Below are positions 1 through 64,000 of a DNA stretch of 64,000 nucleotides, piece after piece. The stretch comes from Opitutales bacterium (lineage in GTDB: Bacteria; Verrucomicrobiota; Verrucomicrobiia; Opitutales; Seribacteraceae), in assembly GCA_028101545.1 (NCBI GenBank), contig JAOHKZ010000005.1, positions 1-64,000 of the forward strand, read 5' to 3'. The notes under the pieces are model-generated. The model saw only the letters and a program-made list of their open reading frames with translations. It did not search any database and was not told the DNA's origin. Each line of letters opens with the position of its first letter. The stretch's first letter is position 1. Both the position numbers and the translations under genes were made by a program.

Positions 1-13
1 ACACAAGATTCCT

Positions 14-3000
14 GTGAAAGCCGATGTCACTCCAATTCTACAGCCAAATCCATTTAGGCGGGGAGTAAAACCAACCGAAGCTCTAGAAAAAGCTCTGTCT
101 CGATTGGAAGAGAAAAAAAGAACCATTCTTTTCTATGGCAATTCAATGGTCGAACGCCTTTTAGAGCATGGCGAACTGGAAGCCCGTTTGCAGATCGCAA
201 TTCCAAACCAGAAACTGAAGATTCGTAGCCTTGCCTGGACCGGTGACGAAGTGGGTAATCGTCTGCGACTTGAAAGGTACGCAACTCACATGAATAACCT
301 TCTAAGTAAGTGGCCTGCCAATACAATTGTACTCGGTTACGGAATGAATGAAGCCTTTTCTGGAGAAGCAGGTCTAGATGAATTTTATGAGCATTACGAT
401 ATCCATATAAGACAGATAAAAAATGTTCATCCTGGTGCGAAGATTGTTTTGTTGTCACCCATTGCCACAAAGAGAGCAACTACAGGATTATACACAAAAG
501 CTATTTCCAAGCTAGCAATCAAACACGGAGCGACATTTATAGATATCCACTCAATAACCAGCGAAAGTGGGATAACTGATGGAGGCATTCACCTCAACAG
601 CAAAGGCAACAGCCTCGTTGCTCGTAAAGTTGCAACTGAATTACTCAAATTACGAGGAATTCAAACATCTGATCCTGATCCAAATCATCTCATCGAAGTC
701 GCCAAGGCCACATCTGCCAAACATTTTAGAGTCGCGGAAGTAGTGCGTCCAAAAAATGCTGTTGTCTACTTCGGTGTACGCGGTCGCCCCTACGAATATA
801 ACGGTGAGATGCCTCGCTATCATGAAATGATTCGGCTCACTGAGTCAGTAATTTACGATATTTGCTCAAACCCTGCACTTAAGTTTTCGGAAATACCCAA
901 ACCATCCTTATCACCAATGGGGCCTGGCAAAGGCAGAGATGATGGCGATCGTACGGGAATAATTAAGACCGTTGCAGAAAGTGAGGCTGAGTTTAAAATC
1001 GCCGATGGTTACGAAGTTAATCTTTTCGCATCTGAGGAACAGTTCCCCGAGTTGCGAAATCCAGTGCAAATTACCTTCGATGCAAAAGGACGACTTTGGG
1101 CTGTGACTATGCCCTCTTTTCCGCACACTCCCCCCGGTTTAACTCCTCCAGATAAAATTATTATTCTTGAAGACACCGATCGTGATGGTAAGGCAGATAA
1201 ACTTACCACATTCGCAGAAGGCCTTGATGCTCTTGATGGGGTCGCTTTTCATCGCAATGGAATTATAATTTCCGAACAACCTCGCCTATGGCTTATGCGT
1301 GATACCAATGGAGATGATATCGCGGACACCAAGGAGGAAGTACTTCGCGGAATTGATGTCACCGATACTCACCACGGAGGCATGATAACAACAGATCCTT
1401 ATGGGGATATTATGTTTAGCGATGGTGTATTCCACCGTTCCCAACTTGAGACACCCTTTGGAGTTGTTCGTGGTATTGACGCCACAACCTATCGTCTTAA
1501 TCCCATTACCGGAAGAATTAATACTGAATGGCAGCACACAACTCCGAATCCATGGGGAATAACTTTTGATAAATGGGGAAACACTTTTCAAGTATACGGA
1601 GATGGACAGGTTTATGATGGCAGTTCATTGATTTGGACACCTCTAGGTGCATATCATCCCTTTAGATACGCTCACATATGTAGTTACGGCAAGGGTTCTG
1701 CCGTCGCTTCCGTATCTAGCCCAAATTTTCCCGACCGGTTCAAGCAAGCAGTTGCATCAGCTTCTCTTTTGGGCCGCTATGCTGTAAATCTCACTGCTAT
1801 CTCATACAAAGACGGCATGGTAAAAGAAGTGGACCATGAAGCTATACTTAGTTCACCCAACGCCGCATTTCGTCCCGCTGATGTTGAATTCGGTATGGAT
1901 GGTGCATTATATGTTTCTGATTTCTGTAGTCCAATTATTGGTCACGCTCAGCACCCAATGCGTGATCCGCATTGGGATCACGATTACGGTCGTATTTGGC
2001 GAATCGTTCACACAGGAAATCCGATTGTCAAGGATTGGCCAAAAATTGAAGGAGCTCCTGCTGAAGAACTGTACCAACTTTTACTGCACGAACAGAACAT
2101 AGTCCGCCACCACGCACGCATCGAATTGCGTAAAATTATTAATACAGGGACTGACTTGTTGGACGAATGGTTAAAAAGCATAAGCGGTTCACCCAAGTAT
2201 CTGGAAGGAGTCCTGGAAGTGATTTTTATCCGAGAAGGGTTGAATCAAGCCAGTCCCAATTTAATCCAGAAACTACTTAAATCTGATAACCCACTTCTTC
2301 GTGGTGCAGGGGTTCAGGCTCTACGTCAACAAGCAGACCGTATTCATGATATTGGAGAAATGCTTTCTCCGCTAGTAAACGATCCTCATCCAAGAGTTCA
2401 AATCGAAGTTATCGATGCCGTCGCTCACCTACGGCCAACCTATCCAACTTTAGATACAATTTTGGCAAACATACAACCTGCAAATAAGCATGTTAGTGAC
2501 TCTCTAGCCTATCTTGATTATGGCACCAAGCCGGCCAAGGGTCGCAGCGTTCCAGTTTTAGATGTCACTCCTCAATCTCAGCTCAAGACTTGGCAATACT
2601 TAGGTGAAAATGAACAAAATAAACCTGTTGCAATGCAGTTGGGCCGGACAAAATTACCTGGAGCCGGTTTATTTCGCACTTTTGTTCACTCAAAAAAACA
2701 ACAATCTGCGATCATAGCGATCAATCACAAAAAACTAAAGATCAGGGTTAACGATGTTTTAAAATTCAGTCAAAACTCACTTTGGAGTGGCGACCAACAA
2801 GTCAATGTGGAACTTGTAAACGGATTGAATGTAATCGAAGTTCAATTAAACAAAGGTCGTCGTGCTAATGGAATTATGCCCCCGGTTTATCTCTATGATC
2901 CAGCAGGGCAGGTTTTAGGCAACACCAGTTATCCCGATAATTTAGAAATCTTTAAAGAGTCTGAAGCAGCATATGAAAAGATGATCGCCGAACGGGGCAA

Positions 3001-6000
3001 TCTTCTCTTCGTCCAGGCAGCAGCAGGTCTTCAATTCTCGCCGACAAAAATGAGCGTAACTCCCGGCAGCAAAGTTCGCCTGGTCTTTGATAATCCCGAC
3101 ATCATGATGCATAATTGGGTACTGCTCAAACCTGGCAGCCTGGAAGAGGTTGGCTCTTTGGCTGACAAGCTTGCCGAGCAACATGCCGGTATGGAAAAAG
3201 GTTATCTTCCTGATACCGATAAGATCCTCGTCGCATCCAAACTACTAGGACCAAAAGCCAAGCAGGAACTTGTATTTACAGCTCCGTCAGAGCCGGGCGA
3301 ATACCCATACACTTGTACTTTCCCGGGACATTGGCGAATGATGAAAGGAATACTAATAGTAGCTGAACCGGCACCCCCAAAGAAAGTAATCGAGGCTCCA
3401 TCCGCTGGGAAATCAGTCACTAAAGCGATTGGCGACGGTGTGATGTTTGAAACGACCTCATCACCCAACGGTTTCAAAACGCTCAAACTACCTGCAAAAC
3501 CAGCGGGTAAAATTGTCGCGAACCGAAATACCAATAACGATCCAATTACCATACTAATCGATGGCAAACTTAGCCAGGGATTTGGTCCGGTGTTTGCCAA
3601 TGGTATCAAGAACGGTGCCTATCGTATGGATCTTGGTAAAAAGCAGCCAGTTTCGGCCGTCACGAGTTGGTCATTTAAACAATCCGCTAGCAGAGGAAAC
3701 CAGTTGGTAACCATTTACGGCAGTGCCAACGATGCTGATCCCGGGTGGAATTTCTCAGATAAGAAAACATTTACCAATCTCGGTACCATTAGCACTGATG
3801 GTCAGAAGATCGATCAATACACCGCTCTTTCGCTACGCTCAAAACCGGAGACAAACCTAGGCAACTTTCGCTGGATTGCTTGGCATGTTTCCCCCGTCAG
3901 CAAGCTGAATGAAAACACAGCGTTCCAGGAATTGGCTGTTGAGATTGGTGTGAAAAAGATAGCGAAGGCAGCTAAAAAGTCGAACACCCAACCTAATGTT
4001 ATCTTAGTTATGACAGATGACCAAGGCTGGGCCGAGGTTGGCTTCAATGGCAACGAGATGATCCAAACGCCTAATTTGGATAAGTTTGCTGCCGAGGGGT
4101 TACAGCTCTCGCAGTTCTATGTGTCGCCGATGTGTACACCGACCCGATCATCCCTGATGACCGGTCGGTATCACTACCGCACTGGTGCTCACGATACCTA
4201 TATCGGACGCACCAATATGAATCCGCAGGAGACCACCATCGCCGAAGTGTTTGCCGATGCTGGCTACCGCACGGGTATCTTCGGTAAATGGCACTTGGGC
4301 GAAAACTACCCTATGCGAGCTCAGGATCAGGGCTTTCACGATGTCGTTGTCCACGGTGGGGGTGGGTTGGGTCAGTTTGCTGACTACCCTAGAAATACTA
4401 ACTACAGTCCAGTTCTGCTCTACCAGGATACCTACAAACAATCCGATGGCTATTGCACCGACGTGTTCATTGATGAATCGATCCGGTTTATTAAAGAGAA
4501 TAAAGAAAAGCCGTTCTTTTGCTATGTCCCACTCAATGCGCCGCACGCACCATTCACTGTCGATCAGGAATACAGTGGCCGCTACCAAGGCAAGATCAAG
4601 GAGGGAGGTCGAAAGTGGACGCCAGACATCTATGGGATGATCACTCAGATGGACGAAGCATTCCAGCGCCTGTTGGATACCGTGAAGACCCAGGGACTGG
4701 AGGAGAATACCATCGTCATTTTTACCACCGACAATGGACCTAACTCTACCTACTTCACGGCGGGTCTCAAGGCGCGTAAGGGCAGTGTCTTCGAAAACGG
4801 TTTTCGGGCGCCATTCGTGATTCGCTGGCCAGCCGCTATTGAGGGTGGACGTAAGCTAAGCGATCTCGCTATGCACATCGACCTGCTACCAACTCTGGCA
4901 CAGGCCTGTGATATCCCGATACCTAAAGATTTGCAACTGGATGGCCAGAACATCTTGCCTCTACTCACCGGTGAAATCGAAAAACTAGACGAACGATTTA
5001 TCTTCATGCAGCACAATCGTGGCAATGTACCGGTGAAATATAAAAATGGCATGGCTCGCAAAGGCCCATGGAAAGTGGTGGGCAACAAAGGTACTCCAGA
5101 GGGATTTGAACTGTATCATATCGATAACGATCCTGGAGAGACCAACAACCTCGCAGCCGAACACCCGGAAAAGGTAAAAGCCTGGGTGGCCGAGTATGAG
5201 AAATGGTTTGATGATGTCACCGCTGAGTTGATGGAAATAAAAGGTGCTCCGCACCCCTTTGAGCTAAATCCAGCCCAGCCCTATGACTATCGACTGACAT
5301 GGCAGGATTGGTATGGAGATATGACTGGCTGGAACGCAAAAAACTATGGCAAATGGCATGTTACCAATCCCGGCCTGATCGACAAATTCGACATCACCAT
5401 TCGCACCACTCGCGATACCTATGGCCTACCAACAGAGCTAAAGTTCATCTGGCTCGATCAGGAAAAGAGCATGAAATTCGATAGCACACCGGATCAGATT
5501 CTGTTAGAAGATATCAAGCTCAAGAAAGGCACGGGGTGGATGGAGGCCCAGCTAATCATCGATGGCAAAATCCGATGTGTGCAGGAAATACAAATCAGAC
5601 CACATGGTGTGAAAAGCGTGATCAAATTCCCGGAAGCGAGTCCACCGCGAAGAACCTCAAAGAACTCAAAGTCGAGCACCACACTACCGAAACTAACATC
5701 GCACCCACTACCTGAAGAGGTAAAAGGTCAGTATGTTAGGATCGAACTACCCGGCGGTGGACGCACCCTTTCGTTAGCTGAGGTAATGGTCTTTGAGAAA
5801 GGCGTCAATAAGGCGCTCAACAAGAAAGCCTCACAGTCTTCAATTGCTTTTGATGGGAAACCGGATTTTGCCATCGATGGAAACACCAACGGCGATTACC
5901 ACTCGGGCTCCACGACCCATACCGAAAGCGCCAGGCCCAATCCATGGTGGGAGGTCGACCTGGGCAAAGCCATAGACATAGACGAAATTGCGATCGCCAA

Positions 6001-9000
6001 CCGCACTGATTCCAATGGCGATCGGTTGGAAGGCTTTACTTTGAAAGTGCTTAATGCCAAGCGCGAAGAGGTATACACGAAAAAACAAACCCCACAGTCG
6101 AGCACCATCCAGTTTATCAAAGACGGCGTCAAATCCTCTCAGGTCGCACCGAAGTCCGGTGCCAGCAGAGGCTCGCTAACGAAGTCCGCCCAGGGGGCTG
6201 ATTCGCATCTATTTATCCTGGCCGGTCAATCGAATATGGTTGCTCTCGATCCGGATGTCTCATTTACACCTGCGGTAAATGCAGCTTTCGGCGAAGAGAA
6301 GGTTATTGTCGTCAAAGATGCGCACAATAGTCAATCGATCCGTCGCTGGGTCAAAGGTTGGAGATCGGTTCAAGGTAAGCCCGTGAATAATAGTGGCGAT
6401 CTCTACGACCACTTAGTAGAGAAGGTTAAAGCCGCTACCGAAGGTAAAGCCATTGAAACCGTGACCCTTGTCTGGATGCAAGGCGAAGCAGACGCCGCTG
6501 GCAATCAGGTCGATGTGTATCGATCCAGCCTCGATCGCCTACTGAAGCAATTAAAGAAGGATCTGGATCAAAAAGAGATTCGTTTCGTTCTGGGCAGACT
6601 CAGCGACTACAGTCTCGAAAGTAATAAACATCCCGAGTGGCAAGACATGCGCGATCTGCAAGTCGCCTACGCAGAAGCAACGCCTTTGGGTGCCTGGGTC
6701 GATACCGATGATCTCAATAACAAAACCAGGGACGACAAACCATTCAACGATGTTCACTACACCAAAAACGGCTATCGCATCTTGGGAGAGCGACTGGCAG
6801 AAAAAGCCATCGAGATGCTCGATCCCCAATCAGAGTTAACCTTTCCCGGGGAAAAGAGTAACTTCCGTGGCTATGTGCGCTACAGTGGTATCAAAACCGA
6901 GCACGGACATTTCTCAGTCGTTTGCCCTAAAAAAGCTGCTCCCGGTCGTCCATGGCTGTGGCGCAGTCTGTTCTGGGAAGCGATCCAGCAGTTTAGCAAC
7001 GCCGATCTGAAACTGGTCGACGAAGGCTACCATATCGTGCTGGCTCACGGCGATGTCGCTGGTCACCCGAAAGGCAATCCCAATATCGATGCCGCGTACA
7101 AAATGGTGACTAGTGAGTACGGATTCTCCGAGAAATGCTCCATGGCCTCGATGAGTCGCGGAACCCTTTCACTGTTTCGCTGGGCCAACAGTAACCCCGA
7201 AAAAGTCGAAAGTATCTATGTCGACAATGGTGTCTGTAATGTTCTCAGCTGGCCTGCCGGAAAGCTGGTGCCAGGAAATAACTCGATCGCCAATGGTGCA
7301 CCAACCTCTTGGAAGGATTTCAAAAAGAAGTATGGTTACACCAGCGACGCAGAGGCGCTGAAAACTAAAGAGAATCCGATCGACTTGCTCGAGCCACTGG
7401 CCAAAGCCGGAGTGCCAATCATCACCGTGTGTGGCAACAAGGATAATGCCGTTCCCTACGAAGAAAACGATGCCATCCTCGAACAGCGCTACAAGGCGCT
7501 AGGAGGTGACATTCGGGTAATCGTCGAGAACAAAGGCCACTCCCATGGCATGAAAGACCCGACATCGGTGCTCAAGTTTATCCGTAAGCATACCCGGTCC
7601 ACTTTGGAGGAGTCAGGCACCAAGCAGCCGGAAAACGCCTGGGTCATCGATAACGACGCCGACTGGGTACTGGCAGCCAGCGACCAGACCAATCTACATA
7701 TTGCCGACGGAATGGCCACGCCAACCGCCAAAGAAGCCACCTATCTCAGTAGACTAAAGACTTTCGACAAACCACGCTCACTCAAATCGATCACCCTGGA
7801 CCAGTCGCCTGTCTGGCATAACTGGGAACCGATCAATAATCTCGGACCAAGCAATCTCGGCGATGCTCCGGTAATGGTCACCGTCGGTCCGGATAACTAC
7901 TGGATGTTTGGACGATATGGCGGCAAAGGAAAGAAGGGCTTCAAAGCGGAAAACGCCAAACTGGAAGGATTCGATATTCCCCTTAAGACTACGCCGTTCC
8001 CGAATCAATACGATGCCCCGGGCGGTCTCAAACCAGGCAAAGGCGGCTACCACGCGTGGCAAAGTCGCGATATGCTCAACTGGGTGCATCACGGATCCGT
8101 CACCGAAGGCTTTTCCAGCTGGGTCACCACCGCCGAATACACCGATGGCAAACTATACATTTACTACGACTACCCCAACGACCAGGACCCGCACCTCTAC
8201 ATCGATGACAACCTCACCGATGGCATCCCGGGCAAAAACATGGGCATGGCCTTTGAAGATCCCTCCCACGGATCCGACTGCACCTTCATCCGTGATCTCG
8301 ACGGCAACTTCCACGTCATCTACGAAGACTGGAGCCCGATTAATGCGAGTAAACATTCCTGGGATTCACCATTGGCAGGCCATGCCATCAGTAAAGACGG
8401 TATCGGAAACTTCAAGATTCTAGCACCAGCTGTAGACGAACGCACCAATCCAACGGGGAGATTCGCCGAATACCCCCACCCTCACTGGCACGCGACCATG
8501 CCTGAGAAGTTCCCTGCTAAAAAAGCTACTAAGGATGTGCCAGAACATCGAATCAAAAAGGGGGAGGCAAAAGCCTACGGCCAATATGAAATTCACGAAC
8601 CTGTACAGGACGCCTTTGGCGACTGGGCGTCTATTTGTATTGGTGGTCAATACTACCTATTCGCCGACTTCCACCCCGCCAACGAAAAGATACGAGTCGG
8701 CTGGTTCACCTCATCGGCAATTAACGAGCCTTTTACCTTTTGCGGAGAAATCGGTAATGGCCACCCTGATCCAGACATCATGTTTGCCGAAGGCAAGTTC
8801 TACCTAGCCACCCAGCAGTCCACCGACTACATAAGTACTGGCCCCTGGGTAGAAAGCGTCGAAGTAAGAGTCGGCGTCGACACTAACAACGATGGAAAAG
8901 TCAATCAATGGTCTGATTGGCAGGAAGTAAAGGAAAGTTATGATTATGTTTCGGGGTTCTCAAAACAGGTGGCAAAAACTTCGGCTTCAATTGATTTAAC

Positions 9001-9115
9001 TTATCTTCCTGAGGGCTATGGTTTCCAGTTTGAGACCCGAATGAATGACACAACCGAAAACTCATCTAAGCCTATTTTGGACTCCGTAACTATAGAGTTT
9101 GGACCACGGGAATAG
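14..9115 (+). CDS. Giant multidomain secreted-type enzyme, partial at 5' edge: SGNH hydrolase + PVC-type propeller (membrane-bound dehydrogenase-like) + HEAT-like region + plastocyanin/auracyanin-like domain + sulfatase + discoidin-like + SGNH/sialate esterase-like + alpha/beta-hydrolase + GH43/GH32-like propeller
   Basis: Single open frame of 3033 aa, still open upstream of GTG at 14 (codons CAC AAG ATT CCT precede it). Motifs: FYGNSMVERLL; GYEVNLFASEEQFPELRNPVQITFDAKGRLWAVTMPSFP; YPYTCTFPGHWRMMKGILIV (blue-copper C/H/M ligands); PNVILVMTDDQGWAEVGFNGN...CTPTRSSLMTGRY (sulfatase); NPWWEVDLGKAIDIDEIAIANRTD (F5/8 type C-like); HLFILAGQSNM (SGNH/SASA); SMASMSRGTLSLFRWA (alpha/beta hydrolase nucleophile elbow-like); SRDMLNWVHHG...GNGHPDPDIMFAEGKFYLATQ (GH-like propeller). 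Confidence 0.85.
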   Translation: MKADVTPILQPNPFRRGVKPTEALEKALSRLEEKKRTILFYGNSMVERLLEHGELEARLQIAIPNQKLKIRSLAWTGDEVGNRLRLERYATHMNNLLSKWPANTIVLGYGMNEAFSGEAGLDEFYEHYDIHIRQIKNVHPGAKIVLLSPIATKRATTGLYTKAISKLAIKHGATFIDIHSITSESGITDGGIHLNSKGNSLVARKVATELLKLRGIQTSDPDPNHLIEVAKATSAKHFRVAEVVRPKNAVVYFGVRGRPYEYNGEMPRYHEMIRLTESVIYDICSNPALKFSEIPKPSLSPMGPGKGRDDGDRTGIIKTVAESEAEFKIADGYEVNLFASEEQFPELRNPVQITFDAKGRLWAVTMPSFPHTPPGLTPPDKIIILEDTDRDGKADKLTTFAEGLDALDGVAFHRNGIIISEQPRLWLMRDTNGDDIADTKEEVLRGIDVTDTHHGGMITTDPYGDIMFSDGVFHRSQLETPFGVVRGIDATTYRLNPITGRINTEWQHTTPNPWGITFDKWGNTFQVYGDGQVYDGSSLIWTPLGAYHPFRYAHICSYGKGSAVASVSSPNFPDRFKQAVASASLLGRYAVNLTAISYKDGMVKEVDHEAILSSPNAAFRPADVEFGMDGALYVSDFCSPIIGHAQHPMRDPHWDHDYGRIWRIVHTGNPIVKDWPKIEGAPAEELYQLLLHEQNIVRHHARIELRKIINTGTDLLDEWLKSISGSPKYLEGVLEVIFIREGLNQASPNLIQKLLKSDNPLLRGAGVQALRQQADRIHDIGEMLSPLVNDPHPRVQIEVIDAVAHLRPTYPTLDTILANIQPANKHVSDSLAYLDYGTKPAKGRSVPVLDVTPQSQLKTWQYLGENEQNKPVAMQLGRTKLPGAGLFRTFVHSKKQQSAIIAINHKKLKIRVNDVLKFSQNSLWSGDQQVNVELVNGLNVIEVQLNKGRRANGIMPPVYLYDPAGQVLGNTSYPDNLEIFKESEAAYEKMIAERGNLLFVQAAAGLQFSPTKMSVTPGSKVRLVFDNPDIMMHNWVLLKPGSLEEVGSLADKLAEQHAGMEKGYLPDTDKILVASKLLGPKAKQELVFTAPSEPGEYPYTCTFPGHWRMMKGILIVAEPAPPKKVIEAPSAGKSVTKAIGDGVMFETTSSPNGFKTLKLPAKPAGKIVANRNTNNDPITILIDGKLSQGFGPVFANGIKNGAYRMDLGKKQPVSAVTSWSFKQSASRGNQLVTIYGSANDADPGWNFSDKKTFTNLGTISTDGQKIDQYTALSLRSKPETNLGNFRWIAWHVSPVSKLNENTAFQELAVEIGVKKIAKAAKKSNTQPNVILVMTDDQGWAEVGFNGNEMIQTPNLDKFAAEGLQLSQFYVSPMCTPTRSSLMTGRYHYRTGAHDTYIGRTNMNPQETTIAEVFADAGYRTGIFGKWHLGENYPMRAQDQGFHDVVVHGGGGLGQFADYPRNTNYSPVLLYQDTYKQSDGYCTDVFIDESIRFIKENKEKPFFCYVPLNAPHAPFTVDQEYSGRYQGKIKEGGRKWTPDIYGMITQMDEAFQRLLDTVKTQGLEENTIVIFTTDNGPNSTYFTAGLKARKGSVFENGFRAPFVIRWPAAIEGGRKLSDLAMHIDLLPTLAQACDIPIPKDLQLDGQNILPLLTGEIEKLDERFIFMQHNRGNVPVKYKNGMARKGPWKVVGNKGTPEGFELYHIDNDPGETNNLAAEHPEKVKAWVAEYEKWFDDVTAELMEIKGAPHPFELNPAQPYDYRLTWQDWYGDMTGWNAKNYGKWHVTNPGLIDKFDITIRTTRDTYGLPTELKFIWLDQEKSMKFDSTPDQILLEDIKLKKGTGWMEAQLIIDGKIRCVQEIQIRPHGVKSVIKFPEASPPRRTSKNSKSSTTLPKLTSHPLPEEVKGQYVRIELPGGGRTLSLAEVMVFEKGVNKALNKKASQSSIAFDGKPDFAIDGNTNGDYHSGSTTHTESARPNPWWEVDLGKAIDIDEIAIANRTDSNGDRLEGFTLKVLNAKREEVYTKKQTPQSSTIQFIKDGVKSSQVAPKSGASRGSLTKSAQGADSHLFILAGQSNMVALDPDVSFTPAVNAAFGEEKVIVVKDAHNSQSIRRWVKGWRSVQGKPVNNSGDLYDHLVEKVKAATEGKAIETVTLVWMQGEADAAGNQVDVYRSSLDRLLKQLKKDLDQKEIRFVLGRLSDYSLESNKHPEWQDMRDLQVAYAEATPLGAWVDTDDLNNKTRDDKPFNDVHYTKNGYRILGERLAEKAIEMLDPQSELTFPGEKSNFRGYVRYSGIKTEHGHFSVVCPKKAAPGRPWLWRSLFWEAIQQFSNADLKLVDEGYHIVLAHGDVAGHPKGNPNIDAAYKMVTSEYGFSEKCSMASMSRGTLSLFRWANSNPEKVESIYVDNGVCNVLSWPAGKLVPGNNSIANGAPTSWKDFKKKYGYTSDAEALKTKENPIDLLEPLAKAGVPIITVCGNKDNAVPYEENDAILEQRYKALGGDIRVIVENKGHSHGMKDPTSVLKFIRKHTRSTLEESGTKQPENAWVIDNDADWVLAASDQTNLHIADGMATPTAKEATYLSRLKTFDKPRSLKSITLDQSPVWHNWEPINNLGPSNLGDAPVMVTVGPDNYWMFGRYGGKGKKGFKAENAKLEGFDIPLKTTPFPNQYDAPGGLKPGKGGYHAWQSRDMLNWVHHGSVTEGFSSWVTTAEYTDGKLYIYYDYPNDQDPHLYIDDNLTDGIPGKNMGMAFEDPSHGSDCTFIRDLDGNFHVIYEDWSPINASKHSWDSPLAGHAISKDGIGNFKILAPAVDERTNPTGRFAEYPHPHWHATMPEKFPAKKATKDVPEHRIKKGEAKAYGQYEIHEPVQDAFGDWASICIGGQYYLFADFHPANEKIRVGWFTSSAINEPFTFCGEIGNGHPDPDIMFAEGKFYLATQQSTDYISTGPWVESVEVRVGVDTNNDGKVNQWSDWQEVKESYDYVSGFSKQVAKTSASIDLTYLPEGYGFQFETRMNDTTENSSKPILDSVTIEFGPRE

Positions 9116-9147
9116 GCTAGTAAGCATCCCACTTTTTTATAACTTTC

Positions 9148-11013
9148 ATGAAAGTATTACGATCAGTGATCTCGGGCCTCCCCTTCTCCCTTATTGTAAA
9201 AGCCATGATTATTTCTCTCCTTGCGAATGCGTATGGACAAGAGGAGACGATTGCCTCATTCGAATCTCCGGAGTCCACTGAAATCTGGCGATCTGTAAAT
9301 GACAATGTCATGGGTGGCGTTTCAACAGGAAGCTTCACACGCACCAAACAAGGTACGCTTCGATTCAAAGGTTCTCTGTCTCTCCAAAATGGAGGCGGTT
9401 TCGCTTCTATTCGTACCTTGCCAAGAGAGATGAACCTTGGAGGGGCAACTGGTATCGTTGTAAAGGCTCGTGGTGATGGTCGAACTTACAGAGTGCAGTT
9501 GAGAACAGACAGAACGGACAATCGGATTGCTACTTCCTACAGGGCAAATTTGCCAACTGTAAAAGGCAAATTTAATCAGGTTCTTATTCCCTTTTCTGAT
9601 TTCAAGCTGCAGTCGTTTGGTACCTTAAAAACAAACGGCACTCCCGTTGACCCGGCAGACATCAATTCAATCGGTTTCTCAATTGCGGACGAGAAGGCAG
9701 GCCCCTTTGAGTTCGAGTTGAAGTTTGTTACAGCCTATCAAGATGAAATAAAACTTCCAAGCCGCACAGAGACCTACCAACCGGATCAGTCAGAAGGTTT
9801 TGTTCAAAAGGCGAGCCCCATGGATAATGCCCTAACTATTGTTTCCTATCAAGAGCCACTACCCGCAAAGCTAGCTGTAATGGTCGAGATGGATGGTCCT
9901 GCACGAATGCTCAACTCCAGTCCATCAGTAACTCCAAAGATTATTTTCAGTCAATCGGGTTCCGCCGACTCCAAGACTGACCATGTTTATGTGCAGCAGG
10001 GTCCGATCATTACCGTTTACGATTTCGATGGAAGGGAGCAACGATCCTTCGAAATTCCATCGGAAATAAAATTTTATCTTAGTTTCTATATTCTGACTGA
10101 CGGTCGCATCGCGTTCTTTGACAACGAAGTGGATGTCGTCTATTTCACCGATAAAAATGGTCAGTATCTTCAAACTGTGTCTCTAGGCGTAGGAAGGAAT
10201 AGCAGGCTTCAGGTCATGAGAGGCATCCAGGTCGGAGACAAACTCATCATCTCACAAAATGGTTTCAACGAATTAATGAGTATTGATTTAAATAGCTATG
10301 AGATCTCCTTGTTTCGCAGCTTGAAGCAACTGGACGGATGGTTGGGTGCGATCGCTTACTCCGATGGCACCTATTACCTCTGTCAAAGCCAAGACATCTA
10401 CTCATTCACATCGAATTCTGATGAGCTCCAAAAGTTGGCAACAACGCCAACCGGCAACATCACTCAGGTCATCGAACAAAATGGTAAACTTTTAGTAGCG
10501 ACTAATGGTAAAGCGACCATACCCGCTAGAAAAGGAGCTCTATATTCCATCGATCTCGAAGACGGAAAAATATCTGAAATAAGAAACGCCGATAAAAAAC
10601 CTACCAATTTGATCCTGCTAAAGCCGAGGGGTTATGAGGAAAGCTTCGTCGAGGAAGTAAGAGCACCTGTAAAAGCTACCAACGGCAATGACTCTCTTGC
10701 CATCGTCTCATACGATCCACCTCTTCCGGCCAAGTTTAAAGTTGGAGATCGCCTTGCAGTTTTTATTGACTACACGATTGGTTCCATTGACCGTGCACAG
10801 ATCTTTGCTCGTCCCTTCACCGAAGGCAAAAAGACACCAGGCTACACTGCACACGGTTCAAATTATTACAAAAAGGGAAGTAGGGAATTCATGGGATGGT
10901 TTGAATTCAGACGACCGGCGACCGTTGATGAGGTCCGCGTCAGAATGGTTGCGAATAGAACGGATGAAGTGATTTCCGTTTCAGAAAAAGTTCAGGCCGA
11001 TTGGGGCAAATAG
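9148..11013 (+). CDS. Secreted protein with N-terminal CIA30-like domain and a propeller-like middle region
   Basis: N-terminal signal-like segment; IASFESPESTEIWRSVNDNVMGGVSTGSF...GGGFASIRT resembles CIA30 (NDUFAF1) family; repeated beta-propeller-like blades follow. Confidence 0.65.
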   Translation: MKVLRSVISGLPFSLIVKAMIISLLANAYGQEETIASFESPESTEIWRSVNDNVMGGVSTGSFTRTKQGTLRFKGSLSLQNGGGFASIRTLPREMNLGGATGIVVKARGDGRTYRVQLRTDRTDNRIATSYRANLPTVKGKFNQVLIPFSDFKLQSFGTLKTNGTPVDPADINSIGFSIADEKAGPFEFELKFVTAYQDEIKLPSRTETYQPDQSEGFVQKASPMDNALTIVSYQEPLPAKLAVMVEMDGPARMLNSSPSVTPKIIFSQSGSADSKTDHVYVQQGPIITVYDFDGREQRSFEIPSEIKFYLSFYILTDGRIAFFDNEVDVVYFTDKNGQYLQTVSLGVGRNSRLQVMRGIQVGDKLIISQNGFNELMSIDLNSYEISLFRSLKQLDGWLGAIAYSDGTYYLCQSQDIYSFTSNSDELQKLATTPTGNITQVIEQNGKLLVATNGKATIPARKGALYSIDLEDGKISEIRNADKKPTNLILLKPRGYEESFVEEVRAPVKATNGNDSLAIVSYDPPLPAKFKVGDRLAVFIDYTIGSIDRAQIFARPFTEGKKTPGYTAHGSNYYKKGSREFMGWFEFRRPATVDEVRVRMVANRTDEVISVSEKVQADWGK

Positions 11014-11192
11014 TGAAGTTTATTTTTACCAAACATTAAATGAAAACCAGTTTGGTCTATCTTCCAACACCTTGAGATCAGGGCATATCTCGAAATAGTG
11101 TAAATTTCGAATCCTTCAAAAACACATCCAAACCTATTTCGAAAAAGGGAAAATTAGATTTCTGAATCATTAACCAAACTTAAATATTAAAA

Positions 11193-14009
11193 ATGAAAAA
11201 CTTTCTCCTCCTTCCTTTTTTCTTTTTTTTCCAAACCTTCATTTACATCCTGGGTGCGAATGTAAAATTCGAAGGGAGTCGTCCAAATATTATTCTCATA
11301 TTAACTGACGACCAAGGAATGGGCGATCTCAGTTGCATGGGAAATCCTATTCTGAAAACACCGGAACTGGACAAGTTTTATAAGAAATCAACCCGGTTCA
11401 CAGACTTCCATGTCAGTCCCACTTGTGCCCCGACAAGAGGTGCATTAATGAGTGGTCGCCACCCTTTTGAAATTGGCATATCCCATACGATAAGATGTAG
11501 GGAAAGAATGGCACTCCAAGTGGTAACGCTGCCTCAAGCATTACAAACTGCTGGCTACAGAACTGGCCTATTTGGAAAATGGCATCTTGGGGATGAAAAA
11601 GAATATCTTCCGCAAAACCGTGGATTTCACGAAGTTTTGATGCATGGAGCAGGAGGGATAGGCCAGAATGGATTGGGGGATTTTGAGGAAAATTCTGAGA
11701 ATACCTATTTCGACAGTGTATTATTGCACAACAAAAAGGTCGTTAAAAGTAAGGGCTTTTGTACAGATGTTTTTTTTAACCATGCTTTAACTTGGATCAA
11801 AAATGAATTGAAGTCTGAATCTCCATTTTTTGCTTACATATCTTTGAATGCACCTCATGGTCCAATGATCGCTCCAGATTCATGGAAAAGACGATTCATC
11901 GAAGAGGGATATGACGATAAGACAGCAGCACGCTATGGTATGATCGAAAATATAGACTACAATTTTGGGAACCTCAAAAGGAAGCTTAGTGAATGGAAAG
12001 CTCTCGAAAAAACTTTAATTATTTTCATGACAGATAACGGAATGTCAATGGGAGCAATCCAACAAAATGGAAAACGTTTATTACCCTTTAATGCTGGGTT
12101 GCGGGGTGGAAAAAATAGCCCCGATGAAGGAGGAACTCGTGTACCCTGCTTTTGGTATTGGAAAGATAAGATTAAGGAGGGAGCAGACATAAAAGCCCTC
12201 ACTAGACATATTGACATATATAAAACATTTTGTGATTTAGCCGGAATTGAAATTCCTGAAAGCAAATTACCACCACGAGGACGATCTCTTCTTCCGCTGA
12301 TAAAAAATCCATCTACCTTTTGGGAGGACAGGCAAATTTTTATCCATTGCGGCCGTTGGGATGATGGCAGAAAAAATAAATTATCAAGAGAAGAAAATCG
12401 TTACAGAAAGTGTGCCATACGAACATCAAGGTGGCGACTTGTAGACAATTCCAAACTTTACGACATATCAGCAGACCCTCGACAATTGAAAGATGTGGCA
12501 AAGGATTATCCAGAAGTTATCAGTGATTTGAATCAAAAGTACGATAGATGGTGGGATTCCACATCCCCTTTTCTTGTCAACGAAGGACTTTCAAGTGTAT
12601 CTCGAGGAGATCACATGATGCACAAACTAAGTTTAGCACAATCTAAAAACGGCAAATTCCCATTACTTCAGAGCTCCATCCAAGAAAGTAAAAAAAATAA
12701 GTTTGTTCATTCGGATAAAGAAAAACCCAATTTCGTAGTTTTTTTAGCTGATGATATGGGATGGGGTGACTCAGCAACCTATGGTCACTCAACCATTAGA
12801 ACCCCAAATCTCGATAATCTCGCTTCGCAGGGAGTGAAATTTACACAATTCTACTCAGCCAGCGGCGTTTGTTCACCGTCCCGCTCGGCGATTCTAACCG
12901 GCCGCACTCCTTACCGAAACGGTGTGTGGCGCCATCTGTCCGGAATGCACCCGGCCTACTTGCGGGATTCGGAAGTTACCTATATCGAGTTGCTTAAGGA
13001 AATCGGTTATCAGACCTGTCATATCGGTAAATGGCATCTCAGTTCCAAGCCTCAGTTTAACAATCCAGAGTTCCCCTCCCCCACCGAACATGGTTATGAC
13101 TACTGGGTTTATACCCATAACAACGCTGATCCCAGCCACAAGCAGCCGGAGAACTTTTTGCGGATGGGTGAGCCCGTTGGCAAGGTAGATACCTATTCCG
13201 CTCAGTTTGTAGCAGGCGAGGCGGTGAAGTGGCTTAAGCAGCGCAACGAGAATCAACCGTTCGCCTTGTCGGTATGGCTGCATGAACCCCATACTCCAAT
13301 TGCCACCCACCCAAAATTTGAAGCAATGTATGAAGGGCAAAAATACAAGCGCTACTACGGTAATATCACCCAACTCGACGACGCCCTTGGCAGGGTGATG
13401 AACGCCCTCGATAAGGCCGGTGAAACGGATAACACTGTATTTATCTTTACTTCCGACAATGGCCCCTTACTGAACATGGGTGGCTCAGTTGGGGGTTTAC
13501 GTGGGGCGAAACGCAGTGATCACGAGGGCGGTATCCGCGTACCTGGAGTGGTGCGCTGGCCAGCAAAAATTGCAGCGGGCACCACTAGCGATATTCCAGT
13601 GATCGGCACGGATATCTTCTCGACTGTTTTGGATATCGTCGGCATCGAGCCGCCTGCTGATCGAACTATCGATGGGGTCAGCATGATTCCGGCATTTACT
13701 GGGAAATCCCTGGAACGTAAGATTCCTCTATTTTGGAGGACACATGTGTCAGGAGCAGACAACCGAGTGGCTCTACGCATCGGTGATTGGAAGATCGTCA
13801 GCAATGATACCATGACCAAGTTCATGCTGTTTGATATTCAAAAGGATTGGAAAGAAAAAAAAGATCTCGCAGGGCAAATGCCGGAGAAGCTCGAAGAACT
13901 AAAGAAAGCTCTGTTTGAAGTGTGGAAAAATATCGAGCAGGAAGGCCCGAAGGAATGGTGGCTGAACGAACGTCAAAAAGCAGTGAAAGGGGCGAAGCTC
14001 AATTATTAA
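11193..14009 (+). CDS. Tandem didomain sulfatase (two complete Cys-type sulfatase domains)
   Basis: Domain A: SRPNIILILTDDQGMGDLS...CAPTRGALMSGRH; domain B: KPNFVVFLADDMGWGDSATYG...CSPSRSAILTGRTPYRNG; both contain GKWHL and TDNG/SDNG motifs; N-terminal signal peptide. Confidence 0.92.
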   Translation: MKNFLLLPFFFFFQTFIYILGANVKFEGSRPNIILILTDDQGMGDLSCMGNPILKTPELDKFYKKSTRFTDFHVSPTCAPTRGALMSGRHPFEIGISHTIRCRERMALQVVTLPQALQTAGYRTGLFGKWHLGDEKEYLPQNRGFHEVLMHGAGGIGQNGLGDFEENSENTYFDSVLLHNKKVVKSKGFCTDVFFNHALTWIKNELKSESPFFAYISLNAPHGPMIAPDSWKRRFIEEGYDDKTAARYGMIENIDYNFGNLKRKLSEWKALEKTLIIFMTDNGMSMGAIQQNGKRLLPFNAGLRGGKNSPDEGGTRVPCFWYWKDKIKEGADIKALTRHIDIYKTFCDLAGIEIPESKLPPRGRSLLPLIKNPSTFWEDRQIFIHCGRWDDGRKNKLSREENRYRKCAIRTSRWRLVDNSKLYDISADPRQLKDVAKDYPEVISDLNQKYDRWWDSTSPFLVNEGLSSVSRGDHMMHKLSLAQSKNGKFPLLQSSIQESKKNKFVHSDKEKPNFVVFLADDMGWGDSATYGHSTIRTPNLDNLASQGVKFTQFYSASGVCSPSRSAILTGRTPYRNGVWRHLSGMHPAYLRDSEVTYIELLKEIGYQTCHIGKWHLSSKPQFNNPEFPSPTEHGYDYWVYTHNNADPSHKQPENFLRMGEPVGKVDTYSAQFVAGEAVKWLKQRNENQPFALSVWLHEPHTPIATHPKFEAMYEGQKYKRYYGNITQLDDALGRVMNALDKAGETDNTVFIFTSDNGPLLNMGGSVGGLRGAKRSDHEGGIRVPGVVRWPAKIAAGTTSDIPVIGTDIFSTVLDIVGIEPPADRTIDGVSMIPAFTGKSLERKIPLFWRTHVSGADNRVALRIGDWKIVSNDTMTKFMLFDIQKDWKEKKDLAGQMPEKLEELKKALFEVWKNIEQEGPKEWWLNERQKAVKGAKLNY

Positions 14010-14011
14010 AA

Positions 14012-15838
14012 ATGAATTCAAAAATAATTCTTATTTTTTTTCTTTTTTCCTTCTTACTAAAAATCCATGCAGAAAAATCGTATCCTAATGTCGTCTTCAT
14101 CATTACCGACGACCAGGGATACGGCGATCTCGGCTTCACCGGAAACCCCATAATACAAACACCTCACCTCGACAAGCTGGCAAAGGAATCCGTTTGGTTG
14201 ACTGACTTTCATGTGGCCCCTTCCTGCTCTCCTACTCGATCTTCCTTATTAACCGGTCGCTGGACTAATCGCACTGGTGTCTGGCATACTTTTTTTGCCC
14301 GTGCGATGATGTATGAAGATGAGGTTACCCTTGCTGATCATTTTCAGGAAGCAGGATATTCCACAGGCATGTTTGGCAAATGGCACTTGGGAGATCATTA
14401 CCCCTATCGTCCCCAAGATCGTGGATTTGATGAAGTCTATTGCATCAAGGGTGGTGCCATCGGAGTGACTTCGGACTATTGGGACAATGACTACTTTGAC
14501 GACCACTACTATCATAACGAAAAAGTAGTCAAGGCATCGGGGTACTGTACCGATGTCTTCTTTGAAGAAAGCTCACGTTTCATTCGCAAACAGGTGGATG
14601 CAAAAAAACCTTTTTTTGCCTACATATCGACCAACGCACCACATAAGCCATGGATTTGTCCGCCTAAGTACTCGGCACTATATCCAAAGCATTCTAAGGC
14701 TGCCGCCGCGTTCTACGGCATGGTAACTAACATAGACGCAAATATAGGTAAGTTGCGAGAAATACTAAAGGAACTAAAAGTGGAGCATAATACCTTGCTC
14801 ATCTTCACCACTGACAATGGTTCAGTTGGCCCTAAGAAATTCAATGCAGGAATGCGGGGAGGAAAGATTAGTCCTTATGAAGGCGGACATCGAGTACCGT
14901 TTGCAATGCACTGGCCTGCGGCTGGCTATAATAAGCACACGGTCGTGAATGAATTGACCCATATGGTCGATGTATTGCCCACACTTCTTGAACTATGTAG
15001 GCTTCCAATCGCAAGGGAATCTCTCGATGGGCGATCCATCGTGAATTTACTCGATGGCAAGGGAGACAATTCGTTCGATTGGGAAAAGCGCATCGTGGTC
15101 TCCGATTCGCAACGTATTCAGGTCCCCAAAAAATGGAAAGACTCCGCTGTGATGCAAGGCAAGTGGCGTTTGGTCAAAGGTACCGAACTCTATCATGTAG
15201 GTAACGATCCGGCTCAAAAAAATAATATAGCCAAGCAGCATCCTGAACAATTTAGCAAGATGCGCCAATGGTATGAAAATTGGTGGACTGAACTGAAACC
15301 CACCTTTATTCGAACTTCCGAAATCTATATCGGAAGTGATGAAGCTGCAGAAGTAAATCTTACCGCATTACAATGGATCGATGCCCCGCCCCCATGGAAC
15401 CATGGCATTATTCGCAGAGGTCCGAACCTTAAGCAGAAAGGTAAGAAAAAGTTGCCTAATCCAAAAAAGTTCTCCGGGTATTGGGCGGTTAATGTCGATA
15501 AAGCAGGGAGCTATATCTTTGAACTACGTCGCTGGCCAAAAGAGTCGGGTTTAAAAATCCTTGAAGGCACTTCTGCAAACCTTACAAAATTTGATTGTTT
15601 ACCCAGCTACTCAGCGGTAGCAGGAACTGCACTGCCAATTTCTTATGCAACGCTTCGAATCAACGGTGAAGAAATTGAAAAGAAGTCTGTTCGGGAAAGT
15701 GATGAATCGATCAAATTTACCCATAAACTAAATAAAGGTCCTTATAAATTTTCCCCATTTTTCACGATACACATTAAGGACATGGAGCACGAAATCGGCT
15801 GCTACTACTTATCTGTGAAATCTGCTGAATTACATTAG
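14012..15838 (+). CDS. Sulfatase (arylsulfatase A-like), with C-terminal accessory domain
   Basis: ORF track begins at 13922; ATG at 14012 gives signal peptide MNSKIILIFFLFSFLLKIHA followed by YPNVVFIITDDQGYGDLG; CSPTRSSLLTGR; GKWHLG; TTDNG. Confidence 0.9.
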   Translation: MNSKIILIFFLFSFLLKIHAEKSYPNVVFIITDDQGYGDLGFTGNPIIQTPHLDKLAKESVWLTDFHVAPSCSPTRSSLLTGRWTNRTGVWHTFFARAMMYEDEVTLADHFQEAGYSTGMFGKWHLGDHYPYRPQDRGFDEVYCIKGGAIGVTSDYWDNDYFDDHYYHNEKVVKASGYCTDVFFEESSRFIRKQVDAKKPFFAYISTNAPHKPWICPPKYSALYPKHSKAAAAFYGMVTNIDANIGKLREILKELKVEHNTLLIFTTDNGSVGPKKFNAGMRGGKISPYEGGHRVPFAMHWPAAGYNKHTVVNELTHMVDVLPTLLELCRLPIARESLDGRSIVNLLDGKGDNSFDWEKRIVVSDSQRIQVPKKWKDSAVMQGKWRLVKGTELYHVGNDPAQKNNIAKQHPEQFSKMRQWYENWWTELKPTFIRTSEIYIGSDEAAEVNLTALQWIDAPPPWNHGIIRRGPNLKQKGKKKLPNPKKFSGYWAVNVDKAGSYIFELRRWPKESGLKILEGTSANLTKFDCLPSYSAVAGTALPISYATLRINGEEIEKKSVRESDESIKFTHKLNKGPYKFSPFFTIHIKDMEHEIGCYYLSVKSAELH

Positions 15839-16003
15839 TGAAATTGATTATGTAACTCTATGTATGCTTTTTCTGCTTTATCCTAAATGTTCTACATTGG
15901 CATTTATCATACCAAAACGCATATAGTGACTACTTGTTTGTAAACAGGAATGAGTTGTTGCACAAAATGGCCCAACATAGAAAAAACTCCTAAGGCAAAT
16001 TCC

Positions 16004-16187
16004 TTAACATTCCATTTTTTCGAGATTAGGAGTTTTTACTTTCTTATTTCCATTTAAGCCGAGATCGCCATAGCCCATATTATCGGCCAGCATAAATATA
16101 ATGTTTGGTTTTATTGCTTTCCCGGGAAACAATTTGAATCGCGAAAAGACTGAAGAAAATGAAGGCTGTAAGGTTAAAACTTTTCAT
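16004..16187 (-). pseudogene. Decayed 5' remnant of a sulfatase gene
   Basis: Reverse strand: ATG at 16187 opens [21 protein letters not shown] (signal-like); shifting frame then gives [39 protein letters not shown] followed by TAA. The CxPxR region and the rest of the domain are missing. Confidence 0.75.
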
Positions 16188-16246
16188 AAGAAGCTATTAA
16201 TTTTATAGGGGTAAATTAAGATTAATCACAACTTTTAATGAGAGAC

Positions 16247-17821
16247 CTATTGTTCCTCTCCATTTTTCCCTTTTATATTTCTCCTGATGTCAGCAGTCAC
16301 TCCGCGCTCCACTAGCATTTCCTCAAGTCGTTTTTCCATGAGACTTGCCTGCTCGGGATTATCAAAAATCAAGTTATCCGATTGATAAGGGTCTGTTTTC
16401 AGGTTGTAGAGTTGCGGTGTTTTATCACCCGATTTCGCAGGCATCCAGCCTCCATCGCCAGCACCCGGAATATAAATCCAATCGCCTTTTCGCAAAGATG
16501 TATGAGATCTTTTATGGGGTTGCAGGATCAATTCATCGCGGGCTGAAACAGGGTCACCCTCCATAAACAGGGCTAACTGATTAAAGCCATCACGAGCTTC
16601 GCTCGAACTTAGCTCCTGCTTGGTAATCGCTGCAAGAGTCGGCAATAAATCCATATTGGCAATAAGAGCATCTGATGTGCTTTTCGCTGGAATCTTATTC
16701 GGCCAGCAGGCAATAAACGGAACCCGGTGCCCAGCTTCCCAGACTCCAAATTTCCTCCCTTTCAATTTGCCATTGGGTGTATGTCCCAACGATTGCAACA
16801 CATCGCCTTTGATTCCGTGAATAACTGCTCCGTTATCACTGGTAAAAATAAAGAGTGTATTTTCAAAAACTCCAAACCGTTCAACAGCTGAGATAAGCTC
16901 TCCTACCGACCAGTCAAGCTCCTGTACAAAGTCGCCTCGTAGACCGGCCTCACTCTTACCATGAAAATACGGGTGTGGTGTGATCGGATAATGAACATTG
17001 TGGCTGGCAAAATAGAGAAAAAAGGGTTGAGACTGTTTATTCATCCAGCTCAGTGCTTTCTGTGTCAATTTTTCTCCAATAAACTCATCAATGTACAAAT
17101 CATGAGCAGCTTTACCTCCTATCACGCTCGGCATTTTTTTACTTTTGGGCACCGTATGTTTGTTTGGATATTCCCTACTGTGGGTTTTCCCGCCTCGTTT
17201 GTAAATGAGTGGGTCTGAGGGGTCCAGTCCGACAATTCGTCGATTTTCCATATAGACAAAAGGAGGATGTGAATTAACAACAGGTAAACCGAAAAAATAA
17301 TCGAAACCGACTTCAAGGGGACCGGGTTTAAGATCCTTATTCCAGTCGGGTTTTGGTTTATCCCCAAACCCGAGATGCCATTTGCCCACACATGCCGTCC
17401 GATAGCCTTTCAGTTTTAAAAGGCTGGCAATCGTGGTCTTCTTTGGGTCGATTAGCAGCTTGTCTTCGCAAAAAACCGGGCTGTAATTATTTATTCGGAA
17501 AGGATACTCACCCGTGAGCAAAGCATAACGTGAAGGCGTACACACTGCCGATGTCGAATGTCCGTCGGTGAACAAGCGTCCCTCTTTAGCGAGACGATCA
17601 ATATTCGGGGTACTAACTTTTGAGGCACCATAACAGCTCAAATCTCCATAACCGAGATCGTCAGCATAAATCAGGACAATGTTCGGAAGATTGGATTTTG
17701 GCGTTTTCGGTTTCATTTGGTCGAGTACTGAAACGGGTGGCGTTTGGCCATGGATGTTAATGACCGAACATACAATAAGTAAGACAGCAAAGAGGTTTAC
17801 TTTTTGAGAGATGAACAACAT
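16247..17821 (-). CDS. Sulfatase (arylsulfatase A-like)
   Basis: LPNIVLIYADDLGYGDLSCYG; CTPSRYALLTGEYP; GKWHLG; TSDNG; signal peptide. Confidence 0.92.
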   Translation of the reverse strand: MLFISQKVNLFAVLLIVCSVINIHGQTPPVSVLDQMKPKTPKSNLPNIVLIYADDLGYGDLSCYGASKVSTPNIDRLAKEGRLFTDGHSTSAVCTPSRYALLTGEYPFRINNYSPVFCEDKLLIDPKKTTIASLLKLKGYRTACVGKWHLGFGDKPKPDWNKDLKPGPLEVGFDYFFGLPVVNSHPPFVYMENRRIVGLDPSDPLIYKRGGKTHSREYPNKHTVPKSKKMPSVIGGKAAHDLYIDEFIGEKLTQKALSWMNKQSQPFFLYFASHNVHYPITPHPYFHGKSEAGLRGDFVQELDWSVGELISAVERFGVFENTLFIFTSDNGAVIHGIKGDVLQSLGHTPNGKLKGRKFGVWEAGHRVPFIACWPNKIPAKSTSDALIANMDLLPTLAAITKQELSSSEARDGFNQLALFMEGDPVSARDELILQPHKRSHTSLRKGDWIYIPGAGDGGWMPAKSGDKTPQLYNLKTDPYQSDNLIFDNPEQASLMEKRLEEMLVERGVTADIRRNIKGKNGEEQ

Positions 17822-17827
17822 GACTTT

Positions 17828-19396
17828 TTACTTCGATAAAACTCTTTTGATTGGAGCAGGGTATGGTGCGGGCTTCGGATCCAGATAAGGTATCAGATAT
17901 CGTGGGTCCGGCTTGGTACCTGCGGGTGCACGCTCAAGAGGCCAGGCAAACACCTCACTGGCATCCCGGTCTGATTTATTGAGTCGTGGCAAAGTCACAG
18001 ACCATTGATCGAGTTTCTTTCGCAATCGTTCAGCGACCTTTGCGTCCGATTCAATACGATTGTTTATCTCATATGGGTCGTTGGCTAAATTAAACAACAT
18101 CTCCTGCCGAGTGGACCGCCATAGTTTCCAATCACCAATACGGACTACCTGAGTGTGCCAGAACTCCCAGAACATCGGTTTCGGCCTTTTAATTCTGGAG
18201 ACCTCGCCGGTCAACCGAGGAAGCAAATCCACGCCATCAAACTCTTGAGGAATCAAACCGCCTCCGGCCTTGAGGGTTGTTGCTGTGAGATCAAGCGTGG
18301 TCACCATCTCTTGAATTACCGTGCCGGGAATAATTTTCTCTTTCCAGTAAGCAAACATGGGTACCCGTATCCCCCCCTCGAACAGGCTGCCTTTCTCACC
18401 ACGCATGGGCACATTGTTCGATCCATTCCAGACTCCGCCTTTTGTTCCCGGTGCCCCTGCAGGAAGACCCGGTTCTTCTCTACCCATTTTACTTGGGGCC
18501 CCATTATCGCTGGCGAAGAGAACCATTGTGTTCTCTTCAAGGCCGTGCTCACGAAGTTTGGTCATCACTCCACCCACTGCGTCGTCAATGGATTTGATCA
18601 GTGCCAGACCCATCCTTCTGCGATCATCTCTCCAATTATCATAATGCGGATAATCGAGCTTGGGAAATTTCTTGTAATAAGGATCTGACTTCTTGATCAG
18701 AGGGATGTGCGGAGCATAGAGAGGCAGGTAGAGAAAGAACGGTTTATCTCCAGTCTGGCTGAAGTCGATAAAAGATTCACCGTACTTACCCTGAAGGATC
18801 ACACGATTGGCGATGCCCTTGGGCAAGCCATTTCTCTTCTGATGCTCCGCAGACTTGCCATCGAGCGAAAGATTGGTTGATCCGCTTTCCATGGAACCGA
18901 CCCAGTAGTAGTCAAAGCCACGAGCCCGCGGATCGTGCTTTGGGTTTGAACTGTTTGACGGTCCCAAGTGCCACTTACCGGAGAAGCCGGTGAGATAGCC
19001 CAGTTTTTTCATCCGGTCCGCAATCGTAAGTACTGGTTTGCCCTGCATATCCGTACCTTTTGGATAAATTCGGGGCATACGACCACTACCCTCACCCGCA
19101 TCGCTTTGGTTGTGTGGAAAAGCAAACTCATTCTGTACCCGTCCAATCATCAACCCGGCACGTGAAGGCACACACTGCGGGGCCGAACTGTAGCCTGCGG
19201 TCATTAAAGCTCCTCCGCGGGCAAGCTGATCCATAATCGGTGTATCAACATGTTTGTCGATACCAAGTGCACCCAGGTCAGTGTATCCATAATCATCCGT
19301 GTAGATCAGAATAACATTTGGTTTCTTCTCTTCAGCAGAAGCCAGAAAGCCGAATACCAGAAAGAGTGAAAATCCTAGGAGTTTATATTTTTTCAT
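17828..19396 (-). CDS. Sulfatase
   Basis: KPNVILIYTDDYGYTDLGALG; CVPSRAGLMIGRVQ; GKWHLG; SDNGAP; signal peptide. Confidence 0.92.
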   Translation of the reverse strand: MKKYKLLGFSLFLVFGFLASAEEKKPNVILIYTDDYGYTDLGALGIDKHVDTPIMDQLARGGALMTAGYSSAPQCVPSRAGLMIGRVQNEFAFPHNQSDAGEGSGRMPRIYPKGTDMQGKPVLTIADRMKKLGYLTGFSGKWHLGPSNSSNPKHDPRARGFDYYWVGSMESGSTNLSLDGKSAEHQKRNGLPKGIANRVILQGKYGESFIDFSQTGDKPFFLYLPLYAPHIPLIKKSDPYYKKFPKLDYPHYDNWRDDRRRMGLALIKSIDDAVGGVMTKLREHGLEENTMVLFASDNGAPSKMGREEPGLPAGAPGTKGGVWNGSNNVPMRGEKGSLFEGGIRVPMFAYWKEKIIPGTVIQEMVTTLDLTATTLKAGGGLIPQEFDGVDLLPRLTGEVSRIKRPKPMFWEFWHTQVVRIGDWKLWRSTRQEMLFNLANDPYEINNRIESDAKVAERLRKKLDQWSVTLPRLNKSDRDASEVFAWPLERAPAGTKPDPRYLIPYLDPKPAPYPAPIKRVLSK

Positions 19397-19461
19397 TTTA
19401 AAAGAGCTGACCTCCCGTTCGAAGCCTTATGAAGATCTAACCGAGATTAAGAAAAGGGGGT

Positions 19462-20208
19462 CTAGTCTGTACAGTCCCAAAGTCTTATAGAATCAAAAAG
19501 GATCTCGCATTCGGGACCACCCTTGAAGGTGAATCTAGGCCCGAGTTTATCCTTGGGATTTATAATCGTCACCTTTTCGTGCTCATAGGTATTTCCATGA
19601 CCATTAACCAATACGCGAATCTTCCCCAATTCGTATTCGATCACCAAATCGATCCATTTATTTAATGCCATGTCAGATTCAGGCTCAAAGAAGGAGGGTC
19701 CGTCGGGAAGTTTCACGCGGTGCCCACCGTCTTTTACAATCCCAAGATTAATCATATGATGACCGATCTGAAAGGACGGACGTCCTGTCGTAAGCTCAGA
19801 CTTGGCAAACTGATAGCGTAAATGCATTACGAACTTTTCAGGAATTCGGTTAATGTGCACAACGGGTTCCAAACCCAGGTGGTGATCCCGTTTAAGGGCC
19901 TTCATTGCCTCCTCCTTGGATTTAAAAAGAGGACCGACCGTCAATATCCCATCCTTGATCTTCTTCCCCTTGGGTTGCCCCCAAAACTCTTTGTTTATAG
20001 GACCATTAAAATCATCGGAATAAATCAGTTTCCCCGATTTAAAAAGTTCGGATTTGAAACTGGATGCACCCCTGTCGTCAATTAGGGATAATTCTGAACG
20101 CCTTTGTTTTTCGATTTCAAAATTATTTCTTGGATCCGAAGGACTTTCAGTGGCAAAAACAGGACACAGTGTGAAAAGAAGACAATAGATTGGAGGAAGT
20201 AATTTCAT
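19462..20208 (-). CDS. Secreted DUF1080/concanavalin A-like protein
   Basis: Signal peptide; LIYSDDFNGPINKEFWGQPKG and FKGGPECEILFDSIRLWD typical of jelly-roll DUF1080-like proteins. Confidence 0.55.
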   Translation of the reverse strand: MKLLPPIYCLLFTLCPVFATESPSDPRNNFEIEKQRRSELSLIDDRGASSFKSELFKSGKLIYSDDFNGPINKEFWGQPKGKKIKDGILTVGPLFKSKEEAMKALKRDHHLGLEPVVHINRIPEKFVMHLRYQFAKSELTTGRPSFQIGHHMINLGIVKDGGHRVKLPDGPSFFEPESDMALNKWIDLVIEYELGKIRVLVNGHGNTYEHEKVTIINPKDKLGPRFTFKGGPECEILFDSIRLWDCTD

Positions 20209-20380
20209 AATAATTTATATGTTCTGAGCTTTCATTTTCTTACTCTTCAATCATTTCCTCCAGTCAAATCCTTACCATTACACGTTTCAAACGCATCTGT
20301 ATCCACGCATACGCATACTTATTTTTTGTAGGCAATCAGAAATGGACAAATCCACTCATTCTTTTTTAAAATCGAAATAC

Positions 20381-21925
20381 TTATGGTTTCTTTACCTTGA
20401 TACCTTTTGATTGAATTTGAGGACTCCAGTCGGGAATCCCTTTTTCAGCGAGTTGTTTATCATAAAGTAATTGGAGATGGTGTTTACCCGAAGCAATCCG
20501 GGGCAAGCCTTCATTGACGAGATAGCTCTCTGTCGAGTCCCACCATTGATCAAATTCCTTTTTCATTCTTTCCGCCACTTCAGGATGAACTTTGATTAAG
20601 TTTTTGGTTTCGCCTGGGTCTTTTGAAATATCACTCAACCACGGACCTGCACTGTCCATTTCGAAAACAAGACGCCAACGGGAATTACGCACGGATGCAC
20701 CGTAATACTTTGCTTCTGCCCGGGTGGGCTTTCCTCTTCCACCACCTCCCCAACGTCCTCGATGAGAAAAAAGCGTTCGATCTTTCCATTTTGATTTGGA
20801 GTTCTGCAATAACGGTACAAGTGACCGGCCTTTTGGAGTTAGGTTACTCTTGGGAACCTCGACACCGGCAAGTTGGCAAAAAGTTCGGTATAAATCGATA
20901 TGTGAAGTTAATGCGGATATATCCACACCCTCTCCCAGCATTCCTTTCCAATACCAGAATGAAGGAACACGCGTTCCTCCTTCCCAGTTGGTATCTTTGG
21001 TGCCTCTCATTCCGGCATTCCATGCGATCAACCGTCCTTTCTCTTTATGACCGATGCCTTTCATGGCCATGCCATTATCCGTCATAAAAATAATCAGGGT
21101 ATCTTCCAGAGCATTCCACTGCTTCAGTTTATCCATGAGAATGCCCATATTATGATCAATATTTTCAATCATACCATAGCGGGCAGCCGTAGAATTATCG
21201 TAGCCCTCATCAAGAAAACGCTTTTTATATTTCTCTGGGGCAATCAGTGGGCCATGCGGTGCATTAAGGGAGAGATAAGCGAAAAAAGAGTGCTGATCGT
21301 CATACTGATTTTTCATCCAGCTAATCGCTGCCTGAAAGAACAAATCTGTACAGAATCCCTTGGTCTTCACGATGGTCTTGTTGTGCAAAAGTACATTGTC
21401 GAAATATTTATTGTTGGCATTTTCCTTAAAGTCTCCAAATCCAGATTGCCCAATACCCCCTGCACCATGCATGAGTACCTCATGAAAGCCGCGGTTTTGA
21501 GGTAAATATTCATCCCCATCACCTAGGTGCCACTTCCCAAACAATCCAGTTTGATACCCACCTTTTTGTAATGCCTCTGGAAAAGTTATCACTTCCGGAG
21601 CAAGACGATCTCGCTGCATGAGGGTATGACTCACGCCAACCTCAAAAGGTAAGCGACCACTCATGATTGCAGCCCGCGTGGGTGAACATGTGGGACTGAC
21701 CTGAAAATCGGTAAATCTTGTAGAGGCCTTGTAAAGATTATCAATATTTGGAGTACGCAAAATCGTATTACCCATACAGGAAAGGTCTCCCATTCCCTGA
21801 TCGTCCGTAAGAACAAAGATAATGTTCGGACGACTACCATCCAGTGGCTTTAAAGATTTACCTTGTGCTAGGCTAAAAGCTGACGAAATCAGCATTAAAA
21901 GAAGCAGTTCACTTCGATATTTCAT
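20381..21925 (-). CDS. Sulfatase, paralog of the N-terminal half of the 11193..14009 protein
   Basis: SRPNIIFVLTDDQGMGDLSCMGN; CSPTRAAIMSGRLPFEVGVSHT; GKWHLGDGDEYLPQNRGFHEVLMHGAGGIGQ shared nearly residue for residue with 11193..14009. Confidence 0.93.
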   Translation of the reverse strand: MKYRSELLLLMLISSAFSLAQGKSLKPLDGSRPNIIFVLTDDQGMGDLSCMGNTILRTPNIDNLYKASTRFTDFQVSPTCSPTRAAIMSGRLPFEVGVSHTLMQRDRLAPEVITFPEALQKGGYQTGLFGKWHLGDGDEYLPQNRGFHEVLMHGAGGIGQSGFGDFKENANNKYFDNVLLHNKTIVKTKGFCTDLFFQAAISWMKNQYDDQHSFFAYLSLNAPHGPLIAPEKYKKRFLDEGYDNSTAARYGMIENIDHNMGILMDKLKQWNALEDTLIIFMTDNGMAMKGIGHKEKGRLIAWNAGMRGTKDTNWEGGTRVPSFWYWKGMLGEGVDISALTSHIDLYRTFCQLAGVEVPKSNLTPKGRSLVPLLQNSKSKWKDRTLFSHRGRWGGGGRGKPTRAEAKYYGASVRNSRWRLVFEMDSAGPWLSDISKDPGETKNLIKVHPEVAERMKKEFDQWWDSTESYLVNEGLPRIASGKHHLQLLYDKQLAEKGIPDWSPQIQSKGIKVKKP

Positions 21926-22148
21926 TTATTTAAAGGAGGGAGTAATAAAGGGTTATGATTTGAAAGGATGGCTATCGATATTAAGTTAAAGTCCTTTACT
22001 GTCTTGGTAAAGATTATCCTCTATTCTAGGAAGGTAAATGCTGCAGAAGCTTGGCGATTTGACTAGTTATTTTTACCGTAAAAACCTAAGCTTAGACAAT
22101 CCAATTAAAACTACGCACAACTAGAGCTACAATCCAAAAGATTTCATT

Positions 22149-22391
22149 ATGATAACTTACGACTACCACTGCGATGAAAACGGTGAAACAATTACTGTGA
22201 GTCACAGTATCCAGGAAACTCTGACCAACTGGGGGCAACTATGCTCGCTGGCCAACCATCACATGGGACAAACTCCACCACATACTCCCATTCGCCGGCT
22301 GATTTCCTGTCAGGAAACAGAAGCGGATGAATCCACTCTTTCGATGTTTTCAAAATCGAAATCCAGTGGCGGTGGATGCAGTTGCTGCTAA
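22149..22391 (+). CDS. Small FmdB-like putative zinc-ribbon protein with Cys-rich C-terminus
   Basis: MITYDYHCDENGETITVSHSIQETLTNWGQLC resembles the FmdB-family N-terminus; ends GGGCSCC. Confidence 0.6.
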   Translation: MITYDYHCDENGETITVSHSIQETLTNWGQLCSLANHHMGQTPPHTPIRRLISCQETEADESTLSMFSKSKSSGGGCSCC

Positions 22392-22412
22392 ATCTTAAAT
22401 TTAGCAATTTTT
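22386..22412 (+). terminator. Possible intrinsic terminator after the FmdB-like gene
   Basis: TGCTAAAT-CTTAA-ATTTAGCA perfect 8-bp stem, 5-nt loop, followed by ATTTTTC; overlaps the stop codon. Confidence 0.5.
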
Positions 22413-22456
22413 CAGATCGTCAATCTTTACCCTTGGTTGGCTATTAATTGCCTCCC

Positions 22457-23308
22457 CTACTTAATCAACTGAGCAATCGAAGGAACTCCTTTTTCAGGAA
22501 CATCCACTCCACAGGTCCATACGATCGCGTTGAGTATTACGGTACGCCAATTGTCTCTCGCCCAGGTGTTGTGATAGTGCCCACCGGTTGTACCAAAACC
22601 ACGGCCTTTACCATTGGGACGCTCATAGGCCCAACCAATATGCTGAATTTCTCCAGCGGCCATGGATTTACGGACATGAGGATTGTTTGAATGAGGACCA
22701 TCCTTACGGTTCATGGTTTCCTTGGGAGGGTGAGCTGAAAGAATTGGAGTAACTCCCTTCATTTCGGGCTGAAAGCGCATGTGAAAATACCACTCGTCCT
22801 TTTGGGTAAATGGTTTAACTCCACGGGTAATCGGATGCTTGGGAAGGGACTTAAAGTCAGCAGTCCAGTGAGGATTGACTGACCAATGAGTCTCAAAATA
22901 GCCACCCATGGCTTCACGCATGAGAACTCCTGCCCGTCCAATTGGTACCTCCACGGCATAGTGCATAAAAACAAAACCGACTCCGGAATCGATTAGTTTC
23001 TCGAACTGATCCAGATGCTTCATCACCAGATGCCCTTTACCACCGTTACAAAAGATCACCACGGAATCAGCTCCAGCGAAAGCCTTGGCATCGGTGGGCC
23101 ACCCTTTGTACTGGGCTGTATCAAAACCTAACCCACTCTCTTCGAGTGCGTTGGCAAGAATGGCATTACCGCTCTCATGAGCGTGAACCGCCGTGTTTTT
23201 ACCCTTATCAGCAAGAAAAACGACTTTCTTGTTTTTAGCAAAAGACAGGGAAGAAAAAGCCAGAACTGACAGCGTGAAAGCGAGGAGAATGCGTGGTAGT
23301 GATTTCAT
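22457..23308 (-). CDS. ThuA-domain protein
   Basis: ATG at 23308 gives MKSLPRILLAFTLSVLAFSSLSFA signal peptide; KKVVFLADKGKNTAVHAHESGN, VGFVFMHYAVEVP, NAIVWTCGVDVP typical of ThuA-like proteins. Confidence 0.75.
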   Translation of the reverse strand: MKSLPRILLAFTLSVLAFSSLSFAKNKKVVFLADKGKNTAVHAHESGNAILANALEESGLGFDTAQYKGWPTDAKAFAGADSVVIFCNGGKGHLVMKHLDQFEKLIDSGVGFVFMHYAVEVPIGRAGVLMREAMGGYFETHWSVNPHWTADFKSLPKHPITRGVKPFTQKDEWYFHMRFQPEMKGVTPILSAHPPKETMNRKDGPHSNNPHVRKSMAAGEIQHIGWAYERPNGKGRGFGTTGGHYHNTWARDNWRTVILNAIVWTCGVDVPEKGVPSIAQLIK

Positions 23309-23421
23309 TAGGTTAATTTTGATAATAATATTGGAAACGAATACTAAAATTTCGGGTTTCTGATAAGCATAATTTGGATACACATCCATCTTATTAAATC
23401 ATAGAGATATTAATAGATTGT

Positions 23422-24804
23422 TTATTTCTTTTTCGGTGGACGAATAATTTCCGGAATTGGATGCTTGGTAAGATAGGGTTCCTGATGTGGGAGAAGATCA
23501 TCCCCCTGTGCTGTGGTCCATTTTTTTAATTCAGATCTGAGCTCAGATAGCTTGCTCTGAAATTTTTTCTTTTTGGCTAAATTATTGAGTTCACTGGGAT
23601 CTTTCTGCAAATCAAAGAGTTCAAACTCTGGCCGTGTGTGATACCTCTTCACGATTTCAGCCGCTTTGGGATCGGTCCTGGCGGCATCGTACCAGGAATA
23701 CCAGTAAGCTCCACGCCCGTCCGAGCGTAAGCGGTCAGAATGATTGGTATGATAGGCATCCGGCCGAAGATTGTGGATGTATTTGTGATGCCCCTTCCTA
23801 ACACTCCGAATAGGAAAAATGTTCATTTCCTTATCTCCTGTATTGGTCGTAAAAATCATTTTTCGATGGGTCTTGCTCTTGCCCAAAAGAACGGGAGCGA
23901 AAGATTTCCCATCGATACCCTGGTGTACATTCCCTCCAGCAAGATCAATAAGAGTGGGTAGAATATCCACCCAACTGACCATGGCACCGGTTCGTACATT
24001 GGCTTTAATCTTATCGGGCCAGCGAACCTGCAAAGGCACCCGAGTTCCATAATCATAAAGATTCCACTTGCCAAATGGCCATTGCCCACCGTGATCGCTG
24101 GTAAAAAGAAAGATGAAATCGTTACCGAATTTCTTCTCCGCAAATTTTAACACCCGGCCCATTTCCTGATCCATTCCTTCAATATCTGTTAGATATCGGG
24201 CCCAGTGTTCGCGGGTCTCTTTGGTATCGATAAAAAAGGATGGCAGGGTCACCTTTTTCGGATCGAAATTCATTTCCTTGGTCCATTCCACATGAGGCCT
24301 TCTATCCCCAACCAGTAAACAAATGGGTCCATCAATTTTATTGTTCTTAAAATACTTCTCCACCTCCACGCACATATCAGTCCTTTTGGGTTCGTTAAAA
24401 TCAAGACCTTCAAACTTCTTATTGCCATGTGCAATCTTACCAAAGGAAGCAATGTGGTAGCCCATCTTTTTTAAAATGGGAGGAAGGAATTTGGTCCCCG
24501 TTTTTACCTTACTGTGATTGGGGTGAGCCCCATGCCGTGCGGGCATTAATCCGGTTAGTAAGGAGAATCTGCTTGGACAGCAACTGGGTGAAGCCACATA
24601 GGCATCATCAAAAGTCATTCCCTCTGCGGCCAGTCTTTCCATGGTGGGAGTGCGGGCATCCTTCGATCCATGAATGGAAGTGTCCCACCTGCCGAGATCA
24701 TCGGAGATAAAGACCACGATATTCGGCTTCTTGTTCCCAGTGAGAAATGAAGACACCGAAAATAAGGAAACTATTAATAGTAGGGTATATTTTGTAATGC
24801 TCAT
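23422..24804 (-). CDS. Sulfatase (iduronate-2-sulfatase-like)
   Basis: KPNIVVFISDDLGRWDTSIHGS; CCPSRFSLLTGLMPARHG; SDHGGQWPFGKWNLYDYG. Confidence 0.9.
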   Translation of the reverse strand: MSITKYTLLLIVSLFSVSSFLTGNKKPNIVVFISDDLGRWDTSIHGSKDARTPTMERLAAEGMTFDDAYVASPSCCPSRFSLLTGLMPARHGAHPNHSKVKTGTKFLPPILKKMGYHIASFGKIAHGNKKFEGLDFNEPKRTDMCVEVEKYFKNNKIDGPICLLVGDRRPHVEWTKEMNFDPKKVTLPSFFIDTKETREHWARYLTDIEGMDQEMGRVLKFAEKKFGNDFIFLFTSDHGGQWPFGKWNLYDYGTRVPLQVRWPDKIKANVRTGAMVSWVDILPTLIDLAGGNVHQGIDGKSFAPVLLGKSKTHRKMIFTTNTGDKEMNIFPIRSVRKGHHKYIHNLRPDAYHTNHSDRLRSDGRGAYWYSWYDAARTDPKAAEIVKRYHTRPEFELFDLQKDPSELNNLAKKKKFQSKLSELRSELKKWTTAQGDDLLPHQEPYLTKHPIPEIIRPPKKK

Positions 24805-24827
24805 AGAAGGAGTTTTGTCTGTGAGGT

Positions 24828-26327
24828 TTAAGCGGGAGGAGTAAGCTCACTCCGTTTCAGCGATAGTTCGTAGAGGACCTTACCGCTTTCATGAATAAGA
24901 CGATAATTAACTTCCGGATCAGGAAGTGATGCATCAACATTCAGCTCGCCGAAAGCATAGGTTGAATCGAATGCATACAGAGCATCCGGGTGTTTCATTG
25001 CTCCGCTTGCTGGCCCGCTTCGTCCGCCGAGAGTAGCTGCTTCAAATTCATAAAAGGTATGACCGGAAGGACGGGAAATACGAAATCCGCAGGCTCCGTG
25101 GCGGTCACCTGACAACAGAAGCACCCCGGGTATACGGTTCTTTTCGATAAACTGAAAGAGTTCTTCCCTCCCCTCAGGGTCAAATTTTCCCCATGAATCT
25201 TTTCCTTTGCTTATATGATCGGTCCACATGGTCCCGCAGGTAATAATGATGAATTCTCCCTTACAATCAAGTAACTGTTCCTTGAGCCATTCCGTTTGTC
25301 CATTGCCCAGAAAACCCCGCTTTTCACCGGTTCGAAAATAACGGTTATCCAACATGATCACATCGCAAGGACCGAGACGGGTTCTGAAGAAGATACCACC
25401 CCGGTCATCATTGAAACCAACACTTGGGTTGTTCCATGCCTGTGAGAAAACTTTCCGGACCGCCAGGCGGTCTTTATTCGTACAGTTTTTCGGAATCCCC
25501 GATCGGTCATTATCAAAGTAATCATGATCATCCCAGGATGTGAAAGTCGGAATTGAGCCGGACAAATTCTGCCACGCGGGAAAAAGATCACGAATTTGAT
25601 AGTCTGAACGATGCTTCCCCACATGTTCATTCTTATCCTGTGAACCGAGATCACCATACATCAATAAAGCGGATGGCTTATGCTTAAGAATACGGTCCGC
25701 CTGCTTCTGGTTTCCCAATCCCCAACGGTGTGGACAGGTCCCGAACGCAATGCGGATTTTTTGATCAACCGGCAAAGTGGTAATGGAAGTTTTTACGGGA
25801 ATTGAAATTGGCTCACCATCAATCAAAACCTCATAGGAATAGGATTTGCCCGGCTTGAGACCATCCACTTGCACGGATGCCACCAGATCGGATTCCTCAC
25901 TGCTTTCCACCGGACCAAAAATTTTGGATGATCCTTTCATTTTGATCTTAACTTTCACCGAGGAAGGACGAACCGTGCGTACCCAGACCTTGGCTCCGTT
26001 TTGAGTCACACATCCAAGCATGGGTCCTCCGAGGTGGCGGATATTATGTCTTTTGCAAAACTCCTGTACATCTCGATCACGGGCTACATCTGCATAAGTG
26101 CATTTTTTTGATTGAGACAGTGCTGTATCGATCAGAGTGAAAAGTTTCTGAACGACTTTGGGCTGCTTTCCCCAAAGATTCAATAATTCCAAGCCATCAA
26201 TCTTACTTAGTAGATTACCCGGACTGTATCCGTTAAGTGCTGATGAATTGTCCGCCCTGAGAGAAAAATTGGTTAAAGCCAAAGAACCGGAAGATGCCAG
26301 AAATGACCTCCGAGATATATCCTTCAT
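24828..26327 (-). CDS. PhoD-like alkaline phosphatase
   Basis: RRSFLASSG Tat-like signal; LLMYGDLGSQD, TSWDDHDYFDNDRSG, LLLSGDRHGACGFR metallophosphatase motifs of the PhoD family. Confidence 0.85.
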   Translation of the reverse strand: MKDISRRSFLASSGSLALTNFSLRADNSSALNGYSPGNLLSKIDGLELLNLWGKQPKVVQKLFTLIDTALSQSKKCTYADVARDRDVQEFCKRHNIRHLGGPMLGCVTQNGAKVWVRTVRPSSVKVKIKMKGSSKIFGPVESSEESDLVASVQVDGLKPGKSYSYEVLIDGEPISIPVKTSITTLPVDQKIRIAFGTCPHRWGLGNQKQADRILKHKPSALLMYGDLGSQDKNEHVGKHRSDYQIRDLFPAWQNLSGSIPTFTSWDDHDYFDNDRSGIPKNCTNKDRLAVRKVFSQAWNNPSVGFNDDRGGIFFRTRLGPCDVIMLDNRYFRTGEKRGFLGNGQTEWLKEQLLDCKGEFIIITCGTMWTDHISKGKDSWGKFDPEGREELFQFIEKNRIPGVLLLSGDRHGACGFRISRPSGHTFYEFEAATLGGRSGPASGAMKHPDALYAFDSTYAFGELNVDASLPDPEVNYRLIHESGKVLYELSLKRSELTPPA

Positions 26328-26352
26328 TCTGTAAAGATTTTGAGGGACCCGG

Positions 26353-27195
26353 CTATTTCAGGGTAGCTGGACCTTTAAGGTATCCAAGGGAAACCAAAAA
26401 CTTGTCCACCTCGAGCATAGTCTCTGTGTACATTGCATTGAAGAAACCATGCTTTGCATCTTTGTACCAGTGGAGATCGCAACGGCCACCCACCTTCTCG
26501 ATCTTCTTCTTGAATAATTCTCCGGTCGCAACTGGAATGAGAGTGTCCTTCGTTCCGCAAATAAAAATGGTGGGGGGGATTCCTTTTTTAATATTATGCA
26601 TGGGGGAAAAGTCTTTCCAGTACTCCTTCACTCGGGAGTGTCCATATCCCTTTTCACTGTTATCGATTACCGGATTGAAGAGCAGAAGGGCCTGGGGTTT
26701 AGGGCTGATAGATAAGTCGTCACTTGATTCATCAAATGCTTTGATCGTCGCCGTTGTGGCAGCCACATGTCCACCGGCTGACCCTCCGCCCGCAATGATC
26801 TTTTCTGGATCCACTCCTAATTTCACCGCATTTCCACGTATCCAGCGAACCGCCGATTTGCCGTCACTGACGCAGGCTTTTGGCTCAGTCTTATGTTTAC
26901 TTTTCGTCCGATAGTCCGCAGCAAAAGCAACCATACCACGGGATGCCAGATAATCCGCATGCCTGGAAAACTGGGTGTATGTTCCACCATTCCATCCACC
27001 CCCGAAGAAAAAGACCACCGCCGGCCGCTTATCGGTCTTTTTCCAATTATCCGGAAAATAGGTATGAAGAAAAAGTTTTCCCTGCGGAGTATTTTTGTAC
27101 TCAAGAACTTCATCGGGGCTTACCTTATCCCGGGCAAATAAACTCAGTGAGAAAAGGGTCGTTAAAAAAAGAATGGATGAGTATCTAAAAATCAT
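26353..27195 (-). CDS. Alpha/beta hydrolase (BD-FAE/carboxylesterase-like)
   Basis: ATG at 27195 gives signal peptide MIFRYSSILFLTTLFSLSLFA; VVFFFGGGWNGGT oxyanion-hole segment, GGGSAGGHVAA nucleophile elbow, DAKHGFF catalytic His context. Confidence 0.85.
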   Translation of the reverse strand: MIFRYSSILFLTTLFSLSLFARDKVSPDEVLEYKNTPQGKLFLHTYFPDNWKKTDKRPAVVFFFGGGWNGGTYTQFSRHADYLASRGMVAFAADYRTKSKHKTEPKACVSDGKSAVRWIRGNAVKLGVDPEKIIAGGGSAGGHVAATTATIKAFDESSDDLSISPKPQALLLFNPVIDNSEKGYGHSRVKEYWKDFSPMHNIKKGIPPTIFICGTKDTLIPVATGELFKKKIEKVGGRCDLHWYKDAKHGFFNAMYTETMLEVDKFLVSLGYLKGPATLK

Positions 27196-27264
27196 CTTCC
27201 AAAGATGATTCGATTCAGTAAAACTGACAAGAGCACAATCCTCTGATACCAAATATAATCCATT

Positions 27265-28629
27265 ATGACCCTTCGTTTTCTTACCCTTGTTACAGTCTTT
27301 CTCTCCACCCTTACCCTCACAGCTGATGACCGTCCGAATGTGCTCTTCATTGCAGTCGATGACCTGAACCATTGGGTCAGCCACCTGGGTCGCAACTCAC
27401 AGGCCAAGACCCCGAACATCGATCGTCTTGCCGCCATGGGCACCACCTTTACCAATGCACACACAGCCGTCCCTGCCTGTGAGCCTTCCCGTTGTGCCCT
27501 CATGAGTGGCAGACGGCCATGGGTAAGTGGCTGCTACATGAACGGACACGAGTGGCGAAAATACCAAAAGCCCGGCGAAGGGTTGTCTGCCCAGTTCTTA
27601 AAGGCCGGATATTATGTTTCCGGAGCCGGTAAGATTTACCACCAAATGGATGTTTTGAACGAGGAGTGGAATGATTACATGGACAAAGGAAACTTATCCG
27701 GTAACGGTCCGGGAGTCGACAAGTACGACGGTTACCATATAGAAAAAACCTTTCCTGATTTAAAAGATGAAGACATTGTCGATTGGCACTCGGTTGATTA
27801 CTGCGTGGAACGACTTTCAAAAAAGCGTAAGAAACCCTATTTCATCGCCTGTGGACTCTATAAACCCCATCTGGCATTTGTGGCTCCACGCAAATATTAT
27901 GATGACTTCCCTCTCGATCAAATTAAGCTTCCGCCTCACATTGAAAATGATCTCGATGACATTCCCCCGGCGGGAATTAAAATGGCCAAACCTCAGGGAG
28001 ATCATGCAAGGTTCTTAAAAAGCGGGCGCTGGAAAGCCGCAATTCAGTCATACCTCGCAACCTGTGCCTACACCGATATGAATGTGGGCAGACTTCTCGA
28101 TGCCTTTGAGAAAAGTCCTGACCGCAAAAATACCATCATCGTATTCTGGAGCGACCATGGATGGTCACTTGGTGAAAAACAGCATTGGAGGAAATTTGCT
28201 CTCTGGGAAGAGACCACCCGCATTCCGATGATATGGGTGGCTCCGGGGGTTACCAAGCCCGGGACGAAATGCAGTCAACCGGTCGACACCATGAGCATAT
28301 ACCCCACCCTATGCTCACTGACTGGCATTGAAAAGCCGGGCCATGTGAGCGGTCATAACATCTCCGCTCTCCTGCGAAACCCCAAAACAAAATGGAAACA
28401 TCCCGCCATCACCACTCATGGACGCGGAAACCATTCGGTGCGTACCGCAACCGAAAGATACATTCGATATGCTGACGGATCCGAGGAATACTATGACCAT
28501 GCAAAGGATCCCTATGAATGGAAGAATCTGGCCGCAACTTCAGACCTGAGTCGGTTCAAAAAATGGTTACCTAAAAAGGAAGTGCCTAGCCAAGTACTGA
28601 AGAAGAATTCCAAGAAGTCGAAAAAGTAA
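27265..28629 (+). CDS. Sulfatase (iduronate-2-sulfatase-like)
   Basis: RPNVLFIAVDDLNHWVSHLGRN; CEPSRCALMSGRRPWVSG; SDHGWSLGEKQHWRKFALWEE. Confidence 0.93.
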   Translation: MTLRFLTLVTVFLSTLTLTADDRPNVLFIAVDDLNHWVSHLGRNSQAKTPNIDRLAAMGTTFTNAHTAVPACEPSRCALMSGRRPWVSGCYMNGHEWRKYQKPGEGLSAQFLKAGYYVSGAGKIYHQMDVLNEEWNDYMDKGNLSGNGPGVDKYDGYHIEKTFPDLKDEDIVDWHSVDYCVERLSKKRKKPYFIACGLYKPHLAFVAPRKYYDDFPLDQIKLPPHIENDLDDIPPAGIKMAKPQGDHARFLKSGRWKAAIQSYLATCAYTDMNVGRLLDAFEKSPDRKNTIIVFWSDHGWSLGEKQHWRKFALWEETTRIPMIWVAPGVTKPGTKCSQPVDTMSIYPTLCSLTGIEKPGHVSGHNISALLRNPKTKWKHPAITTHGRGNHSVRTATERYIRYADGSEEYYDHAKDPYEWKNLAATSDLSRFKKWLPKKEVPSQVLKKNSKKSKK

Positions 28630-28631
28630 GA

Positions 28632-29033
28632 CTAATCGAAAAGAACCACGATCCCCTCGTAATTCTTATTTTTCTTTTTCCTAACTTTAATGACGGCATC
28701 GGCTCCGAACTTACAAAGCAAACTTCTCATTAGACTGAAGGCTTCCTCCTTATTTTTGGGACGACCTTCTGTGTAAATCGTGGCTATCTCCCTGTAATTT
28801 CTATAAAGATCTCCCTCCGTAACAATCACACTTTCTGGGTCCTTACTCTCATAGATTTCAGCCTTCCAGTAAGGATCATCCCATGAATAAGGCCTGACCC
28901 TGGTAGTGGGAACACCAGCACAACCCAAGAACAGCAGGCATAGGAACGGGAGCAGCAAATATATGACTACCCACAACCTCCAACCTATTGAATTCAATTT
29001 AGGAATCTCGATTCGGCACGTAATCAATCCCAT
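28632..29033 (-). CDS. Putative lipoprotein of unknown function
   Basis: LLLPFLCLLFLGCAG lipobox; start inferred at MGLITCRIEI (the ORF track starts at 29099). Confidence 0.55.
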   Translation of the reverse strand: MGLITCRIEIPKLNSIGWRLWVVIYLLLPFLCLLFLGCAGVPTTRVRPYSWDDPYWKAEIYESKDPESVIVTEGDLYRNYREIATIYTEGRPKNKEEAFSLMRSLLCKFGADAVIKVRKKKNKNYEGIVVLFD

Positions 29034-29298
29034 CGAGCTTCTCCTGCAGGATTTGAATAGCTTGATTCTGTTGTATGATTTTTGCCCGCATTTGACCAAG
29101 GGAACCGCAGACGAGTGCGAGCACGCTGCCCATTACTATGTAAGGACCTGGATCCGAACCAACGGCCATATGAAAAAATGCTAAAATAACCGGAATCCAA
29201 CAGGGTAAAAAAATAATGATACCCTGTTTCTTGGAGGCGAATTTCTGGTTATCCTCTTCCTGGGCTTTCTTTTCTAAGCGAGACATGTAACTGTTCAT
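28999..29298 (-). CDS. Small membrane protein of unknown function
   Basis: 99 aa with two hydrophobic segments (IIIFLPCWIPVILAFFHMAVG, YIVMGSVLALVCGSLG) and a coiled-coil-like tail; slightly overlaps the adjacent lipoprotein ORF. Confidence 0.5.
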   Translation of the reverse strand: MNSYMSRLEKKAQEEDNQKFASKKQGIIIFLPCWIPVILAFFHMAVGSDPGPYIVMGSVLALVCGSLGQMRAKIIQQNQAIQILQEKLDGIDYVPNRDS

Positions 29299-29343
29299 AC
29301 AAACAATTCATGTCACAGACTCAGGATTTATTACACCCTTTTC

Positions 29344-30603
29344 TTAGCTCAGGCCAGTAAGCGTACCCGTACTGCTTGCAAACTTAGACCTATCAAGACC
29401 CATATTTTGTAACATGCTGACATACAGATTGGCCAGTGGGGCATTATTATCTGAATTGAAGGCAAGGTGCTGCCCGTGCTTAAAACCTCCTCCAGCTAAA
29501 ATAACGGGAAGGTTTTTATTGTTGTGAATATTTGCGTCCCCCATGTGGCAACCATAGAGCACCATGGTGTTATCCAACAGAGTACCGTTGGTCTCCTCCA
29601 CATCATTGAGACCTTGCAACAATTCGTTGAGCAATTCCATTTGGCCGAGCTCAATTTCGGCAAGCTGTTTCAGTTTCGCTTCATCTTTACCGTGGTGAGA
29701 AATATTGTGATATCCGCCAATGGTTCGCCCATCTCCAAAGTTGACACCTGGCGTACGGACACTACCCAAAAATAGGGTTATCACCCGGGTGGAGTCAGTC
29801 TGTAGAGCAAGTAGAGACATGTCGTTCATCATACGGATCATCTCAAAAAACTGTTTTCTATCAGAGGGATAGTCAGGCATCTCCACATCAACCTCAGGCT
29901 TTGGTAGTGCTTCCCACGCCTGTGCTTCACTTAATCGTAGTTCCAAGCTGCGAACCGCTGTTTCATATTGATCAATTCGCTCCCGATCGGTGACCGTAAT
30001 CCGTTTATTGAGGTCCTTGCTTTGGCCCATCACCACATCAAGAATACTTCCCCTACGCTTCAGACGTTCCACTTGTGCTCGCATAGCCTTCTCATCACCC
30101 TGCAAAAACATTTTTTTGTAAAGTTCAGAGGCACTCTTAATGGTAGGAATCTCTACTCCTGCCTGAGTGTAAGACAGACTTCTTGTGTCATTAATAGAGA
30201 GAGAAAATGAGCGAAATCTGGTTTCGTGCCCGATCTCGTTGGCAATTAATTGGTCGAGTGAAATGGTATTTCGAAAACTGGCTCGGCCAGGGTGAGGAGC
30301 TGCGGTGAGGAATGACTTGTCCGCCCGATGTCCACCATCAACCCCCGGATGGGACAAGCCACTGAACACCGTAAACTTGTCCCGATGATCTGCGATCTTT
30401 TCCAAGTAACTGGAAAGTTCATAGTTGCGACCTTCCCCTTTTGGAAAAAACAATTTGGGAATGAAGCCCAAATCCTGATTGATGGCAATCATGCGATGTG
30501 GCGATGGTTGGCCTGGAGAAGCTCCAAATGATTCAAGCATGGGGAGACCCAGGCTTATGCCGGCGGCACGAAGGAAATTTCTACGATTTGTTTTCATCAT
30601 CAT
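29344..30603 (-). CDS. DUF1552 Tat-secreted protein
   Basis: RRNFLRAAGISLGLPMLESFGA Tat signal; FSGLSHPGVDGGHRADKSFLT; GGGFKHGQHL, typical DUF1552 motifs. Confidence 0.88.
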   Translation of the reverse strand: MMMKTNRRNFLRAAGISLGLPMLESFGASPGQPSPHRMIAINQDLGFIPKLFFPKGEGRNYELSSYLEKIADHRDKFTVFSGLSHPGVDGGHRADKSFLTAAPHPGRASFRNTISLDQLIANEIGHETRFRSFSLSINDTRSLSYTQAGVEIPTIKSASELYKKMFLQGDEKAMRAQVERLKRRGSILDVVMGQSKDLNKRITVTDRERIDQYETAVRSLELRLSEAQAWEALPKPEVDVEMPDYPSDRKQFFEMIRMMNDMSLLALQTDSTRVITLFLGSVRTPGVNFGDGRTIGGYHNISHHGKDEAKLKQLAEIELGQMELLNELLQGLNDVEETNGTLLDNTMVLYGCHMGDANIHNNKNLPVILAGGGFKHGQHLAFNSDNNAPLANLYVSMLQNMGLDRSKFASSTGTLTGLS

Positions 30604-33600
30604 TTTCTTAAAAAAAGCGGGCTCTTTACGATAGAATATATAATACTGCGAACTCCATAATCAGATGACTTCGTCTGATTCAAAATAGCCGTCACCTCAT
30701 TACGATCCGAAAATGCAACAGGAGCACCCGTAGCATAAACAATCAATTGATGGACAAGATTCCGGGCGATGACTTCCTTGTCCTGAAGTAACAGTTTTTT
30801 GAATTCATTGATTCCGTCAAATGCTTCTCCTTTATACATTCGGCCTGATGAATCGACCTCTGAACCGATGTAATGGACAAACTCATTACCGCTCCGGCCA
30901 AGGCCTGCGATGCGTTTTGATCCTTCGCCAAGTGATCGGTAATTGTCACGCCAACGCCCCATCACATCAAAGCTTTCGAGAGCAAAACCAGGCGGATCGA
31001 TCTTTGCGTGGCAACTCGCACAACTCGGATCCTCACGATGTTTGGCGAGTAACTCCCGAATGGTTTTCGCACCCCGGATGTCCGGCTCCACAGCTGGCAC
31101 AGAAGGTGGGGGTGGGGACGGATGGTAACCAAGCAAACGCTCCAGCACATAGACACCTCTCAAGACGGGAGAAGTAACGGTGCCATTAGCAGTGACTTTG
31201 AGCACGGATGCCTGCGTCAGAATTCCTCCATAAGGACTTTGCGGAGGAAGCTTGGTGCGTTTAAATTCAGGGCCCTGTAGTCCGTCCACTCCATAATGCC
31301 GGGCGAGGCGTTCATCCAGGAATGTGTAGTCCGAATCGATCAACCCTGAAGCGGGTCGATTGTTGACGATCAAATCGGCGAAAAAGAGCTGACTTTCCTT
31401 TACCATGGAATCCACCAGCCACCAATCGCCAGCGTACTCCGGGTAGAGTTCACGGTCGGGGTCCGTATCGTTGATCTCATCCAGCTTGAGCCAGGAGTTG
31501 AGAAATTCCTGCACGAAACGATTGAACTCAGGCTTATCGATCAATCGGTCAACCTGCTTCTTCAAGTTTCCGGCGTCCCGCAACTTTCCGGTGCGGGCCA
31601 GTTTGCTAAGCGTTTCATCGGGCATCGATTCTCCGAGAAAGAAGGAGAGACGCTCCGCCAAGGCAAAGTCATCGAGTTTGCCAGGTTGGCTGCATTGGAA
31701 AAGAAACTCTGGAGAAGCTAGAACTGCCGAGAATGTAGCAATCATCGCCTCAGTGAAAGAGGTATCTTTAAGAAGAACTTGGGCATATTGATAAAACCGA
31801 TCGAATTCCTTCTCTGTGACGGGACGTCGATAAGATCGTTCCAAGAAACCGGTGAGCACCTTAGCCGCATCCTCAGACGGGTTCTCAGATAGGGCCACGA
31901 TGTGATTAGCACTCTTCTCGAAAGGCAGATCTCCGAACAACGCCCTGTAGGACGCAGGCGGCCATTTTTCGATAAGCGGGCCTTCCACTTCCATCCAATG
32001 AAAGGCGACACCGGGAAACCCGTCGTCCGTTTTTTGAATGGTGTGCGGCATTGCCGGAACCATGGGTGAAGGCAGACGCATACAATCGAGTTTTACCATG
32101 CCGCCCTTTTCCATGAAGGCTTCCATCTCAAATACTTCAGGTTCGCCCGGTGGTGCTTCGAATGTACCAATGGGCAATATGCTCTGTGTATTGGGTTCAT
32201 ACAGGGTCGAAGAGTAGACCTTGACCGGTTCACTACGTTTGCCGGGAAAAATGCGGTCGTTGACTGGGGTTGGATAGCGCCGCGAGGCATCGAGGACGAG
32301 ACCGGGGTAGAAGCGTGGTTTCTTGTCCCCCTCCCAGTCAACGTAGTCCGTCTGCCGAATCACAGATTTTGCTTTGATACGGATACGGTAGTTCCCGCGA
32401 ACGGGTGCTTTATAGTTATCAAACCCGTAATAAAAAGGTGTGTACGCACCCCGGAAAATCGCAGTGGAGCTTTCTTCAAGGTAAGTCGATAGATCTCTTT
32501 TGTTTTCAAGATCATCCAAATGCACGAACTGTACGGCATCAGCAATTAGGTAGCCTTCCGTACCCTTGTCAGAAAGAGAAATCTCTGCACGTACGGGAGC
32601 CGATTTCTCTTCGCCGAAGCTAAATTGACCGAGCGGAAACCACAGATTATCTATGGTCGGTTTGACGGATTGATCAATGAAGAGCTCGGTCTTACCCTTT
32701 GCATGATGCACCGTGTAGGGGGTTTCTCTGGAAAGACCCTCACCCCCACCAAAGCTTACCCGCACTTCGTATGTACCGGGTTTGGGCAACACGGCCTTCC
32801 AAGTTATTTCGTGGGGGCCCTTGTTCTTTGCAGTGGCCAGATAATGCCTCCCTTGATGGTTGGAGCGCACATTGGATTTTCTCCACGGACCAACGCGCTT
32901 TGCATCGGTGTCATCGACCACAACGCTGTTAATTTTACGGTCCAGACCCAGTTTGCGAAAGGAATACTCGTCATTGATTTCCAGCCCATCAAGGGCTAGC
33001 GAAAACCGGGTCCACGCCGGATTGCCTCCTGGAGCCCACATTCTTTTCTGCTCCCGGGCATATACACGTTCGGTAGTCGAGCTAGGCTTCTTTTCAGGAA
33101 AATCAAGGGCTCGCCTTAGAGCAAATTCCGCCACATCGAGGTAGGCATCAACCTGTACATGCGATACATCCAGGGCAGTGCCCACTTTGGCAAAGCCATG
33201 AACTTCTCCGTCCAATGGCAACTGTCCAGCAATTTTAAGGTAAGGATCGTGCAAAAGATCACGGAGAACATTTTCGTATTCAAAACGGTTTACCCGTCTA
33301 GAAACCGAACGTCCGTTTTGGGCATATGAACTTTCCCTCGCTTCAAGAATCATTTCCCCCAACGCTTGGGTCAACTCTTCCCTTTCAGAATCCTGCACCT
33401 TACTCTTTTTAGGAGGTGGCATCTCCTTTGACTTTATCCGGTCGTGAATCTTTACCCAGATGCTTTCGTTGTAGGAATCTTCCGGCTGCCAAGTGAGGGA
33501 GAGAAAGTCTAATCCTCCCTCGGTAATTTCATCATCGTGACAATCCATGCAATGATTCTCAAAGAAAATATTCATTGAATCAGGCAACTCAGTAGCCTCC

Positions 33601-33662
33601 ACACAAAGGCTATACAGACTGAAGGAGATTGCAGTCGAAAGAAATGTAGATAAGAGGCGCAT
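30600..33662 (-). CDS. DUF1592/DUF1587/DUF1588-type cytochrome (planctomycete cytochrome C family)
   Basis: CMDCH and CASCH haem motifs; RRVNRFEYENVLRDLL; PPPPSVPAVEPDIRGAKTIRELLAKHREDPSCASCHAKIDPPGFALESFD; LVHQLIVYATGA. Confidence 0.9.
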   Translation of the reverse strand: MRLLSTFLSTAISFSLYSLCVEATELPDSMNIFFENHCMDCHDDEITEGGLDFLSLTWQPEDSYNESIWVKIHDRIKSKEMPPPKKSKVQDSEREELTQALGEMILEARESSYAQNGRSVSRRVNRFEYENVLRDLLHDPYLKIAGQLPLDGEVHGFAKVGTALDVSHVQVDAYLDVAEFALRRALDFPEKKPSSTTERVYAREQKRMWAPGGNPAWTRFSLALDGLEINDEYSFRKLGLDRKINSVVVDDTDAKRVGPWRKSNVRSNHQGRHYLATAKNKGPHEITWKAVLPKPGTYEVRVSFGGGEGLSRETPYTVHHAKGKTELFIDQSVKPTIDNLWFPLGQFSFGEEKSAPVRAEISLSDKGTEGYLIADAVQFVHLDDLENKRDLSTYLEESSTAIFRGAYTPFYYGFDNYKAPVRGNYRIRIKAKSVIRQTDYVDWEGDKKPRFYPGLVLDASRRYPTPVNDRIFPGKRSEPVKVYSSTLYEPNTQSILPIGTFEAPPGEPEVFEMEAFMEKGGMVKLDCMRLPSPMVPAMPHTIQKTDDGFPGVAFHWMEVEGPLIEKWPPASYRALFGDLPFEKSANHIVALSENPSEDAAKVLTGFLERSYRRPVTEKEFDRFYQYAQVLLKDTSFTEAMIATFSAVLASPEFLFQCSQPGKLDDFALAERLSFFLGESMPDETLSKLARTGKLRDAGNLKKQVDRLIDKPEFNRFVQEFLNSWLKLDEINDTDPDRELYPEYAGDWWLVDSMVKESQLFFADLIVNNRPASGLIDSDYTFLDERLARHYGVDGLQGPEFKRTKLPPQSPYGGILTQASVLKVTANGTVTSPVLRGVYVLERLLGYHPSPPPPSVPAVEPDIRGAKTIRELLAKHREDPSCASCHAKIDPPGFALESFDVMGRWRDNYRSLGEGSKRIAGLGRSGNEFVHYIGSEVDSSGRMYKGEAFDGINEFKKLLLQDKEVIARNLVHQLIVYATGAPVAFSDRNEVTAILNQTKSSDYGVRSIIYSIVKSPLFLRK

Positions 33663-33682
33663 CGCTTACTTGATCATTTTTA

Positions 33683-35008
33683 TTACTTTTTCATCACAAG
33701 CTCAAGCACGGGACCCGCCGCTTCGCGATGTTGGCTTGAGGCAAACCCATGAACCAAAGTCGAACCAGGTGTCTCACAATCGATTAAAAAACTAACCTCG
33801 CCACTCTGATCTGCCTTGAGGAAAGCGAGCAATTCAGGTGTTTCCAGAGTCACCACTGACCTCTGTTCAGCACGCTGCAAAGGAAAGCTCGCCAGTCGCT
33901 TGGATTCCTCCACTTTCGGTGCATTTTCCCACCGCAAGCCAGTGTTCGACCATTGTTCGCATTCATCGTCCGGCAAGCCAAAGAGAGCAAATTCGCTAAT
34001 TTTAGGCATATCGGTAACCATACCCAAACCAGTCGGTACAGCATTAAGCACCAAACGGGCAACGGTTACACTGCCGAGATCAATGTCCGATGTATCGAAG
34101 GAAAATAATGCTCTTCGGTTAACGGTGCCTGTTGTTGCATTTTTAACCATTAGAAATTCAGGATTAAGTCGTTCCTTGCGTTGATTATTGTATACAATGG
34201 AAGTCTCTTTTCCATTTGTTCCCCTAGTAAATAGCGGTTCTCTGACAAACACTCCACCTTCTGCTGCCTGATCCTCATCCGGATAAAATTGTTTATCATC
34301 TATACGGACTTTTTCATCGGTATACAAATGCTTCACCTGCCCATTGGAATGGTGAATGGCGACTTCCCCCTCCCCTACGGAAAGCCGTGCATCTTGTTCG
34401 TCCTGACTGAAGGACAAGGAGAAGCGAGTGCCATGATCAACAATATTGCCGTAACTGGTTTCCACCTGAAATCCAACCGCACTCTCTGGGACATTAAATG
34501 AAGCATCACCATAATGGAAGACCACCTGCATTTCGGAGAGTACTTCAATGTGTGCCGGTCCCTCCAACACCATTTCCGCACCCGAATGAAAACCCAAGGT
34601 CGCCACCCCTTTCTGGAGCATAAATGTACCCGGGCCAAATTCCCCACCCTCGATCGTCGGTTGATCACTCTGCCAACCTGCAAGTTCACTGGAGAGAATC
34701 GTTCCGACGCTTTTTCCAGAGTAATGATTAAAGCCAATAATCGAAATTAAGGCTATGACTGCCGCTGCTGCCGCGTAGAAGGGTAGAATTTTAGATGATG
34801 TTCTTTCAGGTTTTGCTTCAGACTTGGAGGTAAGATCATCCTCACGCAGGGCAATACTGTTTAAATTTGTTTCGAGGATTGCTTCCTGTAAATAAAGCTC
34901 TCGTAAGTCTGAATCGGCGAGCATCCGCTTTTCAAGCTCCGCGACTTCCGCCTCGCTTGCCCGGCCCTGAAAATAGTAGTTTAGTAATTCTTGGTTGGTC
35001 TTTTTCAT
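33683..35008 (-). CDS. FecR-like anti-sigma/regulator with C-terminal DNRLRE/CBM96-like domain
   Basis: NQELLNYYFQGRASEAEVAELEKRMLADSDLRELY N-terminus, TM segment, FecR-like MVLEGPAHIEVLSEMQVVFHYGDASFNVPESAVGFQVETSYGNIVDHGTRF; C-terminal MVKNATTGTVNRRALFSFDTSDI. ATG at 35008 overlaps the sigma-factor stop (ATGA). Confidence 0.8.
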   Translation of the reverse strand: MKKTNQELLNYYFQGRASEAEVAELEKRMLADSDLRELYLQEAILETNLNSIALREDDLTSKSEAKPERTSSKILPFYAAAAAVIALISIIGFNHYSGKSVGTILSSELAGWQSDQPTIEGGEFGPGTFMLQKGVATLGFHSGAEMVLEGPAHIEVLSEMQVVFHYGDASFNVPESAVGFQVETSYGNIVDHGTRFSLSFSQDEQDARLSVGEGEVAIHHSNGQVKHLYTDEKVRIDDKQFYPDEDQAAEGGVFVREPLFTRGTNGKETSIVYNNQRKERLNPEFLMVKNATTGTVNRRALFSFDTSDIDLGSVTVARLVLNAVPTGLGMVTDMPKISEFALFGLPDDECEQWSNTGLRWENAPKVEESKRLASFPLQRAEQRSVVTLETPELLAFLKADQSGEVSFLIDCETPGSTLVHGFASSQHREAAGPVLELVMKK

Positions 35009-35544
35009 GATTGAGCGAGCCTTTCGCTTATGCATAGACGCAAGCGATTACGCAAACGTCCAAGTTTTTTATAAAGGGCATTTTCAGTCATGCTGCCCAG
35101 TTTGGCCAATTCTTTGATTCGTCCGTGATAGAGGTAAGGTGCCAGCACCAACTCTCGCTCTGGATCGGAAAGTATTCCCAGACAGGACTCCAGTGCTTTG
35201 AAACGTTGGGTATATTCGGCTTCACTCGTCTTCTCGCCCTCATCCGCCAGGATCGCAATTAACTCGCTACTGAATACCGCACCCTTTTTCTTTTTTTGCT
35301 CGAGGTATTTATAACAACGGAAACGAACTATGACCTTCCCCCAGGGTAAAAAACCATCTTCATCCTCCAACTGACCTACCTTCTGCCACATGATGACACT
35401 TGCATCCTGCAGGACATCATCGACCGCATCCCAGTCCGGTAAAAGACTCCGGGCAAAAGCCCGTAAAGCATTCTCATGCTTTAAAAACATTCGCATGAAA
35501 TCTACTTCAGTCGGCTTTGTTTTGTTTTCTTTCTCTTTTGGCAT
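35005..35544 (-). CDS. ECF-type sigma-70 factor
   Basis: DFMRMFLKHENALRAFARSLLPDWDAVDDVLQDASVIMWQK region 2 and LGSMTENALYKKLGRLRNRLRLCI region 4. Confidence 0.9.
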   Translation of the reverse strand: MPKEKENKTKPTEVDFMRMFLKHENALRAFARSLLPDWDAVDDVLQDASVIMWQKVGQLEDEDGFLPWGKVIVRFRCYKYLEQKKKKGAVFSSELIAILADEGEKTSEAEYTQRFKALESCLGILSDPERELVLAPYLYHGRIKELAKLGSMTENALYKKLGRLRNRLRLCISERLAQS

Positions 35545-35734
35545 CCAAATACTTATCCAGAATTTTGGGAAACCTGCCGTAGTAATGTCAACTTTTCATA
35601 AATATTTCCACGAAGGCAAGTAGGACTTTAACATGGTATAGGTATATATTTAGTGAGGCTACCTTACGGATTGAGATAAGATGAAATCAGGCGGATATAA
35701 GATTATACTCCTCCTGAAAGAGAGTAAGGAACCG

Positions 35735-36457
35735 TTACTTCAATTCTTTGATCCGAATGTTATCGAACAAAACCTTACCTTGCTTACCGGAATGGATTTG
35801 CAGGGCAAAGAAGCCCTTTAGGTATTCATCATTTTTCCAGTGGGCAGCGGGTACCCCGTTCACCCAGGTCTTCACCACATTGTTCTTGGCATGTATGGTG
35901 ACCCGGTTCCATTCCCCGTTCTTGCGGGCAGCACGAATCTCTTTGTGTTCCTCTAGCCACAGAGGATACCAGTATCCCCCGCAGCTCTGTCCATAAATAC
36001 CACCGGACCATCCACGCCCTTTATTCTCCTCTTCCATTTCCGCCTGCGGTCCGTATACCTGATTCTCTCCCTTCAACTTCGCCCGGAACATGATCCCGGA
36101 ATTACTGTTTACAATCCACTTCATATCGCATGTGAAAATAAAGTTTTCATACTCCCGCTCGGTGGAAAGGTATGTGCTGGGCGAACCGGGTATACAGGTG
36201 CCGGCGATCGCCCCATCCTCGACCTCAAACTTGCATGTGCCTCCCCTTGGAGTCCAGCCCTTCAGATCCTTGCCATTGAAAAGATCAATAAAGCCTTTTT
36301 TCAGATCGGGTTCCGGATCGGTATTCAAAAGCATATCCGCCGGGTCCGGAGCATTCTGCTGTTTGACATATTTTTTATGCCAACTCGCCTGACTCGGATC
36401 GATCGACTTACCGTGGGCGATGAATAAAAAAGGAAGGAAGAGTACTAATAATTTCAT
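35735..36457 (-). CDS. DUF1080 (3-keto-disaccharide hydrolase-like) protein
   Basis: GFIDLFNGKDLKGWTPRGGTCKFEVEDGAIAGT; NSGIMFRA; FALQIHSGKQGKVLFDNIRIKEL. Confidence 0.88.
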   Translation of the reverse strand: MKLLVLFLPFLFIAHGKSIDPSQASWHKKYVKQQNAPDPADMLLNTDPEPDLKKGFIDLFNGKDLKGWTPRGGTCKFEVEDGAIAGTCIPGSPSTYLSTEREYENFIFTCDMKWIVNSNSGIMFRAKLKGENQVYGPQAEMEEENKGRGWSGGIYGQSCGGYWYPLWLEEHKEIRAARKNGEWNRVTIHAKNNVVKTWVNGVPAAHWKNDEYLKGFFALQIHSGKQGKVLFDNIRIKELK

Positions 36458-36537
36458 AATTACTTTTTACATAAAGCACTGGCTTGATAGGGTCAATGTT
36501 AGCGACATTGATTCCTTAATATTGAATAGAGTTACTT

Positions 36538-38100
36538 CTATTTCTTTTTTTTCTTTTTCATAAACCGGGGTATCATTCTGGAGGCCCATTCTTTATGTAA
36601 GGTCAACAGTTCCTGAACGACTTCTGGGTTTTGATCAGCCACATTAGTTGTCTCACCAATATCCGTTTCGAGATTGAAGAGATTTATACCGCCAGGATAG
36701 GTTATCTTTTCACCTGGAAGCACTTCACTGTTCTTACCGATTGTAAATCTTTTGTGTCCCCAACCTGCATTATTACTCAACTTCCATTTCCCTTTGCGTA
36801 GCACCCAGCTTTTTTCGTTCTTTGCCCAGGCCACCCATTCGTGATGCTGTTTCTTTTCCTGTTTTAATACTGGGAGCATACTCATGCCGTCAATATCTTC
36901 CGGTGCTTGTATTCCAGCTAATTCTGCTATTGTTGGCATTATATCCATTCCAGAAACTATAGCGGAATTATTTACTACATTCTGCGGTAGTGTACCAGGC
37001 ATAGAGATGATCACTGGAACACGAATTCCACCTTCCCCAAGCATGTACTTCGATCCGCGCAACGGAGCATTATTTGAATACGTGTTAACCGTGCCTCCGT
37101 TATCAGAAGTAAAAATAATTATGGTGTTTTCACGCTGTCCACTTTTTTCAAGTGCATCGAGAAGACGAGAAATTCCGTAGTCGAGAGCAAACAAGTTGGC
37201 CAGATAGCAGCGACGTCCTTCGCTGTCGTACTCTCCCATGTGGCCCCATTTGTTATGGAATTTTTTATGAGGTTCTTGTGCGGGATCCCAGTACGGGAAT
37301 TCCCATTTGGCTGCATTGCGATCCCATGGCACATAACGGGCTCCAACCTTTTTAGCCCAAGTTTCTTCGACTACATAGGTCGGCATGTGCACGGCATTGT
37401 AGGAAAGGTGCAGATAGAAGGGCTTACCCCCTTTATCGCGCTTAATAAAATGAATAGCTTCATCCGTAAAGATATCTGTGGTAAAACTGTTCTCGTAGGA
37501 AACTGGTTCAAGCTCTTCATTGCCCTGCCCTTCAGCTTTCACCAATGGACCAATGACCTGACAACCAAAATTTTTAAACCCTTTTTTCTTTTCATAAGCA
37601 TCAACATCTTTCTGACTGAGACGGATATAATCCCAAGTGTGATGCATGAAGCCGAGGTATTCATCAAAACCATGCATTGTAGGAACCTTTTTTTCCCAGC
37701 CGGAAAGGTGGGTCTTACCATATTTTGCCGTGGCATAGCCATTACTGCTTAACATCGCTGGTAAGGTTACTTTATTATTCGGTAAATCACCATCACCATA
37801 CCAGTAATTGCCCCAGCGCTGTTGATATGAGCCAGTCAGGATCCCTGCACGCGATGGACTGCAGATCGGTGAGGTTGCATACGCATTTTCGAAGTAGGTC
37901 CCTGTGGCAGCAAGCCGGTCAAATCCCGGAGTTTTATAGTGTTTCACATCTGCCGGAGCTTGAGGTAGAAACGACATGTCCGCATATCCAAGATCGTCGA
38001 CAATAATGACCACGATATTTGGTTTTTCCTGAGCCTGTAAACTAGTGACTGTAAGCACAGCCATTAACGCCGGCAGGATTATATTCTTTATAGTAGACAT
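36538..38100 (-). CDS. Sulfatase
   Basis: KPNIVVIIVDDLGYADMSF; CSPSRAGILTGSYQQRWG; GKTHLSG; TSDNGG; C-terminus KKKKKK. Confidence 0.92.
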   Translation of the reverse strand: MSTIKNIILPALMAVLTVTSLQAQEKPNIVVIIVDDLGYADMSFLPQAPADVKHYKTPGFDRLAATGTYFENAYATSPICSPSRAGILTGSYQQRWGNYWYGDGDLPNNKVTLPAMLSSNGYATAKYGKTHLSGWEKKVPTMHGFDEYLGFMHHTWDYIRLSQKDVDAYEKKKGFKNFGCQVIGPLVKAEGQGNEELEPVSYENSFTTDIFTDEAIHFIKRDKGGKPFYLHLSYNAVHMPTYVVEETWAKKVGARYVPWDRNAAKWEFPYWDPAQEPHKKFHNKWGHMGEYDSEGRRCYLANLFALDYGISRLLDALEKSGQRENTIIIFTSDNGGTVNTYSNNAPLRGSKYMLGEGGIRVPVIISMPGTLPQNVVNNSAIVSGMDIMPTIAELAGIQAPEDIDGMSMLPVLKQEKKQHHEWVAWAKNEKSWVLRKGKWKLSNNAGWGHKRFTIGKNSEVLPGEKITYPGGINLFNLETDIGETTNVADQNPEVVQELLTLHKEWASRMIPRFMKKKKKK

Positions 38101-38130
38101 ATTATATTTTCCTTTTACACTTTATATAGA

Positions 38131-39015
38131 TTATTTCTTTTTATTCTGTGCGCGAGCCATCGTTTCAGCATAAGCTGTCCCGAGCATAAGCTGTCCTTCC
38201 GTATTGTAATGGACAGTATCTTTTTTCAGTGGCATCCCTTCGGTTGGAACCATCCAGACATTTGGAATAGCGTCTTTATGGCCGGAATCATGCACAGCAT
38301 TGGCTTGGCTCTGACGCAACTCTTTGCGATGGGTAAATCGGGCCGCTGCTGGCTCGTGGGGAAGAACCTGGCCAAACACAAACGGAACACCTTTGGCGTC
38401 AAGGTCTATCTGAAGTTGCTCATAGAACCGTTTCAAGCATTGGGCATACTCAGTCGCTGATTTCTCGTGTTTACTATCCTGTTCTCCCTGCATCCATAGA
38501 ATGCCTTTAATATTGTAGGAAACGCCCTTTTTCTTGAGGTCTGCCATTGCATTGGTGAAGATTGTTTTCAGGCGTTTGTAGTGCTTACCCATATTTGGGT
38601 CTCCATCATTTTTGCCTGGGTAGAAGTTCCCCCGATTGGGAGAAGGTTTTTCTCCCTCCCACTTATTACGGTTCCAGCCCCAATGTAAGGGCTGACCACT
38701 GGCATAGTGTTTAATGATGTAGATCGGCTGATCCGAGTTCTTCTGAGCCAAAGCATATACAAACCCGATCTCAGGACCAAACTCATCTTTACGGACACTC
38801 GTTCTGGTAACGCCTAGAATCAGCTTAACAAATTCTTTTCCATTCCAGTAATGAACATTGGAGTAACTCTTCTTCTGCTCTTTCCTCAGCTCCTTGAGTT
38901 TACCGAGTCCCTGCATATTCGACTGTCCGGAAAAGATATACAACTTTGCCGGTGCAGCGTATGAAAGAGCCGAGGCTGCAAGCACAGCACAAAATACTAA
39001 TGTTTTTAACTTCAT
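38131..39015 (-). CDS. SGNH/sialate O-acetylesterase-like (SASA family) esterase
   Basis: KLYIFSGQSNMQGLG; GILWMQGEQDSKH; DTVHYNTEGQLMLG. Confidence 0.85.
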   Translation of the reverse strand: MKLKTLVFCAVLAASALSYAAPAKLYIFSGQSNMQGLGKLKELRKEQKKSYSNVHYWNGKEFVKLILGVTRTSVRKDEFGPEIGFVYALAQKNSDQPIYIIKHYASGQPLHWGWNRNKWEGEKPSPNRGNFYPGKNDGDPNMGKHYKRLKTIFTNAMADLKKKGVSYNIKGILWMQGEQDSKHEKSATEYAQCLKRFYEQLQIDLDAKGVPFVFGQVLPHEPAAARFTHRKELRQSQANAVHDSGHKDAIPNVWMVPTEGMPLKKDTVHYNTEGQLMLGTAYAETMARAQNKKK

Positions 39016-39139
39016 TTTTACTACCTTTTAATTTGCCGTAAAGTGAAGTGCGCGGAAAGCTGTTCCACCTTTGCGCTTGAGCTGTCGCATACCTCAAATT
39101 TCACTCAAAGTTCGAACTGTCATTTACCGCGGAATTCAT

Positions 39140-40546
39140 TTATTTTATTGTAATAGTAAAAGGAGATGCGGGTAAGCCAGCAGCGTTAGCAAGATTTACA
39201 TCCAACTTTTCTTTGCCCATATCACTTTCCGAAGCATAACGCAGCACAGTTGGTGATTGAATATCTGTTGCTGTTAAAATAATTGTGTCATTTACTATTT
39301 TTGCAGTGGCCTTAAAAAAATCTATACCATTTTCAGAGAGGTAAAAGCCACGTAATGCTTTAGCGTCTGAACTAACTAATGGACTCTTCGATTTTTTAAA
39401 AGAAATAATTGTCTGTTTTTCTTTCACGAACACTTTATCAACCACCGGTCCGGAATAGATAATATTTTTCTTATAAACTTTGGCTAAGGCAGCAAGAGCC
39501 AAACGATGACCAATTGGCTTTTTTGTAATTGGGTGAATGGGGTGATTATCCGGATTCCAATCCTTAGAAAGATCAATTGTTATAACTAAGAAAGAATTTG
39601 TCAGCTTTTCATCAATCTGACGTTGGGCATCCCTAAAGGCGTGCCAGTTGTTTCGTTCATAACGTGGGAGTTGAACAAAATAGAAGGGTAGATTATCATT
39701 ACCCCAGCTTTTACGCCAATCTTTGACCATAGCAGGAAAGAGTTTTTTCTGCTCTTCAGCACGTGAGACATTTGCACTGCCTTGGTACCAGACAAAGCCT
39801 TTGACAGCAAATGGCATTACTGTTTTCAACATACGATTATATAAAAACGATGAAGTATTTCGCTTTGGGTGCTCAGCTTTGTTTAATAATCGTTTTTCTA
39901 GTTTTTCCCAAACAGGAAACCCCATCTTTAAGACTTCGGGACTGCACCAGGTTTCTGTTATTGTGCCACCATAACAACATTTGATTAGTCCAATTGGTAT
40001 GCCGATTTCTTTCTGTAATTTAGCAACAAAGAAATAGCCAACTGCGCTTTGTCCTGCTCTTGTTTTAGGGGTATCAATCTCCCAGGTCGTACCAAGTGGC
40101 CCTTCCTTATTTTCTAATTCTTTGGAAACGTTGAAGAATCGTAAGTTAGGATTCAGGGGTTCAGAAATTGCTTCCTTAGCACCTTTGACATTACCAAGTT
40201 TCATTCCCATATTTGATTGACCAGAAGCCAACCAAACATCACCGATCAAAATATTTTTAATCACTTTCTCAAAACCATCGGAGCTCTGAATAATCATTGA
40301 TTGTGGCTTCTTATTGGCTTTCATTGCCGGAAAACTAAGGTGCCATTTACCGTTTTTTGCAGCGATTTCCTTCTTCATACCGGCAAAGGAAACTGATATC
40401 TTTATATCGTCCTTAGATTTGCCCCATACAGCAATATCAGTGTTGCGCTGTAAAATCATATTATCAGAAAAGACATCGGCGATTTCTGTTGCATCCAGAT
40501 TCGTAAATATAGCTGTGTAAATGAGAAACATTAAAAGTTTTTTCAT
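39140..40546 (-). CDS. Sialate O-acetylesterase
   Basis: ATG at 40546 preceded by AAAAGGAG; FSDNMILQRNTDIAVWGKS; WLASGQSNMGMKLG; KGFVWYQGSANVSRAEEQ. Confidence 0.88.
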   Translation of the reverse strand: MKKLLMFLIYTAIFTNLDATEIADVFSDNMILQRNTDIAVWGKSKDDIKISVSFAGMKKEIAAKNGKWHLSFPAMKANKKPQSMIIQSSDGFEKVIKNILIGDVWLASGQSNMGMKLGNVKGAKEAISEPLNPNLRFFNVSKELENKEGPLGTTWEIDTPKTRAGQSAVGYFFVAKLQKEIGIPIGLIKCCYGGTITETWCSPEVLKMGFPVWEKLEKRLLNKAEHPKRNTSSFLYNRMLKTVMPFAVKGFVWYQGSANVSRAEEQKKLFPAMVKDWRKSWGNDNLPFYFVQLPRYERNNWHAFRDAQRQIDEKLTNSFLVITIDLSKDWNPDNHPIHPITKKPIGHRLALAALAKVYKKNIIYSGPVVDKVFVKEKQTIISFKKSKSPLVSSDAKALRGFYLSENGIDFFKATAKIVNDTIILTATDIQSPTVLRYASESDMGKEKLDVNLANAAGLPASPFTITIK

Positions 40547-40569
40547 GATACTACTCCTTTTAATTCTTT

Positions 40570-40896
40570 TTATTTTTTCCTCCACCAAAGACATCTGCCC
40601 TTTAGGCATGTCCAGGAGTATGAGGGATCGGAATGAACCGAATCGAGTCCATTCTTTTTAGCGATGTCTACCCACTCTTCCAGCCATCGGCAGATAGGTT
40701 GGCTGCCTTTTGAGACTTTGATATAGAGGACCTCTTCGTCTTTAAACAATTTCCCGGCCTCAGGCATGAAACCAGCATTGGGGTTCATCCGCACCATATT
40801 CGATTGCCCGGAGAGAATGAACAGGTGAACCGGCTTGTCCGCTGCTGTTACTACAGATGCAGTGAGCAAGAGTGTTAAAAGGGTGATGATTTTCAT
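40570..40896 (-). pseudogene. Truncated chimeric SGNH esterase gene: paralog of 49787..50560 fused to a patch of the 43922..45148 gene
   Basis: First ~85 codons match MKTLSLF..GLD of 49787..50560; then SVHSDPSYS, identical to the fuconate dehydratase ORF (DSVHSDPSYS); then an out-of-context tail CLKGRCLWWRKK. Confidence 0.85.
40642..40887. repeat. Direct repeat copy 1 (SGNH gene 5' portion)
   Basis: Ungapped hand alignment to 50288..50533; about 18 mismatches in 246 positions. Confidence 0.85.
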
Positions 40897-40963
40897 TTTG
40901 TATTTTGTGGAACGCTTTTTCCTTAATCTTGATGGTCGTTTCTGTTCGTCTAATTTGAAGGCT

Positions 40964-42244
40964 CTACTTCCCCAGCAACCCGGGCAACCAGAGACTGAAT
41001 GCCGGAATAAATGTGATCAGCAGCAGGGTAATCAGCAGTGGAATCAGAAACGGAACGGTGCCGCGAGCTACCGATTGAACCGGGCTGCCGGTGACAGAGC
41101 TGAGCACGTATAGCACTAAACCGACAGGAGGCGTCAGCAGACCGAGGACCAGGTTGAGAATCATCACGATACCGAAATGCAGCGGGTCGATACCGAATTC
41201 GGTAGCAGCCGGCAGTAGCACGGGAATGGTGATCAATAGCGCGGCTACGGGTTCGAGAAGCATCCCGATGACCAGCAAAACGATGTTAACCAGCAGCAGA
41301 AATACATAGGGGTTATCGGTCAGCTTCAGCATCACCTCGGTCACTGCCTGAGGCCCTTGTTCGCGGGCGATGACCCAACCGAACAAGCCAGCTGCTGCGA
41401 CGATGAACAGAATCGATCCGGTAGTTGAGGCCGTTCTAACGAGGACGCTGCGGAAGCCTTTGAAAGAAAGCGACCGGTAAAATACGCTCAGAATCAGCAC
41501 CCACACAACTGCCGCCGCCGCCGCTTCGGTCGGAGTGAAGATTCCGCCGAGAATACCGCCGAGAATGATGACCGGAGTCAGCAGAACCGGAAGCGCCATT
41601 TTGATCGCTATGGAGACAGGAATGGCCTGGGCGCATGCTTCCCCTTCAGACATAGGATTTTTGCGGGCGTAGCGATAAACAAAGACACTGAGGATCAAAG
41701 ACAGCGCCAATGCCGGAAGGACTCCCGCAAAGAACAAAGCTCCAACAGAAACACCTGCTGAAACGGCATAGACAATCGCCGGGATACTGGGCGGCATGAT
41801 CGGCCCGATCAGTGATGAGGCACCGGTCAATCCGAGTGCGAATTTTTCGTCGTAGCCGCGTTTCTTCATCGCCGGGACGAGAACGGACCCCAGCCCGGCA
41901 GCGTCGGCGATAGCAGCGCCGCTCATCCAGGAAAAGGTCAGACTACTGAAAACATTGACGAATCCCAGGTTGCCGGGAAGCTTTTTGAACAGCGTAAGCA
42001 GCAGCTGAAACAGACGATCAGCCAGGCCACCTACGTTGCTCAGGTAACCGGTCATAATAAACAGAGGCACGGCCAGTAACGGGAAGGAATCCACTGATCC
42101 GACGGTCTGCTGCAGCGCTACGCCAAGGGAGATGTCCGGCGACCAGGCAACGTAAACTAGGCACGGCAACAGCATGCTGATAGCAACCGGAACTCTCACA
42201 AACAAGAGCACCAACATGGCGATAACAAGAATACCCAGGATCAT
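40964..42244 (-). CDS. dctM: TRAP transporter large permease DctM
   Basis: MILGILVIAMLVLLFVRVPVAISMLLPCLVY; LTGASSLIGPIMPPSIPAIVYA; GLLTPPVGLVLYV. ATG at 42244 overlaps the DctQ stop. Confidence 0.93.
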   Translation of the reverse strand: MILGILVIAMLVLLFVRVPVAISMLLPCLVYVAWSPDISLGVALQQTVGSVDSFPLLAVPLFIMTGYLSNVGGLADRLFQLLLTLFKKLPGNLGFVNVFSSLTFSWMSGAAIADAAGLGSVLVPAMKKRGYDEKFALGLTGASSLIGPIMPPSIPAIVYAVSAGVSVGALFFAGVLPALALSLILSVFVYRYARKNPMSEGEACAQAIPVSIAIKMALPVLLTPVIILGGILGGIFTPTEAAAAAVVWVLILSVFYRSLSFKGFRSVLVRTASTTGSILFIVAAAGLFGWVIAREQGPQAVTEVMLKLTDNPYVFLLLVNIVLLVIGMLLEPVAALLITIPVLLPAATEFGIDPLHFGIVMILNLVLGLLTPPVGLVLYVLSSVTGSPVQSVARGTVPFLIPLLITLLLITFIPAFSLWLPGLLGK

Positions 42245-42813
42245 TTCCCCTCCGCCAATTCCAGTTGAAAGGCATCTTCTTCTACAGGTGTTTCGCGCGG
42301 AATTGGCCTGCCTGTCGCCACTACCTGAATCAGGTTGATCAGGCTGTGAATCGCCATTAGCAACAGGCCGATGCCACCCGCCCCGTACCACCAGCTTTTG
42401 GCAACGCCCAAAGCCGGCGATCCCACTTTACCTACATACCAGATAAACTTGGCACCGCCGATCAACAGCAGCAGGCAGGCACCTGCGACGACGATGTAGC
42501 TGAAGCATTCGATCAGAAACTTACCACGGTCGCCGACGCGAGAGGAAATCATATCGACCGCGATGTGCCTTCCCTGAGCCATGACGAATGCAGCCGAGAT
42601 AAAGGTCAGCCATATCAATGAAAGCCGTGCGACTTCTTCGCTCCACGAAAACGGTGCGCCAAATACATAGCGGGCAAAAACCTGCGTCGCCATCGTGGCC
42701 AGGATGATAAACAGCAAAAGAGCGGCAATCCCCTGCTCGCCGCGAATCATCCATCGAACCAGATTGGTCAGCGGCAGCGGTTTTTCATGGCTGGTGTCGT
42801 CGTTAGCACTCAT
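42241..42813 (-). CDS. dctQ: TRAP transporter small permease DctQ
   Basis: FARYVFGAPFSWSEEVARLSLIWLTFISAAFVMAQGRHIAVDMI; position between DctP and DctM. Confidence 0.93.
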   Translation of the reverse strand: MSANDDTSHEKPLPLTNLVRWMIRGEQGIAALLLFIILATMATQVFARYVFGAPFSWSEEVARLSLIWLTFISAAFVMAQGRHIAVDMISSRVGDRGKFLIECFSYIVVAGACLLLLIGGAKFIWYVGKVGSPALGVAKSWWYGAGGIGLLLMAIHSLINLIQVVATGRPIPRETPVEEDAFQLELAEGK

Positions 42814-43832
42814 GGAGCCTCCTCCCTGGTGATGCGGTTGTAGAGATCGCTGAAGGTGAACCCTTTTGAGAAATATTGCCGGCAGCGTTCACGGAAAGCA
42901 TCGACATCGACATCCTCGATGATTTGCATCGTCCCGTCTTTTCGCCACTGCTCGATCAGTTTCTTTTCGTCATCAACCGTTCCGCGATGAACGTCTTGCC
43001 CCAACTCCTGAACTACCTCCAGAAGTTTCTCCTGTTGCTTGTCACTCAGGCTTTGCCAGGTGCGTTCGTTGACCAGAATTTGAAGGGACGACTGAATATG
43101 GCCGGTCAGGTTGAGGTATTTCTGAACTTCGTGAAATCCCATCGCTTTGATCACCGGGACGGGATTCTCCTGACCATCGGCAATTCCCTGCTGAAGCGCC
43201 AGATAGACCTCGCTGAAGGCTATCGGCATTGGACTTGCGCCCAGCGATTCTCCGGATGCCTGCCAAACTCGGCTTCCGGGCATCCGCAATCGAAAGTTCT
43301 TCAGATCGTCGGGATGACGAATCGGCACATTGGATGTGATGTGCCGGGAGCCATAGACCCAGCAGTCTAGCATGCGCACACCGAACTTTTTGCGCAGCTC
43401 GTCCCACTCCGGAACCATCTCATCACTGCGCTGGTTTTCGAGCATATGGTCCAGATCGCGGGAGGCAAAGGCTGCATCAAACACGCCAATCGGTGGATGC
43501 CACATCGCCAGGAAAGAAGGCCCAGTGATCGCCAAATCCAGTTCCCCGGCCACGAGTTGTTCCAGCAGTTCGGATTCACTGCCAAGTTGTGAAGCCGGAT
43601 AGACCGTAATGTCCAGGGTGTCGATTTTCTCCCGGAGCCTTTCCGACAGAAAGGCTGTGCCATACGCATGAGTCGGAGAAGAGACCTCGTAGACATGTGC
43701 CATCCGCAACCGTCTTTTCCCATCATCTTCCGGTTGGCATCCGCACAACAAAATCGCCGCACAAACACAAATGAGTGGGCCAAATAGACATCGAGCCGAA
43801 GGTGTCGACCACGCGTGTCTGTCAGAATTCAT
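42810..43832 (-). CDS. dctP: TRAP transporter substrate-binding protein DctP (lipoprotein type)
   Basis: AILLCGCQPED lipobox; LRMAHVYEVSSPTHAYGTAFLSE; VYPASQLGSESELLEQLVAGELDLAI; LRMPGSRVWQASGESLGASPMPIAFSEVYLALQQGIADGQENP. Confidence 0.92.
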   Translation of the reverse strand: MNSDRHAWSTPSARCLFGPLICVCAAILLCGCQPEDDGKRRLRMAHVYEVSSPTHAYGTAFLSERLREKIDTLDITVYPASQLGSESELLEQLVAGELDLAITGPSFLAMWHPPIGVFDAAFASRDLDHMLENQRSDEMVPEWDELRKKFGVRMLDCWVYGSRHITSNVPIRHPDDLKNFRLRMPGSRVWQASGESLGASPMPIAFSEVYLALQQGIADGQENPVPVIKAMGFHEVQKYLNLTGHIQSSLQILVNERTWQSLSDKQQEKLLEVVQELGQDVHRGTVDDEKKLIEQWRKDGTMQIIEDVDVDAFRERCRQYFSKGFTFSDLYNRITREEAP

Positions 43833-43921
43833 TAGAGTCGAGTCAAGCGGTTTTAGTGTTACCTGAGGTTTCGATTTTTTTGGAACAATAATTTTCACGA
43901 ATCTGACGGGCTTCTCTTCAA

Positions 43922-45148
43922 TTAGCTGCAGAATTCACAACTGGCACCAACTTCATCAGGCACCCGGTAAACACCTTCTTCGACCCGGGCAGGAAACTCA
44001 AAATAGTCGCGGAGATGAGGTATGTATTCCAGGAATATCTTCTCAAGCCCCAGCGAAATATGATTAAACAGAACCAGGTGTTGATGAATCTGGCCCATAT
44101 CTCCGACATGAGGAACCACCTTCAGTCCAAACTTTTTCGCCATCAGACTCACCAGAATAAACTCATTCACTCCGCCCACCCGTGTGCAATCGACCTGGCA
44201 GAATTGCATCGCTTTGGCCTGCATAAAATTCTTGAACAACACAGCATGGGAAACGTGTTCACCAAGCGCGATCGCTGTCGGTGACAATTCGCGGGCCAGC
44301 TCTGCATGCGCCAGAACATCATCGGGATGAATGGGTTCTTCGATCCAGTAGGGATTCATTGCCTGAAATTCCCGGCCGATGCGAATCGCCTCGCCAAGGG
44401 ACCACTTCTGATTTGCATCCAGCATGATCGTAGCCTGATCTCCGGTTATTTCTCGAATCAATGTGGCACGGCGAACGTCGCGACTCGGGGCATCAGAGCC
44501 GACTTTGAGTTTCATTGCCGAAAATCCATTGTCTATCGCTCGTCGGGTGTTCTCGGCAATCAGTTCATCACTATAGTTAAACCAACCCACCGAAGTATCA
44601 TATCCCGGGTAGCCTGTTTCCAGAACGCCGGCTCTCTCCTGTTTTCCTTTCTTTGCCTGTTGAAGTATTTCCAGTGCCTCGGACTTATCGAGCGCGTCGT
44701 CAACCCAGGCAAAATCAAGTAGAGAAACGACCGCCTCCGGCTCGAGATCGATCAACAATTTCCAGAGTGGTTTATCCCGCTGCTTTGACCACAAATCGAA
44801 ACAGGCATTCACGATCGATGCTTGAGCCAGGTGAACAACTCCTTTCTGAGGACCAAGCCAGCGCAACTGAGGATGATTTGCCAGTCGATGGGAAACTTCG
44901 CCAAAGTTCGCCATCAGCTCGTCGACATCTTTGCCTACTAACTCCTCTGATAACAATTCGATAGCCTGGCAAATCAAATCCGTTCCCGCCCCAAGGTTAA
45001 ACGTGATGCCAATACCCGTTGTTCCCGAATCGGTATGCAAATAGGTGACCGCGTAGGAGTATGAGGGATCGGAATGAACCGAATCGACTCCTTCACCTTC
45101 TTTGAGTGTGAAACGCTTATCGTCGGTGGTAATAGCGGTGATAGTCAT
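43922..45148 (-). CDS. Enolase-superfamily protein, probable L-fuconate dehydratase
   Basis: LRWLGPQKGVVHLAQASIVNACFDLWSKQRDKPLWKLL; MKLKVGSD; TIMLDANQKW; WIEEPIHPDDV; ALGEHVSHAVLFKNFMQA; overall layout as in L-fuconate dehydratase. Confidence 0.8.
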   Translation of the reverse strand: MTITAITTDDKRFTLKEGEGVDSVHSDPSYSYAVTYLHTDSGTTGIGITFNLGAGTDLICQAIELLSEELVGKDVDELMANFGEVSHRLANHPQLRWLGPQKGVVHLAQASIVNACFDLWSKQRDKPLWKLLIDLEPEAVVSLLDFAWVDDALDKSEALEILQQAKKGKQERAGVLETGYPGYDTSVGWFNYSDELIAENTRRAIDNGFSAMKLKVGSDAPSRDVRRATLIREITGDQATIMLDANQKWSLGEAIRIGREFQAMNPYWIEEPIHPDDVLAHAELARELSPTAIALGEHVSHAVLFKNFMQAKAMQFCQVDCTRVGGVNEFILVSLMAKKFGLKVVPHVGDMGQIHQHLVLFNHISLGLEKIFLEYIPHLRDYFEFPARVEEGVYRVPDEVGASCEFCS

Positions 45149-45172
45149 TACTCAGATCTTGAATGCGTTAAT

Positions 45173-46567
45173 TTACGCTTCGCCCACTGTTGTCTTGCTA
45201 CCGCCGAAGCTGTCAGTCTCGACTCCGAGACGTTGGAGCATGGTCAGGTAGAGATCTGACAGCGGACGTTCTTCATCCGAGACGTTGCTTCTCCAGCCTT
45301 TATCAGATGAAATTCCGGACGAACTGGAATTATTTTCGTCGGTTCCAAACTTGAGATACTGTCCGTGCTTGAAGCCAAGATTGCTTCCGCCGGTAAGGAC
45401 GATCGGGTAGTTACGTGACAAGTGAAAAGCACTGGAGGCGGAACCGAATAAGGTCACGGTATTGTCCAGCATGGTGCCATTACCGTTTGGTTCAGGGGTA
45501 TCCTTCAGTCGCTGAAGGAAACGGCCGTATTCTTCCATGAGGAAGTTGCAGTAGTTGGAGAATTGCTCCCAACCATCTGGCTTCTTGGTATTATGCGAAA
45601 GCTGATGCGTAAGGTTATAACCAATCGCGCGAGCCAGGTAGTCACTGGCTCCAACACCGTTTTCACGACCAATTTGCCAGGTGGCGACCCGGGTGGAGTC
45701 GGTGCGAAAGGCGAGGTAGATCAATTCATACATCGTCTGGACATAGTTAAGCGGATCATCCGGGGTGACATCTAGATTCAGGTGGCTAACGTCTACCTGG
45801 GGCATAGGGATATCAAGCCAGCGCCGGGCTTTCTCGACGCGAATCTCTGTGTCACGAACTGATTGCAGGTATTCGTCGAGAGTGTCCTGGTCGTGACCAG
45901 AGAGCTTTTTGCGAAGCGAGTTAGCATCGCCCATTAAATCATCAAGTGCAGACTGGCAGATGGCCAGACGGCGCTCGGCGTCTTTACCGCTGCTCACAAA
46001 GAGTCTATCAAAAATCCGCTTGGGTCGATTTTCGGCAGGGATTGGACGACCCGCTTGATTGAAAGACAAGGTCTGCGCACCCCTCGGTGAACCAGTGCCA
46101 CCATCGGTTGAGAGCACTAGGGATGAAACACGGGTTTCATCACCAACTACGTTTGCATAGTATTGGTCCAGCGAGATGGAGTTCTGATAGTCCCCGCTGG
46201 CACCGGTGTCAGCTCCGGTCAGGAATTGGTCGGCATTTGAGTGACCATGCACACGACGCACTGCCGGGTGAGACATCCCGCCGACGACCGTCATCTTATC
46301 TCGCAGCGGTTCCAGTGGGCGCAAGCTATTGGTGAGTTGAAAGTAGCGTCCAGGATTGTGCGGGAACCAGCTGAATTCTTTAAACGCAGGATCATCGACT
46401 CGCGGCATGGGGACCCCGTCGGGCTGGTAGAAACAGGCCAGTCGTTTTGGATTTGTAACTGCAGCAGCCGATTTGGCAAAAGTCTCAAAACAGGGCAAGG
46501 CAAGGGCAAAGCCGCTGACCCCGCGCAGAAATTTTCGTCGATCCAATGAAGTTAGTTGAGTACTCAT
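45173..46567 (-). CDS. DUF1552 Tat-secreted protein
   Basis: DRRKFLRGVSGFALALPCFETFA Tat signal; GGMSHPAVRRVHGHSNADQFLTG; GGSNLGFKHGQYLKF. Confidence 0.88.
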   Translation of the reverse strand: MSTQLTSLDRRKFLRGVSGFALALPCFETFAKSAAAVTNPKRLACFYQPDGVPMPRVDDPAFKEFSWFPHNPGRYFQLTNSLRPLEPLRDKMTVVGGMSHPAVRRVHGHSNADQFLTGADTGASGDYQNSISLDQYYANVVGDETRVSSLVLSTDGGTGSPRGAQTLSFNQAGRPIPAENRPKRIFDRLFVSSGKDAERRLAICQSALDDLMGDANSLRKKLSGHDQDTLDEYLQSVRDTEIRVEKARRWLDIPMPQVDVSHLNLDVTPDDPLNYVQTMYELIYLAFRTDSTRVATWQIGRENGVGASDYLARAIGYNLTHQLSHNTKKPDGWEQFSNYCNFLMEEYGRFLQRLKDTPEPNGNGTMLDNTVTLFGSASSAFHLSRNYPIVLTGGSNLGFKHGQYLKFGTDENNSSSSGISSDKGWRSNVSDEERPLSDLYLTMLQRLGVETDSFGGSKTTVGEA

Positions 46568-46573
46568 GATTGA

Positions 46574-49500
46574 TTAGGAATTGAAAAGGTTGCTGAGAAT
46601 AATGTTACGAATAAGAGTCTTGAGACCGTCGCCTTCGCGCCGGGTTTTTGCCGTGATCTGTTCCAAACTGGTGCGATCGCCGAAACTCATCGGGCGACCG
46701 AGGGCGTAGGAAGTGAGCTTGTGGGTCATGGCACGGGCAAATTGATCCTGCCGAAGTTCCAGCAGGTAGCGCTTCAGGCCATCCATTCCCTGTAGTTTGT
46801 CGCCATTGAACAGCACGCCAACTGAATCTTCACTCCGCCATTTGCCGAGCGCATCGTAGTTTTCAAAGGCGATGCCCCAGGGATCGATTTTCTCGTGGCA
46901 GGAGGCGCAGGCAGGATCGTTGCGGTGATCGGCCATGCGTTCTTTTAGCGTCATCTTGAGTATCTTGGGATCAGCCAGGTCGATCTCCGGCACGGCGGGC
47001 GGTGGCGGTGGCGGTGGATCATGCAGGATGTTTTCCAGCAGCCAGATGCCGCGCTTTAGTGGATGCGAATGTTCGCCATCTGCATTCATCGCAAGCAATC
47101 CGGCCTGGGTGAGGATACCTCCACGACGGCTCTCAGGCTGCAAATCTACACGGCGAAATTCGCTGCCGAACACTTCTTTGATCCCGTAGTGGTTGGCGAG
47201 TTTTTCATTCAGCATGGTGTAGTCCGAATGCAGGAAATCGAGGATGTTGGAATCCTGCCGAAGCATCTCTGCAAACAACTCGATGGGTTCCTGGCCCATG
47301 GCTTCGCGCAGGTTCTCTTCCACTTCCTGGTAGTCGAGCAGAGCAAGGCCCAACCACTGTCTAACGAAGTGATGAGAAAACCGCGCTGAGCGCTCATCGG
47401 CCAACATACGATCTACCTGCTTTGCAAGTGTGTCGGGTTCACTCATGCGACCTGCCTCAGCTAGTTTCAGTAGTTTCTCATCGGGCACGCTACCCCATAG
47501 GAATATCGCCAGACGGGTTGCCAGATCGAAATTCGTAGGCTCGGGGGATTGCACGATATAGAGAAAGTTCGGCGATGAAATTACGGTAGCGAGCACTTCG
47601 AGCATCGCTTGCTGAGCGTCGTCGCAGGACGGACGGATCGCGTTGAACAAGGCTAGCTTCTTATCCAGTTCCAGTTCGGTCGGAGGGCGTCGCCAGGCCC
47701 GGCACATGAAATTGCTGAGGATTTTTCGAGGATTGGATTCCGGATCCACTCCCTCAGCAAACACTCGCAGATGTGACTCCAGCGGCCACTGATCGTAGTG
47801 GGGCGCAGTGACTTCGATGTAGTCGATGTGAATGCCACTGGAAGACAGATTTTGAAAAACCAGGTATTCGGAAGGGTTCGGTCGCTTGCCCAGTGGATGT
47901 TTACCACGGAAGGCGTTGCGCGAAATTTCGCCGAGGTGGATGTCCATTTCGTAGAACTCCGGGCTGTCTGACGTAGAGGTAACCGTCCATTCACCGACGC
48001 GGAATGAGGTTTTGGAATTGTTACTGGGCTGGTAACCGAAGTTGATGCGCAGGTCAGGGTGCGAGGGCGAATCGTTAGAGGATTGCCAGGCTCTGACACG
48101 CAGACGAAGCGTCCCGCTGGCAGGAAGAAAATCACCGAAATCCAGGAGTTGCTGCGTGTTTCCCGGCAACGCCAAAACATAATTGGAAACTTCGGGAGTT
48201 TCCGGCAATTCCTCAAGGGGGCGGAAACTGTTTCTACCATAACCGGATCGGGACGGGAATCCTCGCCCGGTCTCCAGATTGACGAAATGCGCTTTATTCG
48301 CGTCGTATGTCCAGGCAACCTCCTCCTGCTCCGCAAGCTTTGCTTGGGAAGCGGCGTCTGTTTTCTTCCTGAGTTTCTCAATACTACTTAGTCTGCCTTT
48401 CTGGAAGTTTGCCTCTGCTGATTCACCGGTAATGACATATCGAACCGGCTCCGGTTGCTCGCCACGAACTGTCGCTTTTGACAAGGCAGTGTGAGCGATT
48501 TCCCGATAGGTTTCGAACTGAGCCGAGGTCATCTGCAACATTTCGGAGCTATTCTGAAAGCCATCCTCCGATTCCGTTTCCGGAGGCAAATCCCTGGCGA
48601 AATCATAGGGCAAACCCAGCAGATCCTGAAGGGCGTAGCTGGTTTCGTAGCGGGTCAAACGGCGGAACGAAGTGTGCCCCTGTTCACTGCGCCGAGACTG
48701 GGACGCGACCAGTAACTCCTGCGAAATCCAGTCGACCACTTTGGCTCGATCCGCGTCGGCCAGCTCGACATCTTCTTCATCCGGCGGCGGCATTTCGCCC
48801 TGGCTGACCGTGTCGGTGATCTCTACCCACCAGGCTCCATCCTCGCCGTTAATCATGTCGGGATCGAGGGTGTCGACACGGAATTTTCCCTTCTGCTTAT
48901 CAGGTCCGTGGCACTTCACACAGGAAGCTTCGAGGAGAGGTTTGATTTCATGCTGAAAGGCTGTCAGGTTGGCTTTTGGCGGGCCGTCCGGCACAGCCAA
49001 CGCCTTTGGATCCAAGTATTTGGAAAACTTCTTTCCTTCGCTGCGCAGCTCTTCAATGGTCGGAACCGGTATTTTTTCGCCCAGCGCATCGATTTCCAAA
49101 ATCGCCGAGTGGGTATTGTTGTGCACCTCGCGAAATGTGAAGCGTAGATCGGTGACCGCGTCGAATGACGCGACTACACGCGTCACGGCTAATGCACCAC
49201 TCTTCTTTGCGGTGACTCCGGTAGCAACCGGCTGCCAGGTGGATCCTCCGTCAGAACTGAGAGCGACATCATAGTCCTGCCGGGCACGAGTATCGCGGTT
49301 CCACGAGAAAACGCGAATTTCATCCAGCCGCTTAATGCGCAGGTCTGAATACTTGACCACCCAGGGATCGCCCTGTTCATTTGGTGCAGCAAATATGCGG
49401 TGCCCCCCCGATCCATCGGTCATCCCAAAGTCGGTCCCACTCTGCAGTTTGAGATTGGATTGGAAGCGAACTCCCGAAAGCAGGTCATTCCGAGAAATCT

Positions 49501-49672
49501 CAAAACCAGCTTCCGCAGCCTGAAATGGCTCCTGTTCGTCCAGGTGCACGGAAACTGCCGCCTGCTGCTGCGACTCCTGAGCGATGATGTTGGTCGCTGT
49601 GAGACAGATGAAGATGACGAGTCTTGATATCAAGCACACGTAGTCTGACTGGTTTAAATGAGATTGATTCAT
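46574..49672 (-). CDS. DUF1592/DUF1587/DUF1588-type cytochrome
   Basis: [85 protein letters not shown]. Start chosen at MNQSHLNQS, since the ORF-track start at 49786 precedes a short tandem repeat. Confidence 0.88.
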   Translation of the reverse strand: [1032 protein letters not shown]

Positions 49673-49737
49673 GAGCGTCACAACTTGACTTCCGGTGGTG
49701 TTAGGATTTGCCACATTTTTTGAAAATAGACTATTAA

Positions 49738-49779
49738 GTTTAATCATATTTGAATTGAGTTTAATCATATCTGAATTCT
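49738..49779. repeat. Two ~21-bp tandem units
   Basis: GTTTAATCATATTTGAATTGA / GTTTAATCATATCTGAATTCT, adjacent. Confidence 0.7.
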
Positions 49780-49786
49780 TTCGCAA

Positions 49787-50560
49787 CTACGGCCTGCCGT
49801 CTTCCGCAGGTTGTTTTCCTTTGATAAGTGCATAACCCTGGCGCGCGAAGCGTTGACCGAGAGTGATATAACCCTCCGGCCTTTTGTAGTGAACACCGTT
49901 CTGCATTTTTCCATCGACCTCGATATCGTTCAGATCATCGACATCTATCCAGGCGCCGCGAGCGTCTTCATCAACAATTTCGCGTTGTATCTTTCTTATA
50001 GCTACACTTCCGCTCTCGGGGTTATCGATGGCATAATCGCTGATGCGCCCGATAACAATATTCATATCCGGCCGCTGCAGATCACGACGCAGTTTTGTTA
50101 TCAATAGTTTCAAAGCGTCCTTATACGCCGCTTGCGCCCGAGCCTGGGCATCGGTCTCGCCCTGCATCCAGCAGAAGGTGACGGATGTCAGCCTTGGGTG
50201 CTCCTTCAGCGTCTCCTGATACTTATCCAGAATCGGTTGATAAAGCGCGGCCTCCCACCCCCTGTGGATTCTCTTTATACGGCCTTCATCGAGTCCATTC
50301 TTTTTAGCAATATCCTGCCACTCTTCCAGCCATCGGCAAATAGGTTGGCTGCCTTTTGAGACTTTGATATAGACGACCTCTTCGTCTTTAAATAATTTCT
50401 TGGCCTCAGGCATGAAACCGGCATTTGGGTTCATCCGCGCCATATTCGATTGCCCGGAGAGGATGAACAAGTGAACTGGCTTGTTCGCTGCTGTTACTAC
50501 AGATGCAGTGAGCAAGAGTGTTAAAAGAGTGATCGGCGTGAATAATGATAATGTCTTCAA
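49787..50560 (-). CDS. SGNH/sialate O-acetylesterase-like esterase
   Basis: VHLFILSGQSNMARM; VTFCWMQGETDAQ; GVHYKRPEGYITLGQRFARQGYALIKGKQPAEDGRP. Confidence 0.85.
   Translation of the reverse strand: MKTLSLFTPITLLTLLLTASVVTAANKPVHLFILSGQSNMARMNPNAGFMPEAKKLFKDEEVVYIKVSKGSQPICRWLEEWQDIAKKNGLDEGRIKRIHRGWEAALYQPILDKYQETLKEHPRLTSVTFCWMQGETDAQARAQAAYKDALKLLITKLRRDLQRPDMNIVIGRISDYAIDNPESGSVAIRKIQREIVDEDARGAWIDVDDLNDIEVDGKMQNGVHYKRPEGYITLGQRFARQGYALIKGKQPAEDGRP
50288..50533. repeat. Direct repeat copy 2 (SGNH gene 5' portion)
   Basis: Ungapped match to 40642..40887, offset 9646 bp. Confidence 0.85.
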
Positions 50561-50577
50561 AATAGAGTTGGGTTGGG

Positions 50578-51945
50578 CTAGCGCTTTTTCTTTTCGCTCA
50601 CTGGTTTCGGGATAGGGGCCCTGGTTTCGCTGAGCCAGGCGTTTAACATAGCTTCAAGTTCCTTTGTCTTTTCAGGCATCGACTCGGCTAGATTTTCTTT
50701 CTCGCTGATATCGTTTTTCAGATCATAGAGTTCGATTGGGTCATTGTTGAACCACTTGATCAGCCGGTGGTCCTTGTGCCGAATCGCAGCATGGGGTGTC
50801 GCCCCGCCTCTTCGGTGTCCATGGGGGAAGTACCAGAACAGGGTATCGCGCCCCAGTGATGCATTGGGATCTTTCAGAATGGCGGAAAGATCCAAGCCAT
50901 CCACTTCCTGATTGTGATCCGCATTACCCTTGGCACCCGTGGCATTCAAAATCGTCGGATAGAAATCCATCGTGATGACTGGGCTATCACAAACGCTTCC
51001 GGAAGGAGTGACTCCCGGCCAGCGAACAATCGTCGGTTCGCGAACGCCGCCTTCGTAGGCGGAGCCCTTGCCAGCCCTCAGCGGTGCGTTCCAAGTCTGC
51101 CCCACGAGTCCACCGTTATCCCCAGTGAGAATGATCATGGTTCGATCCGCAATCCCCAGTTTCTCCAGGTGTTCGGTGATTCGACCGACGCTGTCATCGA
51201 CTGACTTCAACAGGGCAGCGTAAGCAGGTCTCTTGTGGCGCTTGCCCGCTGGCTTGTTCTTGAAGTATTCGACCAATTCCGGCTTCCCCATAATCGGTGT
51301 ATGAACCGCGTAGTAGGCGAAATGGAGAAAGAAAGGATCCTCCTTCCAGTCATCGATAATCTTTAGAGCCTCATCGGTGAGTCGATCCGTCAGAAAGTCA
51401 CCCTCCTTGCCGCCAGGAGGTATATTTTCGACCGATTTTTTTCCTTGGTAGGGATGGAAATAGGTCGCCGGCTCTCCCCATTCACCGCCGCCAATATTCA
51501 GATCAAATCCGTGATGGGTCGGATAAAAGTCCTTGTAGTCCTCACGGTTGCGTGGGGCGAGGTGCCATTTCCCAACATGAGCCGTTCGATAGCCGGCTTT
51601 TTTGACGGCCTCGGCGATCGTGGTTTCTTCATGACGAAGCCACATCGTCCGGCCGCTGATGTAGTTGGTCACTCCGTGTTTCGGAGTGTACTTTCCGGTC
51701 ATCAAAGATGCTCTTGTCGGCGAGCACACCGTGCAGGCCGCGTAGCCATTGGTAAACTTCATACCTGAAGCGGCCAGCTTGTCGATGTTCGGCGTTTCGT
51801 AATAATCCGATCCGTAGCAACCGAAGTCAGTCCAGCCAAGATCATCGACCATCAGGAAAATGACATTGGGCCGTAGCTCGGCAAAAGTGACACCAAGCGT
51901 AAGGAGAAAAGAGGTGAGTAGGTAGAAGATCTTATCGAGGTTCAT
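50578..51945 (-). CDS. Sulfatase
   Basis: RPNVIFLMVDDLGWTDFGCYG; CSPTRASLMTGKYTPKHG; GKWHLAPR; TGDNGG; C-terminus SEKKKR. Confidence 0.93.
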   Translation of the reverse strand: MNLDKIFYLLTSFLLTLGVTFAELRPNVIFLMVDDLGWTDFGCYGSDYYETPNIDKLAASGMKFTNGYAACTVCSPTRASLMTGKYTPKHGVTNYISGRTMWLRHEETTIAEAVKKAGYRTAHVGKWHLAPRNREDYKDFYPTHHGFDLNIGGGEWGEPATYFHPYQGKKSVENIPPGGKEGDFLTDRLTDEALKIIDDWKEDPFFLHFAYYAVHTPIMGKPELVEYFKNKPAGKRHKRPAYAALLKSVDDSVGRITEHLEKLGIADRTMIILTGDNGGLVGQTWNAPLRAGKGSAYEGGVREPTIVRWPGVTPSGSVCDSPVITMDFYPTILNATGAKGNADHNQEVDGLDLSAILKDPNASLGRDTLFWYFPHGHRRGGATPHAAIRHKDHRLIKWFNNDPIELYDLKNDISEKENLAESMPEKTKELEAMLNAWLSETRAPIPKPVSEKKKR

Positions 51946-52022
51946 ATTGTCGAATGAATAGAGTTGTATCTATTTCTTGTATTCTCGGGTAACAGGAACA
52001 TCTATAACCACCATCATCGCAA

Positions 52023-55000
52023 TTAGCGTGGAGCTACCCGCTCCCACAACTGCTGTGCTTCATAGGGTCCAGTCTTTCCTTTTTCCGCACCCCTTATTTT
52101 TTTTACAAAGGCACTGGTGACATCAGCAGGAGCATCCGTCCATGCAGAACGAACATAACTTAAAATGGATGCTATTTCATCATCCCCGAGTGCAGGCCCA
52201 AATCCAGGCATGGCGGCTTCGTAATTCTGCAACTCTCCATTTACTTTGATTTGTCCGCCCAACCCTTTCAGTAAAACTTTGACCAAAATTTCTCGGTCGC
52301 CCGAAACCCAGTCTGAATGAAGAGTCGGAGCAATACTGGGCAACCCCTTCCCTTCTGGTCCGTGACATCCTATGCAAAACATTTTAAATAAGGTTTCACC
52401 CGCCCGTATACGACCCTTGGGAGTATTTGCGGTATTTAATGCCACTCTTTCCTTATCGGCTTTGCTTCCCCGGATCCGCAATGAAGCCGTTCGGGATTTT
52501 AAAGCCGGCATGGGCTCTGCAAATCCTTTCTTCGCCTTGTCCAAGTGAACAAGCGTGGCAAAAGCATTCATCTCTAACGGCCCTTCCTCCGTTTCCAGTT
52601 CGGCAAAGATATGGGTTTGCAAGGCGGGCAGAAGATTAGGAATCTCGAGGAATACCGATTTTTGATCCGGAAGAATTTTTACACTCTTCACCCGGACACG
52701 GTCGTGTCCCTCCTGCGAAGGGCGCTTGACGGAATACTCCAGCGAACCGTAAGCGGGAGAATATTCATAATTCCATTGCTGAACAAAATAGCTCTTTGCC
52801 TGTGAAGCTGCCTTGCCGCTAAGTTTGGAACTGAACTGCAGTTCTATCCCGTTTTCATAGCCATGTACTTTCTTAAGCATGGGGTATGGATTCCCCGTGT
52901 AACGAACGCGTTCAAGGGATCCATCATCGAGGGAATAGTTGCCCCAGCCATCCGACCCGACCGCATAAAACATTCCATCCTTTGGATTGATCGCTCCCCG
53001 CATCCCTCCTGCCCGAAACTCACCCGGCAAAGGAACGATGGTTCCCTGGGCACGGTTGTAATCCGCGTAGTCATCATTTCGCAGGATTTGATACCAGCTT
53101 CCATAGCCGTAACTCAAACCAACAATCTCTCCGCTTAGAGGACCAAAACGTTCAGACACCGGAAACTCAAAACCACCGGTTGAATTATCAATTCCCCGTG
53201 GGAGATAAGCCATGGCTGGAGTAATCTTCTTATCATTCTCCTTGTAAGAATCTTTGTTCAAATGATCTGGCCCCATGCCATAGTAATCGCCTTTCTGCAT
53301 TTCAAGAACTGCCGATGAAGGGGTCCAGATTCCTTCCTGTGGACCGACAAGAAATACACCATCCTGACTTGCTCCCACTGCCATGGCATTACGCATGCCA
53401 CTGGCCAACTGTTCTGGGTCCTTATTCCATGGCTTCCTGTAAGCGGAAGTACTGTTAACGAAATACATATTCCTTTCTTTATCTATGTGAAAACCAAAGG
53501 TTCCGGTATGTCCCATGTATTTGTATGACGGGAAGGAAAAATACTCCTCATAGTAGTCTGCTTCGTCATCCTCATTCAGATCTTTGGGACATACAATGCC
53601 ACCCCGGGTCATGACATGGGGTAAGCCATCGATAACCCGAAGTCCAAAAGGCTGGTCCAACCCGGTTGCGTATCGTTTCCAGGTAACTTCTTTCATACCC
53701 GCTTCCAGACCCATGACTTTCCAAAGATCACCCATCAGAGTGCAAATATATGCCGCCCCATCCTGGTCAAAATCAATACCACTGAACAGCATCATCGAAC
53801 CCCACGGGTTATCAAAAGGAACATCGATACGGTCAATAACATAGGCTTTGTCACTCCCGGCAATCTTCACCTTTTCCTTAAAGAGCTGAGGCCAGTTGGC
53901 TTTTCCTCCCTTGGTCCACATTGGTAAGGGGTCCGTTTTTTGATCAGCTTTGATTGACGAGATCACCTTATCTGCTTCTGCGGAAGGGCCTTCCCAATAA
54001 TAAACTTTATAAGCATTAGCAGTGGCAGAGGATATCCATTTTCCTTTTTTGAGATCTGGGGAAAGCAAAGTTCCTTTATCTTTTGAAAAAGACTTGGCCG
54101 CACCCACGATCGATCTTCCATCCTTGGTGCCCACGATCATATTTCCATTTGTTTTGATCTCCCAATCTTTGTAGCCATCCAGTTTAATAGGAAATAGAGC
54201 GACTCCCTTCTCCAATGCTGAGACCATGCGTACAAAACAGCCATTTTTCATCCGCGAAATATTCTCAAGAAAACGGGTATCACCGATCTCGTAATGCATC
54301 ATCACCCGTCGACCATAGGTGTAATGCCCAAGGTAGCGACTGATTGACTGTCCATCCCTCTCAATCGGACCAAACCATGCACTCAAATCACTGGGCTTTA
54401 CCCCGGTGGGCACAATCACTCCATGAATCAAACCCCAGCGGTGAGGATTGAAGGTGGGGCGACCTTTCCAATAATTAAAATACTCACCGTTTTTATGGTC
54501 GAAAGTTACGGTATAATCTCCGGGAAGCAACAGGTTCAGCATGTTACCTTTGGCAGCCCTATTTTTTATGTTGATTGAATAGGAAGCCTTCAACGCGGGA
54601 CCGTAATCCATCTTATGCCAGCGATAATCCTTGTGCCCGTTTTCGCTGTAATTTCCCCAGTGACCAAAGATTCCCCCATCCAGATCAGTATACGCGGGTA
54701 GTAAATTAAGTTCCTGATCCTTCTGTAAGTGATGTTTCGCCTGGCGTTTGTAAAAGTCGTACATCCGGTAGGTATTGGTTTCCTCCCCCGCAAACTCATA
54801 CCCCGCCCTACCCTTCGAAGTGTCCAGGTAAGGATAAAGAGCCGGTTCTATTTTCGGAGGTGATACCGTGGTACTTACTGCTTCATCATCTTCCACCTCT
54901 TCTTCAACGGACTGGACTTCTTTAAGGTAAATATTTCTAAACCTAACTTTCTTTCCCACAAGTTCCGGCTTCTTTACCCCGTGAACCTGAAGGCCGATAT

Positions 55001-55577
55001 GCCCCGGACCAGCCACTCCATCAAATTCAAAATCTGTGATCGGAACATCATTGATAAATGTCTGATAGCGATCATCGAGCGACCGGATCAAAAATGAGTT
55101 CCATTCACTTGGTTTGAAGGCGCCTTTGATTGGTTTTGTTTTTTCCTTCTCCATATCAGGACTAAGCCAAAGTTGTCTGGAACCATCCTTTTTCTTCATC
55201 GCTTCGCCGTATATAAAGCCTGACCTGCCTCCGGCGATTTCAACCTGGGGTCCAATCAGGTGAGCACCTTCACGCAATGGTATGGAGCGAATTTGGCAAC
55301 CTGAGTTCAGTCCGAGATCCAGTTTCACCTCAAACTTGAGCTCGAGATTACGGTATTTCTGCTTGGTTGTCATGAACCCATTTCCTTCTTTTGGGACCGA
55401 GATACCGACAATGCTTTGATCAACAATTTCATAGGTGTGCTTACCACCGGTCTGAAACCATCCGTCAAAGGACTTACCGTCGAACAGCTTGACCCAATCT
55501 GCAGCCCCGGCAAAAGGAGCAAAGAGGGTCATCATAAATAGACAAAGTAAAAAGGAATGAGTTTGATAGGATTTCAT
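52023..55577 (-). CDS. DUF1080 + DUF6797-like + propeller + cytochrome c fusion protein
   Basis: WVKLFDGKSFDGWFQTGGKHTYEIVDQSIVG (DUF1080); YPYLDTSKGRAGYEFAGEETNTYRMYDFYKRQAKHHL; propeller IDFDQDGAAYICTLMGDLWKV; FKMFCIGCHGPEGKGLPSIAPTLHSDWV (CIGCH cytochrome c). Confidence 0.85.
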   Translation of the reverse strand: MKSYQTHSFLLCLFMMTLFAPFAGAADWVKLFDGKSFDGWFQTGGKHTYEIVDQSIVGISVPKEGNGFMTTKQKYRNLELKFEVKLDLGLNSGCQIRSIPLREGAHLIGPQVEIAGGRSGFIYGEAMKKKDGSRQLWLSPDMEKEKTKPIKGAFKPSEWNSFLIRSLDDRYQTFINDVPITDFEFDGVAGPGHIGLQVHGVKKPELVGKKVRFRNIYLKEVQSVEEEVEDDEAVSTTVSPPKIEPALYPYLDTSKGRAGYEFAGEETNTYRMYDFYKRQAKHHLQKDQELNLLPAYTDLDGGIFGHWGNYSENGHKDYRWHKMDYGPALKASYSINIKNRAAKGNMLNLLLPGDYTVTFDHKNGEYFNYWKGRPTFNPHRWGLIHGVIVPTGVKPSDLSAWFGPIERDGQSISRYLGHYTYGRRVMMHYEIGDTRFLENISRMKNGCFVRMVSALEKGVALFPIKLDGYKDWEIKTNGNMIVGTKDGRSIVGAAKSFSKDKGTLLSPDLKKGKWISSATANAYKVYYWEGPSAEADKVISSIKADQKTDPLPMWTKGGKANWPQLFKEKVKIAGSDKAYVIDRIDVPFDNPWGSMMLFSGIDFDQDGAAYICTLMGDLWKVMGLEAGMKEVTWKRYATGLDQPFGLRVIDGLPHVMTRGGIVCPKDLNEDDEADYYEEYFSFPSYKYMGHTGTFGFHIDKERNMYFVNSTSAYRKPWNKDPEQLASGMRNAMAVGASQDGVFLVGPQEGIWTPSSAVLEMQKGDYYGMGPDHLNKDSYKENDKKITPAMAYLPRGIDNSTGGFEFPVSERFGPLSGEIVGLSYGYGSWYQILRNDDYADYNRAQGTIVPLPGEFRAGGMRGAINPKDGMFYAVGSDGWGNYSLDDGSLERVRYTGNPYPMLKKVHGYENGIELQFSSKLSGKAASQAKSYFVQQWNYEYSPAYGSLEYSVKRPSQEGHDRVRVKSVKILPDQKSVFLEIPNLLPALQTHIFAELETEEGPLEMNAFATLVHLDKAKKGFAEPMPALKSRTASLRIRGSKADKERVALNTANTPKGRIRAGETLFKMFCIGCHGPEGKGLPSIAPTLHSDWVSGDREILVKVLLKGLGGQIKVNGELQNYEAAMPGFGPALGDDEIASILSYVRSAWTDAPADVTSAFVKKIRGAEKGKTGPYEAQQLWERVAPR

Positions 55578-55703
55578 TTAATTAATTGTGCTACATTTTC
55601 TCCGGTTCGCCTATCCAAGTAAAATATTTTGTAACAATTTCATTATAATTAATGAATTAAGGAGAGCATTTGTTTCCAAAAAATTCAGGAAACTCGTTAT
55701 TTT

Positions 55704-57071
55704 TTATTTCCTCCTAGGCATCATCTGAGCCCCCACTTGGTCTCGCCATGCCTCCAGCTCGCTTTTCAATTCGGCAGTTTTATCTTTCATACTGGCACTC
55801 AGGTCCCTGCTTTCACCGGGATCGCTCATCAAATCATACAGTTCATAAGCTCCATCTTCTCCATAAGCCGACTGCTCGAACCATTCAATCAGCTTGTACC
55901 GTCCTTTACGAATAGCTCCTGAAGGTGCAATGCCAAGACCATGATAATGCGGATAGTGCCAACAAAGGGATTCACGGGTAAGTTTCGCTCCTGAATCCCT
56001 AAGAACAGGCAGTAGACTGACCCCATCGATGTCCTTTTCCCTGGAAATGCCACCCGCAAGGTCAGTGAAAGTGGGAAAGAAATCATTACTGATAACAAAT
56101 TGTGCCGATTCAGTCCCGGGTTTTACCACTCCGGGCCATCGAATGATCAACGGCATACGAATACCGGCTTCGTAAAGATCCCCTTTGGAACCTCTGAAGG
56201 GCTTACCCTCCTTACTACCCTTTTGTCCATTATCAGAATTAAAAACCACCAGGGTATTATTTTCCAACTCAAGCTCCACGAGAGTATCCAGTATCGTGCC
56301 TATGCTTTTGTCCAAAGTCTCGAGCATGGCGGCCTGTTTCGGATTATTGGTTTTAAGTTTTTTTAACTCAGGTTTCTTTGCATATTTCTCGATCAGCGAC
56401 TTCTTCTCAATCTCAGGGTCATGAATACTGTTATGGGTAACATAGCAGAAAAAGGGTTGATCCTTATTCTTTTTGATAAACGCAACCGATCTTTCGGTAA
56501 TCTCCCTCACATGGTGCCAATCCTCATCAAATTTGCTTTTGGGACCTGCGCCAGGCTTATGGGTTGTCAGCACATCATCAAAACCCTGAGAGCCTGGATC
56601 CCCCGGACGGCCAAGCTTGTATTTCTTATCCTTATTGAGGTGCCATTTCCCAAAATGCCCGGTTGCATACCCCGCATCCTTGAGGACTTCCGCTATGGTT
56701 ACCTCCCCAAGAGGAAGCTCTTTCTTCCAGTCCGGAGTGATCAGTTTTGAATTTTTTGAACTGCGACCGGGTATGTAATCGGTCAGATGAAGACGGGCTG
56801 GATGTTTTCCGGTCATAATACTTGCCCGGGTGGGAGAACATACCGGACTTGCAGCATAAGCATTCGAAAACTTCAGTCCGTTTTTGGCCAACTTATCAAT
56901 ATGCGGGGTCTCATAAAAAGTACTGCCATAAGCTCCGACCTGATGTCTGCCGAGATCATCGGCGAGGATAAATATAATATTTGGTTTCTTGGAACTTTGC
57001 TTTGCACCTGCGGTGAAAAAAGGTGAGGTCAAGACAAGGCCGATGAACAAAGATATATAAAAGGACTTCAT
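55704..57071 (-). CDS. Sulfatase
   Basis: KPNIIFILADDLGRHQVGAYG; CSPTRASIMTGKHPARLHLTDYIPGR; GKWHLN; SDNGQ; signal peptide from MKSFYISLF. Confidence 0.93.
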   Translation of the reverse strand: MKSFYISLFIGLVLTSPFFTAGAKQSSKKPNIIFILADDLGRHQVGAYGSTFYETPHIDKLAKNGLKFSNAYAASPVCSPTRASIMTGKHPARLHLTDYIPGRSSKNSKLITPDWKKELPLGEVTIAEVLKDAGYATGHFGKWHLNKDKKYKLGRPGDPGSQGFDDVLTTHKPGAGPKSKFDEDWHHVREITERSVAFIKKNKDQPFFCYVTHNSIHDPEIEKKSLIEKYAKKPELKKLKTNNPKQAAMLETLDKSIGTILDTLVELELENNTLVVFNSDNGQKGSKEGKPFRGSKGDLYEAGIRMPLIIRWPGVVKPGTESAQFVISNDFFPTFTDLAGGISREKDIDGVSLLPVLRDSGAKLTRESLCWHYPHYHGLGIAPSGAIRKGRYKLIEWFEQSAYGEDGAYELYDLMSDPGESRDLSASMKDKTAELKSELEAWRDQVGAQMMPRRK

Positions 57072-57156
57072 AGGTTGAAAATGTAAGCCCATATTCCTAA
57101 GTCACCCGAATAGAAGCAATTCAGAAGCTTACATTTTGTATAAATAAACGCAGTCG

Positions 57157-58029
57157 TTACTTGGATTTTTTCTTTTTCTTTGAAGATGTAATTTCGAAAG
57201 TATTGATCTTTGTATCCGCACTTGGAACTTTCTGATCAGCCGCCCAAAAAATTCCGTTAATTATCAATCTTACCGAATTGGGATCTCCAAAATCATTAAG
57301 ATGACCAAGGGAAGTGGAAAAAGTTCTGCCTCCCCATTTGTTGGTCCATGTCCATGCCACCACATCCGTCATTTCCGGCTTAAGATGATGCGTACCAAAT
57401 CGGTTTGTTCGTACTGCAGCTTTTTTATCCCTTGGGTGCCCAGTCCCCAATAAAAGAGGTGTGGTTCCTTTTTCCATTTTGGTCAGATAGAGCGTACCCC
57501 GGGATCCCCAATTTTCATCAGCTTGAACGCCGGTAAAAACCGGGTGTTTATTCCTCCCCTGCTCCACTTTCAGGCGAGTGGGACCACTAAGATGAATGCG
57601 GTAGGGTGAACCAAGAGCATCCCGGCCAAACCCATCGTTCCACTTTTGATTGGGATGTTCATCAGGATAATTAAACCCGTGCGTGCTCGTCCGAAAACCC
57701 ACCACTGGCTTTCCTGATTTCAGGTAATCGGTGATATGAACGAGTTGTTGATCATCAATTTTTAAAAACCGGGTATAGAAAATGGCTAGATCTGCTTTTT
57801 TCAATGCTTCCAGACCCGGTAATCCCCTCTTGTCTTTTTCTGGATCCCAGTCCGGATTAATTACGGTTGTCTTAAAACCGAGACGCTCGATTTCGGATGC
57901 GAGCATCGGCATCGATTTCTGGGGGGAATAATGATGAGTACCCACCACAAATAACGCATGTGGTTTCTCTCCATGCAGAAAAGAGAGAGCACATACGAAG
58001 AAGGAAAGAAAGAATAATTTAAATATCAT
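57157..58029 (-). CDS. ThuA-domain protein
   Basis: HALFVVGTHHYSPQKSMPMLASEIERLGFKTTVINP; VVGFRTSTHGFNYP; RTFSTSLGHLNDFGDP; C-terminus SSKKKKKSK. Confidence 0.85.
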   Translation of the reverse strand: MIFKLFFLSFFVCALSFLHGEKPHALFVVGTHHYSPQKSMPMLASEIERLGFKTTVINPDWDPEKDKRGLPGLEALKKADLAIFYTRFLKIDDQQLVHITDYLKSGKPVVGFRTSTHGFNYPDEHPNQKWNDGFGRDALGSPYRIHLSGPTRLKVEQGRNKHPVFTGVQADENWGSRGTLYLTKMEKGTTPLLLGTGHPRDKKAAVRTNRFGTHHLKPEMTDVVAWTWTNKWGGRTFSTSLGHLNDFGDPNSVRLIINGIFWAADQKVPSADTKINTFEITSSKKKKKSK

Positions 58030-58085
58030 GACGGAGGAGATTTTATTTGGGTTTTACTAGAATTTCCATCTTTTCAGGCCCCAGA

Positions 58086-59507
58086 CTACTCAACAGGCGG
58101 CTTGTAGGCATCTTCGTTCACCAGCCTCGGCTGAACCTTGGTCCACCATCTGTCGTATATCGCACGCAGTTGGGCCACTACTTCGGGATATTCATTGATA
58201 ACGTTTTTAGTTTCACCGGGGTCGTTTTTGAGGTCGAAAAGCTCCTCCCCATTCTTGTTATTCACCAGAGTAAATCGTTTGTTCTGGATCGAAACTCTTT
58301 TGTGTTTCGATTGGGCGGCCTGGCCCGGTTCCCAGGCACCCACGTGGTGCACCAAATGCCGGTCGTCCTCCCAATCAGTCGCAGGGTTCTTAAGTATAGG
58401 AATAAGGCTGCGTCCCTCTACCTGTTGCTTAAGCTGATCCGTCATAGGAGTACCGGTAATTTCCAGCAGGGTTGGCATGATGTCCATTTGGCTTATCAAT
58501 GTTGTGCATTCAACACCACCCTTAATACCGCCGCCCGGCCATCTGAAGAATGCAGGTACACGGGTACCGCCCTGATATGGGTGACCCTTTTGACCATTCA
58601 TCCCGGCATTGTAAACTTTCGCAGTTCCCGAAGCGCCATTGTCACTTCCAATGAAGATGAATAAAGTGTTGTCAGCGATTCCCCATTCTTCGAGTTGCTG
58701 AATCAGCTCGCCGATACATTTATCGATGTATTCAACCTCCCAATAGATCTTCGCAACCTGTACATTCATTTGCGGATGGGATCCAAGAAATTTTTTATAA
58801 TCTTCATTCGGCATATCACTCGAATCGGCTTTGTAAGGGCCGTGGGGCGATTTTGGTGGGAGATAAACGAAGAAGGGTTTCTTTGTCTGACGTTGAACAT
58901 CCATCCACTCTGTTGCCTTATTAAAAAATAAATCAGTGGGATAAGTGCCATCCATTCTCTTCGGGTTTCCATTGTGAGAGATAGTGGCTTTCATTCTTGA
59001 GCCCTTTTCGTAAACCCAGCTAACATCGAACCCGCGATTCTCAGGACGGTAAGGCCCTTCTCTACCATTGTGCCACTTGCCAAACATACCCGTGACATAC
59101 CCGGCTGTTTTCAGGGCTTGTGGCAGAGTGATCGTATCCAGGCTCAAGCGCTCGCGCCCTTGGATGGTATGCGTAACACCACTCATAAATTCATGGCGAC
59201 CGCTCAGGAGTTTAGCACGACTGGGAGAGCACCTTGCACTGGAGTGATACTGCGTTAAGAGCAAACTTTGTTCCTTAAGGGAATCTATATTTGGGGTCTT
59301 TATGACCGGATTACCGAAACAGGAATGATTCCCATAACTGGAATCATCCGGCATAATTATAATAATGTTTGGCTTGGAACCTTTTAAAGCTTTTGCCTCA
59401 ACTCCTATTGAGAATGTCATCATTGCCATGATCCCGCAAATGAACATGAACGCTTTTGTGCAATTCCAAATTGTTGAGCCAAAAAATCGATTAATCGTTT
59501 TTTCCAT
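58086..59507 (-). CDS. Sulfatase
   Basis: KPNIIIIMPDDSSYGNHSCFGNPVIKTPN; CSPSRAKLLSGRHEFMSGV; GKWHNGREGPYRP; GSDNGA. Confidence 0.9.
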   Translation of the reverse strand: MEKTINRFFGSTIWNCTKAFMFICGIMAMMTFSIGVEAKALKGSKPNIIIIMPDDSSYGNHSCFGNPVIKTPNIDSLKEQSLLLTQYHSSARCSPSRAKLLSGRHEFMSGVTHTIQGRERLSLDTITLPQALKTAGYVTGMFGKWHNGREGPYRPENRGFDVSWVYEKGSRMKATISHNGNPKRMDGTYPTDLFFNKATEWMDVQRQTKKPFFVYLPPKSPHGPYKADSSDMPNEDYKKFLGSHPQMNVQVAKIYWEVEYIDKCIGELIQQLEEWGIADNTLFIFIGSDNGASGTAKVYNAGMNGQKGHPYQGGTRVPAFFRWPGGGIKGGVECTTLISQMDIMPTLLEITGTPMTDQLKQQVEGRSLIPILKNPATDWEDDRHLVHHVGAWEPGQAAQSKHKRVSIQNKRFTLVNNKNGEELFDLKNDPGETKNVINEYPEVVAQLRAIYDRWWTKVQPRLVNEDAYKPPVE

Positions 59508-59613
59508 ATTTAGTAATGTTTCGAATATCGAAATTGTTTCCAAAAAAAAGCAAATTTGTAAATTAGCCATTAGTCTAATCCTTTGAGTCCTAGCCAGGAA
59601 GAACCGTCCAAGA

Positions 59614-60282
59614 TTAGCTGATTCTTTCGCTAAATTCTACAAGGTCTGAAACTGTAATCGTTGGCTCAATACCCCATGGGTCAAAAACTGCACCGAAGGA
59701 TCTTTTCACCCATGCAGATTGAAGCCCGGCTGAAGTGGCACCTATCACATCAAATGGATTGCTTGAAACCAACCAGGCTTCACTGGCAGTTGATTCTGAC
59801 TCTCTTAAAAAATGAAGATAGACGGATGGATCCGGCTTAAACGACTTAACATTGTCAACGCTAACAACCCCAGTGAAGAATTTCCTAAGATCAGCGGCAT
59901 TGAGCAGTGCTTCTACATCTTCACATTTCCCATTTGAAAAAGCATACAATTTATGCCCCGACTCAACCAAATCGGATAAACCATTTACGGTGTCTGGAAA
60001 TGGAGGTAACTCTTTATAAAATTTCAACAACGAGTCTTTCTGAGAATCAGAAAGATCAGCCTGATAATAGTCTGAAGTGTAGTCTAATGCCTGTCTCGTG
60101 CAGATAGAAAAATCCTCATAATCTTGCATCAACCCTTTCCGAAAAGAGTACTCCAATTGTTTATTTCTCCATGTTAAAGAGAATTCCTCAGCAAGATCTC
60201 CAATAAAACCTTTTAGAAGGAAAACGACTCCCTGGATATCAAAGAGAGTTCCGTAAATGTCGAATGCGATTTTTAAAGGCAT
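59614..60282 (-). CDS. HAD-superfamily L-2-haloacid dehalogenase-like protein
   Basis: FDIYGTLFDIQGV; LTWRNKQLEYSF; AFSNGK; KSFKPDPSVYLHFL; WLVSSNPFDVIGATSAGLQSAWVKR. Confidence 0.82.
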   Translation of the reverse strand: MPLKIAFDIYGTLFDIQGVVFLLKGFIGDLAEEFSLTWRNKQLEYSFRKGLMQDYEDFSICTRQALDYTSDYYQADLSDSQKDSLLKFYKELPPFPDTVNGLSDLVESGHKLYAFSNGKCEDVEALLNAADLRKFFTGVVSVDNVKSFKPDPSVYLHFLRESESTASEAWLVSSNPFDVIGATSAGLQSAWVKRSFGAVFDPWGIEPTITVSDLVEFSERIS

Positions 60283-60350
60283 AGATTGATAGAAATCAAT
60301 CTAGCAAAAACAAAAGCTTAAAGCACTAGAAATTAACTTTGATCAATAAC

Positions 60351-61958
60351 CTAACCCTCAAAGTATGCGATCAGTTGATCGATCTTGGGAAGTACTGTGT
60401 CGTCTTCGCCTGCGTGTAATTTAATCTCAACCTGAAAACCTCTGCCTGCCGGCAAATCGGAAAAGGAGACTTTTGCGGGCTTACAATCAACCTGTTTTGA
60501 GAAGCCTTTGATTTTTGAATAAGTTTCTTCAGCATCCTGCCATTTTGACCATTGATCGATCTTGCCGTCGCCATCCTTATCGACTCCTGCCCTTAGTTTG
60601 GCCATACCGACCCAGGGGCCATCGCTAACGAAGTCAGTAGCTGTCTGGGTAATCAGATAAAATTTACCATCCGCAAACATGACGTCGGGGTCGGGGTGAC
60701 CGGAGCCAATATGTCCATAGAAACGAAATGGTTTATTGATATCTTCTGAAGTAAAGAGTGCGACGCTCATGCCACTACGATCATGTACACCGGCTGGATC
60801 GTAGTCGCCCACGAGGTAATACTGTCCATCGATGGCAATGGCGGCCCAGTCCCCGAAAGCATCCTGTTCGGGCTCATGGATTTCATAGGTCACCACTTTC
60901 TCCTCATCATTCCAATGGGGATGCTCAAAGGTGGCCGTCCTACCGGTTGGCTTGGTTCGATAGTCCACCGCAGGTTCAAGAATTTTGAAATTTCCGATTC
61001 CGTCATCACTCACCATATGACTGGCCAAGGGTGAGTCCCATGAACGTTTGGAAGCATTGATTGGCTGCCAATTTTCCGAAATCATATGAAATTTTCCCTC
61101 TAGGTCCCGAATCACGCCCACATCCGAACCGCCCCAGGGTGCGTCGAATGCGAGACCTTTGTCTTCGCCGGGCATACCATCCCGCAAGTCGCTATCGATG
61201 ATGAGATGTGGATCCCGGTCATTGGGGCGGTCGTAATAGAAATAGGTTTTACCCTCCTTGTATTCCGCCGTGGTCACGGTCGGAGCCATGGCCGTGGGAC
61301 CGTAATGCACCCAATTGATCATGTCGCGACTGTGCCAGGCATGGTAACCACTTTTCCAAGCTCGTTGGTAGGGGCGATCAGTGACTTCTGCCTTGGTTTC
61401 GGCTGGGCGATATTGATTCGGAAAAGGAGTCGTTACTAGTTTCTCGTCATACCCTTCAAGGCTTACTTCTTCCGGTTCGAACCCATCAAGAGTGAACCCA
61501 AGAGGCGGAGGTGGCTTCCTTTTTTTGTTCTTGGCTTCTTCAACCTTTTTTTGATGCCATTCTACGATTTGCTCGGCTGATCGGTACTGAGCGATAGCCC
61601 AATGATCATTGGGACCATGACTGATCAAGACCGGTGCATTCCTCATATTAAGATTGTATATGGAATACGGTTTCCAGTTCATCCATTCGACACTTTGCTT
61701 AAGCTCGATGTCCCGCAAATTGGCCGGCTTGGCGAATTTTTTCAACTTACTGGTGAAGGATACCTCTCGCTTCTGTGCGATGGCATGTCCATCTGCGACC
61801 TTGACCCCTTTGGACTTAGAAATGAATCCCTGCCAATCCTTGGTCGTGGAAACTTTCCAACGAGGATCTGTCTTATTGGGAGTTGCCTGAAGTGATGTCG
61901 CTAAACTGATGACCATGGTAACCAAGCCATAAACGAAAATAGAGAATAATTTATTCAT
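60351..61958 (-). CDS. Secreted GH43/GH32-like five-bladed propeller protein, paralog of the C-terminal module of 14..9115
   Basis: ATG at 61958 gives MNKLFSIFVYGLVTMVISLATSLQA; AWHSRDMINWVHYG...WQPINASKRSWDSPLASHMVSDDGIGNFKILEPAVD...GSGHPDPDVMFADGKFYLITQ aligns along its length with the end of the giant ORF. Confidence 0.82.
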   Translation of the reverse strand: MNKLFSIFVYGLVTMVISLATSLQATPNKTDPRWKVSTTKDWQGFISKSKGVKVADGHAIAQKREVSFTSKLKKFAKPANLRDIELKQSVEWMNWKPYSIYNLNMRNAPVLISHGPNDHWAIAQYRSAEQIVEWHQKKVEEAKNKKRKPPPPLGFTLDGFEPEEVSLEGYDEKLVTTPFPNQYRPAETKAEVTDRPYQRAWKSGYHAWHSRDMINWVHYGPTAMAPTVTTAEYKEGKTYFYYDRPNDRDPHLIIDSDLRDGMPGEDKGLAFDAPWGGSDVGVIRDLEGKFHMISENWQPINASKRSWDSPLASHMVSDDGIGNFKILEPAVDYRTKPTGRTATFEHPHWNDEEKVVTYEIHEPEQDAFGDWAAIAIDGQYYLVGDYDPAGVHDRSGMSVALFTSEDINKPFRFYGHIGSGHPDPDVMFADGKFYLITQTATDFVSDGPWVGMAKLRAGVDKDGDGKIDQWSKWQDAEETYSKIKGFSKQVDCKPAKVSFSDLPAGRGFQVEIKLHAGEDDTVLPKIDQLIAYFEG

Positions 61959-62010
61959 AGGAGGAAGTTCGTAGAATCTAAAGGCTGAATCCTTGGAGGT
62001 AAAAATTGGA

Positions 62011-62766
62011 CTAAGGTCTGCCGTCTTCCGCAGGCTGTTCTCCTTTGATAAGTGCATAGCCCTGGCGCACGAAGCGTTGGCCGAGAATGATGTAACCTTC
62101 CGGTCTGTTGTAGTGAACTGCGTTGCTGACCTTCCCATCCTTTTCTCGATCATTGAGATCATCCACATCGACCCAGGCACCACTAGGATCTTCATCGACA
62201 ATTTCCATCTGGATCTTTCGCATGGCCGCCCAACTTTCTTTTTTCTCACCAGCATCGCTTAAGCGGCCGATGACGATGTTCATGTCGGGTCGCTTCAAAT
62301 CACGGCGCAATTTACTAATCAATAGCTTCAAGGCATCTTTATAGGCAGGCTGTCCGCCGCCGTTGGCATCGCGTTCTCCCTGCATCCAGCAAAATGTTAC
62401 GGAATTGAACTTAGGATGTTTCTTCAACATCTCCTTGTACTGATCCAAAATCGGTTGATAAAACTCTACCTCCCCACCCTTGTGAATTCTTTTTATGTCG
62501 TTTTCACGGAGTCCATTCTTTTTTGCAATATCCTGCCATTCTTCGAGCCACCTGCATATGGGCTGTCCACCTTTTGCCACTTTGATATAAACAACCTTTT
62601 CATCCTTAAAAAGTTTCTTTGCCTCCGGCATGAACCCGGTCTCCGGATCCATGCCCTGCATATTGGATTGCCCGGATAGGACAAAAAGATGAACGGGGTT
62701 CTCCGCTTCAGCTTTAACAATGAGAAATGCACTTAGTGCGAGTGATAGTACGGTTATTATTTTCAT
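62011..62766 (-). CDS. SGNH/sialate O-acetylesterase-like esterase
   Basis: VHLFVLSGQSNMQGMD; VTFCWMQGERDANG; AVHYNRPEGYIILGQRFVRQGYALIKGEQPAEDGRP. Confidence 0.85.
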   Translation of the reverse strand: MKIITVLSLALSAFLIVKAEAENPVHLFVLSGQSNMQGMDPETGFMPEAKKLFKDEKVVYIKVAKGGQPICRWLEEWQDIAKKNGLRENDIKRIHKGGEVEFYQPILDQYKEMLKKHPKFNSVTFCWMQGERDANGGGQPAYKDALKLLISKLRRDLKRPDMNIVIGRLSDAGEKKESWAAMRKIQMEIVDEDPSGAWVDVDDLNDREKDGKVSNAVHYNRPEGYIILGQRFVRQGYALIKGEQPAEDGRP

Positions 62767-62806
62767 ATAAAAATTCAGATGTTTAATGCCTCGTTTATTT
62801 CGCTAT

Positions 62807-64000
62807 TTATTCCCCGCTCTGTTGGTCCAGCTGCTTCTGGGTGAATAAGCGTTTGGCATCTTCCTTCATCTCTGAATGGGGGAAGATTTCAGCAGTCCAA
62901 CCAGCGAGATTTGATGGTTTGACCAATCGTTCTCTGGCTGGAGTGTAACGGCCAAAGGTGGGGGTGAAAGGCCCGACAAAATTGACATTTGCATTCGGGT
63001 CGATCTCATCCGCCAAATCACTGGCCCAGAAAACGGCATTGATCAGCATACGACGAAAACCACCATTTACGATATCCGGTGAGCCACCATAGATTGTGGT
63101 AAAAACCTTGCCAACGGGTCCGCCCTCAAATTGGTAACTCCGCGTCCAAGCAGCGGGCATGGGGGGCCTCTCCGTAAGCACTTCAGAATTTGGATAGATA
63201 TCAACAAGAGGCTGAGCCATGGCCAGTACATCACATTCATCCCCCAATACAGCCTTGTAGCCACCTCCATAGGCCCATCCGTCGCTAACACCAAGATTAA
63301 TTGGATGTTTCGACTTTTCCGGAACGACATCGATCCGAACACTCTGCAGATGATTTCGGCTGTAGTGCCCACCATACTTCGACCAACTCAAACCCAGTAT
63401 CTGCTTACCAAAACCGTAAGTAAAATCATCCCCTTTATAGTCATCGGAAAACCGGGCATAAGGACCACTTTTGTCCTTAATCTTAAATGCATGAGTAGTT
63501 GTACGCAGACCGATAACCGGGCCTCCCCTCTTAAGATAGGAAATGAGATGCTCCATCTGATCCGCCTTCCAATCCTGAAAACGGAGAAAAAGAAAGAGCA
63601 GGTCGGCATCAGCAAGAACATCCATTCCTGGAATGTAATTACTCCCTTTCTTGATATGACCCTGACCATCCTGACCAAAGAGTACGGTGCATTTGAATCC
63701 TAATCGTTTTGCCAAAATACGGGCGATCGCGGGACAGGTTTCTTCTGAATGATATTCATGATCGGAAGCAATAAAAACGATGTGCTTACCAACACCCGGC
63801 CCAGACTTACCCTGGTATACGAGAATTTCGTCTCCCTTGTTTTTTAGGGGGGACCTAGGTGAGGCCTTTTTTATTAAGTTTGTCTTCTTCCCTGCCGATT
63901 CGGGTTGTTTCTTTTCGACAATCATCATGCTGGTCATCATCCGCCAATGGCCGGGGAAAGTACATAAGACAGGATAACGGCCAGGCTTTTCCGGAGTGGT
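62807..64000 (-). CDS. Plastocyanin-like (C-terminal part) + ThuA fusion, partial at right edge
   Basis: Frame stays open to 64000: TTPEKPGRYPVLCTFPGHWRMMTSMMIVEKK (blue-copper ligand motif), then HIVFIASDHEYHSEETCPAIARIL and VIGLRTTTHAF (ThuA). Confidence 0.82.
   Translation of the reverse strand, partial: TTPEKPGRYPVLCTFPGHWRMMTSMMIVEKKQPESAGKKTNLIKKASPRSPLKNKGDEILVYQGKSGPGVGKHIVFIASDHEYHSEETCPAIARILAKRLGFKCTVLFGQDGQGHIKKGSNYIPGMDVLADADLLFLFLRFQDWKADQMEHLISYLKRGGPVIGLRTTTHAFKIKDKSGPYARFSDDYKGDDFTYGFGKQILGLSWSKYGGHYSRNHLQSVRIDVVPEKSKHPINLGVSDGWAYGGGYKAVLGDECDVLAMAQPLVDIYPNSEVLTERPPMPAAWTRSYQFEGGPVGKVFTTIYGGSPDIVNGGFRRMLINAVFWASDLADEIDPNANVNFVGPFTPTFGRYTPARERLVKPSNLAGWTAEIFPHSEMKEDAKRLFTQKQLDQQSGE

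Follow-up and report, generated by a model that had tools for sequence, protein, structure and literature searches.

Is the gene cluster at the right edge of an Opitutales contig an unfused version of the giant multi-enzyme protein encoded at its left end, and do the parts of both work as a set? The stretch of DNA analysed (64,000 nucleotides of contig JAOHKZ010000005.1; the window) holds both loci, and the initial annotation had taken the first to be so and, from it, argued for the second. In the sea, sulfated polysaccharides of algae are hard to degrade, and, to our knowledge, most genes found near sulfatases in PVC bacteria have no known role. Domain content, homology, separate phylogenies and matched fusions elsewhere were computed here.

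The giant ORF (P0001; 2..9115, plus strand; 3037 aa, truncated at the 5ʹ side where the contig begins) joins SGNH, PVC propeller, cupredoxin, discoidin-like, sulfatase, F5/8, SASA, alpha/beta-hydrolase (ABH) and GH modules in that order, all on the plus strand. Domain searches place the SGNH module at 110-877, followed by the PVC propeller (965-2503), whose fold is nearest to PQQ sugar dehydrogenases, and an azurin-like cupredoxin with CTFPGHWRMM and MHNW ligand motifs (2957..3364; PF00127, 5e-10). The discoidin-like linker domain (3425..3946) is without a Pfam match and recurs in the loci L133, L134, L216, L241-L243 and L246. Next come an S1 sulfatase (3977..5251; PF00884, 5e-61), in which the C-x-P-x-R motif appears as the formylglycine motif CTPTR at residue 1378, an F5/8 type C domain (5777..6139; PF22633, 8e-14) and a SASA esterase (6182..6835; PF03629, 1e-24). 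The chain ends with the ABH (6857..7591; SMSRG nucleophile elbow), which is 82-83% identical to that of L133 and 78-79% to those of the fused planctomycete proteins L134 and L241, and a GH43-like propeller (7625..9106; 77% to L133 and 74% to L134, contiguous with the ABH). The similarity of residues 2-36 to a ThuA-SGNH junction makes it probable that the protein also begins with a ThuA domain beyond the contig start; nothing resembling this missing piece was found among the genome's ThuA matches. Cohesin and dockerin domains, the mark of the cellulosome, were absent from the giant, L133 and L134.

The right-edge cluster lies on the minus strand, and domain searches bore out the order, coordinates and domains (plastocyanin-like/ThuA, SGNH esterase, GH-like) first assigned to it. 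The window contains the C-terminal 397 aa (62807..64000) of a 1480-aa protein whose gene runs past the right end. Extending the contig to the right, as the initial annotation had proposed, gave the whole gene (contig 62807-67249, or L009:8808-13250) and, ahead of the plastocyanin-like domain, a PVC propeller. The layout is SGNH (residues 33-210), PVC propeller (DUF7133/TIGR02604, from 329), HEAT, azurin-like cupredoxin (Copper-bind, 998-1112) and ThuA2 (ThuA, 1210-1409), with the copper loop CTFPGHWRMM present, CxxCH absent and a likely lipobox, LAAC, in the signal peptide, as read from the sequence. Next are a 251-aa SASA/SGNH carbohydrate esterase (62011..62766; PF03629, 8e-22; GQSN motif) and a 535-aa GH43-like protein of the five-bladed-propeller type (60351..61958; PF04616, 7e-5, under the cut-off), each with its own signal peptide; that of the GH begins at 61958, and an in-frame ATG at 62255 corresponds to an upstream extension into the SASA gene. 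The cluster continues on the same strand with a HAD type II hydrolase (59614..60282; TIGR01428, 3e-52), the sulfatase of a conserved SASA-GH-SULF-ThuA1 cluster (58086..59570; a 90% orthologue follows the GH in the relative G022) and a stand-alone ThuA1 (57157..58029; PF06283, 8e-13). Against the PF06283 gathering score of 33.4, ThuA1 scores 49.5 and ThuA2 26.5. In the tree, ThuA1 sits closest (97) to ThuA domains that form the N-terminal part of SGNH-PVC-CU fusions in other genomes; its identity is 68% to L249, 64% to L133 and 62% to L208 of Haloferula rosea. SASA orthologues (94%) adjoin the GH in the close relatives G016 and G022. The G016 locus retains an ECF sigma gene (96% identity), a 318-aa gene (89%), SASA and GH (94%); the PVC gene is absent from it and was not seen at the G022 locus. 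A conserved PVC-SASA-GH operon was rejected on the basis of these orthologous loci.

What the parts resemble bears on whether the PVC-cupredoxin and ThuA modules are oxidative enzymes or instead regulatory, sensory or sugar-binding. Both N-terminal propellers pass the TIGR02604 cut-off of 122.2 bits (162.5 and 170.3), and the CxxCH haem motif was not found in the giant, the cassette, L133 or L216A. Both cupredoxins exceed the Copper-bind cut-off (40.0 and 36.4 bits over 21.2) and carry the type 1 copper ligand motif; neither reaches the equivalog cut-off of azurin sensu stricto (TIGR02695; 38.0 and 26.0 bits against 105.1). The top PDB fold matches of the propeller model, which is of moderate confidence (overall pLDDT 67), are PQQ glucose dehydrogenases at 12-18% identity, and a PDB sequence search with the propeller gave only HEAT repeats and spurious teneurin matches. 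A non-oxidative role would accord with a propeller family, DUF7133, that is uncharacterised and has no solved homologue by sequence. However, the folds nearest to it belong to sugar dehydrogenases, the cupredoxins retain their copper ligands, and in relatives (L067) a cytochrome c takes the cupredoxin's position, as expected of an electron acceptor. Such a role is therefore considered rather unlikely.

Both SASA modules pass the PF03629 cut-off of 24.8 bits (78.3 and 87.5). The cassette GH scores 22.7 bits against the GH43 family PF04616, under the gathering score of 32.2; its AF2 model (pLDDT 90.5) has GH43 enzymes as best PDB matches (E 8e-9) with low TM (0.2-0.56), and a PDB sequence search with it returned only a chance match (E 0.46). 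Sulfatases occur in 58 of the 80 named GH loci, in favour of the kit proposed below; speaking against it, few of the 80 loci have a PVC gene at 10 kb or less from the GH once fusions are set aside (eight with fusions included). Genes for 3-keto-disaccharide hydrolases (DUF1080) were also observed nearby; this family includes 3-ketoglycoside hydrolases (PMC9007349).

Fusions in other genomes address the second part of the question. One homologue of the giant (73-83%) is L133, a 2729-aa protein of a Verrucomicrobiales MAG with the order ThuA-SGNH-PVC-CU-disc-ABH-ThuA-GH, where CU is the cupredoxin and disc the discoidin-like domain. The planctomycete isolate Neorhodopirellula pilleata encodes a 1792-aa protein (L134; beta-helix-PDZ-disc-ABH-GH) whose ABH-GH part is 74% identical to the giant over 755 aa. 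Further fusions include beta-helix-disc-F5/8-SASA-ABH in a planctomycete MAG (L241; 63% over 702 aa with giant residues 1855-2550) and beta-helix-disc-ABH in CA13 (L242). Unfused arrangements occur as well, and Akkermansiaceae MAGs hold versions matched to the giant. One such MAG (L243) has adjacent genes for PVC-CU-disc (58%) and SULF-ABH (ABH 69%). L246 has beta-helix-disc, SULF-disc, SULF, ABH, beta-helix and GH genes on one strand, and in L225 beta-helix-PDZ-disc precedes a GH of the same clade (71%). For the cassette, the match is the single protein L208 of H. rosea, which combines a ThuA domain (62% to ThuA1) with SGNH-PVC-CU (61% over 1085 aa); the separate cassette proteins are the closest kin of its two halves and form a Rosetta-stone pair with it (PVC clade 100, ThuA clade 97, 61-62% identity). 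Distantly related bacteria thus fuse similar parts in varying combinations, a pattern suggesting that these parts act jointly. These comparisons support a recurrent set of parts in Verrucomicrobiota and Planctomycetota, and the functional set proposed earlier is strengthened by fusions and matched fused/unfused pairs elsewhere, but not by the cassette-giant pair from which it had been argued.

Alternatively, the co-occurrence could be neutral, with neighbours and fusions arising by chance rearrangement in PVC genomes rich in genes for ThuA, PVC propellers, esterases and sulfatases. In planctomycetes, sulfatase genes are reported to be fused and rearranged frequently (PMC4807772), many PVC copies exist per genome, and orders vary. 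Against this, a specific ABH-GH block (74-77%) stays fused across two phyla, the disc-ABH-GH order recurs with different insertions, the fusions are in frame with motifs intact as checked in the giant, and H. rosea provides a matched pair. Chance rearrangement alone is thus judged unlikely.

The first part of the question, whether the cassette is a direct unfused counterpart of the giant, its duplicate or ancestor, with the common order recording that history, can be answered from the modules themselves. Homology between the sets is real: the 1480-aa protein aligns with the giant at 36% identity over 1126 aa (E=0), the SASA modules at 35% (4e-42) and the GH modules at 45% (1e-142), the last confirming the kinship already noted between the GH-like modules. 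Three homologous modules on one contig do stand in the same relative order, and the collinearity takes in the entire SGNH-PVC-CU block rather than plastocyanin alone. The chance probability of a common order is P=0.17 for the chosen three modules, rising to 0.42 with the sulfatase included and to 0.65 with ThuA1 as well; this is not significant, and the order was rejected as evidence of shared history. The giant GH branches among GHs from other fusions (L133, L134), and the cassette GH falls in a separate deep clade (sisterhood rejected, AU p=9e-52); the giant SGNH-PVC groups with L133 and L216 and that of the cassette with H. rosea L208 (sisterhood rejected, AU p=8e-55); and the SASA modules lie apart. 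The module-pair phylogenies thus gave the outcome that the initial annotation had named as contrary to its reading, and the cassette proteins are not orthologous to the fused modules of P0001 as a Rosetta-stone pair would be. That the cassette was copied directly into the giant was rejected on the phylogenies of GH and PVC and their AU tests, and would be credible again only if both phylogenies erred alike. With the PVC gene also missing at the G016 locus and not seen at that of G022, a counterpart relationship is highly improbable; judged by their sequences, the two sets are old cousins, not copies. The sulfatase was rejected as a common partner of both: the sulfatases of the giant, the cassette and L249 belong to different subfamilies, and the sulfatase slot is therefore not one conserved partner. 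That the giant is an assembly or frame artefact is barely credible, since, although the ORF runs into a contig end of a draft assembly (92 contigs, 57% complete), the same junctions are fused in independent assemblies, one an isolate, and 3037 codons are open without a stop.

It is reasonably probable that the giant and the genes at the right edge belong to one modular kit as ancient members with independent inheritance, and that this kit serves the extracytoplasmic degradation of a sulfated polysaccharide with ester decorations, probably from algae. We infer joint secretion, this substrate and the following order of reactions and electron transfer. The sulfatase, SASA/SGNH esterases and ABH would remove decorations, and the PVC propeller, resembling quinoprotein sugar dehydrogenases, would oxidise a sugar hydroxyl; to go by adjacency, the azurin-type copper domain would accept the electrons. 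ThuA would handle the oxidised sugar, and the GH43-like propeller would cut the glycosidic bond. In evolution, blocks of modules may be exchanged between adjacent genes and one-chain proteins, which would explain why fused and unfused arrangements of varying content turn up repeatedly in both Verrucomicrobiota and Planctomycetota. More tentatively, these proteins could represent a cross-phylum family of giant secreted enzymes, in which an oxidising unit (a quinoprotein-like propeller with its own copper acceptor) is joined to sulfatase, esterases and GH on one chain, and verrucomicrobia and planctomycetes swap catalytic blocks between their operons and polypeptides. The repeated fusions link uncharacterised families (PVC propeller, ThuA, GH43-like and ABH), supply single proteins for expression and assay from the cultured isolates N. 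pilleata and H. rosea, and raise the testable possibility that a single chain couples oxidation to hydrolysis.

A literature search for such a fusion found nothing specific, and several known systems share some of its features. In Porphyra-associated planctomycetes, gene fusion has joined sulfatases to glycoside hydrolase, esterase and HEAT domains in multi-domain proteins, and operons are shuffled and heterophyletic (PMC4807772). However, these were characterised by protein length and domain mix, and the portion of that report drawn on here describes neither a ThuA-SGNH-PVC-cupredoxin-sulfatase-SASA-hydrolase-GH chain nor cross-phylum exchange of blocks. The multi-modular planctomycetotal CAZymes (PMC11131199) likewise carry several catalytic modules per chain but consist chiefly of cellulases and xylanases that bear binding modules, whereas here an oxidoreductase-like propeller-cupredoxin pair accompanies a sulfatase, esterases and an unclassified GH. 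Marine Verrucomicrobiota polysaccharide utilisation loci (PMC8857213) are similarly sulfatase-rich; that study centred on sulfated methyl pentoses, whereas the GH-like family here is without an assigned substrate. Soluble PQQ glucose dehydrogenase, the best PDB fold match of the PVC propeller, is alike in fold only, at the 12-18% identity given above. Finally, the propeller is common to the PVC-type heme-binding proteins (TIGR02604/DUF7133), but here an azurin-type copper domain replaces their CxxCH haem motif.

The multi-enzyme open reading frame at the left end of the window (2-9115), here termed the giant, is truncated by the contig start and runs for 3037 residues without a stop. Its modules are, in order, SGNH, a PVC propeller, an azurin-like cupredoxin (CU), a discoidin-like domain (disc; labelled NPCBM in scripts, with no Pfam match), a sulfatase (SULF), F5/8, SASA, an alpha/beta-hydrolase (ABH) and a GH43-like domain (GH). 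The first residues (2-36) match a 1654-aa protein from the single-cell genome AH-707-L10 at its ThuA-SGNH junction, so the missing N-terminus, off the contig, probably carries a ThuA domain preceding SGNH. Where checked, motifs are intact in the sulfatase (CTPTR), the copper loop (CTFPGHWRMM) and the esterases (GNS and GQSN); a search for a CxxCH haem motif found none. Two further fused proteins, both of which carry a pair of sulfatase domains on a single chain, lie at 11193-14009 (+) and at locus L010 of this genome (2-3280, -), and gene fusion thus seems frequent among its sulfatase clusters.

The giant is a member of a recombining protein family. A 2729-aa protein of a Verrucomicrobiales MAG (L133; ThuA-SGNH-PVC-CU-disc-ABH-ThuA-GH) matches it at 73-83% block by block. 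In the cultured planctomycete Neorhodopirellula pilleata Pla100, a 1792-aa protein (L134; beta-helix-PDZ-disc-ABH-GH) shares 74% with the giant's ABH-GH across 755 contiguous residues, and a Planctomycetaceae MAG protein (L241; beta-helix-disc-F5/8-SASA-ABH) matches residues 1855-2550 at 63% in a single stretch. Planctomycetes bacterium CA13 has beta-helix-disc-ABH (L242). These architectures thus show a disc-ABH-GH backbone, sometimes preceded by SGNH-PVC-CU, in which the insertions are sulfatase-F5/8-SASA in the giant, a second ThuA in L133 and a beta-helix head in planctomycetes. In a Verrucomicrobia MAG (L249:7469-13227, -), a sulfatase-ThuA1-SGNH-PVC-CU chain is split over two frames; either a giant has decayed here or the assembly is wrong.

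The contig, from a draft genome that is 57% complete, is 92,277 bases long, and the window covers its positions 1-64000; judged by this locus, close relatives are the marine verrucomicrobial single-cell genomes AG-430-C07 and AG-919-G08 and an Opitutia MAG. Gene content at the right edge is as initially annotated, except that the first gene continues past the window. Extending the contig rightward yields one 1480-aa protein (62807-67249, -), SGNH-PVC propeller-cupredoxin-ThuA, in which the propeller does precede the plastocyanin-like domain, the point that the initial annotation had wanted checked. Next come a SASA esterase (62766-62011, -) and a GH43-like protein (61958-60351, -), both with signal peptides of their own, and then a HAD hydrolase, a sulfatase and a stand-alone ThuA (ThuA1, 57157-58029). 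Directly upstream of the cluster lie an ECF sigma factor (TIGR02989, Rhodopirellula/Verrucomicrobium family) and a 318-aa partner that matches no family (L009:13289-14787, -). A second SASA gene (49790-50560, -; 74% identical to the cassette copy) and a short fragment of a third (40642-40896, -; 72%) suggest local duplication and decay. Within the sulfatase region, TRAP transporter genes and an enolase-superfamily (MR_MLE) gene (40964-45148, -) are compatible with sugar-acid uptake and breakdown.

The initial annotation took this cassette for a partly collinear, unfused version of the giant and, by Rosetta-stone logic, saw in this support for a functional set. Homology of the modules is certain: the SGNH-PVC-cupredoxin blocks align at 36% identity over 1126 residues, SASA at 35% and GH at 45%. 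Shared order is uninformative, with a chance of P=0.17 for three modules, and of P=0.42 for the longest common order with sulfatase counted or P=0.65 with ThuA1 as well. Direct pairing is contradicted by the trees, an outcome that the initial annotation had itself named as refuting it. In the GH tree (106 rows), the giant is sister to L133 (support 95) inside a four-row clade (99) with L134 and a stand-alone GH from genome G330, and the cassette GH falls in a separate deep clade of eight. In the SGNH-PVC tree, the giant groups with L133 (99) and L216/L205, and the cassette with L208, L207 and L209 (100). In AU tests, a sister pair of giant and cassette is rejected for SGNH-PVC (p=8e-55) and likewise for GH (p=9e-52). 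In the poorly resolved SASA tree, the cassette copy clusters with its own orthologues and the 49790-50560 copy, apart from the giant's.

Rosetta-stone logic itself works once partners other than those initially proposed are taken. The fusion that corresponds to the right-edge cluster is L208 of Haloferula rosea KCTC 22201: the ThuA at its N-terminus shares 62% identity with ThuA1, and its remainder matches the cassette PVC protein at 61% over 1085 residues; the trees concur. Unfused forms of the giant's blocks occur in two Akkermansiaceae MAGs: L243 has a gene with PVC-CU-disc at its end (58% identical to the giant), 26 bases, then SULF-ABH (ABH 69%), and L246 carries beta-helix-disc, SULF-disc, SULF, ABH (63%), beta-helix and GH (63%) separately on one strand. 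G330 (L225) has a GH from the giant's GH clade placed after a beta-helix-PDZ-disc gene. AH-707-L10 encodes, on one contig and strand, ThuA-SGNH-PVC-CU-disc, SULF-disc-ABH and a GH of another subclade. In genome G019 (C18:30571-31755, -; locus L040), a GH43-like gene is disrupted by stops and frame changes, with an intact ThuA-F5/8-SGNH-PVC-cupredoxin gene upstream. Bearing more directly on the shared order, orthologues of the cassette locus read sigma factor (96%), 318-aa gene (89%), SASA and GH (94%) in G016, where the sigma pair is retained without the PVC gene, and SASA, GH, sulfatase (90%) and ThuA1 (96%) in G022; the PVC gene has thus been either gained in this genome or lost from the others.

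Modelled with AlphaFold (pLDDT 90.5), the cassette GH best matches GH43 enzymes by fold (E 8e-9) but with low TM-scores, and it is therefore termed GH43-like, not GH43. For the giant's propeller-cupredoxin, the model is only of moderate confidence (pLDDT 67, with most propeller blocks at 70-95), but the eleven top-ranked PDB structures are without exception sugar dehydrogenases, most of them PQQ-dependent. In a planctomycete (L067), cytochrome c follows the propeller; the cupredoxin here thus plausibly replaces it as electron acceptor. DUF1080, a family whose members include 3-ketoglycoside hydrolases (PMC9007349), is encoded in the window and beside the cassette. One 1184-aa protein (52023-55577, -) joins an N-terminal DUF1080 (3-keto-disaccharide hydrolase) domain to a C-terminal cytochrome c domain. 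What is shown is domain content, motifs and fold similarity; in the chain proposed, sulfate and ester groups would be removed, the sugar oxidised, the oxidised sugar handled by ThuA, and cleavage would follow.

In the literature searched, which covered few subscription journals, no precedent was found for the giant's architecture or for cross-phylum block exchange. Already known are multi-modular CAZymes, surveyed in Planctomycetota (PMC11131199), and sulfatase gene fusion and shuffling, reported in planctomycetes (PMC4807772).
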